From Symbiodinium sp. CCMP2592 (Eukaryota; Sar; Dinophyceae; Suessiales; Symbiodiniaceae), in assembly GCA_905221615.1 (NCBI GenBank), contig CAJNDT010004002.1, forward strand, positions 594,501 to 658,500: DNA of 64,000 nt, in the 5' to 3' direction. The stretch's first letter is position 1; each line of letters begins with the position of its first letter. Shown here in pieces: positions 1-64,000 of the stretch. Made by a program: the position numbers and the translations under genes. The notes under the pieces are model-generated. The model had not been told where the DNA came from. It was given only the letters and a program-made list of their open reading frames with translations, and searched no databases.

Positions 1-318
1 GGTATAACGTGCGTAGCCTGCCGCTTCTCTTTATCAGGCGACCGAACAAGGCCCAGCGACTCTGGTCGGCGATTTCAGCTTCATCTTTGAGCGACGGGAT
101 CCCAGTCGTCCACGTGGACAACAAACCGTCAATCTGTGCTGAGTTTTCTGGCTGGGATCGCTACGGGTGGAACGGCTTGGTGCTTCACCCGGCCCGCCGC
201 ACAGAGCTGTGCGACCTTGTCCTTCCCGCCATCTCTGGGTGGTGAGGGCGCAAGGGATTGAAAAGAACGGGAGTTTCGGCAGTCGCCAACCCCGCTTAAG
301 TCCCCAATTGCTTGAATC
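1..318 (+). other. Leader region of the Copia element
   Basis: No convincing gene lies upstream of the ATG at 319. The sequence is probably the untranslated leader between the primer-binding site and gag. The first bases (GGTATAACG) weakly resemble an initiator-tRNA primer-binding site, but the window starts there, so this cannot be tested. Confidence 0.4.
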
Positions 319-3300
319 ATGTCCCACGAAATGTCGTCAGAAGAGCAAAGCTCCTTGCAGATTACTTCATCCAGTAGTGGGGTTAGGGCATTGCCGGTTA
401 GAGCTTCCTCCAGGTCATCCCGAGGGTCGCGTAGTAGCCACAGCTCTTCCCCATCGCCAACAGTAAGAAAAGGACCTCACCTTAAGCAGTCCCCAGCCTC
501 CGACAAAGGCCCAGGTAGTGGTTCGTTGGTGCCATTCGCCAACCAATCTCCACACAACCGGAGCCCAGATGATGGCCCCATTGTGCGCACAGGAGCTGCG
601 CCAGCCCGGAGCATTCCATATGTTCCTACCGGCCAGGGTTCCCAAGGGTCTGGGGTTCAGGATAGCTCGGGAGTGAGGTTGTATCAACAAAACATCAGCA
701 TAGGACTTGATCCTAACGAGGTGATGGCTCAGGCTAGAGAGTTCGAGTCGACGGTTTATGGTCAGGCCCAAGCAGTGGTCCAGGAGGCCCAGGGTCAAGC
801 GAGGGAAGAGGCTAGGCAATTCGGAACGCAAGTTGTCAATCAGGCTCAGACTGCGGTTCTAGAGGCTCAGGCAATCGCTAAGGCAGCAGCAGCCGCAGCA
901 GTGGAACAAGCCAGATCCGAGTTGAGACTAGAAGTCCAGCAGCGTGAATTGGCATTCCAACAAAAGGAAGCTGAACTGATTGCGCAAATCCGTACATTAC
1001 AGAACGAGGTCACTGTGCTTCGTCATCAGAGCATGCCTCCACCTTCGGATCCACCACCAAACATCCTCAATGGCACGGAGTTAGCTCCCACCATTGCTGA
1101 GTTAAGGGCTGAGGTTAATACATTGCAGGATTCCGTAACTAGCCCTCGAAGACCTAGATTACCGTTGTCCAGCGGTGTCGGCACTCGGCCACCCGCTACA
1201 TCGTACCAGCGAACACCCGCTCCGATAGCACCATCGATAAAGCAGAATCCTTCACCACATCCTTCATGGCATGGTTCCCCGGTCAAACGTGACCCGTATT
1301 CAGATGACGATTCTGATGATTCAGAATTGCGGTTAGACTTTGGGGATCCACCAAACCCTTCTGATCCTAGCCCGCACGGTAGTGCCGGGAGCCATCGAAG
1401 CTACAATAGCCGTGGTGTCGGGTCAACGATGCTGTTTTCGGAAGATGATGTGTACAAGCACAAGGATTTGTCGTTGGTGAAAGTCGACTCTCTCCCTCGC
1501 GATGCTGCTCAGTTTAGATCCTGGAAGAACGCTTTTGTGACCAAGGTATGTGCCATTGATAGGACCGGTTCCGATACATTGCTTAAGTGGCTTCTGCCCG
1601 CTTTCGAATCATCGCAGGATGCGGACCTGTCAGATCCCCAGGGACTTCCGAGGTTTGACGCGCATTTGGCATCACTTCTTGCAGACCCGAAGCATCTCAA
1701 CAATGAGTTAGGCATTCAGCTTCAGGGTTACATTGAAGGTTGTCAGCTTCAGTACACAGCCCCTAGGGGAAGGGTACTGTTGCAAATGGTTGCCCACAGA
1801 TTCTTCCTTGACCAGCGCCGTGGAGCGAACCTAACTGAGCAGGCATTGTTGGAATTGCAGCTAGACACCTTTTCGTACCAATCGCTACTTGCTTTCGCGA
1901 ATCGTGTAGAGTACATCCTGAATTCAATCCCCGTCGAACATCAGCCCTCAGAACAGACGAAATTCACTTGGCTGTTTGGCCGTTTGAAGAAGTGTCGTCT
2001 ACTGCAGCGGCACATCGATCGCATCAAAGATGCTCATGAGGGTTCACGGGTTAGGACTTGGGATTGGTTGTTTGCCAAGCTTAAGTCATTGATTGCTGAA
2101 TTGAGGGAAGACGCTAACGAGACGGCCATCAAAGATGCGCTAAGCCCATCCCCCAATAAGCAGGGAACGAAAACCAAGGAACAGAAGGAGAAGGATCGGA
2201 GAAACCGCGACAAAGGCGCGGTGGCCGACCCACAAGGCAGTGATACGCAACCCGCATTGCCCGGTAAAGCGAAGCCTCCCTTTAAGGGTTCGGGTAAAGA
2301 TAAAGGTCAGCCACCCGGTGCCAAAGGCCCCGGTAAAGGCACACCGAAAGGAGACAGACCAAAGGGTGGTAAAGGCACGCCGAAAGGTACCCCGAATCCA
2401 CCACCGCCAAAGGCACCGCCAGGTACAAGTCCAAAGGACCCGCCGGCAGCTAAGGAGAAGGCACCCTGCCTCTTCTTTCCCAAAGGGACATGCAATCGCG
2501 GACCCAATTGCCCGTTTGCACATATCAGCCCCGGCGGCAAAGCCCCTAAAGCTGGAGCTGCAACAAAGGCCACTGTTGCCGCAACTGTCGCTGCAGTGTT
2601 GCCCACTTCTGCCAACGGTAGATCCGTAGGCACGTCTCCACATCATCATGCTGGTGCCCGCAATTCGTGGTGCTCAGTTAAGAACCTCTTTAGCAGAATG
2701 CTTAGGTGGTTCACGGGTTTGTCCATCATTGCAACTCCTGCCACTATTCCTTTAGTTGACATCGCGTTGCCTGTGGCACAGTCTGGTCCGTTCCAGCTAG
2801 AGTGGATAGCAGATTCAGGTGCCGGGCGAAACCTTACTTCATTCAAGGCGTTAGCGCAACAGGGTGTAGGTCCTGGAGTCGGCATTACCGCCACCCAGGC
2901 TGATCCTATTAAGTTTGCCACTGGAAACGGGACCTTTACTGCAACAGAGGTTGTTCGCACGATTGGGTCCAAGTTCGGAAGTTCAGAGTCGTACTTGATG
3001 TCTGATTGTCCCCTGGTGCGCTCTATGGGAGAGTTAGTAAATCACCAGGGTCATCCATTCGTTTGGCTGCCGGGTTCTCTTCCTTTCTTCCTTCCGGATT
3101 CGTCTTCAGTTGCATCAGACGCATATGGCAACATCCAGTTGTGTTCAAAGGACGCAATATATGCCTCTCGCCTTGATGGTAATGTGCCAGTTTTCCAAGA
3201 AACAGTCGAGTTCACTGATTACGCAGCTCCCGCTTCATCTAGTGCAGCAGGGCCCTCTGAGGTACCGCTTGAAGGTGATGATCCCAAGCCTCCTGAGGCC

Positions 3301-6300
3301 GAGCCCGGTGAGGCACATGCGGACTCAGAGCGTGAAGAAGAAATCCCAGCTGTTAAGACGGCGCGGTTGATCAAGGATGCTGCTTCTTGTGAACACAGAT
3401 TAGCCCATTTCCCTAAGAACCCAGCCTGTAAAATATGTACACAGGCCAGAATGTACGCTAGGAAGACAAGCAAACTTAGACATGACCCGCTGCATGATCG
3501 CGGTTCGCTAGAGCCAACCACTGCGTTCAGTGAACGCGTCGCGGCGGACATCGTAGTCGTGTTCAAGGAGTCTTCCAAAGAGGATCGTGAATCGACCTTG
3601 CTTGTAGTGCGCGATGAATTCTCTGGCTACTTGCGCTCCTTTCCCCTAGTCAGGCGCACAACAGAAAACGTAGTCAGAGCACTTTTGCAATTTTCCGGTA
3701 AGCACGCGGAGTCGAAGCCTGTCGTCATGTTCAAGTCAGACAACGCGAAAGAACTTGAATCGGCTTGCCAGCAAATGTCTTGGGTCTCCGAGCCCACATT
3801 AGCTAACCGTTGGCCGCATAATTCTGTTCTCGAGCGGGACATCAGGTCGATCCAAGAGGTCACCCGCGCGGTACATTTACAAGCCGGTTTTGCAATAAGA
3901 CCTGGTCTTTGGGCTCATTCGGCGGTATTTGCAACGTTTGTGTTGAACCTTAAGCACAGCATTGCCGACCGTAAGGAGTCCCGTTATGTAGTCGCCACCG
4001 GTGAGGAGTTCCCCGGGCGTCTTCTACTTCTAGGTCAGCTCGTGTACTACAGGACTGATCCCAAACACCGAGAGAAGTTTGAACCTTCCGCCGCACCAGC
4101 TTTGTTTTGTGGTTATCGGTTAGATTCGGGGCCGGAGTCCTTTAGAGGGGTCTACCTTGTTTTAGATTACCGGAAAACCAAAGACGGTACTCCTGGATAC
4201 GATCTTGCAATTTCGGTGCCCTTTGAAGAGTTGTTTGTCCCCGAGGGTGAAGAGATTTTCCCGATGCGCGCCGCTTTCGAGCGTGCGGTCGAGGGATTCA
4301 CTGAACCTAAGTTTCCGGACATTAAGGGTTTAGAAGTGCCGTTCAGCCCACTTGGCCCCGACTCTACGCCAGCAAAGCGGCACGAGTATATCACTCTTGA
4401 TCGTATAATAAAATACGGGATAACCCCGGGATGCAAGGCTTGCAAAGGCGAAGCTGTGGTTCATTCTCCAGTGTGCAAGGTTCGCTTTGATGGGTTAGTG
4501 CGTGCCGACAAAACCGCCGAGGCCCGCATCAAATCGGTACCCCCGACACCAGTCAGTATTCCTCCAACGCCAGTTCCTCCTCCTGCACCTCTTAGTCCCG
4601 ATCCTCCGGCAGAGATAGCGCCCGATGCTGCAGATGATGCGCCCGCTCATCCGGACGAGGATTCCGACGACTTTGGTGGAGGGTTAGGAGCATTGGTAAA
4701 TCAGGAGTTGTTCGTTCCAGATGTTAGCTTTGTAGCCCGAGATCGCCAGATCCGTAGGTCTAAGGCTTCGAGTACAAACCAACTTGTCGAGTACTGCTGC
4801 AGCGACTCCTCCGAGATTGGTTTTGCCTGCACAATGTACGGGGTTGATTGTCTTAACATAGGATCGTCAACGATAGACTTCTCAGACCCAGCTCATGTCG
4901 ATCAGGCCAAAGGTCAGATAAAGCAAGGCGCTGTGATCTGGATGCCTATGTCATGCCTTGAACAGACAGCACAACAACACCCTACTGTGCAAGAGCATAG
5001 GGCGAGTAAGAAAGCACAGCTCAGAAAGAGCCGGGCGAAGGTTTGCCAAATGCTGAAACTAGCAATCTCGTTAGCCGAAGAAAAGCTGTCCAACGGCTGC
5101 CATGTTGCAGTCGACTGCCCAGAAGGGGGTTGGCTCTGGAACGAGTCTGATTGGATTGAGTTCGAGAAGCGCGCGAACTTGAAAAGAGTAATGCTCAGCG
5201 GATGCTCCTCTGGTAAGCGGTCATGCATCAGCACCACTTCCCTTCGAGTGCTCCAGCTGTTTGGGCAACACGAGCACAGCCAGTCCACTTCGCAAAGTGT
5301 GTCGAAAGGAGGCGATTCCTATGCCAATAGCGACTACAACTCACAAGTCGCTCAGCTGATAGTCGAGTCATTCTTCCCCGAGCACTTCCATCGCCACACA
5401 CCTTCGTTGTCGTCAAGTAATGCGTTAGTGACACGCAACCTTGCTAAGAGCGAATGGTTGAAGGATGCTCGAGGTTTAGAGGCTGTTCAGGCTGAGGGTG
5501 TAGGACTCCGCTCAAACCAGACATGGAGCGACGATTCCGTAATGCATTTGTGGCAACTGAAACAGGATTGCCGCAACACTGGACGCCGAGTCCAAATCGC
5601 TGAACTTCTGACGCTTTGTGGTGTAAAGCACTTTGAGTTGCACCCAACACAGCACAAGTACAAAGGCCGTGTAGTCTTTAGGGGGGACCAAGTGCGCGAC
5701 GCTTCTGGTAACCCAGTGCTGTTCGGCTCAGAAGAAACTGCGACTACACCAACCGGGTTGGTAGGTCTTGCCGCTTGCCTCTTTTACGGGCTCCGCCCCG
5801 GTCACGCGACCTCTGTGGCAGATGCTATCCAAGCATACTTGCAAGCGAAGATCGGTCGAGAGACCTGGGTAATAATCCCTCGGGAGCTCTGGCTCCCCGA
5901 GTGGACCCAGAGGTTCCCTCCCGACAGCCGTCTTGTAGTTAAACTTGAGAAAAGCCTATACGGGCACCCAGAATCGGGTAAGAGATGGCAAGACCACTTA
6001 ACCGTTCAGTTGAAAAGGCTCGGAGGTCGCGAACTTCCCGCCTACCCTAGCACTTGGGTTTTCGAGTTCGGTTCCCAGAAGTTAGTGCTTAATGTCTACG
6101 TCGACGACTTGACTTTAAGCGGACCCGTAGAGCTTCATTCCCAGTTCTGGCATAAGCTCCGTGGTCTTGTGAAACTTGAACCAGAGGTCTTTGTTCAAGG
6201 CGGCAATAATGGTTGTAGGATTCTAGGGCGGCATCACAGTTTCACGCGTGATGACTCAGTAGCCACTTGTGAATTTGACATGATTGCTTACACGCAGCAA

Positions 6301-6882
6301 CTTGTTGATTTCTATTGTGAAATGACCGGTGTAGAGAAAAGTAAGCTTCGCAAAGTAGCGTCACCTGCTTTCCCCGAGAACCAAGCAACTGACAGCGAGC
6401 TATGCAGTAACAGCACCGGTGAGTTACACGGATCCGCCTCCCGCATCCTGATGCGAGCCCTCTGGCTCAGCAGACTTGCTCGCCCAGACATCTCGTTCAT
6501 AATCACGAGGTTAGCTTCTAAAGTGAGTCGATGGGATAGGTTCGACGACCGTCAACTACTGCGTTGTGTGTCGTATCTCCATCACTCAAGTCGTGTGACT
6601 TTAAAAGGGTCTGTTTCGCAACAGGACTTGGGTTGCCAGATAGAGGTGTATACTGACGCAGACTTTGCTTCTTGCCCCCTGTCAGCGAAAAGCACGACTG
6701 GAATCCTCGTCGTTGCAAAGACCGGAGACTGCGCGTATCCACTCCACTGGGTATCGCGTAAGCAGTCCTCCACAGCTCGGTCCACGACCGAGGCCGAAAC
6801 GATCTCTCTCGTCTCTCGCGACCGCCATGTTCTCAGAGGTAGAAAACCTTCAAGAATATTTAGGCGATATCCTTGGGTTTGA
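319..6882 (+). CDS. Copia gag-pol polyprotein (main frame, truncated in RNase H)
   Basis: A 2,187-residue frame from ATG 319. Residues ~138-237 are an Ala/Gln/Glu-rich coiled coil. About 388-600 is a gag core. A Lys/Gly/Pro-rich basic stretch precedes a CCCH zinc finger (C-x7-C-x5-C-x3-H) near 715-735. The protease active site DSGA is at ~832. The integrase zinc-binding segment H-x3-H-x6-C-x2-C is at ~1025-1040. The integrase core shows Asp in VAADIV (~1077), Asp in SDNAKE (~1141) and Glu in LERD (~1172), D-30-E by my count. Reverse transcriptase spans ~1780-1935 with YVDD at 1927-1930. RNase H begins with YTDADFAS (~2111) and reaches TEAETISL. After nucleotide 6811 the frame reads about 24 unrelated residues and stops; the true continuation is one base ahead. 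Known role: reverse transcription and integration of the element RNA. Confidence 0.93.
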   Translation: MSHEMSSEEQSSLQITSSSSGVRALPVRASSRSSRGSRSSHSSSPSPTVRKGPHLKQSPASDKGPGSGSLVPFANQSPHNRSPDDGPIVRTGAAPARSIPYVPTGQGSQGSGVQDSSGVRLYQQNISIGLDPNEVMAQAREFESTVYGQAQAVVQEAQGQAREEARQFGTQVVNQAQTAVLEAQAIAKAAAAAAVEQARSELRLEVQQRELAFQQKEAELIAQIRTLQNEVTVLRHQSMPPPSDPPPNILNGTELAPTIAELRAEVNTLQDSVTSPRRPRLPLSSGVGTRPPATSYQRTPAPIAPSIKQNPSPHPSWHGSPVKRDPYSDDDSDDSELRLDFGDPPNPSDPSPHGSAGSHRSYNSRGVGSTMLFSEDDVYKHKDLSLVKVDSLPRDAAQFRSWKNAFVTKVCAIDRTGSDTLLKWLLPAFESSQDADLSDPQGLPRFDAHLASLLADPKHLNNELGIQLQGYIEGCQLQYTAPRGRVLLQMVAHRFFLDQRRGANLTEQALLELQLDTFSYQSLLAFANRVEYILNSIPVEHQPSEQTKFTWLFGRLKKCRLLQRHIDRIKDAHEGSRVRTWDWLFAKLKSLIAELREDANETAIKDALSPSPNKQGTKTKEQKEKDRRNRDKGAVADPQGSDTQPALPGKAKPPFKGSGKDKGQPPGAKGPGKGTPKGDRPKGGKGTPKGTPNPPPPKAPPGTSPKDPPAAKEKAPCLFFPKGTCNRGPNCPFAHISPGGKAPKAGAATKATVAATVAAVLPTSANGRSVGTSPHHHAGARNSWCSVKNLFSRMLRWFTGLSIIATPATIPLVDIALPVAQSGPFQLEWIADSGAGRNLTSFKALAQQGVGPGVGITATQADPIKFATGNGTFTATEVVRTIGSKFGSSESYLMSDCPLVRSMGELVNHQGHPFVWLPGSLPFFLPDSSSVASDAYGNIQLCSKDAIYASRLDGNVPVFQETVEFTDYAAPASSSAAGPSEVPLEGDDPKPPEAEPGEAHADSEREEEIPAVKTARLIKDAASCEHRLAHFPKNPACKICTQARMYARKTSKLRHDPLHDRGSLEPTTAFSERVAADIVVVFKESSKEDRESTLLVVRDEFSGYLRSFPLVRRTTENVVRALLQFSGKHAESKPVVMFKSDNAKELESACQQMSWVSEPTLANRWPHNSVLERDIRSIQEVTRAVHLQAGFAIRPGLWAHSAVFATFVLNLKHSIADRKESRYVVATGEEFPGRLLLLGQLVYYRTDPKHREKFEPSAAPALFCGYRLDSGPESFRGVYLVLDYRKTKDGTPGYDLAISVPFEELFVPEGEEIFPMRAAFERAVEGFTEPKFPDIKGLEVPFSPLGPDSTPAKRHEYITLDRIIKYGITPGCKACKGEAVVHSPVCKVRFDGLVRADKTAEARIKSVPPTPVSIPPTPVPPPAPLSPDPPAEIAPDAADDAPAHPDEDSDDFGGGLGALVNQELFVPDVSFVARDRQIRRSKASSTNQLVEYCCSDSSEIGFACTMYGVDCLNIGSSTIDFSDPAHVDQAKGQIKQGAVIWMPMSCLEQTAQQHPTVQEHRASKKAQLRKSRAKVCQMLKLAISLAEEKLSNGCHVAVDCPEGGWLWNESDWIEFEKRANLKRVMLSGCSSGKRSCISTTSLRVLQLFGQHEHSQSTSQSVSKGGDSYANSDYNSQVAQLIVESFFPEHFHRHTPSLSSSNALVTRNLAKSEWLKDARGLEAVQAEGVGLRSNQTWSDDSVMHLWQLKQDCRNTGRRVQIAELLTLCGVKHFELHPTQHKYKGRVVFRGDQVRDASGNPVLFGSEETATTPTGLVGLAACLFYGLRPGHATSVADAIQAYLQAKIGRETWVIIPRELWLPEWTQRFPPDSRLVVKLEKSLYGHPESGKRWQDHLTVQLKRLGGRELPAYPSTWVFEFGSQKLVLNVYVDDLTLSGPVELHSQFWHKLRGLVKLEPEVFVQGGNNGCRILGRHHSFTRDDSVATCEFDMIAYTQQLVDFYCEMTGVEKSKLRKVASPAFPENQATDSELCSNSTGELHGSASRILMRALWLSRLARPDISFIITRLASKVSRWDRFDDRQLLRCVSYLHHSSRVTLKGSVSQQDLGCQIEVYTDADFASCPLSAKSTTGILVVAKTGDCAYPLHWVSRKQSSTARSTTEAETISLVSRDRHVLRGRKPSRIFRRYPWV

Positions 6883-7819
6883 GATCCCGGTGTTTTATAG
6901 GCAAGACAATAATACCGTGATTTCCATTCTTAAGGCAGGCTATTCTGCTAAACTCCGCCACATGCCTAGGGTGCACAGGGTCAACGTAGCGTCTATCTGT
7001 GAGAGACTCGCAGAGCCGCACGTCGAGATAACCTTTTGCCCTACGACGGAGCAACGAGCAAATGGGTTCACGAAAGTGATTAGCCCCCAAGAGTGGCCAT
7101 CCATGCTGGAACAGCTTTGCCTGTCTGAGGGTTCCGCAAATGCCCCAATACCTGCTGCTCCATCACAGAACTTCGTTCCTGAAGATCCTCTTGCAGATAC
7201 TGATCCTGAGTCTGTTGCCGACATCCTGCCACACAGACTGACAGAAAATCATATTCTGCAGCTGTTCCACCTTCTTCCTCCAGATTCTTCGTCTCGCCCA
7301 GTTGTCTCTTCCGAGGGTAAGGGATTTACAACCGGAGCGTATGCACATGGAGGTGGCATAGTAGGGTTAAGGAGCAATACGTCCAAGTTCAGGGGGGTTA
7401 CGCGTGTCCTCACAAGGTTCGTTCGGCATCAGGCCAAGAACCTAACCTTCACTGCTGTAGCGATTTACCAAGGTTGTCAGTTTGACTTGCACACTGACAA
7501 GTACAACGATCCAGGATCGTACAACTTTGTCTACCCGTTAACCAAGGTAAAGGGTGGTCAGATATGGGTCCAGGATCCACTTGGTGAGCAGCAATGCCCA
7601 CAGCGTGATTGCAATAGCCCAGGTCGCATTGAAGAACTGCCTGCACTCTTCCAGCCGTCTGTTAGACACTGCACTGTGCCATGGGAAGGGCCACTTCAGT
7701 CCCGTGTCGTGCTAGTCGCGTTTACGCCTCGAGCACCAGCTGAACTGAAACCGCCTGAAGCGCAGTTGTTAGACGAGTTAGGTTTCCGAGTGCCGCGCAG
7801 TAGAACTAGTTTCCTGTAA
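6812..7819 (+). CDS. Copia polyprotein 3' part: end of RNase H plus 2OG-Fe(II) oxygenase-like domain
   Basis: This frame takes over from gag-pol by a +1 shift: the RNase H helix after TEAETISL continues here as SSLATAMFSEV, and the usual Copia tail DNNTVISIL...KLRHMPRVHRVNVASICERL follows. After a ~35-residue linker, a domain not present in canonical Copia elements covers about 7240-7780. It has HTD (His at 7490, Asp at 7496), a distal His at 7667 (RHCTVPW) and an Arg at 7703, twelve residues on. HxD...H...R with this spacing is the metal- and 2-oxoglutarate-binding signature of the 2OG-Fe(II) oxygenase fold. The assignment rests on motif and spacing only. I recall related tails in other dinoflagellate Copia proteins, but cannot check that here. 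Stop TAA at 7817-7819. It has no separate start codon of its own and is annotated from the frame-shift point. Confidence 0.8.
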   Translation, partial: SLATAMFSEVENLQEYLGDILGFEIPVFYRQDNNTVISILKAGYSAKLRHMPRVHRVNVASICERLAEPHVEITFCPTTEQRANGFTKVISPQEWPSMLEQLCLSEGSANAPIPAAPSQNFVPEDPLADTDPESVADILPHRLTENHILQLFHLLPPDSSSRPVVSSEGKGFTTGAYAHGGGIVGLRSNTSKFRGVTRVLTRFVRHQAKNLTFTAVAIYQGCQFDLHTDKYNDPGSYNFVYPLTKVKGGQIWVQDPLGEQQCPQRDCNSPGRIEELPALFQPSVRHCTVPWEGPLQSRVVLVAFTPRAPAELKPPEAQLLDELGFRVPRSRTSFL

Positions 7820-7841
7820 GTAACTGTTTCACGCTGTCTAC

Positions 7842-7851
7842 AAGGGGGGAG
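7842..7851 (+). other. Putative polypurine tract
   Basis: The run AAGGGGGGAG sits 22 bases after the polyprotein stop codon and immediately before a TG dinucleotide that would open the 3' LTR. This is the expected place and composition for the plus-strand primer of an LTR retrotransposon. Confidence 0.6.
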
Positions 7852-7852
7852 T

Positions 7853-8010
7853 TGAGAAATCACGAGCCCCCAGGCCCTTCTTATGTAGATCATCTTGAAG
7901 CAGTTTCACTCGAAGACGTTATCACCTATATTTGGCTCAAGACACAAAAGAAGCGTTATCATCACTGTGTCTTGGAATCAGAGATTGCCCTGCAATTAAC
8001 TAGATCCAGC
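7853..8010 (+). mobile_element. Putative 3' LTR, start only
   Basis: Begins TGAGAAATC directly after the polypurine tract. No matching 5' LTR is in the window, so the end is a guess. Inside it, 7931-7941 reads TTTGGCTCAAG, identical to the last 11 bases of the dinoflagellate spliced leader as I know it. Confidence 0.4.
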
Positions 8011-8070
8011 ACTAATTACTAATCATCCTTGCTCCATGTTCCAGTTTCAGGGCTTCTACAGTGGGTTGCA

Positions 8071-8160
8071 TAACCCTAAGGCCCCATAGTACTTCCTCTT
8101 TGTGGTTCAGATTTCGAATCCTACAAGGTAATCCCCAAAAGGAACTACTATGGGGCTTGA
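8071..8160. repeat. MITE-like family A, copy 1
   Basis: Imperfect palindrome of about 90 bp. The left arm has CCCTAAGGCCCCATAGTA, the right arm GGAACTACTATGGGGCTT, and the centre is GAATCCTACAAGGTAATCCC. Other copies: 9301-9368 (part), 13186-13275, 13737-13830, 17297-17402, 37248-37336 and 38447-38480 (half). Confidence 0.75.
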
Positions 8161-8239
8161 GGGGAGTGAGATCATCACGCTGGAGAGGTGGCAGCGAGCT
8201 GTTTGGCCTCGGATTCACTCCATGCTCTCTGCTCCCCAA

Positions 8240-8350
8240 ATGAGCATACTTGTCTGGTCATTGGACTTAGTAATAGGGATATAAGTAAGGTAGCTATACT
8301 TAGATTTACTTCTGCCCCAACTATGTCCTCATATCCTTTCTTACTAAGTC
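8240..8350. repeat. MITE-like family B remnant
   Basis: GGACTTAGTAATAGGGATATAAGTAAGG on the left and TTACTAAGTCCGC on the right match the arms of family B (best copies near 18.0 and 18.7 kb), with a diverged middle. Confidence 0.45.
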
Positions 8351-8362
8351 CGCTGAATGTAC

Positions 8363-8460
8363 CATAGGAGCCTTGATGATTACCCATGCTATTTTGGGGG
8401 TTCCATATTATAAGTATAGTAGATGGGCCCAAAACCCTATTCTGATGATTAAGGCGCTTA
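8363..8460. repeat. MITE-like family D, copy 1
   Basis: Palindromic element: AGGAGCCTTGATGATTACCC at the left, ATTTTGGGGGTTCC in the middle, GGGCCCAAAACCCTATTC then GATTAAGGCGC at the right. A right half alone (ACCCTATTCTGATTATTAAG, then GCCCC) recurs at about 8517-8550. Confidence 0.7.
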
Positions 8461-8550
8461 TATCATACACTCAATTATAGATCCCTTATAGATCCCTTTT
8501 GGAATCCCTTTAAAGAAACCCTATTCTGATTATTAAGGCCCCTACATTAT

Positions 8551-9300
8551 GCTTGGCGGTTAGACTGGAGCCTGTCAAGTCTCTTTGTGTGAGGCTCGTC
8601 GACCGCGACTCGGCGGAAGACACGGTGGCTTTACGTAGATTCGGGGTGTAGAGTTGAAAGGCTATGGGGATTTTTGGGGTACGTTTGACGGAGAAAGTCG
8701 TATAGTACACCTTAGCGGCTCTTCTGTGGGCTTTCTTCCGACGTACGCCTGCAACGTAAGACTTGAAAGGGTGTTCATGGAGGTTTCTGACTCAGGGACT
8801 GCGCTGAAAAATCAGTCTTGCAAACGCACTCGACTACCTGTGGCCGGGGCTGCAGCTTGCAAAAGGACGAGTCATGACGATTCGAACTTGACTGAAATGG
8901 CTGCTCATGCGAGAGGCACAGGTGTTGCTCCTGCCGCTGAGCTGTATACTACTGTGAACAGGAGTGTCTCCCTGCTTCGGGCCGTCGTCAGCATTCTAGT
9001 TCTGATTGCTGTTGTCGCCGGCTGAATATAGAGACTCGGGTTTTGGGATATAACTACAGTATGAACATAATACGGAACCCCATTTCCCCACCTTTCATTT
9101 TTTCAGGTCTCGCTCGAAACCCTACTAAACTCCCTGGTGACCGGTGCTTAGTAGGAAATGGGACAATGGATCCCTTTAGTAACAACTTTAGTAGTCCCTA
9201 CACAAACCCCCAATAATAGTCTCCATAATCCAATCCCCCATTCCCTACAGTCTTCCCTTCCTTACAAGCCTAGGCCCTATACCTACCCGGAGGAACCAGA
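8551..9300. other. Unassigned stretch
   Basis: An open frame on the plus strand (8654-9025, 123 codons) ends in a hydrophobic segment, but it lacks any recognisable domain and overlaps no other coding evidence, so I do not call a gene. The rest shows only scattered fragments of the small repeat families. Confidence 0.4.
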
Positions 9301-9368
9301 TTTTCGGTTTATTCTTAGAATCCTATAGGGTAATCCCACAAAGGAACTACTATGAAGCTCCATAGTAG
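9301..9368. repeat. MITE-like family A, partial copy
   Basis: AATCCTATAGGGTAATCCC followed by AAAGGAACTACTATG and then CTCCATAGTAG matches the centre and right arm of family A; the left arm is missing or eroded. Confidence 0.55.
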
Positions 9369-10149
9369 GTTAGAATGTAATAAAGTACCTCCAGCGGTTT
9401 TTTTGTCAACTTAGGTGAGAAGGCGAGAATGCACCGAGATTTCGCAGAGGCCAAGTCCTTCGATCCCCCATGCACCCGTCCCAATGTTTCTGCTAGAGCT
9501 TCTAAAAGTGTACTGAGTAGTCGTCGTCGTCTTCGGCGTCGCAGTCCTCGTGGAAGTCGGGGTAGTCGTCGTTGTCGTCTTCCTCGTCCGTGTGTGACCG
9601 TGAGTTGAAAGCTAGATCTCCTAGGCATCTTCCGTGTTTGTTGCATCATGTGTCCCTAGAGACTCCAATACCCCTTAAGGTATATATACCTTTAACCATA
9701 TCAGGGATCCTACTATAATTTCGCGTATATTCCTTAATTAATGGATATCGGAGTCTCTTGGGAACCCTACACCCTATACCCTACACATCCCTTAACGGAA
9801 CTTTATAGATCCCGTTTAGATCCCTTCAAGGAACCCTATACCCTAAACCCCAAACTATGCCATTGCCCCATGCTTGAACCACTGGCAGCTGCAGCTCATC
9901 GGGCTTGTCCTGGGCAGGGCGTCACCGGAGCGTGGGCAGAGCTTCAACTCCGTGCAAGCAGTACTACAGTAGAAGCCAAAAAGTTGGAAACACAACAGCC
10001 TCAACCCTTAAGAGTCATGTATGGGGAATCGCAGCACTCTTTGGCCTTAATCCGGTTTCCAACTTTATGGGGAATACTGTATAGAGTGCCTAGGGTTCCC
10101 TTTAAGAGGGGGGTCTATTAGGGCTACTATAAGGGCTATTATAGGGAGG
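9369..10149. other. Repeat-derived DNA without a gene
   Basis: Contains short runs such as AACCCTACACCCTATACC and fragments of small palindromes. Open frames are short and of skewed composition, for example an Arg-rich frame on the minus strand at 9350-9649. No coding region is supported. Confidence 0.4.
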
Positions 10150-10258
10150 TACTATAGGGGCCTTAATGATTGCATATACTATTATTTGTTGGGGGTTCCT
10201 TGTTGTAGTTATAGTATATTGGGCCCTCAAAAATCCTTTTTCTAATTATTACTATAGT
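10150..10258. repeat. MITE-like family D, copy 2
   Basis: ATAGGGGCCTTAATGATT on the left, TTGGGGGTTCCTTGTTGT in the middle, then GGGCCCTCAAAAATCC and CTAATTATTA on the right. A short degenerate right end (ACTAAGGCCCCTATATTC) follows at about 10350-10370. Confidence 0.7.
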
Positions 10259-10299
10259 CTCCCTAGGAATTACTTTGGATTTTTGTTCACATAAAACGC

Positions 10300-10352
10300 T
10301 AAGAGAATATTAAAGAGACTATCTTTATTATGGTTCTAAGGGGGGTATTCAC
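10300..10352. repeat. ~50-bp repeat shared with 42.86 kb
   Basis: GAGAATATTAAA, about 10 variable bases, then TTTATTATGGTTCTAAGGGG and GGTAT occurs here and again at 42861-42908. It does not belong to the other families named here. Confidence 0.5.
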
Positions 10353-10442
10353 TAAGGCCCCTATATTCGTCGGCTGCTGGGTGTCGGGGCCGGTCCTGGC
10401 TTCCCAACGACAACTTTCCATCATGAGAGCCATGACTCCAGA

Positions 10443-10547
10443 AGTGGGTCGTTGTCAAAATTAGGGTCCCCTTTTTGGGTCCCTATTGTAATACGGCACC
10501 TAATATTTAGGGTACCCAAAAGGGACCATTTTGACAACCACCCACGT
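10443..10547. repeat. MITE-like family F, copy 1
   Basis: Arms GTGGGTCGTTGTCAAAAT and ATTTTGACAACCACCCAC are inverted repeats around a centre holding TACGGCACCTAATATTTAGG. The second copy is at 34224-34327 and a degraded one near 35945-36015. Confidence 0.75.
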
Positions 10548-10691
10548 GGCTTTCTAGAACAGACGCTCGATAAACTGTTTCAGCAAGAACATGCTGTTAG
10601 AGGACAAGCTGAGTGAAACTTCGGACTGGAGATGACTGCAATTAATGTCCCAGCCTTGCGTCGTTTCGGGGGCTGTAGTAGCGCACCGCTG

Positions 10692-11100
10692 CAGCAAACC
10701 TTAAACCCTAAACCCTAAACCGCAATTATTAAGGCCCCGATAGTAGCTCCCTATAATAGCCCTTATGGTAGCCAATAGACCCCTCTTAAAGAGAACCCTA
10801 GGAACCCCAACATTTGCACTCCGGATCTGCGAGGCAGACAAGATTCGGGATCATCTGCGAGATCGCGGTGTCGAGATCATGGAGAGGCCTACCCCGAATA
10901 CCCTAAACCCCGAATACCCTAAACCCCGAACACCCTAAACCCCCAACGCCCTAAACCCCCAACACTCTAAACCCCGAATAGCCTAAACCCCGAATAGCCT
11001 AAACCCCGAATAGCCTAAACCCCGAATAGCCTAAACTCCTATATAAACCCCGAATACCCAATACTGCGCCCTGAACGCGAAACTTCCTAAACCCTAAGAT
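10692..11100. repeat. Degenerate telomere-like array, CCCTAAA strand
   Basis: Starts with two CCCTAAA units near 10700 and develops at 10890-11060 into a periodic array in which CCTAAACCCCGAATA (about 15-16 bp) repeats around ten times with small changes. The telomere heptamer is embedded in a longer secondary unit, as expected when an interstitial telomeric tract is re-amplified. Confidence 0.75.
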
Positions 11101-11187
11101 GCAAGCCAGACTTTCGGGGCTAGAGTATCATGAGGTGACGAAGTACCCTAGAGCTTCGCGCGGGTCATTATCCCGGGGTCGTTCCTT

Positions 11188-11278
11188 TTGGGGTTTAAGG
11201 GTTTGGGGTTTAGTGGTTTAGGGCTTAGGGTTTAGAGTTGAGGGGTTTAGGGCTCCAGGGGTTAAGGGTTTACGGGTT
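11188..11278. repeat. Degenerate telomere-like array, TTTAGGG strand
   Basis: Variants of GGTTTAGGG, including GGGGTTTAAGGG and GGGCTTAGGG, in the orientation opposite to the array that ends 90 bases upstream. Confidence 0.7.
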
Positions 11279-11597
11279 TGCGGTTCGTGGAGCACGAAAT
11301 CACCACCTGACACGTTGAAAACCCAAAGCAGTTGCGCACAAATCCAAGAAGTCCTGATTTCGGTCTTGACGTTCTAGCGTTTAGGGTTAAGGGTCTAATG
11401 TTACATGTGACATCCGGTGTTGACTTCGGCAACCTCGAACCCTGAACCATGAAGCCCTCAATCCTTGAACCCCGACATAGGGGGCCCCCCCCAACATAGG
11501 GGCCTGAAGAATTAGTAGCTTGTTGCCTAATTGTCCCACTCCCCACTTGCTACAGTACACCCCAAAATCCTGTTCGAGCTGTTGAGGCTCCTAGATT

Positions 11598-11735
11598 ACT
11601 CTGTGCGCTCGCATATCATGCCAAACCCAACCCTGAACCCTAAACCGTACATCATAAGCCCTGAACCCTAAACCGTAAGTCTTAAACTCTAAACCCTGAA
11701 CCCTAAACCGTAAGTCACAAATTCTAAACCCCAAC
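11598..11735. repeat. Telomere-like array, CCCTAAA strand
   Basis: Units of ACCCTGAACCCTAAACCGTA repeat about three times, again a telomere heptamer inside a longer unit. Confidence 0.65.
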
Positions 11736-11937
11736 CTCTGCTTCAAAGGACCTTGTAGTTCGGGCCCAATAAGACCCCTTAAGGACCCAAGAATAAGGTC
11801 CTATAAACCTTAAACCTTCCTGGAAGCCTAGGGTAAACTCTAAAGCCCCCCCTAAGCTTCTTTCACAGGGAGAGGCGATGGCAGCACAAGCTCCTTGGCT
11901 GCAAACCCCTCATTGGGGATTGAGTGCTTTTGGGGGT

Positions 11938-12112
11938 TGGGCTTTAGGGTTTTAGGGTTTTCGTTTCGGGGTTTCGGTTTTAGGGATGAGGGCTTTAGGG
12001 ATTAGGGTTTAGGGATGAGGGCTTTCGGGGTTAGGGGGTAGGGTTCAGGTTTTTAGGGGTTGAGGGCTTAGGGGTTTAGGAATGAGGGCTTTAGGGATTA
12101 GGGTTTGGGGAA
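11938..12112. repeat. Telomere-like array, TTTAGGG strand
   Basis: GGGATTAGGGTTTAGGGATG and GAGGGCTTTAGGG alternate over about 170 bp; the two variants form a higher-order repeat. Confidence 0.7.
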
Positions 12113-12171
12113 GGCTCCCGAACGGTCGAGGCTGTAGTAGGTTTCAGGTCTCAGGTTTGCATGTTACCACT

Positions 12172-12293
12172 ACTTGGAGGATCAGGGGACTTAGTAAGTA
12201 AGCCTATAAGTACCCTAATTGGGGTTATAAGTAATTATAAGTATAGTTCCCTTATGTATAACCCTAGCTACTAAGTCCCATGATCCTATAAGA
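12172..12293. repeat. MITE-like family B, copy 1
   Basis: About 122 bp. Left arm TACTTGGAGGATCAGGGGAC then TTAGTAAGTAAG; centre ACCCTAATTGGGGTTATAAG; right arm CTACTAAGTCCCATGATCCT. Other full copies are at 18023-18145, 18724-18845 and 33505-33630; diverged ones at 12758-12873, 13916-14050 and 43200-43315; one at 15774-16008 is split by family C. Confidence 0.8.
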
Positions 12294-12757
12294 AAGGGCC
12301 TAGGATACTGCATTACAGAGGTTACTACCAGTCTTTTGAATTTTCAGGGGTGTTTGGGTTCAGGTTCTAGGGGCTCACGGTTCAAGGCACGATCAGGGGA
12401 GCGCCGGATTTAGGTTCTCCGGGCTGTGCGCAGGATCCCCTATCTTTGGCTTCGGGCTTAGATAGTGAACGGGGGAAACTTTAAACTTTTTTTGGCTTTA
12501 TATGTCAGCTCTATCTTAGAAAGCTTGAACTTTTTGGGGCCCGGTTGTTGAAGAAGAGAGCAGGGCTCAGGGCATTTATGCAAGCGGTCACTGCGGACGA
12601 TCCGCACGCAAGGATCCGGTACAATGTGGGAGTGTTGGCGTTAGGGGTACTAAGGATACTTTCGAATATGTGGGTTTTAGGGTTGCAGACTTGGGAGTCT
12701 ACATTGTTGGTGTGAAGAGCTGTTCGCCTCCGTGTGTGGGCTGGTGCTTCACATACT
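12294..12757. other. No gene seen
   Basis: Mixed sequence with single degenerate telomere-like words and no open frame that looks coding. Confidence 0.4.
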
Positions 12758-12873
12758 TGGAGGGGCAGGGGACTTAGTAAGTAGGTTAAAAGTAGAGTTA
12801 AAAGGACCCTAAAGGGAGTTACCCCAATGATAACCCTACTTATAGCCTACTTACTAAGCCCCCTGCCCCTCCA
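12758..12873. repeat. MITE-like family B, diverged copy with long arms
   Basis: Left arm ACTTGGAGGGGCAGGGGACT then TAGTAAGTAGG; right arm CCTACTTACTAAGCCCCCTG then CCCCTCCA. The arms are nearly perfect complements over about 35 bases. The centre differs from copy 1. Confidence 0.75.
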
Positions 12874-13185
12874 CCTAGGGTCGGCTTATATGGGTTTCAG
12901 GTTGCAGGGCGCTGGGTTGACCTGGTCGAGGTTCTGATTCTAAACCCTTAACATCCTTGTCAGAAGGTTGCAGCTTAAGGGTTGGGCTTTGCGAGCAGAC
13001 AGATTTCGAAGCGCTTTATCTAACACCCTGCCAAAGTGTAGAGTGGTGCCGAAAGATCTTCATTCCTCAACCTTAGATGAGAATTACCGCCTGAAGCCGT
13101 GACCTTAAGCATCCGTCCACCTAACAGGCGGATCTGAACCCTAAACCGCAAGCTCAACACCTCGAAAGTTTCTCAGTCTACCCAT

Positions 13186-13275
13186 AGACCCCAGAGTAGT
13201 TCCGTTTGGGGATCACCTTATAGGATTCTATATATGAACCCCAAAACGGAACTACTTTGTTGTGGGCCTTTGGGT
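13186..13275. repeat. MITE-like family A, copy
   Basis: GAGTAGTTCCGTTTGGGG at the left, ACCTTATAGGATTC in the centre, CCAAAACGGAACTACT at the right; the arms pair with each other, with compensating changes (GTTTGG against CCAAAAC). Confidence 0.75.
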
Positions 13276-13384
13276 AAAGCCCTATGCACCAAAACCCGAG
13301 CCAGCCATCATTTTCCGAGTAGCCGAGTGGATACACTTCACACTTGTTAAGATAATATTACCCACTATAAAACTGAAAGTGTAC

Positions 13385-13700
13385 ACTTCTTGGGCCCTAA
13401 ACCCTAAACCCTAAACCGCGGGGCTTATGAACTCAGCAACTAAGTTTTCAAAGTCCCAGGGATGGGCGCCAGGGCGCGCGCCCGAACGCTGACGACAAGA
13501 AGCGACCGGAAGACTGAGGGCTTGGACGTAGGCTTTGGGGGTTATAGGGTTTAGGGATTGTAAGGTTGCAGAGTTTAGGCTCAGGGTTCAGAGTTTAGGC
13601 TTGTTGGTGTCTGGGGCGTATGATTTAGGGTTGCAGTGTTTGCTTTGCAGAAATATCGGGTTCTAGGGCTTAGATCTTCCATTTGTCAGGGTTTAGGCTG
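13385..13700. repeat. Telomere-like words in both orientations
   Basis: Three clean CCCTAAA units near 13395-13416 are followed after 130 bases by degenerate TTTAGGG-strand words (13545-13690). No gene is supported in between. Confidence 0.55.
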
Positions 13701-13736
13701 TTTTTGCTGAGGTTTCGACCGGTATTCGGGTATGTA

Positions 13737-13830
13737 CCCATAGGCTCCATAGTAGCTCCTTCTCGGGATTTTTTAGGATGCTAAATATGAAGCCCAAAAA
13801 AGGAACTACTCTAGAGCCTCTGGGTAACAT
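13737..13830. repeat. MITE-like family A, copy
   Basis: CCATAGGCTCCATAGTAGCT at the left and AAAGGAACTACTCTAGAGCC then TCTGGGTA at the right frame a centre with TTAGGATGCTAAATATGAAG. Confidence 0.75.
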
Positions 13831-13915
13831 CCAGTCTTGTAGAGACACCAGTGACCACTCTCGTGCACTTCGCAGCTAGGGGACATGTACGGCCTTTGGA
13901 CACGTACGGCCTAAG

Positions 13916-14050
13916 TTTACTTAAAGGATCATGGGTCTTGGTAGCTAGGGTTATGGATAAGGTAACTATACTTACAATTCCCTACAACCCCAATTAGGCT
14001 CCTTAGGGTACTTATAACCTTACCGAGTCCCCTATAATCCTCCAAGTAAG
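13916..14050. repeat. MITE-like family B, inverted diverged copy
   Basis: Begins ACTTAAAGGATCATGGGTCT and ends CCTATAATCCTCCAAGTAA, i.e. the reverse-complement order of the family B ends. Confidence 0.65.
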
Positions 14051-15010
14051 GTGTTCAGAAATTGGGGTTTTAGCTTAGGGGCTCGAGAGTCGTCTCAGCA
14101 CGCGGGAGGTATAAGTTTTGGAATTTTGAAGCCAAAGCGCGGAAAGCTCTAAGGGGGGTAATGAGTGGAGGGTCGCAGGAACGGGTTCAGGGTTTAGGGC
14201 CTGTTTTGGGTTTAATGTTTAGGGGATTAGGGTTTAGGACTCGGTGGACCCACATCTTGATTCGGAGCTGTCATGAAATTTATCATAAGATTTGCAAGGT
14301 CGGTGCAGGGTTTCGGGAATTAAAACTATGCTGTTTTGGTTCGGGCATTTAGGGTTCAGGAGTGGGTGTATCCATCTTACAGGAAGCAGCGTGGAGAGCA
14401 AAAGAAGGACCAGGACTGCACTCTCATAATAAGCCCTATAAGCCCTAAACCCTAAACTGCTCAGTTTAAGAGAAATCAAATTGCTTGATCCTGGGCTCGG
14501 CTAAGGTTCCAAATTCTTTATTCAGCTTGGGAGTTCTACAAAGAGTGGTGAAAAGGGGTGTTGCAATCTCGACCTTGATTGCAGATGAAGTGTTAGTGTC
14601 ACTTCTCATGTGGGTGTGAGAGGTCGTATGTTGATGGAACCCGCGTTTTTTTTGTTGTGGCCGCTGTTTCGCTGTGCATACTTCAGGCCCCGGGCAGGGA
14701 GTGAGTGAGTGAACTCGGTGTGCACCCACAGCAAAGCCACAAAGCGCCACAGCCAGCGCCCGTGGTGCATTTTGTTGTTGCGGGTGCGGGGCGCCTTTTC
14801 TTGTTCTTTTTGCTGCTGTGTGCGGAGTACGTGGAGTTTCGCCGTGCTGTTTTGTTGTAGTAGGTGCCGGGCGTACCCTCAAACCCTGTTGTAAATTATT
14901 AAGGCCACTGTTTCAGTTCTTCTAGATGGACCAAGTGCTAATTATGGCTGGGATCACAAGGCAACATGGCAACCACAAGAAGGCAGCTATGCCGAGAAAC
15001 TGAATAGGAT
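14051..15010. other. No gene seen
   Basis: Single telomere-like words and two opposite-strand open frames at 14466-14894 of biased composition. Nothing allows a coding call. Confidence 0.4.
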
Positions 15011-15029
15011 TTGGGGTATGTATGCATGT

Positions 15030-15034
<5 letters not shown>

Positions 15035-15063
<29 letters not shown>

Positions 15064-15064
15064 G
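15035..15064. repeat. (CA)n(TA)n microsatellite
   Basis: A run of CA dinucleotides passes directly into a run of TA dinucleotides. Confidence 0.9.
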
Positions 15065-15231
15065 TTACAGGTTCATACATACAGAACTGTTTATGTACAC
15101 CTGCATATAGACATGGAGAGAGGACTATCGCGTACTGTAGCGGGATATGATGATGAAGCAGAAGAGGAAGATGATGGTGATGATGGTGAACATGATGGCT
15201 TATGATCACGATTCTTTTTCAGACCCCTCAA

Positions 15232-15385
15232 AATGCCCTAAACCCTGCGGCCGCCTAAACCCTAAACCCTAAGCCCCCTAAGCCCCAAACACTAAGCCCA
15301 ATGAACCCTAAAACCAAAGCCTTGAACCCTAAAACCAAAGCCTTGAACCCTAAAACCAAAGCCTTGAACCCTAAAGCCTAAGCTC
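15232..15385. repeat. Telomere-like array with 21-bp secondary unit
   Basis: After a few CCCTAAA words, the unit GAACCCTAAAACCAAAGCCTT repeats three to four times almost unchanged (15300-15375). Confidence 0.75.
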
Positions 15386-15773
15386 CTGGGGTATGGATAG
15401 CAAGGATGCCCGAAACGGCTTGCGAAGAGTCGGCGCTGTCTTGAGATCTTGCAACAAGCTTGCTAATGTGAGTACAGTAGGGTTCCTTTAAGGGGTACCC
15501 AGGGTTTTCAGGTTTCTGACAGGTACTGTGCGGCTTAGTATAGGGGCCTTAAGAATTAAGATCTTGTCTTGGGATAGATGCTACCCTCGTTATCATGAGC
15601 AACTCAAAGGACTAGTGTCGAATTTTGTATTTATTCAACTGTCCATCTTGGTTTCGAGCATTTCGGGTTTCGCCTATATATGTATATTTCACATATATCT
15701 GTTTGTATTTTGACACAAAGGTAAAGCTTCCACCCTTAACCGTGGCCTGGCCAAGCCCAGCAGCCTTTCAATC

Positions 15774-16008
15774 GTACTTGGAGGATCAGGCGACTTAGTA
15801 AGGTTGTGAGTCATACGGTTGATGATATAAACCCTGCATTACCCATGATGCGGAACAAACCATAATTCCCGCAGTCTAGGATCACTACGATAATGCAGGA
15901 TTTATATCATCAAGCGTCAGTGCCCTAATTGGGGTTATAAGTAGTTACAAGTATTGATGCCTTATTTACAACCCTAGTTACTTAGTCCCGGAATCCTTTG
16001 AACAAGTA
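15774..16008. repeat. MITE-like family B copy split by family C
   Basis: The left end GTACTTGGAGGATCAGGCGA is at 15774 and the right end TTACTTAGTCCCGGAATCCT ends near 16000. The middle is interrupted at 15813-15918 by a complete family C element. After removing it, the remaining pieces align with intact family B copies. Confidence 0.75.
15813..15918. repeat. MITE-like family C, nested in family B
   Basis: Arms ACGGTTGATGATATAAACCC and GGATTTATATCATCAAGCGT flank a centre with CATAATTCCCGCAGTCTAGG. Other copies: 17992-18222 (itself invaded by B), 25772-25875, 31080-31285 (invaded by another element), 31740-31844 and 42725-42828. Confidence 0.8.
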
Positions 16009-16890
16009 GGGAGCCAGGCAGCCACGGCCTTCTGGGACACGCAATCCGACAGCCGCTGCCTCAGGTCCCAGGGTTGCCTTTCCTCTATGAACCTTCTTTT
16101 GGGGATGATTTTGATGGCTCTATCTGTGGGTCTGTGGGTTCTATGCTTTTGTCGGGTTTAGGGTATAGGGTTAATCTCGGGGTACTTTTCCTATATCACC
16201 CTTCTATCCGGGTTGATTCTGATGGCTCTTAATATGAGTATATGATACCGAACAATAGGTTTTGCGGGACTAGATTTGGGGTGTTTTGTGGGCGGTGGTG
16301 ACGGGGTGTCGTGGTCTTAGCATTTGCAACCCTGCAGATCCTTGAAAGGGTTTATGGGGTTTAATTAGGGTTAGTTTAGTTCGGTTTAAATTAGTTCGCG
16401 TTATATAAGAAACTTACAGATCGAACTTTACAGAACCCTCGAAAGAGCTGTTGAAAGCCCGTAAGAAACTCTATCGAACGCTTATGTGAGCCTTATAGGT
16501 CCTTATAGGACTCCTTATACTTATCGAACCCTTTTATTGAACCCCGTATAGAACCCTGAAAAAGCTGAAGCGACATTTCAAGCTGGAATCAAGTGGCTTC
16601 TGCATCGAGGCCTTTGTTGCACTCGTTTGGGAAACGGCGCTGTCGACTGCAGCGTGCCCGGCAGTGGTTCGGGTTTAGGGTGCAGCATGCCATGCCACAG
16701 TTATCCCATGGATTGCGATAGCAGTATCGGGTAGTCATACGATGGTGCGCGGTCTGCTCTTTCAACAGGACTGAGTCAGATGGTGAAATTCGTTTCTGCA
16801 CCTATTCTCGGCATTACAGTACTATCGTGCCTTGAATCCTGAATCCGCAGCACCAGCGACCTCAGAAGCACCGAGTTCCGATCCGATGTC
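16009..16890. other. No gene seen
   Basis: Contains a stretch of near-repeats around 16380-16560 (GAACCC and CTTATAG words in many variants) and no supportable coding region. Confidence 0.4.
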
Positions 16891-16895
16891 TAACA

Positions 16896-17017
16896 TAGGG
16901 GCCGAAATAACTACCTATACTGTTTCGGTGGTTCTTTATTATCATTATTATTATAATATAAATACCCCAACACCCAAGTCTAATTATTAATAATTAAGGC
17001 CCCTATATTACAGACTA
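16896..17017. repeat. MITE-like family D, copy 3
   Basis: CATAGGGGCCGAAATAACTA at the left, ATTAATAATTAAGGCCCCTA at the right, with an expanded ATT-rich centre. Confidence 0.7.
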
Positions 17018-17296
17018 ACCCTTTCTGGGCTTGTTTGCCCTGCGGCGATCCCGCTTGGAGCAACCGCAGACTAACCCAACACTGCGATCGTGAACTCAGG
17101 TTCAGTACAGAGTACAGTACGAAAATCTGACAGCAGGCAGCTGCGGCATCCTGCTCTCAGTTCTAAGTGTTCAGACAGGTGCAAACATGTTTTGCCACCA
17201 GGTTTGTGGTTTATACTACTGTATGTTGTGCAATATTTTATTAGAACATATTATATACCGTGCTGTACTGTAAATGCGATGCTATTTTTCTATACT

Positions 17297-17402
17297 ACCT
17301 GTAGTGTCCATTGTAGGTCCTTTTTTTAGTTAACCAGTTTTATGGTTGGGATCCTATGATTCTGGTTATCCAAAAAAGGAACTACAATGGAGACTCTAGG
17401 TA
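17297..17402. repeat. MITE-like family A, copy
   Basis: GTCCATTGTAGGTCCTTTTT at the left pairs with AAAAAAGGAACTACAATGGA at the right; the centre TTATGGTTGGGATCCTATGA is diverged. Confidence 0.7.
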
Positions 17403-17490
17403 TACCTTAAACCCCAAACCCTAAAGCCCTATACCTTAAGCCCTAAACCCTAAAACCCCCAAAACCCAAAACCCCTAAAACCCGGTATTA
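17395..17490. repeat. Telomere-like array, CCCTAAA strand
   Basis: Words such as CCCCAAACCCTAAAGCCC and CCCTAAAACCCCCAAAACCC, degenerate and A-rich. Confidence 0.65.
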
Positions 17491-17835
17491 TATTGGAGGG
17501 CAAGGGATTCCGGGCAATCCCCGCAGAGGTCAGGAGTCGATTGCCAGGGCCCTGCTCTGGGGAGCTCTTCTTCATGCTTATCAACTGTTACCCATACTAT
17601 TTTCTTATTCTCCCTTATCATAAGTATACTGTAATATGCCACAAAACCCGATTCTTCTTCTTCTGCAATCTGTTTGCAGCAAGTTATAGATATCTTCTTT
17701 ATGCGTGTATATATACATATACATGTATATACACATTCTTTGAGGATGCATATGTCGTCCTTCGTTTCGCTCGTCGTCGACAGGCTTTCGCCCGCATCGC
17801 CCCAAAACCCGATTTCAGTTATAAAGGTTTGACGT

Positions 17836-17930
17836 TAGCAACCCTAAAATCCCTACACCCCTAAACCCCTACACCCCAAACCCCGAAACCACTAAACCCC
17901 AAACCCCGTAACCCCTAAGACCCCAATCTG
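17836..17930. repeat. Telomere-like array, CCCTAAA strand
   Basis: CCCTAAAATCCCTACACCCC and related variants with an ACCCC-rich secondary unit. Confidence 0.65.
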
Positions 17931-17991
17931 GCTGGCCCTGGACTCCGAGCCTAGCCCTATACCGCTAAAGCCTATTAATCTGAAGCGACTT

Positions 17992-18222
17992 ACGGCTGAT
18001 GATAGAAATCCTGCATTACCCCACTTGGAGGATCAGGGGACTTAGTAAGTAAGCTTATAAGTACCCTAATTGGGGTTCTAAGTAATTATAAGTATAGTTA
18101 CCTTATATATAACCCTAGTTACTAAGTCCCATGATCCTTTAAGTACCCTCATGATCCTAGACCCTGGGACTTATATTATATTCCTTCTTGTGGGCAATGC
18201 AGGATTTGTATCATCAACAGTA
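17992..18222. repeat. MITE-like family C copy split by family B
   Basis: Left end ACGGCTGATGATAGAAATCC with TGCATTACCC at 17992-18021; right end AATGCAGGATTTGTATCATC with AACAGTA near 18222. The middle holds an entire family B element, the reverse of the nesting at 15.8 kb. Confidence 0.8.
18023..18145. repeat. MITE-like family B, nested in family C
   Basis: Runs from ACTTGGAGGATCAGGGGACT to TCCCATGATCCTTTAAGTA; only a few differences from the copy at 18724-18845. Confidence 0.85.
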
Positions 18223-18723
18223 ACACCAAGGCTGCCTAAAGCCCTAAGCACCCTAAGCCCTAAAGCAAGACGACTACATGGTTGGAGTATCGCCGAAATC
18301 TGAGGCATCGTGACAGTCTACGCCTGCAGGCCAGCTGTTCCGCTTTCGTAACGTTCGTATTGATACAAGGACCAAAATTCGTGTGTAGGGTCGTTAATAG
18401 CTTGAATACGGCTCTGTCAAGGGATACTTGAAGGGCTCCTGCAACTGCAACAAATCTAGAAAGGGGTACTAGAAGGGTTCACTCTAGGGGCCCTAAAAAT
18501 TGGAATAAGGCTCTTCTAAAGGATGCTGAAGCTGCTTAGTAGGGGGTAGTATAAGGGGGCCTGAATAGTTTCAGTGGGGTTGTGGAGGAGTCTCGCGAGA
18601 TGTACCATTTCGGGCGACTGAAGTGTCATTGGCTTCATGCAACCCCTTACCGAAGGTGAAAGCTGGACAAAACTTGGCTGCAGCTGTAGGGTTTTCGGTG
18701 GCAGTTTGAGAGCTGACGTAGAA

Positions 18724-18845
18724 GTACTTGGAGGATCAGGGGACTTAGTAAGTAAGCTTATAAGTACCTTAATTGGGGTTATAAGTAGTTATAAGTATAG
18801 TTACCTTATATATAACCCTAGTTACTAAGTCCCATGATCCTTTAA
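18724..18845. repeat. MITE-like family B, near-identical young copy
   Basis: Starts GTACTTGGAGGATCAGGGGA and ends CCCATGATCCTTTAAGTA. It lies at the edge of the Gly/Val-codon-rich module beginning at 18.84 kb. Confidence 0.85.
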
Positions 18846-19240
18846 GTAGAAGTAGAAAGCACAAGGAGAAGTCTAAGTTGAAGTAGGCGTAGAAGTAGAG
18901 GTCGAGGTCGAGGTGGAGGTGGAGGTGCTAGTGGTAGTGGTAGTGGTAGTGGCAGCAGCAGCGGCAGCAGCACTGGTTACTGGTACTAGTATTAATCTTG
19001 GTGGTGGCGCCGGTGCCGTGCCCCTGCTTTTGCTGGTAGTGCTGGTGTCAGCAACAGAGTCTTGGGAGCTGGAGTACTAGTCGTCGTAGTGGTGTGGTTC
19101 TTCTGGTACTAGGAAGCGTCAATGCCAAGACCGGCCCCCTTCAGACTAGCACGTGGTTTGTCTGACTAGCCATCATCACACAAAGCAGTTATTCTAAGTT
19201 TATCCTGATACCATAAAGCCTAAGACATGTTCCACCAAGA
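18840..19240. repeat. ~400-bp module, diverged copy 1 of 3
   Basis: GTAGAAGTAG and GGTCGAGGTCGAGGTGG runs, a CAGCAG tract, GGAGCTGGAGTACTAGTCGT and CAAAGCAGTTATTCTAAG occur in the same order at 20375-20790 and 24190-24605. This copy lies before the tandem duplication and is the most diverged. Its open frames are products of triplet repetition, not genes. Confidence 0.75.
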
Positions 19241-19394
19241 ATGAAATTTGGGCCGTTGCCCTCGTCGTTGCGAGAGGCGCTCGTGATGAAATCGATGGCC
19301 ACTTCTGCTGAGACGGGAAGACCCATTTCCGAGAGCACTGCACGAGAGCTAAGGTGAAAGAAAGCCTTCAAAGACGTATAGGCCATAGTGAATG

Positions 19395-19528
19395 TAGGGG
19401 TCTAGATAATTACCAATACTATTTTGGAGGTTCCTTATTACACTTATAGTATTACTATTCTTGGGTTCCTTATTATGCTTATAGTATAATGGGCCCCAAA
19501 ACCCTATTCTAATTATTAAGGCTGTATA
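19395..19528. repeat. MITE-like family D, copy 4, intact site
   Basis: GTAGGGGTCTAGATAATTAC at the left, GGGCCCCAAAACCCTATTCT then AATTATTAAGGC at the right, with an internal duplication of TTCCTTATTA...CTTATAGTAT. Here CTAATTATTAAGG is uninterrupted; the same site in unit 2 carries the 1,496-bp insertion. Confidence 0.85.
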
Positions 19529-19727
19529 GTAGGGCTTAATTAGGGCTCAGGGTGAGGCACAATCTCAGACCTGAGTCCTAGGGTCTTACCGGCGAAATAG
19601 CAGTTCCCGTCTCCGTCAATGGCTGGCCGCAGTCACGACAAACTGTGCAGACAAAGCCTTCTGCGCATGGCATCCTTAATGGTCCTGCAAGACCAAGAGT
19701 AGGAAAGGGGTCATTGCACTTTAAAAA

Positions 19728-19985
19728 AACACTAAACCCTAATCCCTAAAGCCCTAATCCCTAAACCCTAGACCCTAATTAAAGCACTAACCCTTCAAGC
19801 CGAAAACCTCGGATTCAGATCACCTCGACTCACTTATCCTGAAACTCGATAGACCCGAAGGCCCACTGGCTCGAGCTTTGGCTGAACTGCCTGGCAAGCG
19901 ACCCTAAACCAAAAACAAGAAACCCTAAACCCGAAAGCCTAAACCCTAAACCAAAAGCAAGAAACCCTAAACCCGAAACTTCAAA
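19728..19985. repeat. Telomere-like words, unit 1
   Basis: CCCTAATCCCTAAAGCCC and, further on, AACCAAAAACAAGAAACCCT units. The same block recurs in unit 2 at 23588-23886, where one extra AACCCTAAACC-type stretch is present. Confidence 0.7.
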
Positions 19986-20257
19986 AAACCTTCAGACGTG
20001 GAGATTCTGCTTTGCTAGTGGTGGTGCGTAGCAGCACATTGGTGTAGTGGTCTTGTCAGCACCAGTCACTAGAGTGGCAGAATCAACATCAGCAGTAGCG
20101 GCAGCAGTCGTCGCAGCAAACACATGGTCGCGATCGTAGCAGGAGCAGTCGCAGCGGTAGCTCAAGCTGTCTAGTCGTAGCGGTAGTTGTACAGCAGTCG
20201 TGGTAGTAGCTGTTGCAGTAGTAGTCGTGGTCGTTGTCGTCGTCGTGGTTGTGGTTG

Positions 20258-20362
20258 TCGTGGTGGTGGTGGTGGTGGTGGTGGTGGTGGTGGTGGTGGT
20301 GGTGGTGGTGGTGGTGGTGGTGGTGGTGGTGGTGGTGGTGGTGGTGGTGGTGGTGGTGGCGG
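20258..20362. repeat. (TGG)n trinucleotide tract, expanded
   Basis: About 34 near-perfect TGG units. The orthologous tract in unit 2 (near 24160-24182) has only about seven. Confidence 0.95.
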
Positions 20363-20464
20363 TGGTCGTAGTTGAAGTAGAAGTAGAAAGTAGAAGGAGA
20401 AGCAGAAGTAAGTAGAGGTCGAGGTCGAGGTGGAGGTGGTGGTGGTAGTGGTAGTGAGTGGTAG

Positions 20465-20465
<1 letters not shown>

Positions 20466-20496
<31 letters not shown>
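20466..20496. repeat. (CAG)n trinucleotide tract
   Basis: About ten CAG units; the unit 2 counterpart (24290-24325) has about two more. Confidence 0.9.
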
Positions 20497-20497
<1 letters not shown>

Positions 20498-21560
20498 TAC
20501 TGGGTATTAGTCTTGGTGGTGGTGCCCGTGACAGTTCCGGTTCCGATACCCGTGCCCCTGCTTTTGCTGGTAGTGTTGGTGTTGGCAACAGCAGGGAAGA
20601 GTCTTGGGAGCTGGAGTACTAGTCGTCGTAGTGGTGTGGTTCTTCTGGTACTAGCAAGCGTCAATGGCAAGACCGGCAGCGCTTCCAGACTAGCACCTGG
20701 TTTGTCTGACTAGCCATCATCACACTAAGCAGTTATTCTAAGTTTATCCTGATACCATAAAGCCTACGACATGTTCCACCAAGAATGAAATCTTCAAGAT
20801 CGATCGCCGGGAACGGGCGGCCTCCCCTCACACAAGCAAGTTTGCAAAATGGAAGGTGCTTGCGCCTCTGATTGTAGGTCTTTGAGGTTGAAGCTAGAGG
20901 TTCATGCCCTCCCCTTTCTGGTGCTTTGTGGTAAGGATCTGTCATATGGAAAAGGAGGTACACTGAAAATGGGATACGGTATGACCCTCTAGGTAGGGTG
21001 TGTACGATTAGTTGGATGTTGAGTTTCTGGGCGATGGTGATATGACGTTATGACGTTGCCTACGGTTGTTTGGAGGGGGGTGCGGTGAAACCGGTGGTCA
21101 CCCTAAGGTGTATATGTACGGATATAGTATATAATTACTTTGGCCTTAAAGCCCCAAACCCCGGTGCCCTAAACCCGTCCCAAGAGACTTTAAGGCCAAA
21201 GAAGGCAACAGGAGGCATGTGTTTTTCCATGAAGCAGGGCATGAGGGTTGACGAGTTCGGGCCCTAGAGACACGGTGATTTGAGGTTGCTAGGCCTTGAA
21301 GGGGCCGATATAATCCTAGCAGCTCTGGGTGCGTTTTTGATGAGGGGCCATACCGCTCAGTACGGAAATTCAGAAGCCTGAAAACGGCGGGCTATCTATC
21401 GAGCAGTAAGCCCCGGAAGCTTACGTAACACTCCTTGAAGGCCTTCGTTATGTGCAAGTTGCACAAGGGGTATCGAAGTGGTTAAGTGGTTATATACAGC
21501 CTGAAGTTCCGACCTCCTAGTAGAACATGTACCCAAAAGTGCATGAAGCCATTCGATCAG

Positions 21561-21568
21561 TGTGTGTG

Positions 21569-21599
<31 letters not shown>

Positions 21600-21600
21600 A
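21561..21600. repeat. (GT)n microsatellite
   Basis: GT run with one TTT interruption; in unit 2 (25362-25382) it is about half as long. Confidence 0.9.
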
Positions 21601-22186
21601 AGCTTTCAGGTGGAATCCTCGTGAACCCTCGCAACGCACCCCCGTCGTTGCGAGAGGCGCTCGTGATGAAATCGATGGCCACTTCTGCTGAGACGGGAAG
21701 ACCCATTTCCGAGAGCACTGCACGAGAGCTAAGGTGAAAGAAAGCCTTCAAAGAAAAATTGGCCTTAGTGAATGTAGGGGTCTAGATAATTACCAATACT
21801 ATTTTGGAGGTTCCTTATTACACTTATAGACTTATAGTATTACTATTCTGGGGGTTCCTTATTATGCTTATAGTATCATGGGCCCCAAAACCCTATTCTA
21901 ATTAATGTAACGGTCCGTTTAGGAATATGGGCTCCTTTAATGCGTCGGCTCGGGGGCTAATTCCGAATCTGACAAAAAAATTGGCTTGTTCTAATTAATG
22001 CGTTTTTTTTTGGCTGGGGTGATTTTTTGGTGGCGGGGCTGTGCTATTTGCTGATGGTCAATCTTAAGGCAGCCACGACCTAAACCCCCACCCAAACCCC
22101 CACCCAACCCTAAAACCCTGGCCCTGAAGCCCGAAAATCTCTTGCAGAATTGTTTCGCTTATTGGGGCGTCAGGAATGAAAATCTG

Positions 22187-22461
22187 TACTACTACTGTAC
22201 TACTACTGTACTACTATTCTACTATACCTTGATTATTGGGGGGGGCTGCTAGGGTGAACCGCCGAATCCGGGATTGGACCCTAGCTCAAAAGAGGCCTCT
22301 CCAGTACTAAAGTTTGTATAAAAAATTAAGTTTTGGGTCGAATCTGGACCGACCCCCCTTTGGAAGGGTTTAGGGCTTAGGGTTCAGGGTTTGTTATAGG
22401 GTTTAGGAGTGTAGGATTCTTTAGGGTTTAGGGTTCGGGGTTTAGGGTTTCAGGCGCTGGC
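22187..22461. repeat. Direct repeat inside TIR element, left copy
   Basis: From TACTACTACTGTACTACT through the TTGATTATTGGGGGGGGCTG block to TTTCAGGCGCTGG. The right copy, at 22919-23192, differs by only a few bases. Confidence 0.85.
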
Positions 22462-22499
22462 TTTATGCTTTGCTTATTGGGGGAATGTACTCACTGGCT

Positions 22500-22950
22500 T
22501 TATGCTTTGCTTATTGGTACTATTTCTGTACTATTACTGTATTACTACTGTACTACTGTGGTACTACTACTGTTCTGCTAGTGTACTACTGTACTACTAT
22601 TGTACTACTACTGTACGATTACTGTACTACTATTGTACTACTGTACTGTTATCGTACTACTACTGTACTACTATTGTACTACCACTGTACTACTGTTGTA
22701 TTACTATTGTACTACTGCACTATTATTGTACTACTACTGTACTACTACTGTACTATTATTGTACTACGGTACTATAATCGTACTACTACTGTACTACTAC
22801 TGTACTACTATTGTGCTACTATTGTACTACTGTACTATTATTGTACTACTACTATATTACTATTGTACTACCACTGTACTACTGTTGTATTACTATTGTA
22901 CTACTGCACTATTATTATACTACTACTGTACTACTACTGTACTACTATTC
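22500..22950. repeat. TACTACTG/TACTACTATTG minisatellite
   Basis: Variants of TACTACTACTG and TACTACTATTG repeated for about 450 bp, with a GTAC every 11-12 bases. All three plus-strand frames stay open over much of it because TAC, ACT and CTA repeats rarely make stops; this is composition, not coding. Confidence 0.85.
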
Positions 22951-23192
22951 TACTATACCTTGATTATTGGGGGGGGCTGCTAGGGTGAACCGCCGAATCG
23001 GGGATTGGACCCTAGCTCAAAAGAGGCCTCTCCAGTACTAAAGTTTGTATAAAAAATTAAGTTTTGGGTCGAATCTGGACCGACCCCCCTTTGGAAGGGT
23101 TTAGGGCTTAGGGTTTAGGGTTTGTTATAGGGTTTAGGAGTTTAGGATTCGTTAGGGTTTAGGGTTCAGGGTTTAGGGTTTCAGGCGCTGGC
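22919..23192. repeat. Direct repeat inside TIR element, right copy
   Basis: Matches 22187-22461, including the TTTAGGG-like words at its 3' end. Confidence 0.85.
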
Positions 23193-24288
23193 CCAGACCC
23201 CCCCGACCCCCGACCGCGCAGTCGCGCAGAACCGCAGACCCTGCACCCAAGCCAGCCCCCAAACCCCGGCACCTCCCAATTCCCTGCCACTCAGACCGAC
23301 CCCTGACCCCTGTCCGGGGCTACCGGTTCCATATTAAATAGGATTTTTTTTTTGGTCGGGGGGGGGGGGGGGTACCCCACTATTAAACGGGCCGTTACAT
23401 TATTAAGGCTGTATAGTAGGGCTTAATTAGGGCTCAGGGTGAGGCACAATCTCAGACCTGAGTCCTAGGGTCTTACCGGCGAAATAGCATTTCCCGTCTC
23501 CGTCAATGGCTGGCCGCAGTCACGACAAACTGTGCAGACAAAGCCTTCTGCGCATGGCATCCTTAATGGTCCTGCAAGACCAAGAGTAGGAAAGGGGTCA
23601 TTGCACTTTAAAAAAACACTAAACCCTAATCCCTAAAGCCCTAATCCCTAAACCCTAGACCCTAATTAAAGCACTAACCCTTCAAGCCGAAAACCTCGGA
23701 TTCAGATCACCTCGACTCACTTATCCTGAAACTCGATAGACCCGAAGGCCCACTGGCTCGAGCTTTGGCTGAACTGTCTGGCAAGCGACCCTAAACCAAA
23801 AACAAGGAACCCTAAACCCTAAACCAAAATCAAGAAACCCTAAACCCTAAACCCTAAACCAAAAGCAAGAAACCCTAAACCCGAAACTTCAAAAAACCTT
23901 CAGACGTGGAGATTCTGCTTTGCTAGTGGTGGTGCGTAGCAGCACATTGGTGTAGTGGTCTTGTCAGCACCAGTCACTAGAGTGGCAGAATCAACATCAG
24001 CAGTAGCGGCAGCAGTCGTCGCAGCAAACACATGGTCGCGATCGTAGCAGGAGCAGTCGCAGCGGTAGCTCAAGCTGTCTAGTCGTAGCGGTAGTTGTAC
24101 AGCAGTCGTGGTAGTAGCTGTTGCAGTAGTAGTCGTGGTCGTTGTCGTCGTCGTGGTTGTGGTTGTGGTGGTGGTGGTGGTGGCGGTGGTCGTAGTTGAA
24201 GTAGAAGTAGAAAGTAGAAGGAGAAGCAGAAGTAAGTAGAGGTCGAGGTCGAGGTGGAGGTGGTGGTGGTAGTGGTAGTGAGTGGTAG

Positions 24289-24327
<39 letters not shown>

Positions 24328-25361
24328 TACTGGGTATTAGTCTTGGTGGTGGTGCCCGTGACAGTGCCGGTTCCGATACCCGTGCCCCTGCTTTTGCTGG
24401 TAGTGTTGGTGTTGGCAACAGCAGGGAAGAGTCTTGGGAGCTGGAGTACTAGTCGTCGTAGTGGTGTGGTTAGCGTCAATGGCAAGACCGGCAGCGCTTC
24501 CAGACTAGCACGTGGTTTGTCTGACTAGCCATCATCACACTAAGCAGTTATTCTAAGTTTATCCTGATACCACAAAGCCTACGACATGTTCCACCAAGAA
24601 TGAAATCTTCAAGATCGATCGCCGGGAACGGGCGGCCTCCCCTCACACAAGCAAGTTTGCAAAATGGAAGGTGCTTGCGCCTCTGATTGTAGGTCTTTGA
24701 GGTTGAAGCTAGAGGTTCATGCCCTCCCCTTTCTGGTGCTTTGTGGTCAGGATCTGTCATATGGAAAAGGAGGTTCACTGAGAATGGGATACGGTATGAC
24801 CCTCTAGGTAGGGTGTGTACGATTAGTTGGATGTTGAGTTTCTGGGCGATGGTGATAAATGACGTTGCCTACGGTTGTTTGGAGGGGGGTGCGGTGAAAC
24901 CGGTGGTCACCCTCAGGTGTATATGTACGGATATAATTACTTTGGCCTTAAAGCCCCAAACCCCGGTGCCCTAAACCCGTCCCAAGAGACTTTAAGGCCA
25001 AAGAAGGCAACAGGAGGCATGTGTTTTTCCATGAAGCAGGGCATGAGGGTTGACGAGTTCGGGCCCTAGAGACACGGTGATTTCGGGTTGCTAGGCCTTG
25101 AAGGGGCCGATATAATCCTAGCAGCTCTGGGTGCGTTTTTGATGAGGGGCCATACCGCTCCGTACGGAAATTCAGAAGCCTGAAAACGGCGGGCTGTCTA
25201 TCGAGCAGTAAGCCCCGGAAGCTTACGTAACACTCCTTGAAGGCCTTCGTTATGTGCAAGTTGCACAAGGGGTATCGAAGTGGTTAAGTGGTTATATACA
25301 GCCTGAAGTTCCGACCTCCTAGTAGAACATGTACCCAAAAGTGCATGAAGCCATTCGATCA

Positions 25362-25383
25362 GTGTGTGTGTGTGTGTGTGTAA
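25362..25383. repeat. (GT)n microsatellite, unit 2
   Basis: Shorter counterpart of the tract at 21561-21600. Confidence 0.85.
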
Positions 25384-25424
25384 GCTTTCAGGTGGAATCC
25401 TCGTGAACCCTCGCAACGCACCCC

Positions 25425-25771
25425 CCCTTCACCTCCACAGAAAAAGCAGCAAAGCAGCCCTATCCATCCCCCACACCCCCTAAAGACGACGTCGCGCACC
25501 AGCCGCATGACTTGCCGGGTTAATCGGCTTTCGCTTTACCCAGGTGCAGCGGGTGACGACCTCGAAGCCTTCAGTGCAAATCATCACACAGCCAGGTCCT
25601 GCAGGGATGCAGGGAAGTGTAGGTCTAGGTTTTTCCATGAGGGTTCAGGATCGGTTTGAATTTAGGGCTTGGGGCAGCATGTGAATCTTGAGCTTCTCTT
25701 TTATTTTGCTGCGTGTGGCTGTGTGGGTGTTTGTCTGTAGGTGGGCCGGGTAGGGTGGGAGGCAGAGAGAT
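25425..25771. other. No gene seen
   Basis: Unique-looking sequence between the duplication and a family C element; no supportable open frame. Confidence 0.4.
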
Positions 25772-25875
25772 TCTGTTGATGATATAGATCCTGCATTACC
25801 TTCAGGACCCTAAACTATGGGAATTATGGTATATTCCTTATTATGGGTAATGCAGGACTTATATCATCAACCGTT
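25772..25875. repeat. MITE-like family C, intact copy
   Basis: TGTTGATGATATAGATCCTG at the left, GGACCCTAAACTATGGGAAT in the centre, GACTTATATCATCAACCGTT at the right. Confidence 0.85.
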
Positions 25876-26109
25876 GTGTTCAGGGCTCGGCTCAAGCAAC
25901 AGTCTCCCAGAGTTGCGTGCTCTCTCGGGGAGGGTATAGGAGGTCGCCTCTGCTGGAGCAACAATGTAGAACCCTTCGACTAAACTTTCAGGAATCCGGG
26001 TGCTTCTCTACATGCCTAAGATGCAATTATGGTTTGCACAGGGCCTGGCTGAATTAGTCCTGGATGTTGAGGGCGATAATGGGTGTTCACGGAACTTGGC
26101 AGGGGAACT

Positions 26110-26668
26110 TGCTCTATGATAGCAAACCCACCAGTACCACTACCACCACTGCGACCGGTCCACTTTGCTACTACCACTACCACCACCACAACTACCACGA
26201 GTATTAGTCCTGGATGTTTCGGGCTATAGAGGGTGTTCAAGGAAGTTGGCCTCTGATAGCAATACTACCACTACCAGTACCAGTACCACTTGCTGCTACC
26301 TCTACTTACCCCGACCTGCACCACTACCAGTACCACCACCACCACCACGACCACCACCACCACCACCACCACCACCACCACCACCAACACTACCACCACG
26401 TCCACCACCACCACCGCAACCACCTCCACCATCGCCACTACCACTACCACTACCACTACCACTACCAACATACCACACCACCATACCACACCACCACTAC
26501 CACTACCCTGACCCTACTACGACGACGGCTAGTACCACGACCAATATGACTGCTACTGCGTACTAAGTACTTCTTCTACTACTACTCCTGCTGCTACTAC
26601 ACTAACACGACTACTACTTATACTATTTATACTACCTATACTACTACTAGTACTACTACTACTACTAG

Positions 26669-26708
<40 letters not shown>

Positions 26709-26870
26709 GCTACTACTGCTACTACTGCTGCTGCTGCTACTGCTACTGCTACTGCTACTGCTACTGCTACTGCTACTGCTACTGCTGCTGCTACTGCTTC
26801 TGCTACTGCTACTGCTACTGCTACTGCTATTCCTACTTCTACTACAATCAGATTGCAGCGTTTCAGCGTG
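26110..26870. repeat. Compound trinucleotide region (CCA, CTA, CTG)n
   Basis: CCA/CAC units dominate at 26160-26520, CTA units at 26570-26705 and CTG/CTA alternate at 26705-26850. A 60-base phrase (TTAGTCCTGGATGTTxxGGG...GGTGTTCA) before and inside the tract occurs twice, near 26056 and 26204. Open frames here translate homopolymers and are not genes. Confidence 0.85.
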
Positions 26871-27895
26871 AGGGTTTTAGTGTTTAGGGTCGTCCCCCAG
26901 ACTTGCATGCTCGCACATTCTGGCTCAATCAAGCTTGCCAGGCCCTTCTCCGCAAGTGGGCCAAGGTCATGGCAGTTCAAGCCAACTCATTGACTCTCTA
27001 TCTAGCCAGTATATATCAGCACATAGTCCTCTTCTACTTGTTAAGGCCTCTACGGCATTCTAACCGAGCTTGACCTTCGACCACTTCGGCGGCGGGCCCT
27101 TGGCTGGCGTCCGAGAGCGTGAAGCTCAACCCAATTCTTTAAGCACGGGCTGAGAAGGTCTGTGCCCATTGACGTCCTGGTACCTTGGTCTAGCACGTAT
27201 CCAACTGCTCTTGTGCATGGTCCTGTCGTATCGCGAAGCCAGGAACACATTCAATTATCAAGACCCGGAAAGGTCACGGAACCAAATCGTGATGAATAAT
27301 AGAGCTTCGAGAGTTCAAAGCACGATACTTTGTCTTAGAGCTCAGGGGGTACCAGGAAGTAGGTCCGGACCCTTCGTCGCTGCGGGGGTCATGGCGCAGG
27401 CTCCCTTTTTGGTAGAGGTTCTCTTTGGTTCTTGAATTCAGGACTCGTTATGTCGATGGGTCAGACATGAATCGATCATGCTAGGTACTGCGGGATTGTC
27501 CGTTGCACCTGATTGCATCGTCATTCTTGGAGTCACTGTGGGTTTCGGGAAGGGGCTTTACATGATTAACGGTGTTTTTGGTAGGTATTTAATAGGCTCA
27601 GGATGGGGCAAAGGGCAAACTAGATTCATGGCTCTAGGGTTGCAGGTCAAGGGTAGGAACCAGTCTCGGGTTTTGTATTTGGAGCAGCTGAAAGGTCTTT
27701 CGTTTCGGCTTGTTTTCTGGGATCTGTAAAGGTGGCAGAGAGTTCCTGAAACTCCCAGGATGTGTTGTTCAGATGCGAGCTTCAGCACGTGCAGAGCACA
27801 TGCAGTCAACACTTACTGAGTCAGTACTTTACAACTACAAGTTTGACTTGCGGCGCCATTGCAGTTGCTATGACTGCATGAGTTAGTTGTCATTG
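26871..27895. other. Unassigned single-copy-looking sequence
   Basis: Open frames of 60-115 codons occur on both strands (for example 27478-27729 plus), but none has a recognisable domain or splice context. I see no repeat structure. Short gene fragments cannot be excluded. Confidence 0.35.
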
Positions 27896-28160
27896 CCACG
27901 ATCACAACAGCTACTGCCGCTGCGACTTCTGCTGCTGCCGCTCCCACTATCACTACACTATTAATACCACGACCACGACCACAACTACAACCATGTGCAC
28001 CTACCACCACCACGACTACTGCTACTACCGCGACGACGACGACTACTACTACGACTACGACGACTCCTTCTACTGCTACTGCGGGTGCTACTGCTCCCGC
28101 TATTGCTGCTTCTCCTATTACTGCTACTTCTGTTGCCACTGTTGCTGCTTCGGCTACCGT
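27896..28160. repeat. Compound CTA/CGA/CTG triplet region
   Basis: ACGACTACTGCTACTACC-type repetition of mixed triplets. Confidence 0.75.
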
Positions 28161-28524
28161 GCCACTACTACCACCTACGCATCGTGTTAGTGTTACTGTT
28201 GGTTTTTTTGAGTCATAAGAAAAGCAACAGTAGCTTTCTAGCTAGCTGACTTTCTTACTATGTAATATAGTTTGTGTACTCACGAAATTGTCACAATAAG
28301 GTTGGAATGAAGAAGAATAACTTCCATCCCACCGACGACTACTTGTATCACCATGACTCCGGGTACTTCCCAAGACGGCGGCGGCGCAGACGACTACTCC
28401 AAGCGTTGTTCCCGTCATGAGAGCATGTTTGTCTCAGGCCTGACACCAACTGTCCTCGCTGTAAGAGTTTGGATCCTAAAGCTGTAGGTTGCCTGTCGGG
28501 GCTTTGACAGTATTGGTTGAACCC

Positions 28525-28612
28525 GAAACCCTGAATTAAATGTAAACCCTACGCCTGAACCCCAAACCCCTAAAACCTGAAAGGCCTGAACCCGAAACCC
28601 TAAGCGACGTTT
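28525..28612. repeat. Telomere-like words, CCCTAAA strand
   Basis: CCCGAAACCCTGAATT, CCCCAAACCCCTAAAACC and CCCGAAACCCTAAGC in succession. Confidence 0.6.
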
Positions 28613-29049
28613 TCGGGACCGCAGGCCAGCAAGAGGCATGTTGGTGATGCGAAGCACTACGAGTTTACCCGACTGTGCGGGTCTGAGTTGCTGAGATCAA
28701 AGGCGAACTCGATAGTCAATCGATGACGGCCCTATAGGGTTTCGAATTTAGAGTGAGTCAATCGGCTTTGGATCTGCGAGGATTCTGTTTAAGTTTCATG
28801 CCTGGCAAGCTTTAGATCCAGCGCACAGTTTGCAATGATCGGATCGTTAATTATTCCCGGAAGGCCCGGAAATCTGCAGCTTGGGTGGCTAGCTATACAC
28901 AATCCCCAACAGCTCAGCTCCACAGCTCATACCGTGAGTCCTGAAACCCTTCGCCTTGAAATTCTGTGCTTATTTCCCAACATATTTACCTGATATTCCA
29001 GCCAGAACAACTACTAACGGATGATTACGTACCATTCCTTCCCTCTACA

Positions 29050-29800
29050 GTGAAGAACTACAGCCGTCCAGGGCGAGGGGGTGAGCCGTGTCCTTTTTGT
29101 TGCATTATCTGTGTTTTTTTGGCGTTGTCTTTGTCTTTTGTTTCCCTTTAGGTCTCATGTCCCGAAAGGAATGGCTTTCCGTGCTTAAGTTTTTGCGTAA
29201 GCTGTGTTCTTTTTGTGTCATCTACGGACAAATTCGGGAGGCCCACCTCGCGAGGTCAAGAAGCTACGCCGCGCCATGCGGAAGCTTGGCATCGGCACCT
29301 CTTCCATGCCGGATACGCAAATCCTCCATGAGCACCAGAAGCATCGCTACGCTCCTTTTGCAGGGCTATTGCGCTACTGCTTGCCTTTATGGCCGAAGGC
29401 ACGGAGCACAAGGTCATCCCGGTGGAAGAGAGCACTTCCGCCGTGCCTTGGAGGTTCCAGACATGCTCCGCGTGCTGCTCAGCGATGTAGAGATCCAAGC
29501 AGCCGAGCAGGCCTGCACCCCCGCAACGGGAACGTGGGGGCGACAGTGCCTGTTATGCAGGCGCGTCGCACATGAGCTATGTGCAGGACCTTGTTTCCCG
29601 GCCGCTTGCTTTTCTCAGGTGAACCCCCTCCCACATCCTCAGCCACATCTTCCGAATATCGGAAACAGCGGTGTGTCCTCCACGTGGATTCAACCGAACC
29701 CGCACCAACCCGGAGTTCACGGTTCAGGCTGCAAGGCTCCCCAGCTTAGGCTTCCAGGGCTTGGAACGGCTCAGGGATTTAGTGTTCCAAGTTAGGATTC
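29050..29800 (+). other. Possible eroded gene fragment
   Basis: Codon-like texture shifts between plus-strand frames over 29230-29600 (one frame reads LAFMAEGTEHKVIPVEEST, another ALEVPDMLRVLLSDVEIQ), as expected of a decayed or intron-broken gene. No family is recognised and exon boundaries are not clear. Confidence 0.3.
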
Positions 29801-29804
29801 CATA

Positions 29805-29887
29805 ATGTTTTGCCTTTTGTTTAGCAGATGATGTTTAATAACAAGTCTTGTTATCAAACATCATCTGCTAAACAAAAGACAAAACAT
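29805..29887. repeat. Near-perfect 41-bp-arm hairpin
   Basis: The left arm starts ATGTTTTGCCTTTTGTTTAG and the right arm ends CTAAACAAAAGACAAAACAT. The arms are 41 bases with two mismatches and a single-base spacer. It does not match the other palindromic families in the window. Confidence 0.9.
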
Positions 29888-30045
29888 AAGTTTTATGGTT
29901 ATGACGTAAAGTTTCGTTTCTGATGTAAGGTTATGGTGCGGTTTCATGGGGGAAGAGGAAAGCTGTACGGGATGACTATGTTTGCGAACAGCATAGACAG
30001 GCCTCAATAATGGAATCCTGAAGGGAGGGGGACTTCTCAGGGGTG

Positions 30046-30161
30046 GCTATATGGGAGTTTCCGAAAATTAGGGGTACCTTATTTGGGGGTCCTTGTAATA
30101 AGGATCCTAGTATTTAGGGTACTATATTAGGGTCCCCTATTTTTGGAAACTCCCATATATT
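30046..30161. repeat. MITE-like family G, copy 1
   Basis: Arms ATATGGGAGTTTCCGAAAAT and TTTTTGGAAACTCCCATATA around AAGGATCCTAGTATTTAGGG. The second copy is at 39022-39128. Confidence 0.8.
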
Positions 30162-31078
30162 GCTTAGTAATCCCCAGTACTCCTAAGAAGTTCCTAACGG
30201 GGGGTTTCACTTCAACTCCTCTACCGACCTGAATGATACTATCCGAAGCCACTATCCGAAGCCCACTCATAGGCCCTAAACTCCAACCCCATCATCCGAC
30301 ACCCGCAATTTAGTGTATTTGTTGATTTTGGGGTCCACTGTACGGGGATGTTATTTCTACTCATTTAGGCCCCTGTGGTATACCGGGTTTCACTGGGTTT
30401 GAACACGAACTGAGTGGGGTCTGAGAGATGTAGGTCGGTTCGAAATACATAGCAGTTTGGGTGACAACTCGGTAAGAGCATGGCAACAGAACAAGAAATT
30501 ACCAGCTTGGGGTCCAGTAAGGGCCAGTTTTAGAGGCCTGAGTGATTACAAATATTATTTTAATATCCCGGTCTAGCCATGACTGTTATGCTGCAAAATC
30601 GCCGATGCTCCTAAATTGTATAGGCCTTCTCATTTTAATATTTCATGGTTGGGGGATTTCTTGCATCTAAAACCACGGTACGTAGTCGAAGAACGTACAC
30701 CGGACCCAGGTGCACCTTCCATTTACAAGGCCTTGGGGAGAAGCTTCTCAGATATCAGGGCTTAGGTTTTGGAGTTTAGGGTTAAGGGTTTCTTCGCATT
30801 TGGCTTTGTGCAACCAGCTAACCCCTGGTTCTTCAAACCTTACACACGAACCTTAAACCGCAAAGCCTACAAAGCCTCAAGCCCTCAACCCCAGGCCGAA
30901 TTAGGCATTTTAGGTGCAGTGTTGCTGGAGCTCCATTAAAGTCCGTTGAAGAATTCAGATGGCGACTGCCAACCATCAGCGCACCGTGTCAAAGACAGTC
31001 CAAGTAATGGGACCGCGAAAGATTACGGAACGGCAAGGCTACATCTAGCCGGGTTGCAAGTTTTGTAAGAGTTTTGTC
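30162..31078. other. No gene seen
   Basis: Family D-like scraps near 30530-30660 and degenerate telomere-like words near 30770; no supported coding region. Confidence 0.4.
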
Positions 31079-31079
31079 A

Positions 31080-31285
31080 TACGGTCGATGATATAAATCC
31101 TTACACATAATACGGAATGTACCACAGTTCCCATGGTCCAGGGTCGGTCAGTAACCCAAAGGGTCCTATGTACTGTTATGGGGAATACTTCCCCAATTCA
31201 TAATAGTCATTCCTAAAACAAAAACCCTACAGTCTACTATATCGGTACTTTGGACCCTTTGGGTAAGGTAATATCATCAACAGTA
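31080..31285. repeat. MITE-like family C copy split by a CCCAAAGGGTCC element
   Basis: Left end ATACGGTCGATGATATAAAT at about 31079, right end ATATCATCAACAGT near 31283. An inverted-repeat element at 31157-31265 lies in the middle. Confidence 0.7.
31157..31265. repeat. MITE-like family H, nested
   Basis: Termini ACCCAAAGGGTCCTATGTAC and GTACTTTGGACCCTTTGGGT are inverted repeats with three mismatches. A single end recurs near 39232-39262. Confidence 0.75.
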
Positions 31286-31337
31286 TCAGCTGTTCTTTGA
31301 GCCCTCGAGGCGAGATCTGTAGGGGCTCTTTGGCTCT

Positions 31338-31458
31338 GCATCTTCTAGGGTTTTAGGGTTTAGGGTTTTAGGGTTTAGGGGTTTAGGGTTTTAGGGTTTA
31401 GGGGTTAGGGGTTTAGGGTTTAGGGGTTAGGGGTTCAGGGTTTAGGGTTTAGGGTTTT
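31338..31458. repeat. Telomere-like array, TTTAGGG strand
   Basis: About 16 units of TTTAGGG, TTTTAGGG and GTTAGGGG, among the cleaner tracts in the window. Confidence 0.85.
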
Positions 31459-31599
31459 TTTTCATCATTTCCCTCCTTGACCGGAATCTACACTAAGGCA
31501 GCAGTTCAACCACGAACAGTAGCGACGATGGAGAGTCTAGCTGGCACGTAACTTCGACCGTATACCTGATGTTTGACCTCTAAACCCCCTAGCCCTGAC

Positions 31600-31656
31600 T
31601 CTATAAACCCAGAACCCTAAACCCCAAACCCTAAACCCTAAACCCTGAACCCTAGA
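31600..31656. repeat. Telomere-like array, CCCTAAA strand
   Basis: AACCCTAAACCCCAAACCCT with further CCCTAAA units; about 140 bp from the opposite-orientation array upstream. Confidence 0.75.
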
Positions 31657-31739
31657 TGTGTCTAGGAAAGGAAACCACTGCAACCTGGAGCTCCCCCGGC
31701 CTTTTGGGGTCTGTTTTTGCACATCCCTGATTAGCTATA

Positions 31740-31844
31740 TGGTTGGTGACATAAATCCTGCATTACCTTAAGGACCCTAAACTATGGGAACTATGGTATA
31801 TTCCTTATCATGGGTAATGCAGGATTTATATCATCAACCGTATG
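31740..31844. repeat. MITE-like family C, intact copy
   Basis: GGTTGGTGACATAAATCCTG at the left and GGATTTATATCATCAACCGT at the right; the centre GGACCCTAAACTATGGGAAC matches 25.8 kb. Confidence 0.85.
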
Positions 31845-31931
31845 TAGGCCCGATGTTGCAGACTTTCAAAAAACAGGCTCGGTCAAAGCTTTCAGTCATC
31901 CCTGCAGTCCTAGCCAAGGCCCCAATTCCCT

Positions 31932-31990
31932 CCAAACCCTAAACCCTGAACCCGAAACCCTAAACCCTAAACCCTAAACCTAAACCCCGA
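31932..31990. repeat. Telomere-like array, CCCTAAA strand
   Basis: About seven CCCTAAA-type units, three of them exact in a row. Confidence 0.8.
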
Positions 31991-32287
31991 GACCCGAGAA
32001 TCCCCCGGAGCCTGCAGCCCAAAAGAGGCGTTTGTTCTCGGGGGTCGGAGTGCTCTTTCGCGCACGATGAAGCTGACGTCCGCCTCTTGACTTGATCTTA
32101 CAGTAAACCCCATAAAGTTGGAAACTGGATTAAGGCCAAATAGTGCTAGGATTCCCGATACATTATATACTCTTAAGGCTGGAGGCTCTGGGGTTTCCAA
32201 TTTTTGGGCTGCTACTGCTACTGTATACGGCTCAGGGGACGTCTGGCTCGGAGCTTAGGGTTTAGTGCTTTAGGGTTTTTGATTTAA

Positions 32288-32405
32288 TGTAGGAACCTGA
32301 TTAAGAAACCCTGGGCCTATAACCCCAGAATAGTAGGGTTCATAAAAGGAACCGGAACCCTAGTATGATTATAAAGGCCCAAGGTTTCTTAATCAGGTTC
32401 CTACA
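32288..32405. repeat. MITE-like family E with perfect 22-bp terminal inverted repeats
   Basis: Starts TGTAGGAACCTGATTAAGAA and ends TTCTTAATCAGGTTCCTACA. Pairing continues inward through TGGGCC/GGCCCA. Only one copy was found in the window. Confidence 0.88.
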
Positions 32406-32938
32406 GTAGAGTTTCCAGTGTTTATTTCGGGTTTAGACAGAGCTCGGGCTGGGGGTTCGGGCGGCTTCGGTACAAAGAGTTCTCGAAAATGGCGACCTGA
32501 GGATTCTGGGTATTTATAGCTTTGCCGAAGAGAGAACCTAAACGGGGTCTCTTGTCAGAGGCGCATAAGGGTTTAGGTTTCAGAGTTTGGGGTTGATAGG
32601 GTTTTGGCTTTCAGATTTAGGTTTTAGGGCTTAGGTCATGGGTTCAGGGTTTAGGGTTTCAGGGCTAAGCCCACTTATGGTCCACTATTGTTGCAACAAT
32701 TTCCGGATTGTGTGGAGTTGAGGGCTTCGAGGTCTCTTTTGCGGGGGTAAAGTTTAGGATTTCGGGTGTAAATCCTAGGGTTGGCTTGGGGGCATGTGGG
32801 TGTACGGATATATTGCCTTGCTCATTCTAAAGCCACGGGAGCTAAATCCTTGCAAGTCCTCGCTAACTGTGATTTCGCCGAGTCCCGAATCAGACACGTA
32901 GCTATGGCTGCATGATACTCCACCTCCACCGTTCTCAT
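32406..32938. other. Degenerate telomere-like words, no gene
   Basis: GGGTTTAGG and TTTAGGTTTTAGGGCTTAGG variants over 32560-32680; the rest is featureless. Confidence 0.4.
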
Positions 32939-32939
32939 A

Positions 32940-33020
32940 ACTTGGAGGATCAAGGGTCTTAGTACGCAAGGTTATATGTAGCTTAATTGAAACTGTAAAT
33001 TAGATAACTATGAGTATAGT
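32940..33020. repeat. MITE-like family B, left half
   Basis: AACTTGGAGGATCAAGGGTC then TTAGTACGCAAGGTTATA matches the family B left arm; the right arm is absent. Confidence 0.6.
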
Positions 33021-33504
33021 ATGCAAACTTCAACCCGAAATCCCAAGCCATAGCATCCCTCGACCTCGAACCCCCAAGCGCAAAAACGTTTGTTGAGACG
33101 AAAGCTCGAGCCTTTTAAACACTGGGCTGTAGGATGCTGTTTAGGTAGGCTACAGGACGTGGAGCATGATTTCGGTGCCCTGAAACCCTCGAGCCTGAAT
33201 CCTAAACGCCCAGGTGACAAGCCAAACTTCTACAAAACCCGGCTGTGCGAAGCGTTCAGGTTGGTGCTCAGGGCTTGCAAAAGAGGTTAGGCCCCGTTTC
33301 TACATACAGGGTGCTGCTAGGGGGTATAAGGGTTTCACAAGGTGTTTCTTGTGAGGCTTTTGAAACAGGGAGTTTGGGGTTCCGGCTTTCGGGCTGAGGG
33401 GTTCAACTGTAGGGTGGGTGTCGGGGACGTGTCTGCCTGAGTGGCTGCAGGTTAGACGTCATCCGCCAAGAATCATCCTTCATTGATAGTCGCTGTTCAT
33501 TCAG

Positions 33505-33630
33505 TGCTTGGAGGATCAGGGGACTTGGTAAGTAAGGGAATAAGTACCCCAATTGGGGTTGTACGTATTTATGTGTACAGCTACTGCACTTTATTTCTAA
33601 ATCTAGTTACTAAGTCCCATGATCCTTGAA
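33505..33630. repeat. MITE-like family B, copy
   Basis: TGCTTGGAGGATCAGGGGAC to CTAAGTCCCATGATCCTTGA, centre ACCCCAATTGGGGTTGTACG. Confidence 0.8.
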
Positions 33631-33741
33631 GCGTGTGGCCACACACAAGCTAAACCAACGGGTTACTCGCCGCATAGCTGGACCCAACACCAGATTTCTT
33701 GAGAACGCGGGAAAAGAAAGCTCGGAACCCCAAAAGCAAGC

Positions 33742-33860
33742 GCATAAACCCTAAAACCTTCAACTTAACCCTAAACCCTAAACCCTAAACCCTAAACCCT
33801 AAACCCTTAACCCTAAACCACTGAAAGCTGAACCCCAAGCCTCTAAACCCCGAAAGCCAT
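33742..33860. repeat. Telomere-like array, CCCTAAA strand
   Basis: Six consecutive CCCTAAA units near 33770-33810, flanked by degenerate ones. Confidence 0.85.
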
Positions 33861-34223
33861 AACCCCTGACTACGGCCTGGCAACTAGCAGGTGATCACGT
33901 TTCTCGAAAGAAGCTTCGAACCGGCCGAGCTGAATTTAGATAGGGTTTGGGGTTTAGAGTTTAATTCGGGCTTAGGGTTCGAATCAGCCCGCTTCAAATT
34001 CTATCCCAAAGGTTGCTCTCAATGAGCGACTTCTTCATCAACCCCCTATGCCTACAGCCGAATGCAGGGTAAGTAATGGAAGGACACTTCAATGAGAAGA
34101 GCTGGTATGAAGGGAACCCGGATTCGGATTTTAGAAGCCATCCTGGTGGTCAAACCATTTTGGTCTCCAACCTGTTTGGGGCTTCGTGAATTTGGGCTAT
34201 GGTTCGGGTTTTGAGATGTCCTT

Positions 34224-34327
34224 GTGGGTGGTTGTCAAAATCATGGTCCCTTTTTGGTTCGTCATTACAATACGGCACCTAATATTTAGGGTACCCAAAA
34301 AGGGACCATAATTTTACTACCCATGTA
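34224..34327. repeat. MITE-like family F, copy 2
   Basis: GTGGGTGGTTGTCAAAATCA at the left, AATTTTACTACCCATG at the right, and the same CACCTAATATTTAGGGTACC centre as at 10.44 kb. Confidence 0.8.
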
Positions 34328-34905
34328 GGCTTCGAAGCCGGGGCCTTTAGGCTACACGACTCAGTTGTGCTCGCTCGACCGATTTTGAACTAGACCTGTT
34401 TGAGAGTTTGACTTCGGCATAAAGCCACACAAGGATATGCAGGCCTGGGTTTCTGCAAGGTATCTATCAGAAACGAAGCCAGTAATTAGCTAGTAGTTTG
34501 TATTCAGTTCGAACCTTCACTGGCAAGCCCTCACGGAGCTCAGCAGTTGAGGTTGAAGCTTCTGGTTCACGGCCTTTTCGACGTAAGCTTTCCAACTTCG
34601 GGTTCATGCATCAGGAGTTCCGGGTGCGTAGTGCCACATGGACAGGAGAAGCAGGTGTCCTCGAGGCGCAACGGCATGGCATGTCTTGCAAGATTTCAGT
34701 CAAGCTGCTGCGAGGGTCGAGATAGAAAGGCTCTATGTGCATCTGTTGCTGTTGAGGGCTACCGCCACCACGTCTGCTTTTTGAAATGGTTGTTGCAGTA
34801 CCAACAAGGACAGTAAGGATCACAAATCATGGTAACTGCTACACTGCTTCTAGATTCTAGTCCTCCTAGTTCTACTCGTACTTCAAACTGTATTCACTAG
34901 TACTA
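34328..34905. other. No gene seen
   Basis: Overlapping open frames of 70-90 codons on both strands, none with recognisable features. Confidence 0.35.
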
Positions 34906-34909
34906 GTTG

Positions 34910-35052
34910 TTGCAGCAACAGGAGGAGGAGCAGGAGCAGTAGCAGGAGCAGTGACAGCAGCAGTACATAGCAGCAGCAGCAGTAGCAGTAGCAGTCGCAG
35001 TGGCAGTGGCAGTGGCAGTAGTGATAGTAGTGTAGCAATCTAGTAGTAGTAT

Positions 35053-35109
<57 letters not shown>

Positions 35110-35235
35110 CAGTAGTAGTAGTAGTAGTAGTAGAAGTAGTAGTGGCAGTAGTGGCAGTAGTAGTAGTGGTGGTAGTACTAGTAGTGGGAGTAGCCACTAC
35201 TGCTACTTTTGCTGCTACTGCTACTGCGACTTGCC
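34910..35235. repeat. Compound (TAG/CAG/TGG)n tract
   Basis: TAG units dominate at 35040-35165, CAG and GTGGCA units flank them. It is the reverse-strand equivalent of the CTA/CTG region at 26.6 kb. Confidence 0.85.
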
Positions 35236-35737
35236 GCCGGCACTGCAACTGCGACGTGCCACTGCCACTGCCGCTGCCTACGGCGCCGACTGGTGGGCCA
35301 TCGCCAACGGCGATTCATAGTAGCGGAAATATGGTCGGGTCAAGTCAAGACTGCCAGACGTCCAATCGTATGTGTCTGGATCCCCCTGGTGTTGATTGGC
35401 AGTCACTGAAAAGCAGCCACCCGGAATTCACGTGTCTGTTCTGCCAACCAGTTTCACAATGCCTTGGGCTTGCTTACGCCCCAAGACAGGTTTCATTAGG
35501 TCTGGGGCTATGCTCGGGTTGCGGGTTGCCACGCTTCTTTGGCCAGCACAAGTCCGAGCAGTAGAAGGCTCCAGGCCGAACAGCGTCAGGTTCGAGTCTA
35601 CGAGTCTACGTTTAGCATGTTTACACCCATGTAAACGTCGTTTGGAACTTCGGGCACCAGGGACCGTGGAGCCCGATAATGGGAAGCCGCAGAATCCTCG
35701 AGGACTTTGCAGTTTCTAGATCTCGAACCCGGGAGTA

Positions 35738-35834
35738 ATGTAGGGAACTAAAATAATTGCCTATACTATTGTGGGTTCCTTCTTATGTATATAGTACAAT
35801 ATACACCAAAAGCCTATTCAAATTACTAAGGCCC
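35738..35834. repeat. MITE-like family D, copy
   Basis: GTAGGGAACTAAAATAATTG at the left, AAGCCTATTCAAATTACTAA then GGCCCC at the right. Confidence 0.65.
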
Positions 35835-35944
35835 CAAGCCCAAAGCAACAATCAAGCGCTCCAAGCTTCAACGATCAACTCGATGAGCCTGGCACAGGGA
35901 AGGACTGCCAATTTGCACATGGCGGCAACTTGAAGCAAGCAGAT

Positions 35945-36015
35945 GCTGTCCCTTTTTAGATTCCGAATATAGTACGGCACCCGGGAAAAAAAGGACCTTG
36001 AAAGGTACCCTAGCT
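35945..36015. repeat. MITE-like family F remnant
   Basis: GTCCCTTTTTAGATTCCG, then ATAGTACGGCACCC and AAAAAAGGACC, the family F order with losses. Confidence 0.5.
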
Positions 36016-36364
36016 GAATAATAGGAGTTAGTACTTTAGTAGCTGTAGATACCATAGAAGTTGCATTTTCTTGTATCCGCTCTGTGTCAGTATGTGCTGG
36101 TCATTGACCGTGCTTGTGGGATTCTTTTGTTCTGGTAGCTTCATGTCACAATGGCCCAGTTGCCAGGTCCAGTTACTAAGCAGGTCATGAAAAGGCTCGT
36201 CACTAGACGGTGTGAAGAATGGTGTGGCCTGTGCCACGAGTCCTTCCAGTTCCTGCATTTGCACCACCACCCCGTCCAGACCAGTGTAAGCATTGTCGTC
36301 GGACCACGGTCAGCCTTAGAAGCTAGAAGCATGTCCATACGGGCGACGAAGCCGCCGAGACGAC

Positions 36365-36790
36365 AGCAGTAGCAACAACGGCCCGCTGCATCGTTGCCAG
36401 CAGTAGCCAGCAGCAGTAGCAGCAGCACCACCACCACCAGCACCATCAACACCACAGGCACCCCATTACCGCGATCATCACATCATCAACTACAGACATC
36501 GTCGTCGTTATCATCACCCTCACCAGAATCAGCCAGCAACGTCGTCACCATCATCACCATCATCATTAGCAGCATCATCATGTCGATCATCAGAGTCATA
36601 ATAGTCATCATCAAAATCATCAGCTCCATATCATTGTTTTGCAAACTTTCCCCGTATATCATCATGGTCGTCACGACCACACCTCCAATCCTGGTTATCC
36701 TCAATCTCGCTGTCGCCACCGTCATCACCACCGTCACCACTGCGACAAGCACCGCCTTCATAACCATCATCATCACCCTCAACGTTAGTT
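36365..36790. repeat. CAG/CCA/ATC triplet-rich region
   Basis: CAGCAG and CACCACCACC at 36400-36450 grade into ATCATCATC variants to 36790. Both strands stay open; no gene is inferred. Confidence 0.75.
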
Positions 36791-37247
36791 CCTACCAACC
36801 TACGGTACGTGCGCAGTGCGGTCAATGATCTTAAAAACAGTCCTTGAATCATGATGAGGTCTACACCGCAGTTTGGCAACAGTGCAGCCTAAATCAAAGA
36901 GTTTGGCGTGTGCAACTTGCTTTCCCTATGGATAATCCTGTATTCTACTCACACTCTTGCACGACCTGCACGAGTCTTTTTGGCTAGCGTTTTGGACCTT
37001 TTCAAAACCGGTTGAGGATCCGAAGCCTACCGATACCTTTCGAAAATGCTGACCTCACGTCGTGGTCTTCTAGGCTTACAGAATACTAGACGTTTAAGCG
37101 GGGCTCCTTTTCGAGTTTGGTCAGGAACCAATCATGAAAAGCCTTCCCCGAACTCGAAAACTTTGCCGGCGGTCCGCAAAAGACAGTCGTCTTACCAGGG
37201 GAAGAGATGAAGAGGATTGCTGCAGCAAGGACATCTCTGGGCTTCGG
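36791..37247. other. No gene seen
   Basis: Plain sequence; a 72-codon minus-strand frame (37086-37304) runs into a family A element and is not supported as coding. Confidence 0.35.
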
Positions 37248-37336
37248 GGCATACCCTAAGGCCCCATAGTAGTTCCTTTTAGGGATTACCTTATAGGATT
37301 CCAAATATGAACCACAAAAGGGAGCTATTCTGGGGC
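37248..37336. repeat. MITE-like family A, best copy
   Basis: ACCCTAAGGCCCCATAGTAG then TTCCTTTTAGGG pairs with CCACAAAAGGGAGCTATTCT then GGGGCCTTAGGGT; about 30-bp arms. Confidence 0.85.
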
Positions 37337-37377
37337 CTTAGGGTAGAGCTTAGGGCTCCAGGGATGGGTAGGATTCA

Positions 37378-37448
37378 GAACTTTTGGGTTTAGGGGTTTA
37401 GGGGTTTAGGGCTTAGGGTTTAGGGTTTTAGGCTTTAGGGTTTTGAGC
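37378..37448. repeat. Telomere-like array, TTTAGGG strand
   Basis: About nine TTTAGGG-type units. Confidence 0.8.
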
Positions 37449-37540
37449 TTCATGGCTTTTTGAATGTGGGTTGTAGGATGCAATGTCATTATAGCGACCC
37501 GAGCCGGATGATGGGCTCATGTCGAAACAAGGTCTATAGG

Positions 37541-37560
37541 ATGTGTGTGTGTGTGTGTGC
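37541..37560. repeat. (GT)n microsatellite
   Basis: About nine GT units. Confidence 0.85.
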
Positions 37561-38446
37561 TTGCCGTAAGGGTTTAGCAGGAAAGGTCCGAGTTTCCGGG
37601 GCTTCTTCTGTGGCAAGTTACGGGCCCTCCTTGCTTTTTTCTTGTGTTAGCATTCCAAGCGAAGGGCTTCATTAGGGTTTAGGGTTCAGGGCTAAGGATT
37701 AAGGGTGCCAAAGAATTGCAAATCGGAGGTGGATTCATAGATAAGGCCTCCTAAGCCCTGACAAGCCTGGAGAAATCACCGCAGACCCCTTTTTCGGGGC
37801 TGGTGGGAGACCCCATGATCACGAAGATGCTCCGCTATACTAGATCCGGGGGCTGTGGTGTAAGAGACATCGATGCAGATTCGTCGTACCAATGAAAGTC
37901 GCATCAACTTGGTACCTTGTGACCCTTGACATTGAGTAGATGGTTTCACGAGGTAGATGTTTGCCCGTTACCCATAAGCATAAAGCCCCAAACCCTGAGC
38001 TCGTCGACCGCTATTGTAGCTTACGAATCTTTAACCCCACACTATAAAGCCTCACACCCGGAAAAAGCCCGTTAGCCAAGTAACTTTTGCAAAAGGTTCG
38101 TCATCCGATATAAACTTCACCCTGGCCACCCACGCCCCCTGCAAGGTTCTTGCTTTTATCATCTTTTATCCAAACATTGGAGTTGGCATATTCACGTGAT
38201 GGAGATGATGACGATACCAAGATGTCAGGATCTCGATTCCAGTCCCGTTTTGGTTGGGTTCCTTCGGTCCTTCGGCTCAGCATCTTTGCTGTCTGGACTC
38301 TCGAAGCGGCCTCTGAAAAGACAGCTGGGCTGCGAAGAAGTGGCTTTCGTTGTTTAGGTCTTGGCATAAAACCTAAAAACTCCTAACCCTAAACCCTAAA
38401 TCCTAAACGCCTGAAGAACTCGTGATCGTCTTTAGCGCTCCTTAGG

Positions 38447-38480
38447 CTAGATACCCTAAGGCCCCACAGTAGTTCCTTGT
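38447..38480. repeat. MITE-like family A, left half only
   Basis: AGATACCCTAAGGCCCCACA then GTAGTTCCTT ends abruptly. Confidence 0.6.
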
Positions 38481-38584
38481 GCACGCCTCCCATGGCGGCG
38501 AGGAAGAAAGAGCGGCGGGCAAAAGCAAAATCGCGCCCGTGGCCAGGCACGCTCAGGGTTGAGGCTTCAGGTTTTGGGGCTCAT

Positions 38585-38790
38585 GTTATGGATTTTGGGT
38601 TTAGGGTTCAGGGTTTAGGGTTTTAGGGTTTAGGGTTTAGGGTTTATGATTTAGGGTTTAGGGTTTAGGGTTTAGGGTTTAGGGTTTATGATTTATGGTT
38701 TAGGGTTTAGGGTTTAGGGTTTAGGGTTTATGATTTAGGGTTTAGGGTTTAGGGTTTAGGGTTTAGGGAGTTTAGGGTTTAGGGTGCGTG
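38585..38790. repeat. Best-preserved interstitial telomere array, TTTAGGG strand
   Basis: About 28 units, most exactly TTTAGGG, punctuated by TTTATGAT variants at regular spacing (about every 35-50 bp), showing secondary amplification. TTTAGGG is the plant-type telomere repeat, also used by dinoflagellates. Confidence 0.93.
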
Positions 38791-38846
38791 TGTGCACGGG
38801 ACTACTTACGTAACACACGAAGCCAAAGACGCATCTGCCTTCCCCT

Positions 38847-38950
38847 AAGAGTCCATGTGCCCAAATAGTATATACATGCGTTTTAAAGAACTCCCTTCAC
38901 AGCTGCAATATTGGGGCCAAAGTACAAACTATTTGGGGCAGATGGACCCT
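38847..38950. repeat. MITE-like family J
   Basis: AGAGTCCATGTGCCCAAATA at the left and TATTTGGGGCAGATGGACCC at the right are inverted repeats with a few mismatches. Confidence 0.75.
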
Positions 38951-39021
38951 TAGGGTTCAGGCAAAAGATCCGACTCCACAATCGAGCCTCAGCCTTCTCT
39001 TACCCGCATGGATCGGGAGTC

Positions 39022-39128
39022 CAAATGGGAGTTTCCGAATATTAGGGGTACCTTAATTTGGGGTCCTGATGAGGATCCTGCTAGTTAGGGTACAATACGA
39101 GGGTCCCCTGTTTTCGGGAATTTCCAAA
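39022..39128. repeat. MITE-like family G, copy 2
   Basis: AAATGGGAGTTTCCGAATAT at the left, CTGTTTTCGGGAATTTCCAA at the right, centre GAGGATCCTGCTAGTTAGGG. Confidence 0.75.
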
Positions 39129-39840
39129 CCTTGCGATCCAGCAGCTAAGTGACTGCTGGCGCTGAAGCTCGAAACACCGAGAAGACGAGCCTGAACCATT
39201 GCTAGTATGTCGAGCCCGTGAGTAGTGCAAAGGCCCAAAGGGTCCAAAGTACCTATGTAGTAGGATGTAGGATTATATGTATATAGGGTGTTTATATTCT
39301 TCTTCCGATGGTGCAAAGTTTCTGGAAGCCCACGGGTGCCCGTATGTGCTAGCGCTGATTTACAGGAGCTGCACAGAAATCAGACCCTCCCGAACTAAAC
39401 GGCGGCTACGAGAGCCAAAGGCCGTATCTCCAGCGCTCAAAATCAAACATGCGAAACCTAGGAACATAGCATCAGCTAAAGCACTACAGGGGTTCTACTA
39501 TGCGTAGCAGAACCCGTAGAGACCGGCTACAAAAGCATTCAAAGTCCTGAGCTTATTCCCCCAGGGGTCGGGGGAGGCGAACTGCAAGACCAAGCCCCAC
39601 ATGGTTGCATTAAATCAACCATGCCCGCTCCGACATACGTGCCGTGTACAGTGACAGCATATATACTGCGCAAACGACGAACAAGAGATCAGTTCGCATA
39701 GGGAACTGCAGCGATTCGCTCAGCAGGTCAACCCAGGTTGCACGGTCGAGCATATTGGCAAAGTAAATGGTTTTCACACTGCACTGAGAAACAAGTCACA
39801 AGCATTCACAAGCCTCCGAACTTACAATTTGGCAAGGCTC
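39129..39840. other. No gene seen
   Basis: One end of family H near 39232-39262; otherwise no structure and no supportable open frame. Confidence 0.4.
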
Positions 39841-39845
39841 ACTTT

Positions 39846-39990
39846 TTCGAGAAAGCTCTTGCTCCACAAGCGCCTCGACGGTCACAGTTGGTTCGGCGAT
39901 GAACAGCGTGCCCCAACGCAAAATCTCTATCTGCACGAGGCCGCACGGCTCCCACGTAGCAGCACTGATCTGTCCAGAAGCTGCTGGATG
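39846..39990 (-). pseudogene. Exon-like block downstream of the FNIP-like repeats
   Basis: The minus strand reads WEPCGLVQIEILRWGTLFIA and on to LVEQELSRK, a normal-looking coding texture ending at AAAAAGTGAGCC, a good GT donor. It lies just 3' of the leucine-rich repeat block, in a different frame, so it may be a spliced exon of the same gene or part of a decayed one. Confidence 0.4.
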
Positions 39991-40025
39991 GTCGGCTGCC
40001 CTCCTGGCCCCGGTGGAGCGCATAA

Positions 40026-40565
40026 CTAAGCCAAACTCCGCAGGCTACTGGGTAGTTGTGTTCTCTCCAGGCTCTGGCTGAACTCGCAGCCAAGCATCAA
40101 ACTCTGCAAGTTGCCAGTCAAACTCCACAGACCAACGTTGAACTCGCCACCAAACATCAAACTCTGCAAGCTGTTGGGTAGTCGGCTGCCCTTTAGGCTG
40201 CGGTTGAACGCATAACCAAACGTCAAACTCCGCAGGCTACTGGGTAGTCGGCTGCCCTCTAGGCTCCGGTTGAACGCATAACCAAACGTCGAACTCCGCA
40301 GGCTGCTGGATAGTTGGCTGCTGTCTGGGGTTCCGGCTGAGCGCATTGGATGCGCCCTTTGCGCGGTAGCTGCCAGTCTCCAAGCCAGCAGACAGGAACG
40401 TCGTTGCGACGCACATGGCGAACCCCACCACGAAGGGCAACGACAGGGTTCTGGGGCACTACGATCTTCTCCCGCCGGTGGGAGCAATTCGGGCCCTAGG
40501 GTTTCTATATATTTTATCTTAGGAATTACTGTTATGGTTTGGGGAAGTATCCTCCCGAGTAACAA
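40026..40565 (-). pseudogene. FNIP-like leucine-rich repeat gene fragment
   Basis: On the minus strand about four 23-residue repeats of the form LPSSLRSLTFGYAFNRSLEG occupy roughly 40340-40028. This matches the FNIP/leucine-rich repeat pattern (LQSLTFG..FNQSL.. in many protist proteins), used for protein-protein binding. Upstream, coding texture moves to another frame: one frame over 40237-40440 reads PFVVGFAMCVATTFLSAGLE, a possible membrane segment. I see no continuous gene, and the repeats lie on one strand of a repeat-rich region, so a pseudogene or a few exons of a spliced gene are both possible. Confidence 0.6.
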
Positions 40566-40589
40566 CCCAGGCCCGAGTCTTTGCTAGAT

Positions 40590-41380
40590 TTTGCAGCCTT
40601 AAACCCCTAACCACATCGATTTTGTGGCCTTAAACCATTGAGCCCACCACCTGCAACCTCTGAAGCCCTAACCCGAAACCCTAAACCCCAAAACATCCCT
40701 AATGGCTCCAGATGCGCCAGCTGCTTCTTCCACAAGCAGTCAGGCTTCTGGCTTCGGTCATGCAGAGGGTTGCGCGTTTAGGGTTTAGGCTTTTCTGTTG
40801 AGGAGTATCGGTGTTTCTTAGGCTTTCAACGAGTATACAGTAGGGTTGATGATTGTTATGAAGTATTTGGATCAAAGGGTGTTGAGAGGATTATGTTGCA
40901 GGGTGATTAGAAGATGAAACTGTTCGAAAGGAGTACAAGGTTCTAAGATGGCTCTGTGCTGTCTCCCTACCAAGTCGATCTAAGGTAGGGCTTACTCAAA
41001 GGATCAGGGATCTAGCAACTGAGGTTATGAATACGGTAACTGTACTTATATTTGTATATAACTTATAACCCGAATTAGGATAAGGTCCTCGGTGTAGGAT
41101 GCTGGCCATGAGGCTGCAAGTTCAATTAAAGACTGCTCCGTTTGCATATGCGGGCCAAGAGTCTGGTGTCTGAGTGTTTCGGTCTACAAATTTCGAGTGA
41201 GGTCTTGTGATAAGTAGCCTAACCGGGATTCTAAGCAACACTAAGTCCCATGATCCTTTATGCATATTTAGACATGCCATAGACGGCACCTTCCATGCGC
41301 GGAGCAAGTCTCCTTTAGCCGAGGCCCTTCTTGCGGTGCTCTGCAGTCTTCCGGGTATGTCCGCACTCGCCAGTTGATAA
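40590..41380. other. Family B remnants, no gene
   Basis: AAAGGATCAGGGATCTAGCA (40997) and ACTAAGTCCCATGATCCTTT (near 41240) look like the two ends of a diverged or interrupted family B element. No supported coding region. Confidence 0.45.
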
Positions 41381-41484
41381 TATAGGGGCTTCAATAATTA
41401 CCTGTGACTTTGGGGGGCTCCTTGTTATGATTATAGTATCCTTTACCCCAAAAGCCTATTCTGCTTATTAACGCCCCCATATTG
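41381..41484. repeat. MITE-like family D, copy
   Basis: ATAGGGGCTTCAATAATTAC at the left, CAAAAGCCTATTCTGCTTAT then TAACGCCCCCATA at the right. Confidence 0.7.
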
Positions 41485-42116
41485 GATCTCCAAACTGCAC
41501 TTCCCGGCGCGTACAACATCAGACAACGTGCCTCAAGGAGTTGGGTGTGTCAATGTCGGGGGCTGAAGCATTACTAACTTTAGTCGTTCTTCTTCATACT
41601 ATACTCCCCAAACCCCTACTCCCCCAGTAAGGCCCCTATATTGATGCTATCGGTTCTGGGGGAACCAGCTCCTTGCCCCAACCACGCGGAAGCGTTGAGG
41701 TCACCAGCAAGGACCCTTATGGGATTATAGGCCCTTATTAAAAATGAGTACTAGTAGTGAAAGCAAGGTTTTGGGGGGTATGCTACAGTATAGTTATGTA
41801 GGAAGTACATGTGTCCCTACATCCCCCCAACTTATTGCCACCCAGGCCCCAAACTTGAAACCCTATAAACCCTAAACACCATGACCCTAGCGAGCCCGAA
41901 ACCCTCAACACAACCCGTGTCTCACGGAAGACCCGGTCTATCTCCGTCCAGAGAGCCTTCTGAATAGGGTTTAGGGTTTCATAGAGTTTAGGGGTTCAGG
42001 GTTTTGGGGGTTCAGGGTTTAGGGTTTTAGGGGTTTACGGGTTAGGGCTGGAGCCCTAAAGTGCTGCACAGCAACTACCCTTTGGGCATATAGGGACCAG
42101 CAACGCCAAGAGCCGG
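41485..42116. other. Telomere-like words and repeat scraps
   Basis: A family D right end occurs near 41610-41645, and TTTAGGG-strand words occur over 41955-42055. No gene is supported. Confidence 0.5.
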
Positions 42117-42211
42117 AAACCTTAGTATGGAAGCCTGAAGTAGTCCTTCGCTTCCTTGTTATAGCATACTATGCCCGACAGCCCATTCCAATTATTCAGG
42201 CCCCTTTACCA
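42117..42211. repeat. MITE-like family D, diverged copy
   Basis: ACCTTAGTATGGAAGCCTGA at the left, CCCATTCCAATTATTCAGGC then CCCTTT at the right. Confidence 0.5.
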
Positions 42212-42539
42212 GGCACAGAAAACCCCTAAACCCTAAAGCCTAAGCCGAAAGCCCTCATCAGGGTCCTTTGATGTCGAGGGACAAGGACGATGGGGCGTCG
42301 ACGCCCGAGTGACATGCTAGGGCTTAGGGTTTAGGGTTTCGGGTAGGGCTGGCCGGGCACAGGGTTTTAGAGGATTAGAGTTTAATGTCTCTTTGGGGAA
42401 GTGGTCGGAGTGGGGCAGGGCTTATTGGCTGAGGTTCGGGGGTTTATATGGTGTAGGGTTTTGTCGGCGTGGAACGCGTCGTGAATCCAGCTCTTGTGCT
42501 GGAAGTGCTGCTCAGAGCTTTGAGGGCTTGCGGTTTAGA

Positions 42540-42625
42540 CAAGGGCCTTAGTATTTTGGTGGTTCCTTATTATAAGCATAGTATAATATACCCCAGAATC
42601 CTATTCTTATTATTAAGGCCCCTAG
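42540..42625. repeat. MITE-like family D, copy
   Basis: AAGGGCCTTAGTATTTTGGT at the left, ATCCTATTCTTATTATTAAG then GCCCCTA at the right. Confidence 0.7.
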
Positions 42626-42724
42626 GTTGGGGCCCAGAAGGTTTAGGATTTCCGGGCAGTGACGGGTGTTTGGAGCTTCAGCAAAATGCTGCTGCTGGAA
42701 GCTTCATCCAGGAATTCTCTTCGT

Positions 42725-42828
42725 ACGGTTGATGATATAAATCCAGCATTAGCCATCATAAGGACCATGCCATAATTCCCATGGTTTAGGGTCCTTAAGG
42801 TAATGCAAGATTTGTATCATCAACCGTA
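42725..42828. repeat. MITE-like family C, copy with inverted centre
   Basis: TACGGTTGATGATATAAATC at the left, ATTTGTATCATCAACCGTA at the right. The centre (CATAATTCCCATGGTTTAGG then GTCCTTAAGG) is the reverse complement of the centre at 25.8 and 31.75 kb, i.e. the element is inserted the other way round. Confidence 0.8.
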
Positions 42829-42860
42829 GTATAGAGGCCTGAAGAGACAGTAAAGCCACC

Positions 42861-42908
42861 CAAGAGAATATTAAACATATAGTTTTATTATGGTTCTAAG
42901 GGGGGTAT
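42861..42908. repeat. ~50-bp repeat shared with 10.30 kb
   Basis: GAGAATATTAAACATATAG then TTTTATTATGGTTCTAAGGG, as at 10300-10352. Confidence 0.5.
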
Positions 42909-43199
42909 AGATAACACTCGGGCTGTGAGCTTCAGACGATGAGAGTCGACGACCTTTGAATGCTCAGCACACAAGACTAAGGGCAACAAATCAAGAGTGC
43001 ATCTACTTTGCCAAAAGGTTCCATGTACTCGTAAAAGATACACCTTGGCCTATGAACCTATGAACTTTGAAGGATTTGTTCTGCGGATTCTGGACTTTTG
43101 GGTTCGGATAGCGGTGCAGCACCTTGGCCAACTGCTCACTTGCGCTAGTTGGGGACCTCCCACACCTAAACGCCCGAGCCGGAAACAGTAAACCCTGCT

Positions 43200-43315
43200 T
43201 GAAGGCTGATGGGACTTAGTAAGTAAGGTTATAAGTAGCTTATAATTAGGATAACCCCACTTAGGGGACTTATAACCCCAATTATAGCCTACTTACTAAG
43301 TTCCATGATCCTCCA
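43200..43315. repeat. MITE-like family B, diverged copy with long arms
   Basis: TGATGGGACTTAGTAAGTAA then GGTTATAAG pairs with CTTACTAAGTTCCATGATCC; the centre is TAGGATAACCCCACTTAGGG. Confidence 0.75.
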
Positions 43316-43758
43316 AGTAACCCGAACCGCAAGCCCTGCAGATCGAACAGAAATAGGATCGACTCGCCAGATCCAGGCTGTTGGGAGTCTGGGGGGGAGG
43401 ATTTCGAATCTTGGGTTTAGGGTATATGGCACGGGGTGTATGTATGTGAATGCCATGCCTCAGAACCCACCCCTCAGTGGAGCTTCGGGGCACTTTTGAT
43501 TTGCCTATGGTCCTGTAGAGGCACCTTTTCATAAGTACTGTTGGGAGCCCTTACAGTCAAGGGTTACCCTTTGCATGCCGCCTGGAACTTCGTTCTCCAA
43601 AGATGTTTGCATGCTGTCTCAACTGTTTCATGTCCGGTCCTCTCTTGTTTTGACACACGCACACTGTGTCTCTGCGCCCAGTTCGGAAACCGAAAAAAGC
43701 ATCCGAAGGCATGCTCAGCAGCTTTTTTTATTCTTATGTGATCTCTAAGTCTCCCTTT

Positions 43759-51955
<8,197 letters not shown>

Positions 51956-51999
51956 GAAAAGGTCCTTAACCCTTTGCGCCGAACCAGAACCACAGGGTT

Positions 52000-52350
52000 T
52001 AGATCAACAAGGCTTATATGAAAGGAACCCAAAATCTCATTTTTGTATGTGGTTGGCTTTATTTGTGTTTAAAAGTGTTTTTTTGTATTTAAAAGTATTG
52101 TTTTGTATTTAAAAGTTTTTTAAATAGGTTTTTTTGTGTTTTACAGTTGTTAAAATTCTTTTATTTTATTTTTGGTGTAAAAAATACATGTTTGTGAATT
52201 TTGTTTCTGAGTGAGTCAATTGGCTTCCTGTTGTTCTACCTGGTTTCCTGCTGCTGTATGTCTACAAAATTGTTGTTTATTTGTTGTTGAAGTTAATAAT
52301 TTTTAATATTTAATCTTTTTAAATAGTTTTGGGTTGTGATTGAACAAAGA
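52000..52350. promoter_or_regulatory. AT-rich strand-switch interval between divergent gene blocks
   Basis: To the left, coding blocks are on the minus strand; to the right, all are on the plus strand. The interval is clearly richer in A/T than its surroundings and contains TTTTTTGTATTTAAAAGT-like words repeated three to four times at 52065-52135, with many TTTT runs. Dinoflagellate promoters are reported to use TTTT-type motifs instead of TATA, so this is a reasonable place for divergent initiation, but that is inference. Confidence 0.45.
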
Positions 52351-52387
52351 AGGGAGGCCGTAGTGACATGTTGACTTGCCTTGAGAT

Positions 52388-52935
52388 CTTGCCCTTACCC
52401 ACACGGATCGACTGCCCTTCTCGGTTCGTGGGCACCGTTGGCCGGGTGTCAGGTTATGAGGCGATTGTATCTAGACCGCCTTGGGGCCAACGTGCCAGGG
52501 CAGTGGCATATGACACCCGGACAAATGGGCTAAAGTGCCGGGTGGGGCGGTTGAGGGGTTGTTCGCAGCCGTGCTTACAGCCTTGAAGGGGAGGCCATCC
52601 ATGCTTGTCGTCACGTTTTGTTAGGGAGCCTTGCGACTTGGATCGACAGAGGCAGAGTGCCACCTTACCCACACGGATCGACTGCCCATCTCGGTTCGTG
52701 GACACCGTTGGCCGGGTGTCAGGTGTTGTCGATGGTACCTGGACCGCCTTGGGGCCAACGTGCCAGGGCAGTGGCATATGACACCCGGGCACATGGGCTA
52801 AAGTGCCGGGTGGGGTGGTCCAGTGGTTGTGGCTTTTTTATTTTTCTCCCAACCAGGAGGGGAGGCCATCCATGCTTGTCACGTTAGTTAGGGAGCCTTG
52901 CGACTTGGATCGACAGAGGCAGAGTGCCAGTCGAG
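52388..52935. repeat. Tandem duplication, ~275-bp unit
   Basis: CTTACCCACACGGATCGACT opens both units (about 52391 and 52664); each ends GACTTGGATCGACAGAGGCA plus the GGCAGAGTGCC motif. Both contain GGCCGGGTGTCA and, about 60-70 bases on, ATGACACCCGG, an inverted pair. The second unit has an indel in the middle. Open frames do not look coding. Confidence 0.85.
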
Positions 52936-53318
52936 CCTCTCGAGGTTGCCTTACTTAAGTCCCTGCCCCATCGGGGTTGCTCCCCACACCGTTGGCCAGG
53001 TCTAAGTGTTCGGTTTGAATCCAAGCCTAGTGAACGCCTTCTCTTCCATTTCCTTCTCTCCCATCGGTCTTCATCGGCTTCCAGCCCATCGAGAAGTGGA
53101 TGCCAACTGCTGGGATCTCAGCATCAGCTTGCTTCAGCTACTTCCATTATTATGGTACAGTCCTGGCACCGAGGCTCATGACGAGGATCCCGAGGACATG
53201 CTGCCATCGCAGAGGACAAGCTGCCTTGCATAGTCAGTGAGCGTGTCATGTATCGCAACTTGCCGCTGCAGCAGTTGTGCTCGCTGTTGCCCTGCGTAAT
53301 CTACTATAGTCGTGTTAC

Positions 53319-54168
53319 AGCTGCTCTGTCTCTAGTCTAAGTCGTAGTAGGCCCCCCTGCAAGCCGGCAGATGTCGTCGATGTCGTGGAGTGACAGTGAG
53401 TCTGTGGGCTCGGACTGGGTTCTGGTTGACGATGAGGGTGCAAGTACTGCGGGCTCGGTCGCGGACAGTGCTGACGACGATGATTATGTGATTCCGTTCG
53501 ACGAGATGCTAGAGGAGTCCTTTTCGACATTGTGGATGTTTCTGGATTCTAAAGAGCGTGGGCAAGTCTTTCGAGCAGCCTTCCATATCAATGAACAGAT
53601 CATGTTCGTACTGTTTCCGAGACTTTTGCGGGATTTTAGGCAAGGCAGAGTGCCAGGAATTTTATATTTCAATGTGACAGACGAATGGCTGTCGTCACTG
53701 AATCAATGATTTGTCGTGTTTGTACAGCCTCCGCGACAGTATCACGGATCTTGGGGAAGGCAGAGTGCCGGGTTTGCGTGTGTTTAGGGGATTTTGAATT
53801 CGACGATCTAGCCAGCAGAGCTAGACTGTCCGATTTGAGACCTCAGCGGTAGTGTGCGCAACTTGGATTCAAAACGGTTACCCAGCATGACATGCTGACT
53901 ACACAGTGCCGGGTGGCAGTGATGTCCTCAGGACCCTGCTGTCTCCGAGGCTGGCTGCCTGCCTGCATAGTCTGTCAGTGAGTTGACTTGCACCATACAT
54001 GATCGACATCTGCCGGCCAGAGAATCAAGCGATTCATGCATACTGATGTAACAGTAGTAACAAAATGTTACATATCATTGATTAATGTACTATATAGTGA
54101 TGCATTAGTCACTGTTAATGTTTTAATCGTTGGACAATTGTGTGCTCGATGAAAGCAGTGATGCCGAC
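53319..54168 (+). repeat. Tandem gene duplication, unit 1 (~850 bp)
   Basis: Starts CTGCTCTGTCTCTAGTCTAA and runs to CAGTGATGCCGACGACC. Unit 2 follows directly. Each holds one small acidic-protein gene, two hairpin motifs, and a shared 3' region with TGTAACAGTAGTAACA and AATGTTTTAATCGTTGGACA. Confidence 0.92.
53371..53709 (+). CDS. Small acidic protein, tandem copy 1
   Basis: 112 residues from ATG 53371 (SSMSWSDSESVGSDWVLVDD) to LSSLNQ. The N-terminal ~50 residues are Ser/Asp/Glu-rich and probably disordered; the middle has a hydrophobic helical segment (EESFSTLWMFLDSKERGQVF, then INEQIMFVLFPRLLRDF). The hairpin motif at 53644 is translated as GRVP, just before GILYF. The 5' flank CCGGCAG right before ATG could be a spliced-leader or intron acceptor. 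The copy at 54222 keeps the frame despite many substitutions, which argues for a real protein. No family recognised. Confidence 0.65.
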   Translation: MSSMSWSDSESVGSDWVLVDDEGASTAGSVADSADDDDYVIPFDEMLEESFSTLWMFLDSKERGQVFRAAFHINEQIMFVLFPRLLRDFRQGRVPGILYFNVTDEWLSSLNQ

Positions 54169-55033
54169 GACCTGCTCTGTCTCTAGTCTAAGTCGTAGTA
54201 GGCCCCCCTGCAAGCCGGCAGATGTCGTCGATGTCGTGCAGTGACAGTGAGTCTCTGGACTCGGACTGGATTCTGGTTGCCGATGAGCGTGCAAGCACTG
54301 TGGCCTCGATCATGGACAGTGACTACGATGATTATGTGATTTATTTCGACGCGCTGCTAGAGGAGTCCTTTTCGACATTGTGGTTCTTTCTGAATTCTGA
54401 AGAGCGTGGGCATGTCTTGCAAGTAGACTGGCATATCAATGATATGATCCTGCACGTACTCTTTCCGAGATTTATGCAGGATTACAGTGAAGGCAGAGTG
54501 CCAGGAATTTTATATTACAATGACGTGCGAGACGAAGCTCTGTCGTCAATGATGAATCAGTGATTCATCGTGTTTGTACAGCCTCCGAGACCGCATTACG
54601 GATGTTGGGGAAGGCAGAGTGCCGGGTTTGCGTGTGCTTAGAGGATTTTGAATTCGACGATCTAGCCAGCAGAGCTAGACTGTCCGATTGGAGACCTCAG
54701 CGGTAGTGTGCGCAACTTGGATTCCAAAAGGTTACCCAGCATGACATGCTGACTACACAGTGCCGGGTGGCAGTGACGTCCTCAGGACCCTGCTGTCTCC
54801 GAGGCTGGCTGCCTGCCTGCCTGCCTGCATAGTCTGTCAGTGAGTTGCCTTGCACCATACATGATCGACATCTGCCGGCCAGATAATCAAGTGATTCATT
54901 CATACTGATGTAACAGTAGTAACACAATGTTACATATCATTGGTTAATGTACTGTATAGTGATGCATTAGTCACTGTTAATGTTTTAATCGTTGGACAAT
55001 TGGGTGCTCGATGAAAGCAGTGATGCCGACGAC
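54169..55033 (+). repeat. Tandem gene duplication, unit 2 (~865 bp)
   Basis: Repeats 53319-54168 to the end at CAGTGATGCCGACGACC, where the sequence passes into the phosphatase-like gene. The last bases of unit 2 therefore supply the ATG region of that gene. Confidence 0.92.
54222..54563 (+). CDS. Small acidic protein, tandem copy 2
   Basis: 113 residues, paralogue of the protein at 53371-53709. Shared landmarks: SSMS.SDSES..SDW.LV, LLEESFSTLW, ERG.V, HIN, VLFPR, EGRVPGILYYN. Coding differences are many while the 3' flanks are almost identical, so either the coding part evolves fast or the flanks have been homogenised. The hairpin motif at 54492 again encodes GRVP at the same site. No function can be given. 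Confidence 0.65.
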   Translation: MSSMSCSDSESLDSDWILVADERASTVASIMDSDYDDYVIYFDALLEESFSTLWFFLNSEERGHVLQVDWHINDMILHVLFPRFMQDYSEGRVPGILYYNDVRDEALSSMMNQ

Positions 55034-56309
55034 CGTTTCAAGGTGCTCAGGGAGTTCCGAGGCAGAGTGCCAGACTTCTGCTGCTGACCATCAGAATCAG
55101 GCCAATCACATTGACCTTGGCAGTGATTACTGGAACGAAGCCGTGCAACAACTTCGGTGGAATTGTTTACACTGTGGCAGATCAGCTGCCGACTATACCA
55201 CCGGGCTCCGAAAGATCCAAAGGGCTGCACAATTGGATCAACGAATCAAATTGGCAGTTGAGGCCATCTCAGATTTCGGAGATATGGATATGAAGTTGTA
55301 CAAAGCATGGACCGGCCAGACAGATGTGCTGCCTGGGTCGATCCCGCCACCTCGGCCATGCCAGCATGATGTCGAGACGTGGCCCATGGATGATGTTTTG
55401 ATTTACGACCATCCCCAGTGGCAACTGTTTGTTGGCAGTATTGGTTGCCCGATCCGATATGACCAGCTCCGGGTCAAGCCTGACATTGTCATCTCTATGA
55501 ATGCAGATGACAGACCTCGGAATTTTGAGCCATGGGACTGGTATCAGTATTTGGCGAATTGTGGACCGTTTGGCACTGCACATCTTCGGTATGGTGGCTG
55601 GGATCAAACACATGCCAATGACTTTGATGCTGAACAAAGAAGTCATGAGTTCAAGACCATTTGGCGCCGCCTCATTTCAGATTTCAGAAAGATTATGATG
55701 TGCTGGCAGCGCTCAGCAGAGGAGTTCAGCCAGAGTCAAAGGCAGAGTGCCATCAAGGGCAAAATGATGGGCAAGGCCAATGGCGGCAGGGGCAAGGGCA
55801 AGACAATCAGCAAGGGCTACAGCGGCCCCTGTCAGGTTTCCAATCACATGCAAAGCCAGAAGGCATCGACGAAGGGCTCATTTGGCTATGGCTGCTCCTA
55901 TGACAAGGGCTTCAGCAAGGGAAGTGACATGGGCAGCCTGTTCGGAAGAGCCGCTGATGGAAGGCAGAGTGCCGATGGAAGGCAGAGTGCCTTGAAGGTG
56001 GCCGATGAGACATTCCCTGGTGAGCTCGGTAATGCTCTTGCTTTGTTGGAGGCGATGAAGCTTCAGGGAGGTGGTCGGAAGCGTGGAGGCAAGAAGAGGC
56101 CAATTCGTGTGCTTGTCCATTGCTACGGTGGCATTAACAGGACCTGTGCTGCTTATTGTGTCCTAGTCATGGCCTTTGCCTCGATGACCATGGAACAAGC
56201 CATTGTCAGGTGGATCAACCACCGAGCCTACTATGCTCCATTCCGGGATCGTGAGTACATGATTGAAGCACTGCTGGAAATGCAGGATGAGCTGCACACG
56301 TACAGTTGA
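55011..56309 (+). CDS. Dual-specificity-phosphatase-like protein with a low-complexity insert
   Basis: 432 residues from ATG 55011. Residues ~139-165 (LFVGSIGCPIRYDQLRVKPD, IVISMN) resemble the first strand and helix of dual-specificity phosphatases, and residues 370-377 are HCYGGINR, the HC-x5-R loop, with Cys371 as expected nucleophile and Arg377; the helix after it reads TCAAYCVLVMAFASMTMEQA. Between them, about residues 240-330 are Lys/Gly/Ser/Gln-rich, with three copies of the hairpin motif read as RQSA (55741, 55963, 55981); a fourth near the N-terminus (55061) reads AEC. Predicted role: dephosphorylation of protein or RNA substrates, cytosolic or nuclear. No obvious general-acid loop is seen, so activity is uncertain. 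The true 5' end may lie upstream through splicing. Confidence 0.7.
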   Translation: MKAVMPTTVSRCSGSSEAECQTSAADHQNQANHIDLGSDYWNEAVQQLRWNCLHCGRSAADYTTGLRKIQRAAQLDQRIKLAVEAISDFGDMDMKLYKAWTGQTDVLPGSIPPPRPCQHDVETWPMDDVLIYDHPQWQLFVGSIGCPIRYDQLRVKPDIVISMNADDRPRNFEPWDWYQYLANCGPFGTAHLRYGGWDQTHANDFDAEQRSHEFKTIWRRLISDFRKIMMCWQRSAEEFSQSQRQSAIKGKMMGKANGGRGKGKTISKGYSGPCQVSNHMQSQKASTKGSFGYGCSYDKGFSKGSDMGSLFGRAADGRQSADGRQSALKVADETFPGELGNALALLEAMKLQGGGRKRGGKKRPIRVLVHCYGGINRTCAAYCVLVMAFASMTMEQAIVRWINHRAYYAPFRDREYMIEALLEMQDELHTYS

Positions 56310-56757
56310 TCATCGACACTGAACCCGAAGTCCATGGTCAAACAGTTCTGCTCCAATGAATGATTCTGAGCCGTCGAAATTTGTGTCCCGACACTGGCCC
56401 AGCCAGAGAGTCCTGGACCCGACACTGGACTGCTGGCTGGAAGTGAAACACAGTCCTTACCTTGAAAAGGCTAATAGTTACATTCCCACTTTCAGCTGGC
56501 AGTCACAGCTTAATTCGTGCGTTTAAACCTGGCTGCCGGTGTTACTGACTGAGCTTAAAAAGAAAGTGAGATCATGCCCGTCTCGGTTGTGGAAACTGTC
56601 AGTTCCTTTGTCGGTTGTGCCGACATGGTGATCAGGGCCGCTGGGGCGATTGGATGAGTGAATCCAGCCGGCGACTCAGTGGGTGCAAATGTGACTTTAA
56701 CAGTCAGTCTCCGGTGATTGTAATGAGTGCTCATTTTTGCCTACTTGTGCTGTTGCA
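56310..56757. other. Intergenic or intronic stretch
   Basis: No domain is seen. The end, with a pyrimidine-rich TTTTTGCCTACTTGTGCTG followed by TTGCAGCAG, looks like a splice acceptor for the next gene. Confidence 0.45.
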
Positions 56758-57415
56758 GCAGTCTGGTTCAGGTAAGGCAGAGTGCCCTTGTCCCAATTGT
56801 GCAGTGGGCAAGTCATTATCCGCCATGGAAAACACAGGGGCAGGCCGCCACCGCACTCAGCTGCAAGAGTTTTCAAATTGGCAGCTGACCAACTCATTGA
56901 ACAACGCTCAAGCCCAAAGAACAAGTCAGGTCGGGAAGGGAGCAGGAAAGCCAGGGCAGACTGCCACAGGGCAGAGTGCCACAGGGCAGAGTGCCAGCGC
57001 GAGCAAGGGCGATCTTGGCAAGGGCAAGGGAAAGAAGGGCAAGACCCCGATGCAAGACCCCAACCAGACCCTTCACACATACTTCATGTGCGTGGAGGAC
57101 GTTTGGCAGGCAGTGGGCAGTGTGTTTGATGATAATCATAGCATGTGTTGATTGTGACTGTTTCTTACTGCTTGACTGGATGTCTCCCTGCAGATTCGCT
57201 GGGACTTCTTGAAAGGGAACGGCATCAGCGCTTGGGCGCAACCCGGTTCCTCGGAGACCAAAAACCATCCGCACTGGTCCTTGCGCCCCACGGCCCAGTT
57301 GGCCCTTGAACGCTACCAATGGTGGCCAGACAGCATTAGATGGCCACTCAGATGCAAGCCATGCTTCGACGCTACATTTATTTATTATCTTATATCTACG
57401 GATCTTAATAATTAA
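56758..57415 (+). CDS. Small spliced gene with Gly/Lys-rich middle, two exons visible
   Basis: Exon 1 is open from about 56758 (after TTGCAGCAG) to 57091 and carries a CPCPNC motif, a Gln/Asn-rich part (NWQLTNSLNNAQAQ) and a basic Gly/Lys-rich segment (GDLGKGKGKKGK). The hairpin motif is read as AEC at 56776 and as QSA at 56970 and 56985; a variant lies at 56955. A GT-AG intron of 102 bases (57092-57193) joins TYFMC to IRWDFLKGNGISAW in phase, and exon 2 continues HWSLRPTAQLALERYQWW with a stop at 57413-57415, if it is not spliced again before. Without splicing, exon 1 runs on to a stop at 57151. No family recognised. Confidence 0.5.
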
Positions 57416-57515
57416 AACTGACTAGAATCAAGTAGCAACTTCAACATGATCTCAGTTCAGGATCGATAAACAGGCACCGCCACTTTACCTGAAGCTGGAG
57501 CTCACCGGTGCAGGC

Positions 57516-57776
57516 ATGCAAGTGATGACGGAGAGAAGATGGCTCTATGCCTGTCATCAGGGCTGGGCGCGGGGGGCTGAGAATTTGACGCTGTGGGAAG
57601 GGGAAGTCCGCGAAGGTGAGCAACTCTTGTGGACCACGACCATGGTGAGATTCGGTTACGACGAAGATGATCCGGAGGCCTGGAATGAAGAGCGTGTGGA
57701 CGATGAGGAGGATTACAACGAGTTCGAGCCTGCTATTGTGCAAGAAAACATCCTGATGATGGACGGCGAATCGTGA
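57516..57776 (+). CDS. Small acidic protein
   Basis: 86 residues from ATG 57516, preceded by GGTGCAGGC, a possible acceptor (so an upstream exon may exist). The first half has basic and aromatic residues (TERRWLYACHQGWARGAENL); the second half is strongly acidic (DEDDPEAWNEERVDDEEDYN). Directly after the TGA come three hairpin motifs within 42 bases (57788, 57805, 57819). No family recognised. Confidence 0.5.
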   Translation: MQVMTERRWLYACHQGWARGAENLTLWEGEVREGEQLLWTTTMVRFGYDEDDPEAWNEERVDDEEDYNEFEPAIVQENILMMDGES

Positions 57777-58902
57777 GAAAAAAGAAGGGCAGAGTGCCTT
57801 AAAAGGCAGAGTGCCAAAGGCAGAGTGCCCAGAATTGGACCATTCAGTGAGTGGCAAATTCCAACATCAATTTAATTTACAGGCCAGGACAGTGACGAAG
57901 GCAGAGTGCCAGGTGGGTCAGGCTTCGTCGACTGACTCTTCTCAAGTTTTTCAGTGCCGATGTCTGCTCATGTGGACTTCTGCCTGCCTTTCGCACAGCA
58001 ACAGGTTATTTGTTTGTGGTGCAGGCAAACCAACAAGTCATGATCAAAGTTGTGAGTGTTTTGGAGAAGGCCTCGTCGCTGTCAGAGTAGTGCCTCCAGA
58101 AGAGCATTGCTTGCTGCAGAAGCAAAACTGTGAGTGCTGAGACTTCTGAAGACCGAGCACTTCTGAGTTCTGTTGGATGTGTTGGGTTTGCGACTGTGCT
58201 GAGAGAGTCTGAGTATGAATGAAAGTGACCATGCAAGGTTTGGCCGTCAGCTGGCGTCTCCAGACCCCAGGATTGCTGGTCATCGGTGCTGTTCTTAGCT
58301 TCCGATCATGCTGCTTCTGCGTTGCCAAATTCAACTTAGCATTCTCGGGCTTCTGAAGTGTCATGTCATGATTGTTTTGCCTATGGCTTATGATGGTTGC
58401 TCAGGTTTCAAATGTTGCTGCAGTGGTCCTTGAATCATGGCATATGGCAGATTTGAATATCAACACAGCCCTTGAATTAGGTTTCATTCGTGTGCTAAGC
58501 TCCCGATCATGCTGAGTCTGTCTGGCCCCTCAATTAAGTTAAACTCCGTGTAGCTGCTGCTTCAATAAAAGTGTCATGTCATGATTATTCTGTCGATGGA
58601 GTTGCTCAAAGTGAAGTGAGTCGTGGTCCTTGAATGATGGCATATGCATGATATTTAATGTCAATGTGAGCATAATATCAAAATATAGTTGATATAATTT
58701 AAATTGTGTCAAATACTAGTAACTATAATCTAACAACACATTGACGTCAGAGGTAGTATATCATTTCGACATTATAAGGCAGAGTGCCGCCTCGCCATTC
58801 TTTGCAGAGTGCCTTGAGCTGGACTGAGAAGGCTGAGTGCCTGCATCTGGCTGGACAAGGCAGAGTGCCGCAATCTGGCTGGACAAGGCAGAGTGCCGCA
58901 GG
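57777..58902. other. Intergenic region with hairpins and an imperfect duplication
   Basis: Hairpin motifs at 57788, 57805, 57819, 57900, 58778, 58859 and 58887. Two related blocks of about 120 bases (58358-58480 and 58568-58690) share TGTCATGTCATGATT, GTGGTCCTTGAAT and ATGGCATATG in the same order. An AT-rich stretch (58650-58740) precedes the next gene. Confidence 0.55.
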
Positions 58903-61900
58903 ATGACAGCGCCTGTGCATACGAGTCCGCTTGGTCAGACGTTTTGGGCCAATGTGCGAGCCGGCAACATCACCTGTGAGTTTTACGAACAACAGCTGGA
59001 TGGATCCTTGCAGATGGGTCCGAATTATCCCTGGCCGATCAAAAAACCTCTAGACTACTATGTCACAGCCTTCGGTGAGGTCCGCCTGCAATTCCGCGTG
59101 AGAGGCGGGAAAGGATTCAAACAGTGCAAGTGTGAATGGAAATACGTCGGTCATGGAATGAATCGGGACTCAATGATTGCGAGGATCCCACAGCCGTGGG
59201 TCATCGACATTCTGAAGCTTCTGCGCGAGCTCAGGATTCCTCGGTCTGAAAGGCAGAGTGCCGAAGTCCTCAAAGCCCCGGAAGTCGCAGCAGAGGCCCT
59301 GAGACTGGTGGATTCTATTCCTGAAGATGCTCTGGACTTCAATAATCGGACAGATCAGGTGCACCTCTGTGTCAAGCTGCACAGGCCACTCGCAAAGGAT
59401 GAAAAAGAGTGTGGAAACCAATTTGACTGGCGTTTTCTGCAATCTCGAATGTTCACAACCCACTGGCAATCGTTTCCTGTCCCGCTCGCTTTCGACTTGA
59501 AAACCTTGGTCACCCATGCCTCGGGCGTAGTGGCACCGCGGATGAGAAAATCGGTGATCGTCACAGAAGCCAAAGGCAACGGGACGACTGTGGGAGCCTT
59601 CCTCAACCAGAGGTTTTCCGACCCAAGCAAGTTCCCAGAGAAAGAGACCATGCTGATCCTCTTCAAGCTGTTCAAGTTTGTCTTGAAGCTACAAATGCAT
59701 ACCCTTAGGCAGGAAGGGAGTCTTCTGGGGGACCTCCATGAGAATAACATTACTGTCATGGGAGGCAGAGTGCCGGACCACAAAGGCAGAGTGCCAGTGG
59801 GGGCGGAGAATTTGACGTTTGCCTTGGTGGACTGCTCCGGTTGCCTACCAATTAATGATGTTCCCGCAAAAAAGATGAAGGGTCACCTCAACTGCTTTCT
59901 GAGCTTCTGGCAAATTCCCTCAAACCACAGCGCCACCGTCTCCGAGTACGCGTCACAGGTCTGGAAGAAGATGCTTGCTGCTGGCGAAAAATTCAAAACG
60001 GACTATGGACCGAATAAGTGGAGAGTTGGTGAAATGGTGTCCGATCTGTACAAGTTGTGCAAGAATCTGGAAGCAAAGTTCCAGCAGGGTCTGGACTTGA
60101 TGCAACAATGCCAGCAAATGAGGGTCGAGGCAACAAGGGCAGTAATGAGCAGAATGCAGCCGCAGGCACTTGCGCCGCCGAATCCTCCGCCAACACCTCA
60201 GTGTTGGGATTCGACACCTCCCTGGGATCCCCCTGGATCTGCGACTGCAAAAGCCAAAGGGATGAAAGGAGGAGTGCCAGTAGAAGGCAGAGTGCCAGGC
60301 AAAGGCAAAGCAATACATCATCCTGATGGGACTCCTCCCAGGGGGGCCCGCCCGCCTTTGCATAAACCGCCTCAGCAAAAGGCGAGGCCTCCTGCTCCGT
60401 GGCAGGTGCCAGTAAGACCGCTGCGAAATGCTGGGCCTCTGCCTGATCACCCTTGGCAGCAGGAGTGGGAACCACTTCCTCCTGGCAGGGTGCAACCAGA
60501 TCATCCTCCTCCTGGCAGGGGGCCGGTGCAACCAGATCATCCTCCTCCTGGCAGGGGCCCGGTGCAACCAGCTCATCCTCCTCCTGGCCACCAGCAGCAG
60601 CAACATCGCTGGGGCAGAACGGCCAGAATGCCCGTCATCCAGGACGAATACGATGCCTGGCATGACGATGAGCCGAATCCCGAGCCGAATTCCCGGCCAA
60701 GAGTGCCAGAGCCGATGGGTCCCCCGCCGGCAAAGCAAGGCAGAGTGCCAGAGCCGATGGGTCCCCCGCCGGCAAAGCAAGGCAGAGTGCCAGATCCCGA
60801 GCCGAATCCCCCGCCAAGAGTGCCAGAGCCGATGGGTCCCCCGCCGGCAAAGCAAGGCAGAGTGCCAGAGCCGATGGGTCCCCCGCCGGCAAAGCAGCCT
60901 CCTGCCAAAAGGAAATTCGGCGACGGACAGCCTGTGCCTGTTGGTTCCAAGCCACAGTTTATGTCGGCAAGTGCTCCTGCTGAAATGACGGAAAAGCAAA
61001 GGATGGACGAGCAGGATTTCGCCAAGGAACTTGCCGAGTATGCTGACGATACGGCAAGAGGCTCCAATTTCGTTCCGCAGGGCCGACGCGCTGAGCCGGC
61101 CTGGGTGGCAAAGGCCCAGGGCTTGAAAAGCAAGGGCGACGCCGTCCCGATCGGGAAAGCAGCTTACTTCGCCCAAAAGGGCAAGCCTGCCGGAAAGGGC
61201 CACAAAGGCAGAGTGCCAGTGGAGGACAATATCCCTACTGACCTTGTTGGAAAGGGCCGTCCAGCCCTAGTGCCACTTGTTGGAAAGGGCCGTCCCAATA
61301 TCCCTACTCACCTTGTTGGAAAGGGCCGTCCAGGCGAAGCTCATCCTGCTTTTTTGCGGCATATGAAGACGGAGAAGGGAGGAATATGGTTGGACCCCAA
61401 GGAGGAGGTGGAAGCCGAGGAGGAGGACACTTTGGTTGATGTTGTGGTGGAAGAGGAGGAGCCTGTGCAAGATCCGTCGGACAATGAAATGGAATTTGTC
61501 GAGGTTATGGTGCAGGATGAGCAACCGCCGCTTGAGATGGAGGCGGAGCCCGACCCGGATCGCTTGGACGAGGATGAGGGTGACAGCCAAGCAACAATGG
61601 TACTAGGGGACCATCTCCGAGAGGAGCAAGATGAGCCGATGCCTTCTGTACCGGAGACCCGGGTGACTGAGAGCGAGCACGATGCCGTCGTCGCCAAGGT
61701 CATGAACGAGCTGGAGGCTATGAATGTGGACCCGAGCCCGAAGGCTGCCGCAAACCCCAAGAGTGCGACTGCGCCAGTGCCTGGAGAGGTGAAGCCTTTC
61801 TTGGAAGCGGAGGAGGACCTCGGAATTACGGACCCCCAAGGCAGAGTGCCAAGGGGTCAAAACAAGATCAAGGTTCCAACCGAGCTTTTGCAGCCAGAGA

Positions 61901-62718
61901 CTGAGGAGGAGAAAACTCTCAGAGCGTTGCGGGGAATGCTGCCATGCAGTCACAGGGCGGTGACGACTTCGAAGGTGGGCCGCCTCGCCAATCGGGCACG
62001 TATGGCGAGACCGGTGCCACAAGATCAGCCGTTCAACCCCCAGCACAACGATCGGAAGTTCAACAGCAAGACTACGACTGTCATGACCCAGCTGCTCATG
62101 GCTGTCCATGAGATCACAGTCCGAGAATGCGAGAAGAATAACGTGCCAGTGGATGGAAAGGACATGGCGTGGAATCACTTTCGGTCGAAGGGCTCGAAAA
62201 CTGCGGTTGTCTGGGATCTGTTGTGTGACCAGAACGTGAAGGAGATTCCAAACAATTCTGAGCCTGGGGACTGGCACCTGTGGCTTCAGAGGGAAACTGG
62301 GGTGGCGGTCATTGAGCAGATTCTCCAGTGCATGTTCAATGTCACTCCGCCAAAACATGGCCGTGATAAAGTCAAGGGAAAAAATCTGACATACTGGCAC
62401 TGGTTTGAGGCCTCCAAGACACTCGTTGAGGTTTATACGACGGAAGATGTCATCTCAAAGGAAAAATTCAAGCCCAAAGACCTGCAGAGCTGGATTGTGC
62501 CTTTGTCCTGCAAGATTTGGGATGCTTACAATTACACCATGCTTGTGTATTGTCAGAAGAAGCTGGAACAGAAGGCAAGGGGGGAAGACCTAGACGCGGT
62601 GAGCCAGATGGGTGATGATGTCCCGCCATCGGAAGATGAAGAGTATGTGGATGTTTACCAGACCACTGCGAACTTCGTTCCTGATTGGGGAGTAACTGCA
62701 GATGGCTTTCAGGATTGA
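58903..62718 (+). CDS. Large protein with kinase/APH-like catalytic motifs and Pro-rich, acidic regions
   Basis: 1,271 residues from the first ATG (58903); the frame is open upstream to 58837 without another ATG. Residues ~1-400 form a folded part. At ~274-282 LLGDLHENNIT resembles the GDLHxxN catalytic loop of kinase-fold enzymes such as aminoglycoside phosphotransferases and ABC1 proteins (Asp277), and at ~306-312 FALVDCSG sits where DFG would be (Asp310). A Pro-rich region follows (~420-670) with the repeats PDHPPPGRGPVQ and PEPMGPPPAKQGRVP; then LVGKGRP repeats, an acidic stretch (~850-930), and a C-terminal domain of ~200 residues (MTQLLMAVHEITVRECEKNN, LWLQRETGVAVIEQILQCMF). The hairpin motif occurs inside the coding region in different frames. 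I did not find a Gly-rich loop, so it could be a pseudokinase. Confidence 0.65.
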   Translation: MTAPVHTSPLGQTFWANVRAGNITCEFYEQQLDGSLQMGPNYPWPIKKPLDYYVTAFGEVRLQFRVRGGKGFKQCKCEWKYVGHGMNRDSMIARIPQPWVIDILKLLRELRIPRSERQSAEVLKAPEVAAEALRLVDSIPEDALDFNNRTDQVHLCVKLHRPLAKDEKECGNQFDWRFLQSRMFTTHWQSFPVPLAFDLKTLVTHASGVVAPRMRKSVIVTEAKGNGTTVGAFLNQRFSDPSKFPEKETMLILFKLFKFVLKLQMHTLRQEGSLLGDLHENNITVMGGRVPDHKGRVPVGAENLTFALVDCSGCLPINDVPAKKMKGHLNCFLSFWQIPSNHSATVSEYASQVWKKMLAAGEKFKTDYGPNKWRVGEMVSDLYKLCKNLEAKFQQGLDLMQQCQQMRVEATRAVMSRMQPQALAPPNPPPTPQCWDSTPPWDPPGSATAKAKGMKGGVPVEGRVPGKGKAIHHPDGTPPRGARPPLHKPPQQKARPPAPWQVPVRPLRNAGPLPDHPWQQEWEPLPPGRVQPDHPPPGRGPVQPDHPPPGRGPVQPAHPPPGHQQQQHRWGRTARMPVIQDEYDAWHDDEPNPEPNSRPRVPEPMGPPPAKQGRVPEPMGPPPAKQGRVPDPEPNPPPRVPEPMGPPPAKQGRVPEPMGPPPAKQPPAKRKFGDGQPVPVGSKPQFMSASAPAEMTEKQRMDEQDFAKELAEYADDTARGSNFVPQGRRAEPAWVAKAQGLKSKGDAVPIGKAAYFAQKGKPAGKGHKGRVPVEDNIPTDLVGKGRPALVPLVGKGRPNIPTHLVGKGRPGEAHPAFLRHMKTEKGGIWLDPKEEVEAEEEDTLVDVVVEEEEPVQDPSDNEMEFVEVMVQDEQPPLEMEAEPDPDRLDEDEGDSQATMVLGDHLREEQDEPMPSVPETRVTESEHDAVVAKVMNELEAMNVDPSPKAAANPKSATAPVPGEVKPFLEAEEDLGITDPQGRVPRGQNKIKVPTELLQPETEEEKTLRALRGMLPCSHRAVTTSKVGRLANRARMARPVPQDQPFNPQHNDRKFNSKTTTVMTQLLMAVHEITVRECEKNNVPVDGKDMAWNHFRSKGSKTAVVWDLLCDQNVKEIPNNSEPGDWHLWLQRETGVAVIEQILQCMFNVTPPKHGRDKVKGKNLTYWHWFEASKTLVEVYTTEDVISKEKFKPKDLQSWIVPLSCKIWDAYNYTMLVYCQKKLEQKARGEDLDAVSQMGDDVPPSEDEEYVDVYQTTANFVPDWGVTADGFQD
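60463..60594 (+). repeat. 36-bp in-frame minisatellite, ~3 units
   Basis: GATCATCCTCCTCCTGGCAG followed by GGGCCGGTGCAACCA repeats in the Pro-rich region, encoding DHPPPGRGPVQP. Confidence 0.85.
60698..60895 (+). repeat. In-frame repeat carrying the hairpin motif, 4 units
   Basis: Four units of about 42 bases encode PEPMGPPPAKQ, three followed by GRVP, arranged as two pairs separated by GRVPDPEPNPPP. The motifs at 60739, 60781 and 60856 are unit boundaries. Confidence 0.88.
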
Positions 62719-63428
62719 TCAGTGTCAATGATTGAGCTGAACGAGTAGGTTTATTAATTGTGTTGCCAAAACAAAGCCATCTAGTGGACCTCCTCTTCTT
62801 CATCCCATTCGTCCTTGGGCACTGGGGACTTTCACAAGGCAGAGTGCCAGAGAGTTCTCGGTGTGACTAAGGCAGAGTGCCACCAAACAGTGTGGCCTGT
62901 TCATATTCATTTTTGTGTCGCTGTCACTAGGCAGAGTGCCGGAAAGGCAGAGTGCCAATGTGAAATCGCATTTCTTGGGGCGTTTGAATGTTGTCACTTT
63001 TGCGGTCCGTCTGATCTGGCACATTTCAGCTTGCCGTTTTGGAAAACAAAGACGATGCCTATGCATACAGTCATGTCGGCAGTAACTCGATGGATTAATT
63101 ACTGTGCCTGTGAATTGATTGGTTCAACCTTGGTTTCCTGTGACAGCCCCATAAAACCTTTCAGGTGCTGGCGTCCAAGGTGGTTGGCTACTATGGCAAG
63201 GCTGGAATGCATGATGCAAGTGATTGTGAGTTGTGGAAGCTGAAACGCTTGCTATCTGGCCGTTGATGGGACCATGCCACGTAGTGTGTACGGACTCTAG
63301 TGACTAGTGAGTGGATGCGCAAGAATTTCTTGACCTGGCCGCAATCAACATATGTGTGTTCAAGATCGAGTCCCTTAGTGCTGCAGTGGTGCTTCCAGGC
63401 AGAGTGCCAGAGACAGTCGCCGAGAGCA
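62719..63428. other. Intergenic region with five hairpin motifs
   Basis: Motifs at 62838, 62871, 62930, 62946 and 63398. An open frame spans 62815-63243 but reads the motifs as AEC with no other sign of coding. It may be an untranslated or intronic part of the neighbouring genes. Confidence 0.4.
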
Positions 63429-63863
63429 ATGGGAAAGTCGAGGAAGAGCGCTCGTGTGAGTGATCAGATGATGTTCCCAATGCCGGGGGCAATGAACCCA
63501 GCAATGGGAATGAACAACCCACTGGCCATGATGAACCCTTTCATGTTGCAACAGCAGCAACAGATGCAGCAGCAGCAACAGATGCAGCAAATGCAGCAGA
63601 TGCAGCAAATGCAGCAACAGCAGCAGATGGCTGCTGTGGGTGAATCAAGGCAGAGTGCCAACGACTCCTCCTCGTCGGAATCAGAAGACCAAGAAGTGAG
63701 GAGGATTCGTAAGGAAACCAAGAAGAACAGAGCAAGGCAAGGAGCAACGATCGGGATTGATCGGCTGGCAACGTCCACTACCGATGCAGATGCAATCCCG
63801 AGAAGCGCCACGACATTGCGTTCGATCCCTCTGGCTGCTTGTCAATCAACAGAGTATCCCTAA
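63429..63863 (+). CDS. Met/Gln-rich protein with basic C-terminal half
   Basis: 144 residues from ATG 63429 (GKSRKSARVSDQMMFPMPGA), chosen over upstream open sequence because the basic N-terminus follows directly. Residues ~18-45 are Met/Pro/Asn-rich, ~38-75 are a Gln/Met repeat (QQQQMQQMQQ), followed by an acidic Ser cluster (DSSSSESEDQEVRR) and a Lys/Arg-rich end. The hairpin motif at 63649 is read as RQSA just before the Ser cluster. The composition recalls RNA-binding or splicing-associated low-complexity proteins, but no domain is seen. A GTGAGT close to the start could also be an intron donor. Confidence 0.45.
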   Translation: MGKSRKSARVSDQMMFPMPGAMNPAMGMNNPLAMMNPFMLQQQQQMQQQQQMQQMQQMQQMQQQQQMAAVGESRQSANDSSSSESEDQEVRRIRKETKKNRARQGATIGIDRLATSTTDADAIPRSATTLRSIPLAACQSTEYP

Positions 63864-64000
63864 GGTCCGCAATGATCCCTGAACCCTCCCCCCACAAAGC
63901 CTAGATAAGCCTTACTGACTGAGGTGAAGGTGAAAGCTCTGCTCGAGCGGGTTCATAGTGCATGGGATGCCGCGGTCACGGCTGACCTGCCACAACAAAC

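Follow-up and report, generated by a model that had tools for sequence, protein, structure and literature searches.

The window analyzed here, a 64,000-nucleotide stretch of the Symbiodinium sp. CCMP2592 genome, ends in the left part of a giant terminal inverted repeat (TIR) transposon (51963..64000, plus strand) that continues beyond the window. Its left boundary was common to the copies compared and sharp: of 10 left-end stretches fetched, 9 matched, and in all of these it falls at 51963. Comparison of copies and of paired ends placed the left terminal inverted repeat, beginning TCCTTAACCCTTTGCGCCGAACCAGAACCACAGGGTTTAGATC, at 51963..52015 (+). Further inward lies a subterminal tandem repeat of two ∼270-bp units (52393..52929, +), each closed by a copy of the short word that is the subject of this report, and then a tandem duplication whose two units (53321..54172 and 54172..55034, both +) are ∼90% identical with the words unchanged, two in each unit. 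The flanking DNA (1-51962) contains many dispersed telomere-like CCCTAAA/TTTAGGG runs. It also carries a 2187-codon open frame (319-6882) with a Copia-type reverse transcriptase (RVT_2), a weak integrase core, and a CCCH zinc finger; this frame is a retrotransposon polyprotein without a stop.

In contig C2068 the full element measured 28,702 bp, with a right end that is an imperfect inverted repeat of the left. Among 10 sampled two-ended elements, 8 were bordered directly at their ends by a perfect 5-bp target duplication; of the other two, one was in an AT repeat compatible with 5 bp, and one was ambiguous. The C2068 copy, which was outside this sample, had no target duplication. The predicted structure of the transposase is an RNase H-like, hAT-type fold, and the 8-bp target duplication expected of the hAT superfamily was not found in the sampled elements. 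Of 323 candidate matches to the 4-kb core of the element (58700-62750), 37 were scored, giving at least 37 genome copies that are almost 100% identical. A 30-mer from this core matched the genome at 231 places (103 and 128 per strand), and a 26-mer from the element end matched at 602. Among 100 listed places, inverted end pairs were spaced 4-7 kb apart in 10 cases, 11-17 kb in 4, and 24-59 kb in 21. Taking paired inverted ends, duplications, and the spread of copies together, the element is therefore a DNA transposon that exists both as long copies and as short derivatives. For example, one 5-kb derivative (G000:C51:12409-17584) has kept both ends and a 5-bp target duplication, along with two exact reverse words near its right end and none in its first 800 bp. 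Even if its words were inert, a transposon of 28.7 kb that combines a hAT-like transposase fold with a 5-bp target duplication would be unusual.

Within the window, the element encodes a 1293-codon gene (58837..62718, +) with nine words (eight read as GRVP and one as QSA) and homologs in P0026 and P0027. An open frame of 442 codons (54981..56309, +) has a phosphatase-like HCYGGINRT loop and four words in two frames, and its Pfam match to CDKN3/DSPc was below the cut-off. A third frame, of 192 codons (63285..63863, +), has two words and low-complexity matches to TFIIA, Saf4/Yju2, and Dehydrin, all below the cut-off. Family searches of the main element frames returned nothing above the cut-off, with stray matches for relatives; Pfam scans of 12 element frames recognised no RNA-binding family, and a PDB sequence search gave no convincing match for the element proteins. 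Two catalytic-looking signatures were observed. The 1293-codon gene contains GDLHENNITVM and VDCSG (window 59700-59830), which we take to be a kinase-like catalytic loop; this stretch had no Pfam match. Elsewhere in the element, a 385-codon frame (L041:6443-7597; C2068:747443-748597) contains FLEIFAGQGNLS and FGTPCSSF, presumably DNA-methyltransferase-like motifs; neither Pfam nor NCBIfam matched this frame, and PDB gave nothing convincing for it.

The word itself, the 11-mer GGCAGAGTGCC, has 35 exact plus-strand copies in the interval 52651-63659, at 52651..52661, 52918..52928, 53644..53654, 53759..53769, 54492..54502, 54613..54623, 55061..55071, 55741..55751, 55963..55973, 55981..55991, 56776..56786, 56970..56980, 56985..56995, 57788..57798, 57805..57815, 57819..57829, 57900..57910, 58778..58788, 58859..58869, 58887..58897, 59252..59262, 59764..59774, 59785..59795, 60286..60296, 60739..60749, 60781..60791, 60856..60866, 61207..61217, 61840..61850, 62838..62848, 62871..62881, 62930..62940, 62946..62956, 63398..63408, and 63649..63659. 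Our recount agreed with the first-pass annotation that 35 exact copies lie in 11 kb and that this is not chance (0.04 expected per 64 kb, from 100 dinucleotide shuffles), that the complement is missing (0 on the minus strand of the whole 64-kb window), and that the word can fold, with a 4-bp stem and a GAG loop (-2.9 kcal/mol as RNA). Folding was equally good in 54 of 3000 letter shuffles of the word. Allowing up to one mismatch gave 40 sites in the window, with three of the extra sites within the 11 kb. The window copies are mostly preceded by A, at position -1 in 32/35 and at -2 in 29/35. The word at 56776..56786 begins directly in a GTAAG that resembles a 5' splice site (cagGTAAGGCAGAGTGCC; window 56768-56786). 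Searches of the window with Rfam (gathering scores) and for tRNAs gave no matches. Dispersed 11-mers counted over the left 52 kb were mainly telomere-like repeats, and the 40 listed included no further word with a 4-bp hairpin.

Genome-wide, GGCAGAGTGCC was counted 20,442 times, versus 244 for a control string, and was absent from the 66,146 bases of non-element DNA counted, which include the left 51,962 bases of the window. Since these 11 kb form one end of a high-copy transposon, a point missed at first, most genome copies of the word are transposon copies. The arithmetic agrees: 231 bodies with 76 words each account for 17,556, and subtracting these and the 244 chance occurrences from the total leaves ∼2,600, a number that about fits short derivatives, arrays, and copies whose 30-mer has changed. 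The word GGCAGAGTGCC belongs specifically to a single giant TIR transposon whose transposase has a hAT-like fold.

We then mapped the word across the complete C2068 copy, where 66 of 76 words are forward and 10 are reverse. Nine of the reverse words lie in a right-end array, and the tenth is in a repeat-rich gap, so that outside the array 66 forward words stand against 1 reverse. The array consists of tandem ∼93-bp units located behind the last long forward frame; like the telomere-like runs of the flanking DNA, it is made of CCCTAAA-rich repeats. The claim that the word always follows gene sense thus held in the window but failed outside it. Equal numbers genome-wide in the two orientations relative to gene direction had been taken in advance as an argument against RNA-level action. 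The totals per genome strand do look equal (9890 and 10552), yet this is because the element has been inserted both ways round, as the strand counts of its core 30-mer show, and the bias exists per element. The first word is 686 bp from the left tip and the last ∼480 bp from the right tip; the concentration at transposon tips seen for hAT subterminal repeats was not observed, the 66 forward words being dispersed over the body.

To describe how the words are read, each forward word of the C2068 copy was assigned to the longest open frame at its position, with a threshold of at least 120 codons. By this measure, 51 of the 66 fall within long frames and 15 elsewhere, which bears out the earlier remark that words occur both in open frames and in gaps between genes. 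All three readings are represented among the 51, as GRVP (29), QSA (12), and AEC (10). Open frames alone are no proof of genes, but the transposase and 1293-codon frames have homologs, and these two account for 16 of the 51 (7 in the 962-codon transposase frame and 9 in the 1293-codon gene). Given that three frames are translated and that further sites lie outside long frames, the repeated unit is a DNA word rather than a peptide. The reverse complement of GGCAGAGTGCC lacks stop codons in all frames, and therefore coding alone fails to explain the strand bias. The words are not introns of the introner type, because the frames stay open and can be aligned to homologs straight through them.

Homologs of the element proteins have some of the words and lack others. 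The 1293-codon gene is 42% identical to P0026 and 36% to P0027 by BLASTP (55% and 51% over aligned columns). Six of its words lie outside proline-rich repeats; P0026 or P0027 retains three of these, and the other three are absent. The word at 59252..59262, which reads RQSA, has its site retained in P0026, and those at 59785..59795 and 60286..60296 have theirs retained in both homologs; the sites at 59764..59774 and 61207..61217 are absent in both, and that at 61840..61850 is absent in P0027, with P0026 ending upstream of it. At one site the window gene reads EQKARGE and P0027 reads EQKAECQAKGE, and this four-residue difference contains the word. In the transposase, six of seven words, all GRVP, fall in segments modelled with pLDDT below 50 (residues 167-184, 397-436, and 662-706), and the remaining one (KAEC, near residue 905) is in a part modelled with confidence. 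Same-family transposase relatives differ in word number per site, with three, two, or one after NPDP and two or one in the LFE/FFE linker, and altered copies (GGVP and GRAP) adjoin words in these relatives. One Polarella glacialis protein record, P0016, has a transposase relative fused with a myosin motor domain (PF00063), either a gene-model error or a captured host exon.

Variation among copies gave a mixed picture of constraint. Exact words outnumber one-mismatch words 76 to 7 in the C2068 element. Three of the seven variants keep the stem, close to the 13 of 33 possible single substitutions that do so by hand count, and the stem-preserving covariation proposed for the RNA interpretation was accordingly not seen within the family. 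Across 28 copies, none of 68 SNP columns fell in the 242 word columns (P = 0.09), and word conservation in two divergent pairs gave P values of 0.13 and 0.32; purifying selection on the word was not significant. Flank repeats of at least 3 bp occur at 4 of the 35 window words, with ∼1.3 expected (717 of 20,000 random places). All four of these words directly adjoin another word, which suggests short tandem duplication for some pairs; the suggestion that the 11-mer inserts as a unit found little support, and no target duplication surrounds single words among the 35 window copies as it would for a mobile microelement. Neighboring words are irregularly spaced, 13 to 28 bp in 16 close pairs.

Related transposase families, read as proteins, carry other repeated peptides, from which their words were deduced. 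Relative to the window-family transposase, P0006 (47% in alignment) has five GVLP, P0007 (43%) five GVVP, and P0005 (46%) three GVVP, several of them in linkers that hold GRVP in the window family. P0029, 31% to P0006, has LAPAQ five times (three as LAPAQGN), PCASAG twice, and LRQRRA once. An exhaustive codon check of P0029 showed that PCASAGQ and LAPAQGN fit one DNA string, the 21-mer CCTTGCGCCAGCGCAGGGCAA, whose third frame also spells LRQRRA. This string would fold into a stem of 7 bp, one of them a G-T pair, closed by a 4-base loop, and equally good folding arose in 56 of 3000 shuffles of its 18-base core. Eight forward CCTTGCGCCAGCGCAGGGCAA segments are present in P0029, and the one reverse match, of four letters, is chance-like. 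As deduced from these peptides, the hairpin form thus appears to recur in a second family with a different sequence. Words that differ between related elements, a VANC-type feature, were found here: GGCAGAGTGCC, CCTTGCGCCAGCGCAGGGCAA from P0029 peptides, and the GVVP/GVLP peptides of P0005-P0007. Family-specific, mostly sense-oriented words therefore look like a property of this transposon clade, the other families being known as proteins. The DNA words behind LAATQG (P0030 and P0034), GVVP, and GVLP cannot be fixed from one frame, and hairpins for them are suggestions only.

Genome searches with words of these other families were also carried out. A 13-mer from the P0029 word, TTGCGCCAGCGCA, has 44 genome copies versus 5 for a reversed control, and its 44 places are scattered without clustering at about one per contig. 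A candidate word back-translated from the AGHIVD peptides of P0008/P0015 and their kin, CCACATCGTGG, showed no clear enrichment (532 copies versus 424 for the control). A search with P0009 returned the GRVP family at 36/36 scored places (of 1033 candidates), with no sign of the AGHIVD family. Viral contigs yielded no transposase relatives by tblastn and 0 matches to the P0029 word, and two of them carry a chance-like pair of GGCAGAGTGCC.

What the word does can be read in several ways. We tentatively prefer, at somewhat less than an even chance, that it is an RNA tag, recognized in sense transcripts by a protein of the element. The sense strand bias, the strongest clue, favors reading in RNA, since a tag of that kind would be expected to face in one direction, and a hairpin in the unrelated word of P0029 supports a folded tag. 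Against RNA reading, the right-end array places nine reverse words behind the last long forward frame; against a hairpin in RNA, the stem is only 4 bp. The lack of a recognised RNA-binding family in the 12 scanned frames, the non-significant selection tests, and the retention of just three of six sites in relatives also count against it. Since stems did not covary within the family (3/7), a hairpin tag in RNA is an inference and not a demonstrated feature; the first-pass annotation's step from strand bias to RNA-level action is supported in part, by the bias per element and not by stem covariation. A rather unlikely, though substantial, alternative is that an element protein, either the transposase (as with hAT subterminal repeats) or a VANC-like anti-silencing factor, binds the word in double-stranded DNA and is recruited over the whole element by word density. 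The end repeats fit such a role, with words pointing inward from both sides (forward in the left 270-bp repeats and reverse in the right 93-bp repeats), as do the two reverse words kept by the 5-kb derivative and the short, TE-family-specific VANC targets that are unlike between relatives (PMC5735166). A duplex site should be indifferent to orientation, yet the words outside the array are almost entirely forward; VANC motifs lie in non-coding regions; and the left 800 bp of the 5-kb element and the outermost 686 bp of the C2068 left end have no word. A DNA role at the ends fits their inward-pointing repeats, and RNA and DNA roles may coexist.

The word might also have no function, a reading we regard as improbable: a hairpin-prone sequence would multiply through template switching or slippage and do no harm in gaps or in linkers that are disordered, its orientation inherited from the source. 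Irregular spacing, flank repeats confined to words beside another word, degenerate copies adjoining exact ones, word numbers that differ per site between relatives, and the weak selection signal are all consistent with this. On the other side are the excess of exact over one-mismatch words in the C2068 element and the words that keep site and frame in proteins 42% and 36% identical (RQSA in P0026, for example), though three of six sites are absent there. The P0029 word, moreover, has spread in three frames, again in sense only, and copying from elsewhere would give both orientations. That GRVP is instead a linear peptide motif with the DNA repeat as by-product is very improbable and largely contradicted by the frame distribution. 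GRVP is the commonest reading (29/51 in long frames), and relatives have GVVP or GVLP at the same linkers, but 22 of the 51 read QSA or AEC, 15 of 66 forward words lie outside long frames, the reverse array is behind them, and P0029 has one DNA word in three frames.

Under the preferred reading, in which the word is an RNA tag, GGCAGAGTGCC would be read in the sense transcripts of the element, whether in the form of a short hairpin or as sequence set in a hairpin context. The reader would be a protein encoded by the element, which would thereby mark the element's own RNA for export, protection, or translation. With each clade family keeping its own words, the tag might also separate self from related families. 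New words would originate as short in-frame additions to protein linkers and persist because the added peptide is harmless. We consider it possible, but doubtful, that the giant dinoflagellate transposons of this whole clade label their own transcripts in family-specific dialects of sense hairpin words, replaced wholesale in new families and read by a co-evolving element protein. If true, dialect reading would give a eukaryotic DNA transposon a sequence-based means of recognizing itself. An open question is how large DNA transposons direct their products to copies of their own and not to parasitic short derivatives; an element filled with one oriented word of its own, whose sister families use others, makes recognition of own RNA or DNA directly testable by word swap. 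The words also show the extent to which coding sequence can carry a second, non-protein message.

Among titles and abstract beginnings on dinoflagellate transposons, hairpins, or hAT, no such word system appeared in the matches listed, and the papers listed by a text search for the letters of GGCAGAGTGCC concern other subjects. The nearest known systems are VANC in spirit, uptake dialects in form, and packaging hairpins in orientation. Packaging signals share a loop motif in virus RNAs, whereas here the whole 11-mer is invariant and lies inside a DNA transposon. For uptake sequences, we know of no orientation bias relative to genes. Dispersed RNA packaging signals such as those of HBV (PMC7612645) resemble the word system in presenting many sense hairpins with a common core across an RNA. 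The DNA uptake sequence dialects of Neisseriaceae are likewise short words in and between genes that differ between relatives; they are bacterial marks for DNA uptake (PMC3630211), whereas GGCAGAGTGCC is a word of a eukaryotic mobile element. The subterminal repeats of the hAT element Hermes share a similar predicted transposase fold and repeated short words near the ends, but they are concentrated at the tips (PMC10368747), whereas here the tips are free of the word and the whole 28.7-kb body carries it; the target duplication is 8 bp in hAT elements such as Hermes and 5 bp here. VANC targets of the VANDAL transposons of Arabidopsis are also short, TE-family-specific words in many copies, with other words in relatives. 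In contrast to these motifs, which form tandem repeats and sit in non-coding DNA (PMC5735166), GGCAGAGTGCC is foldable, lies mostly on one strand, and occupies long open frames in all readings (51/66 forward words in frames of at least 120 codons). As far as the descriptions of the compared systems go, we rate the word system as set apart from them, and as probably new in kind unless it proves VANC-like.
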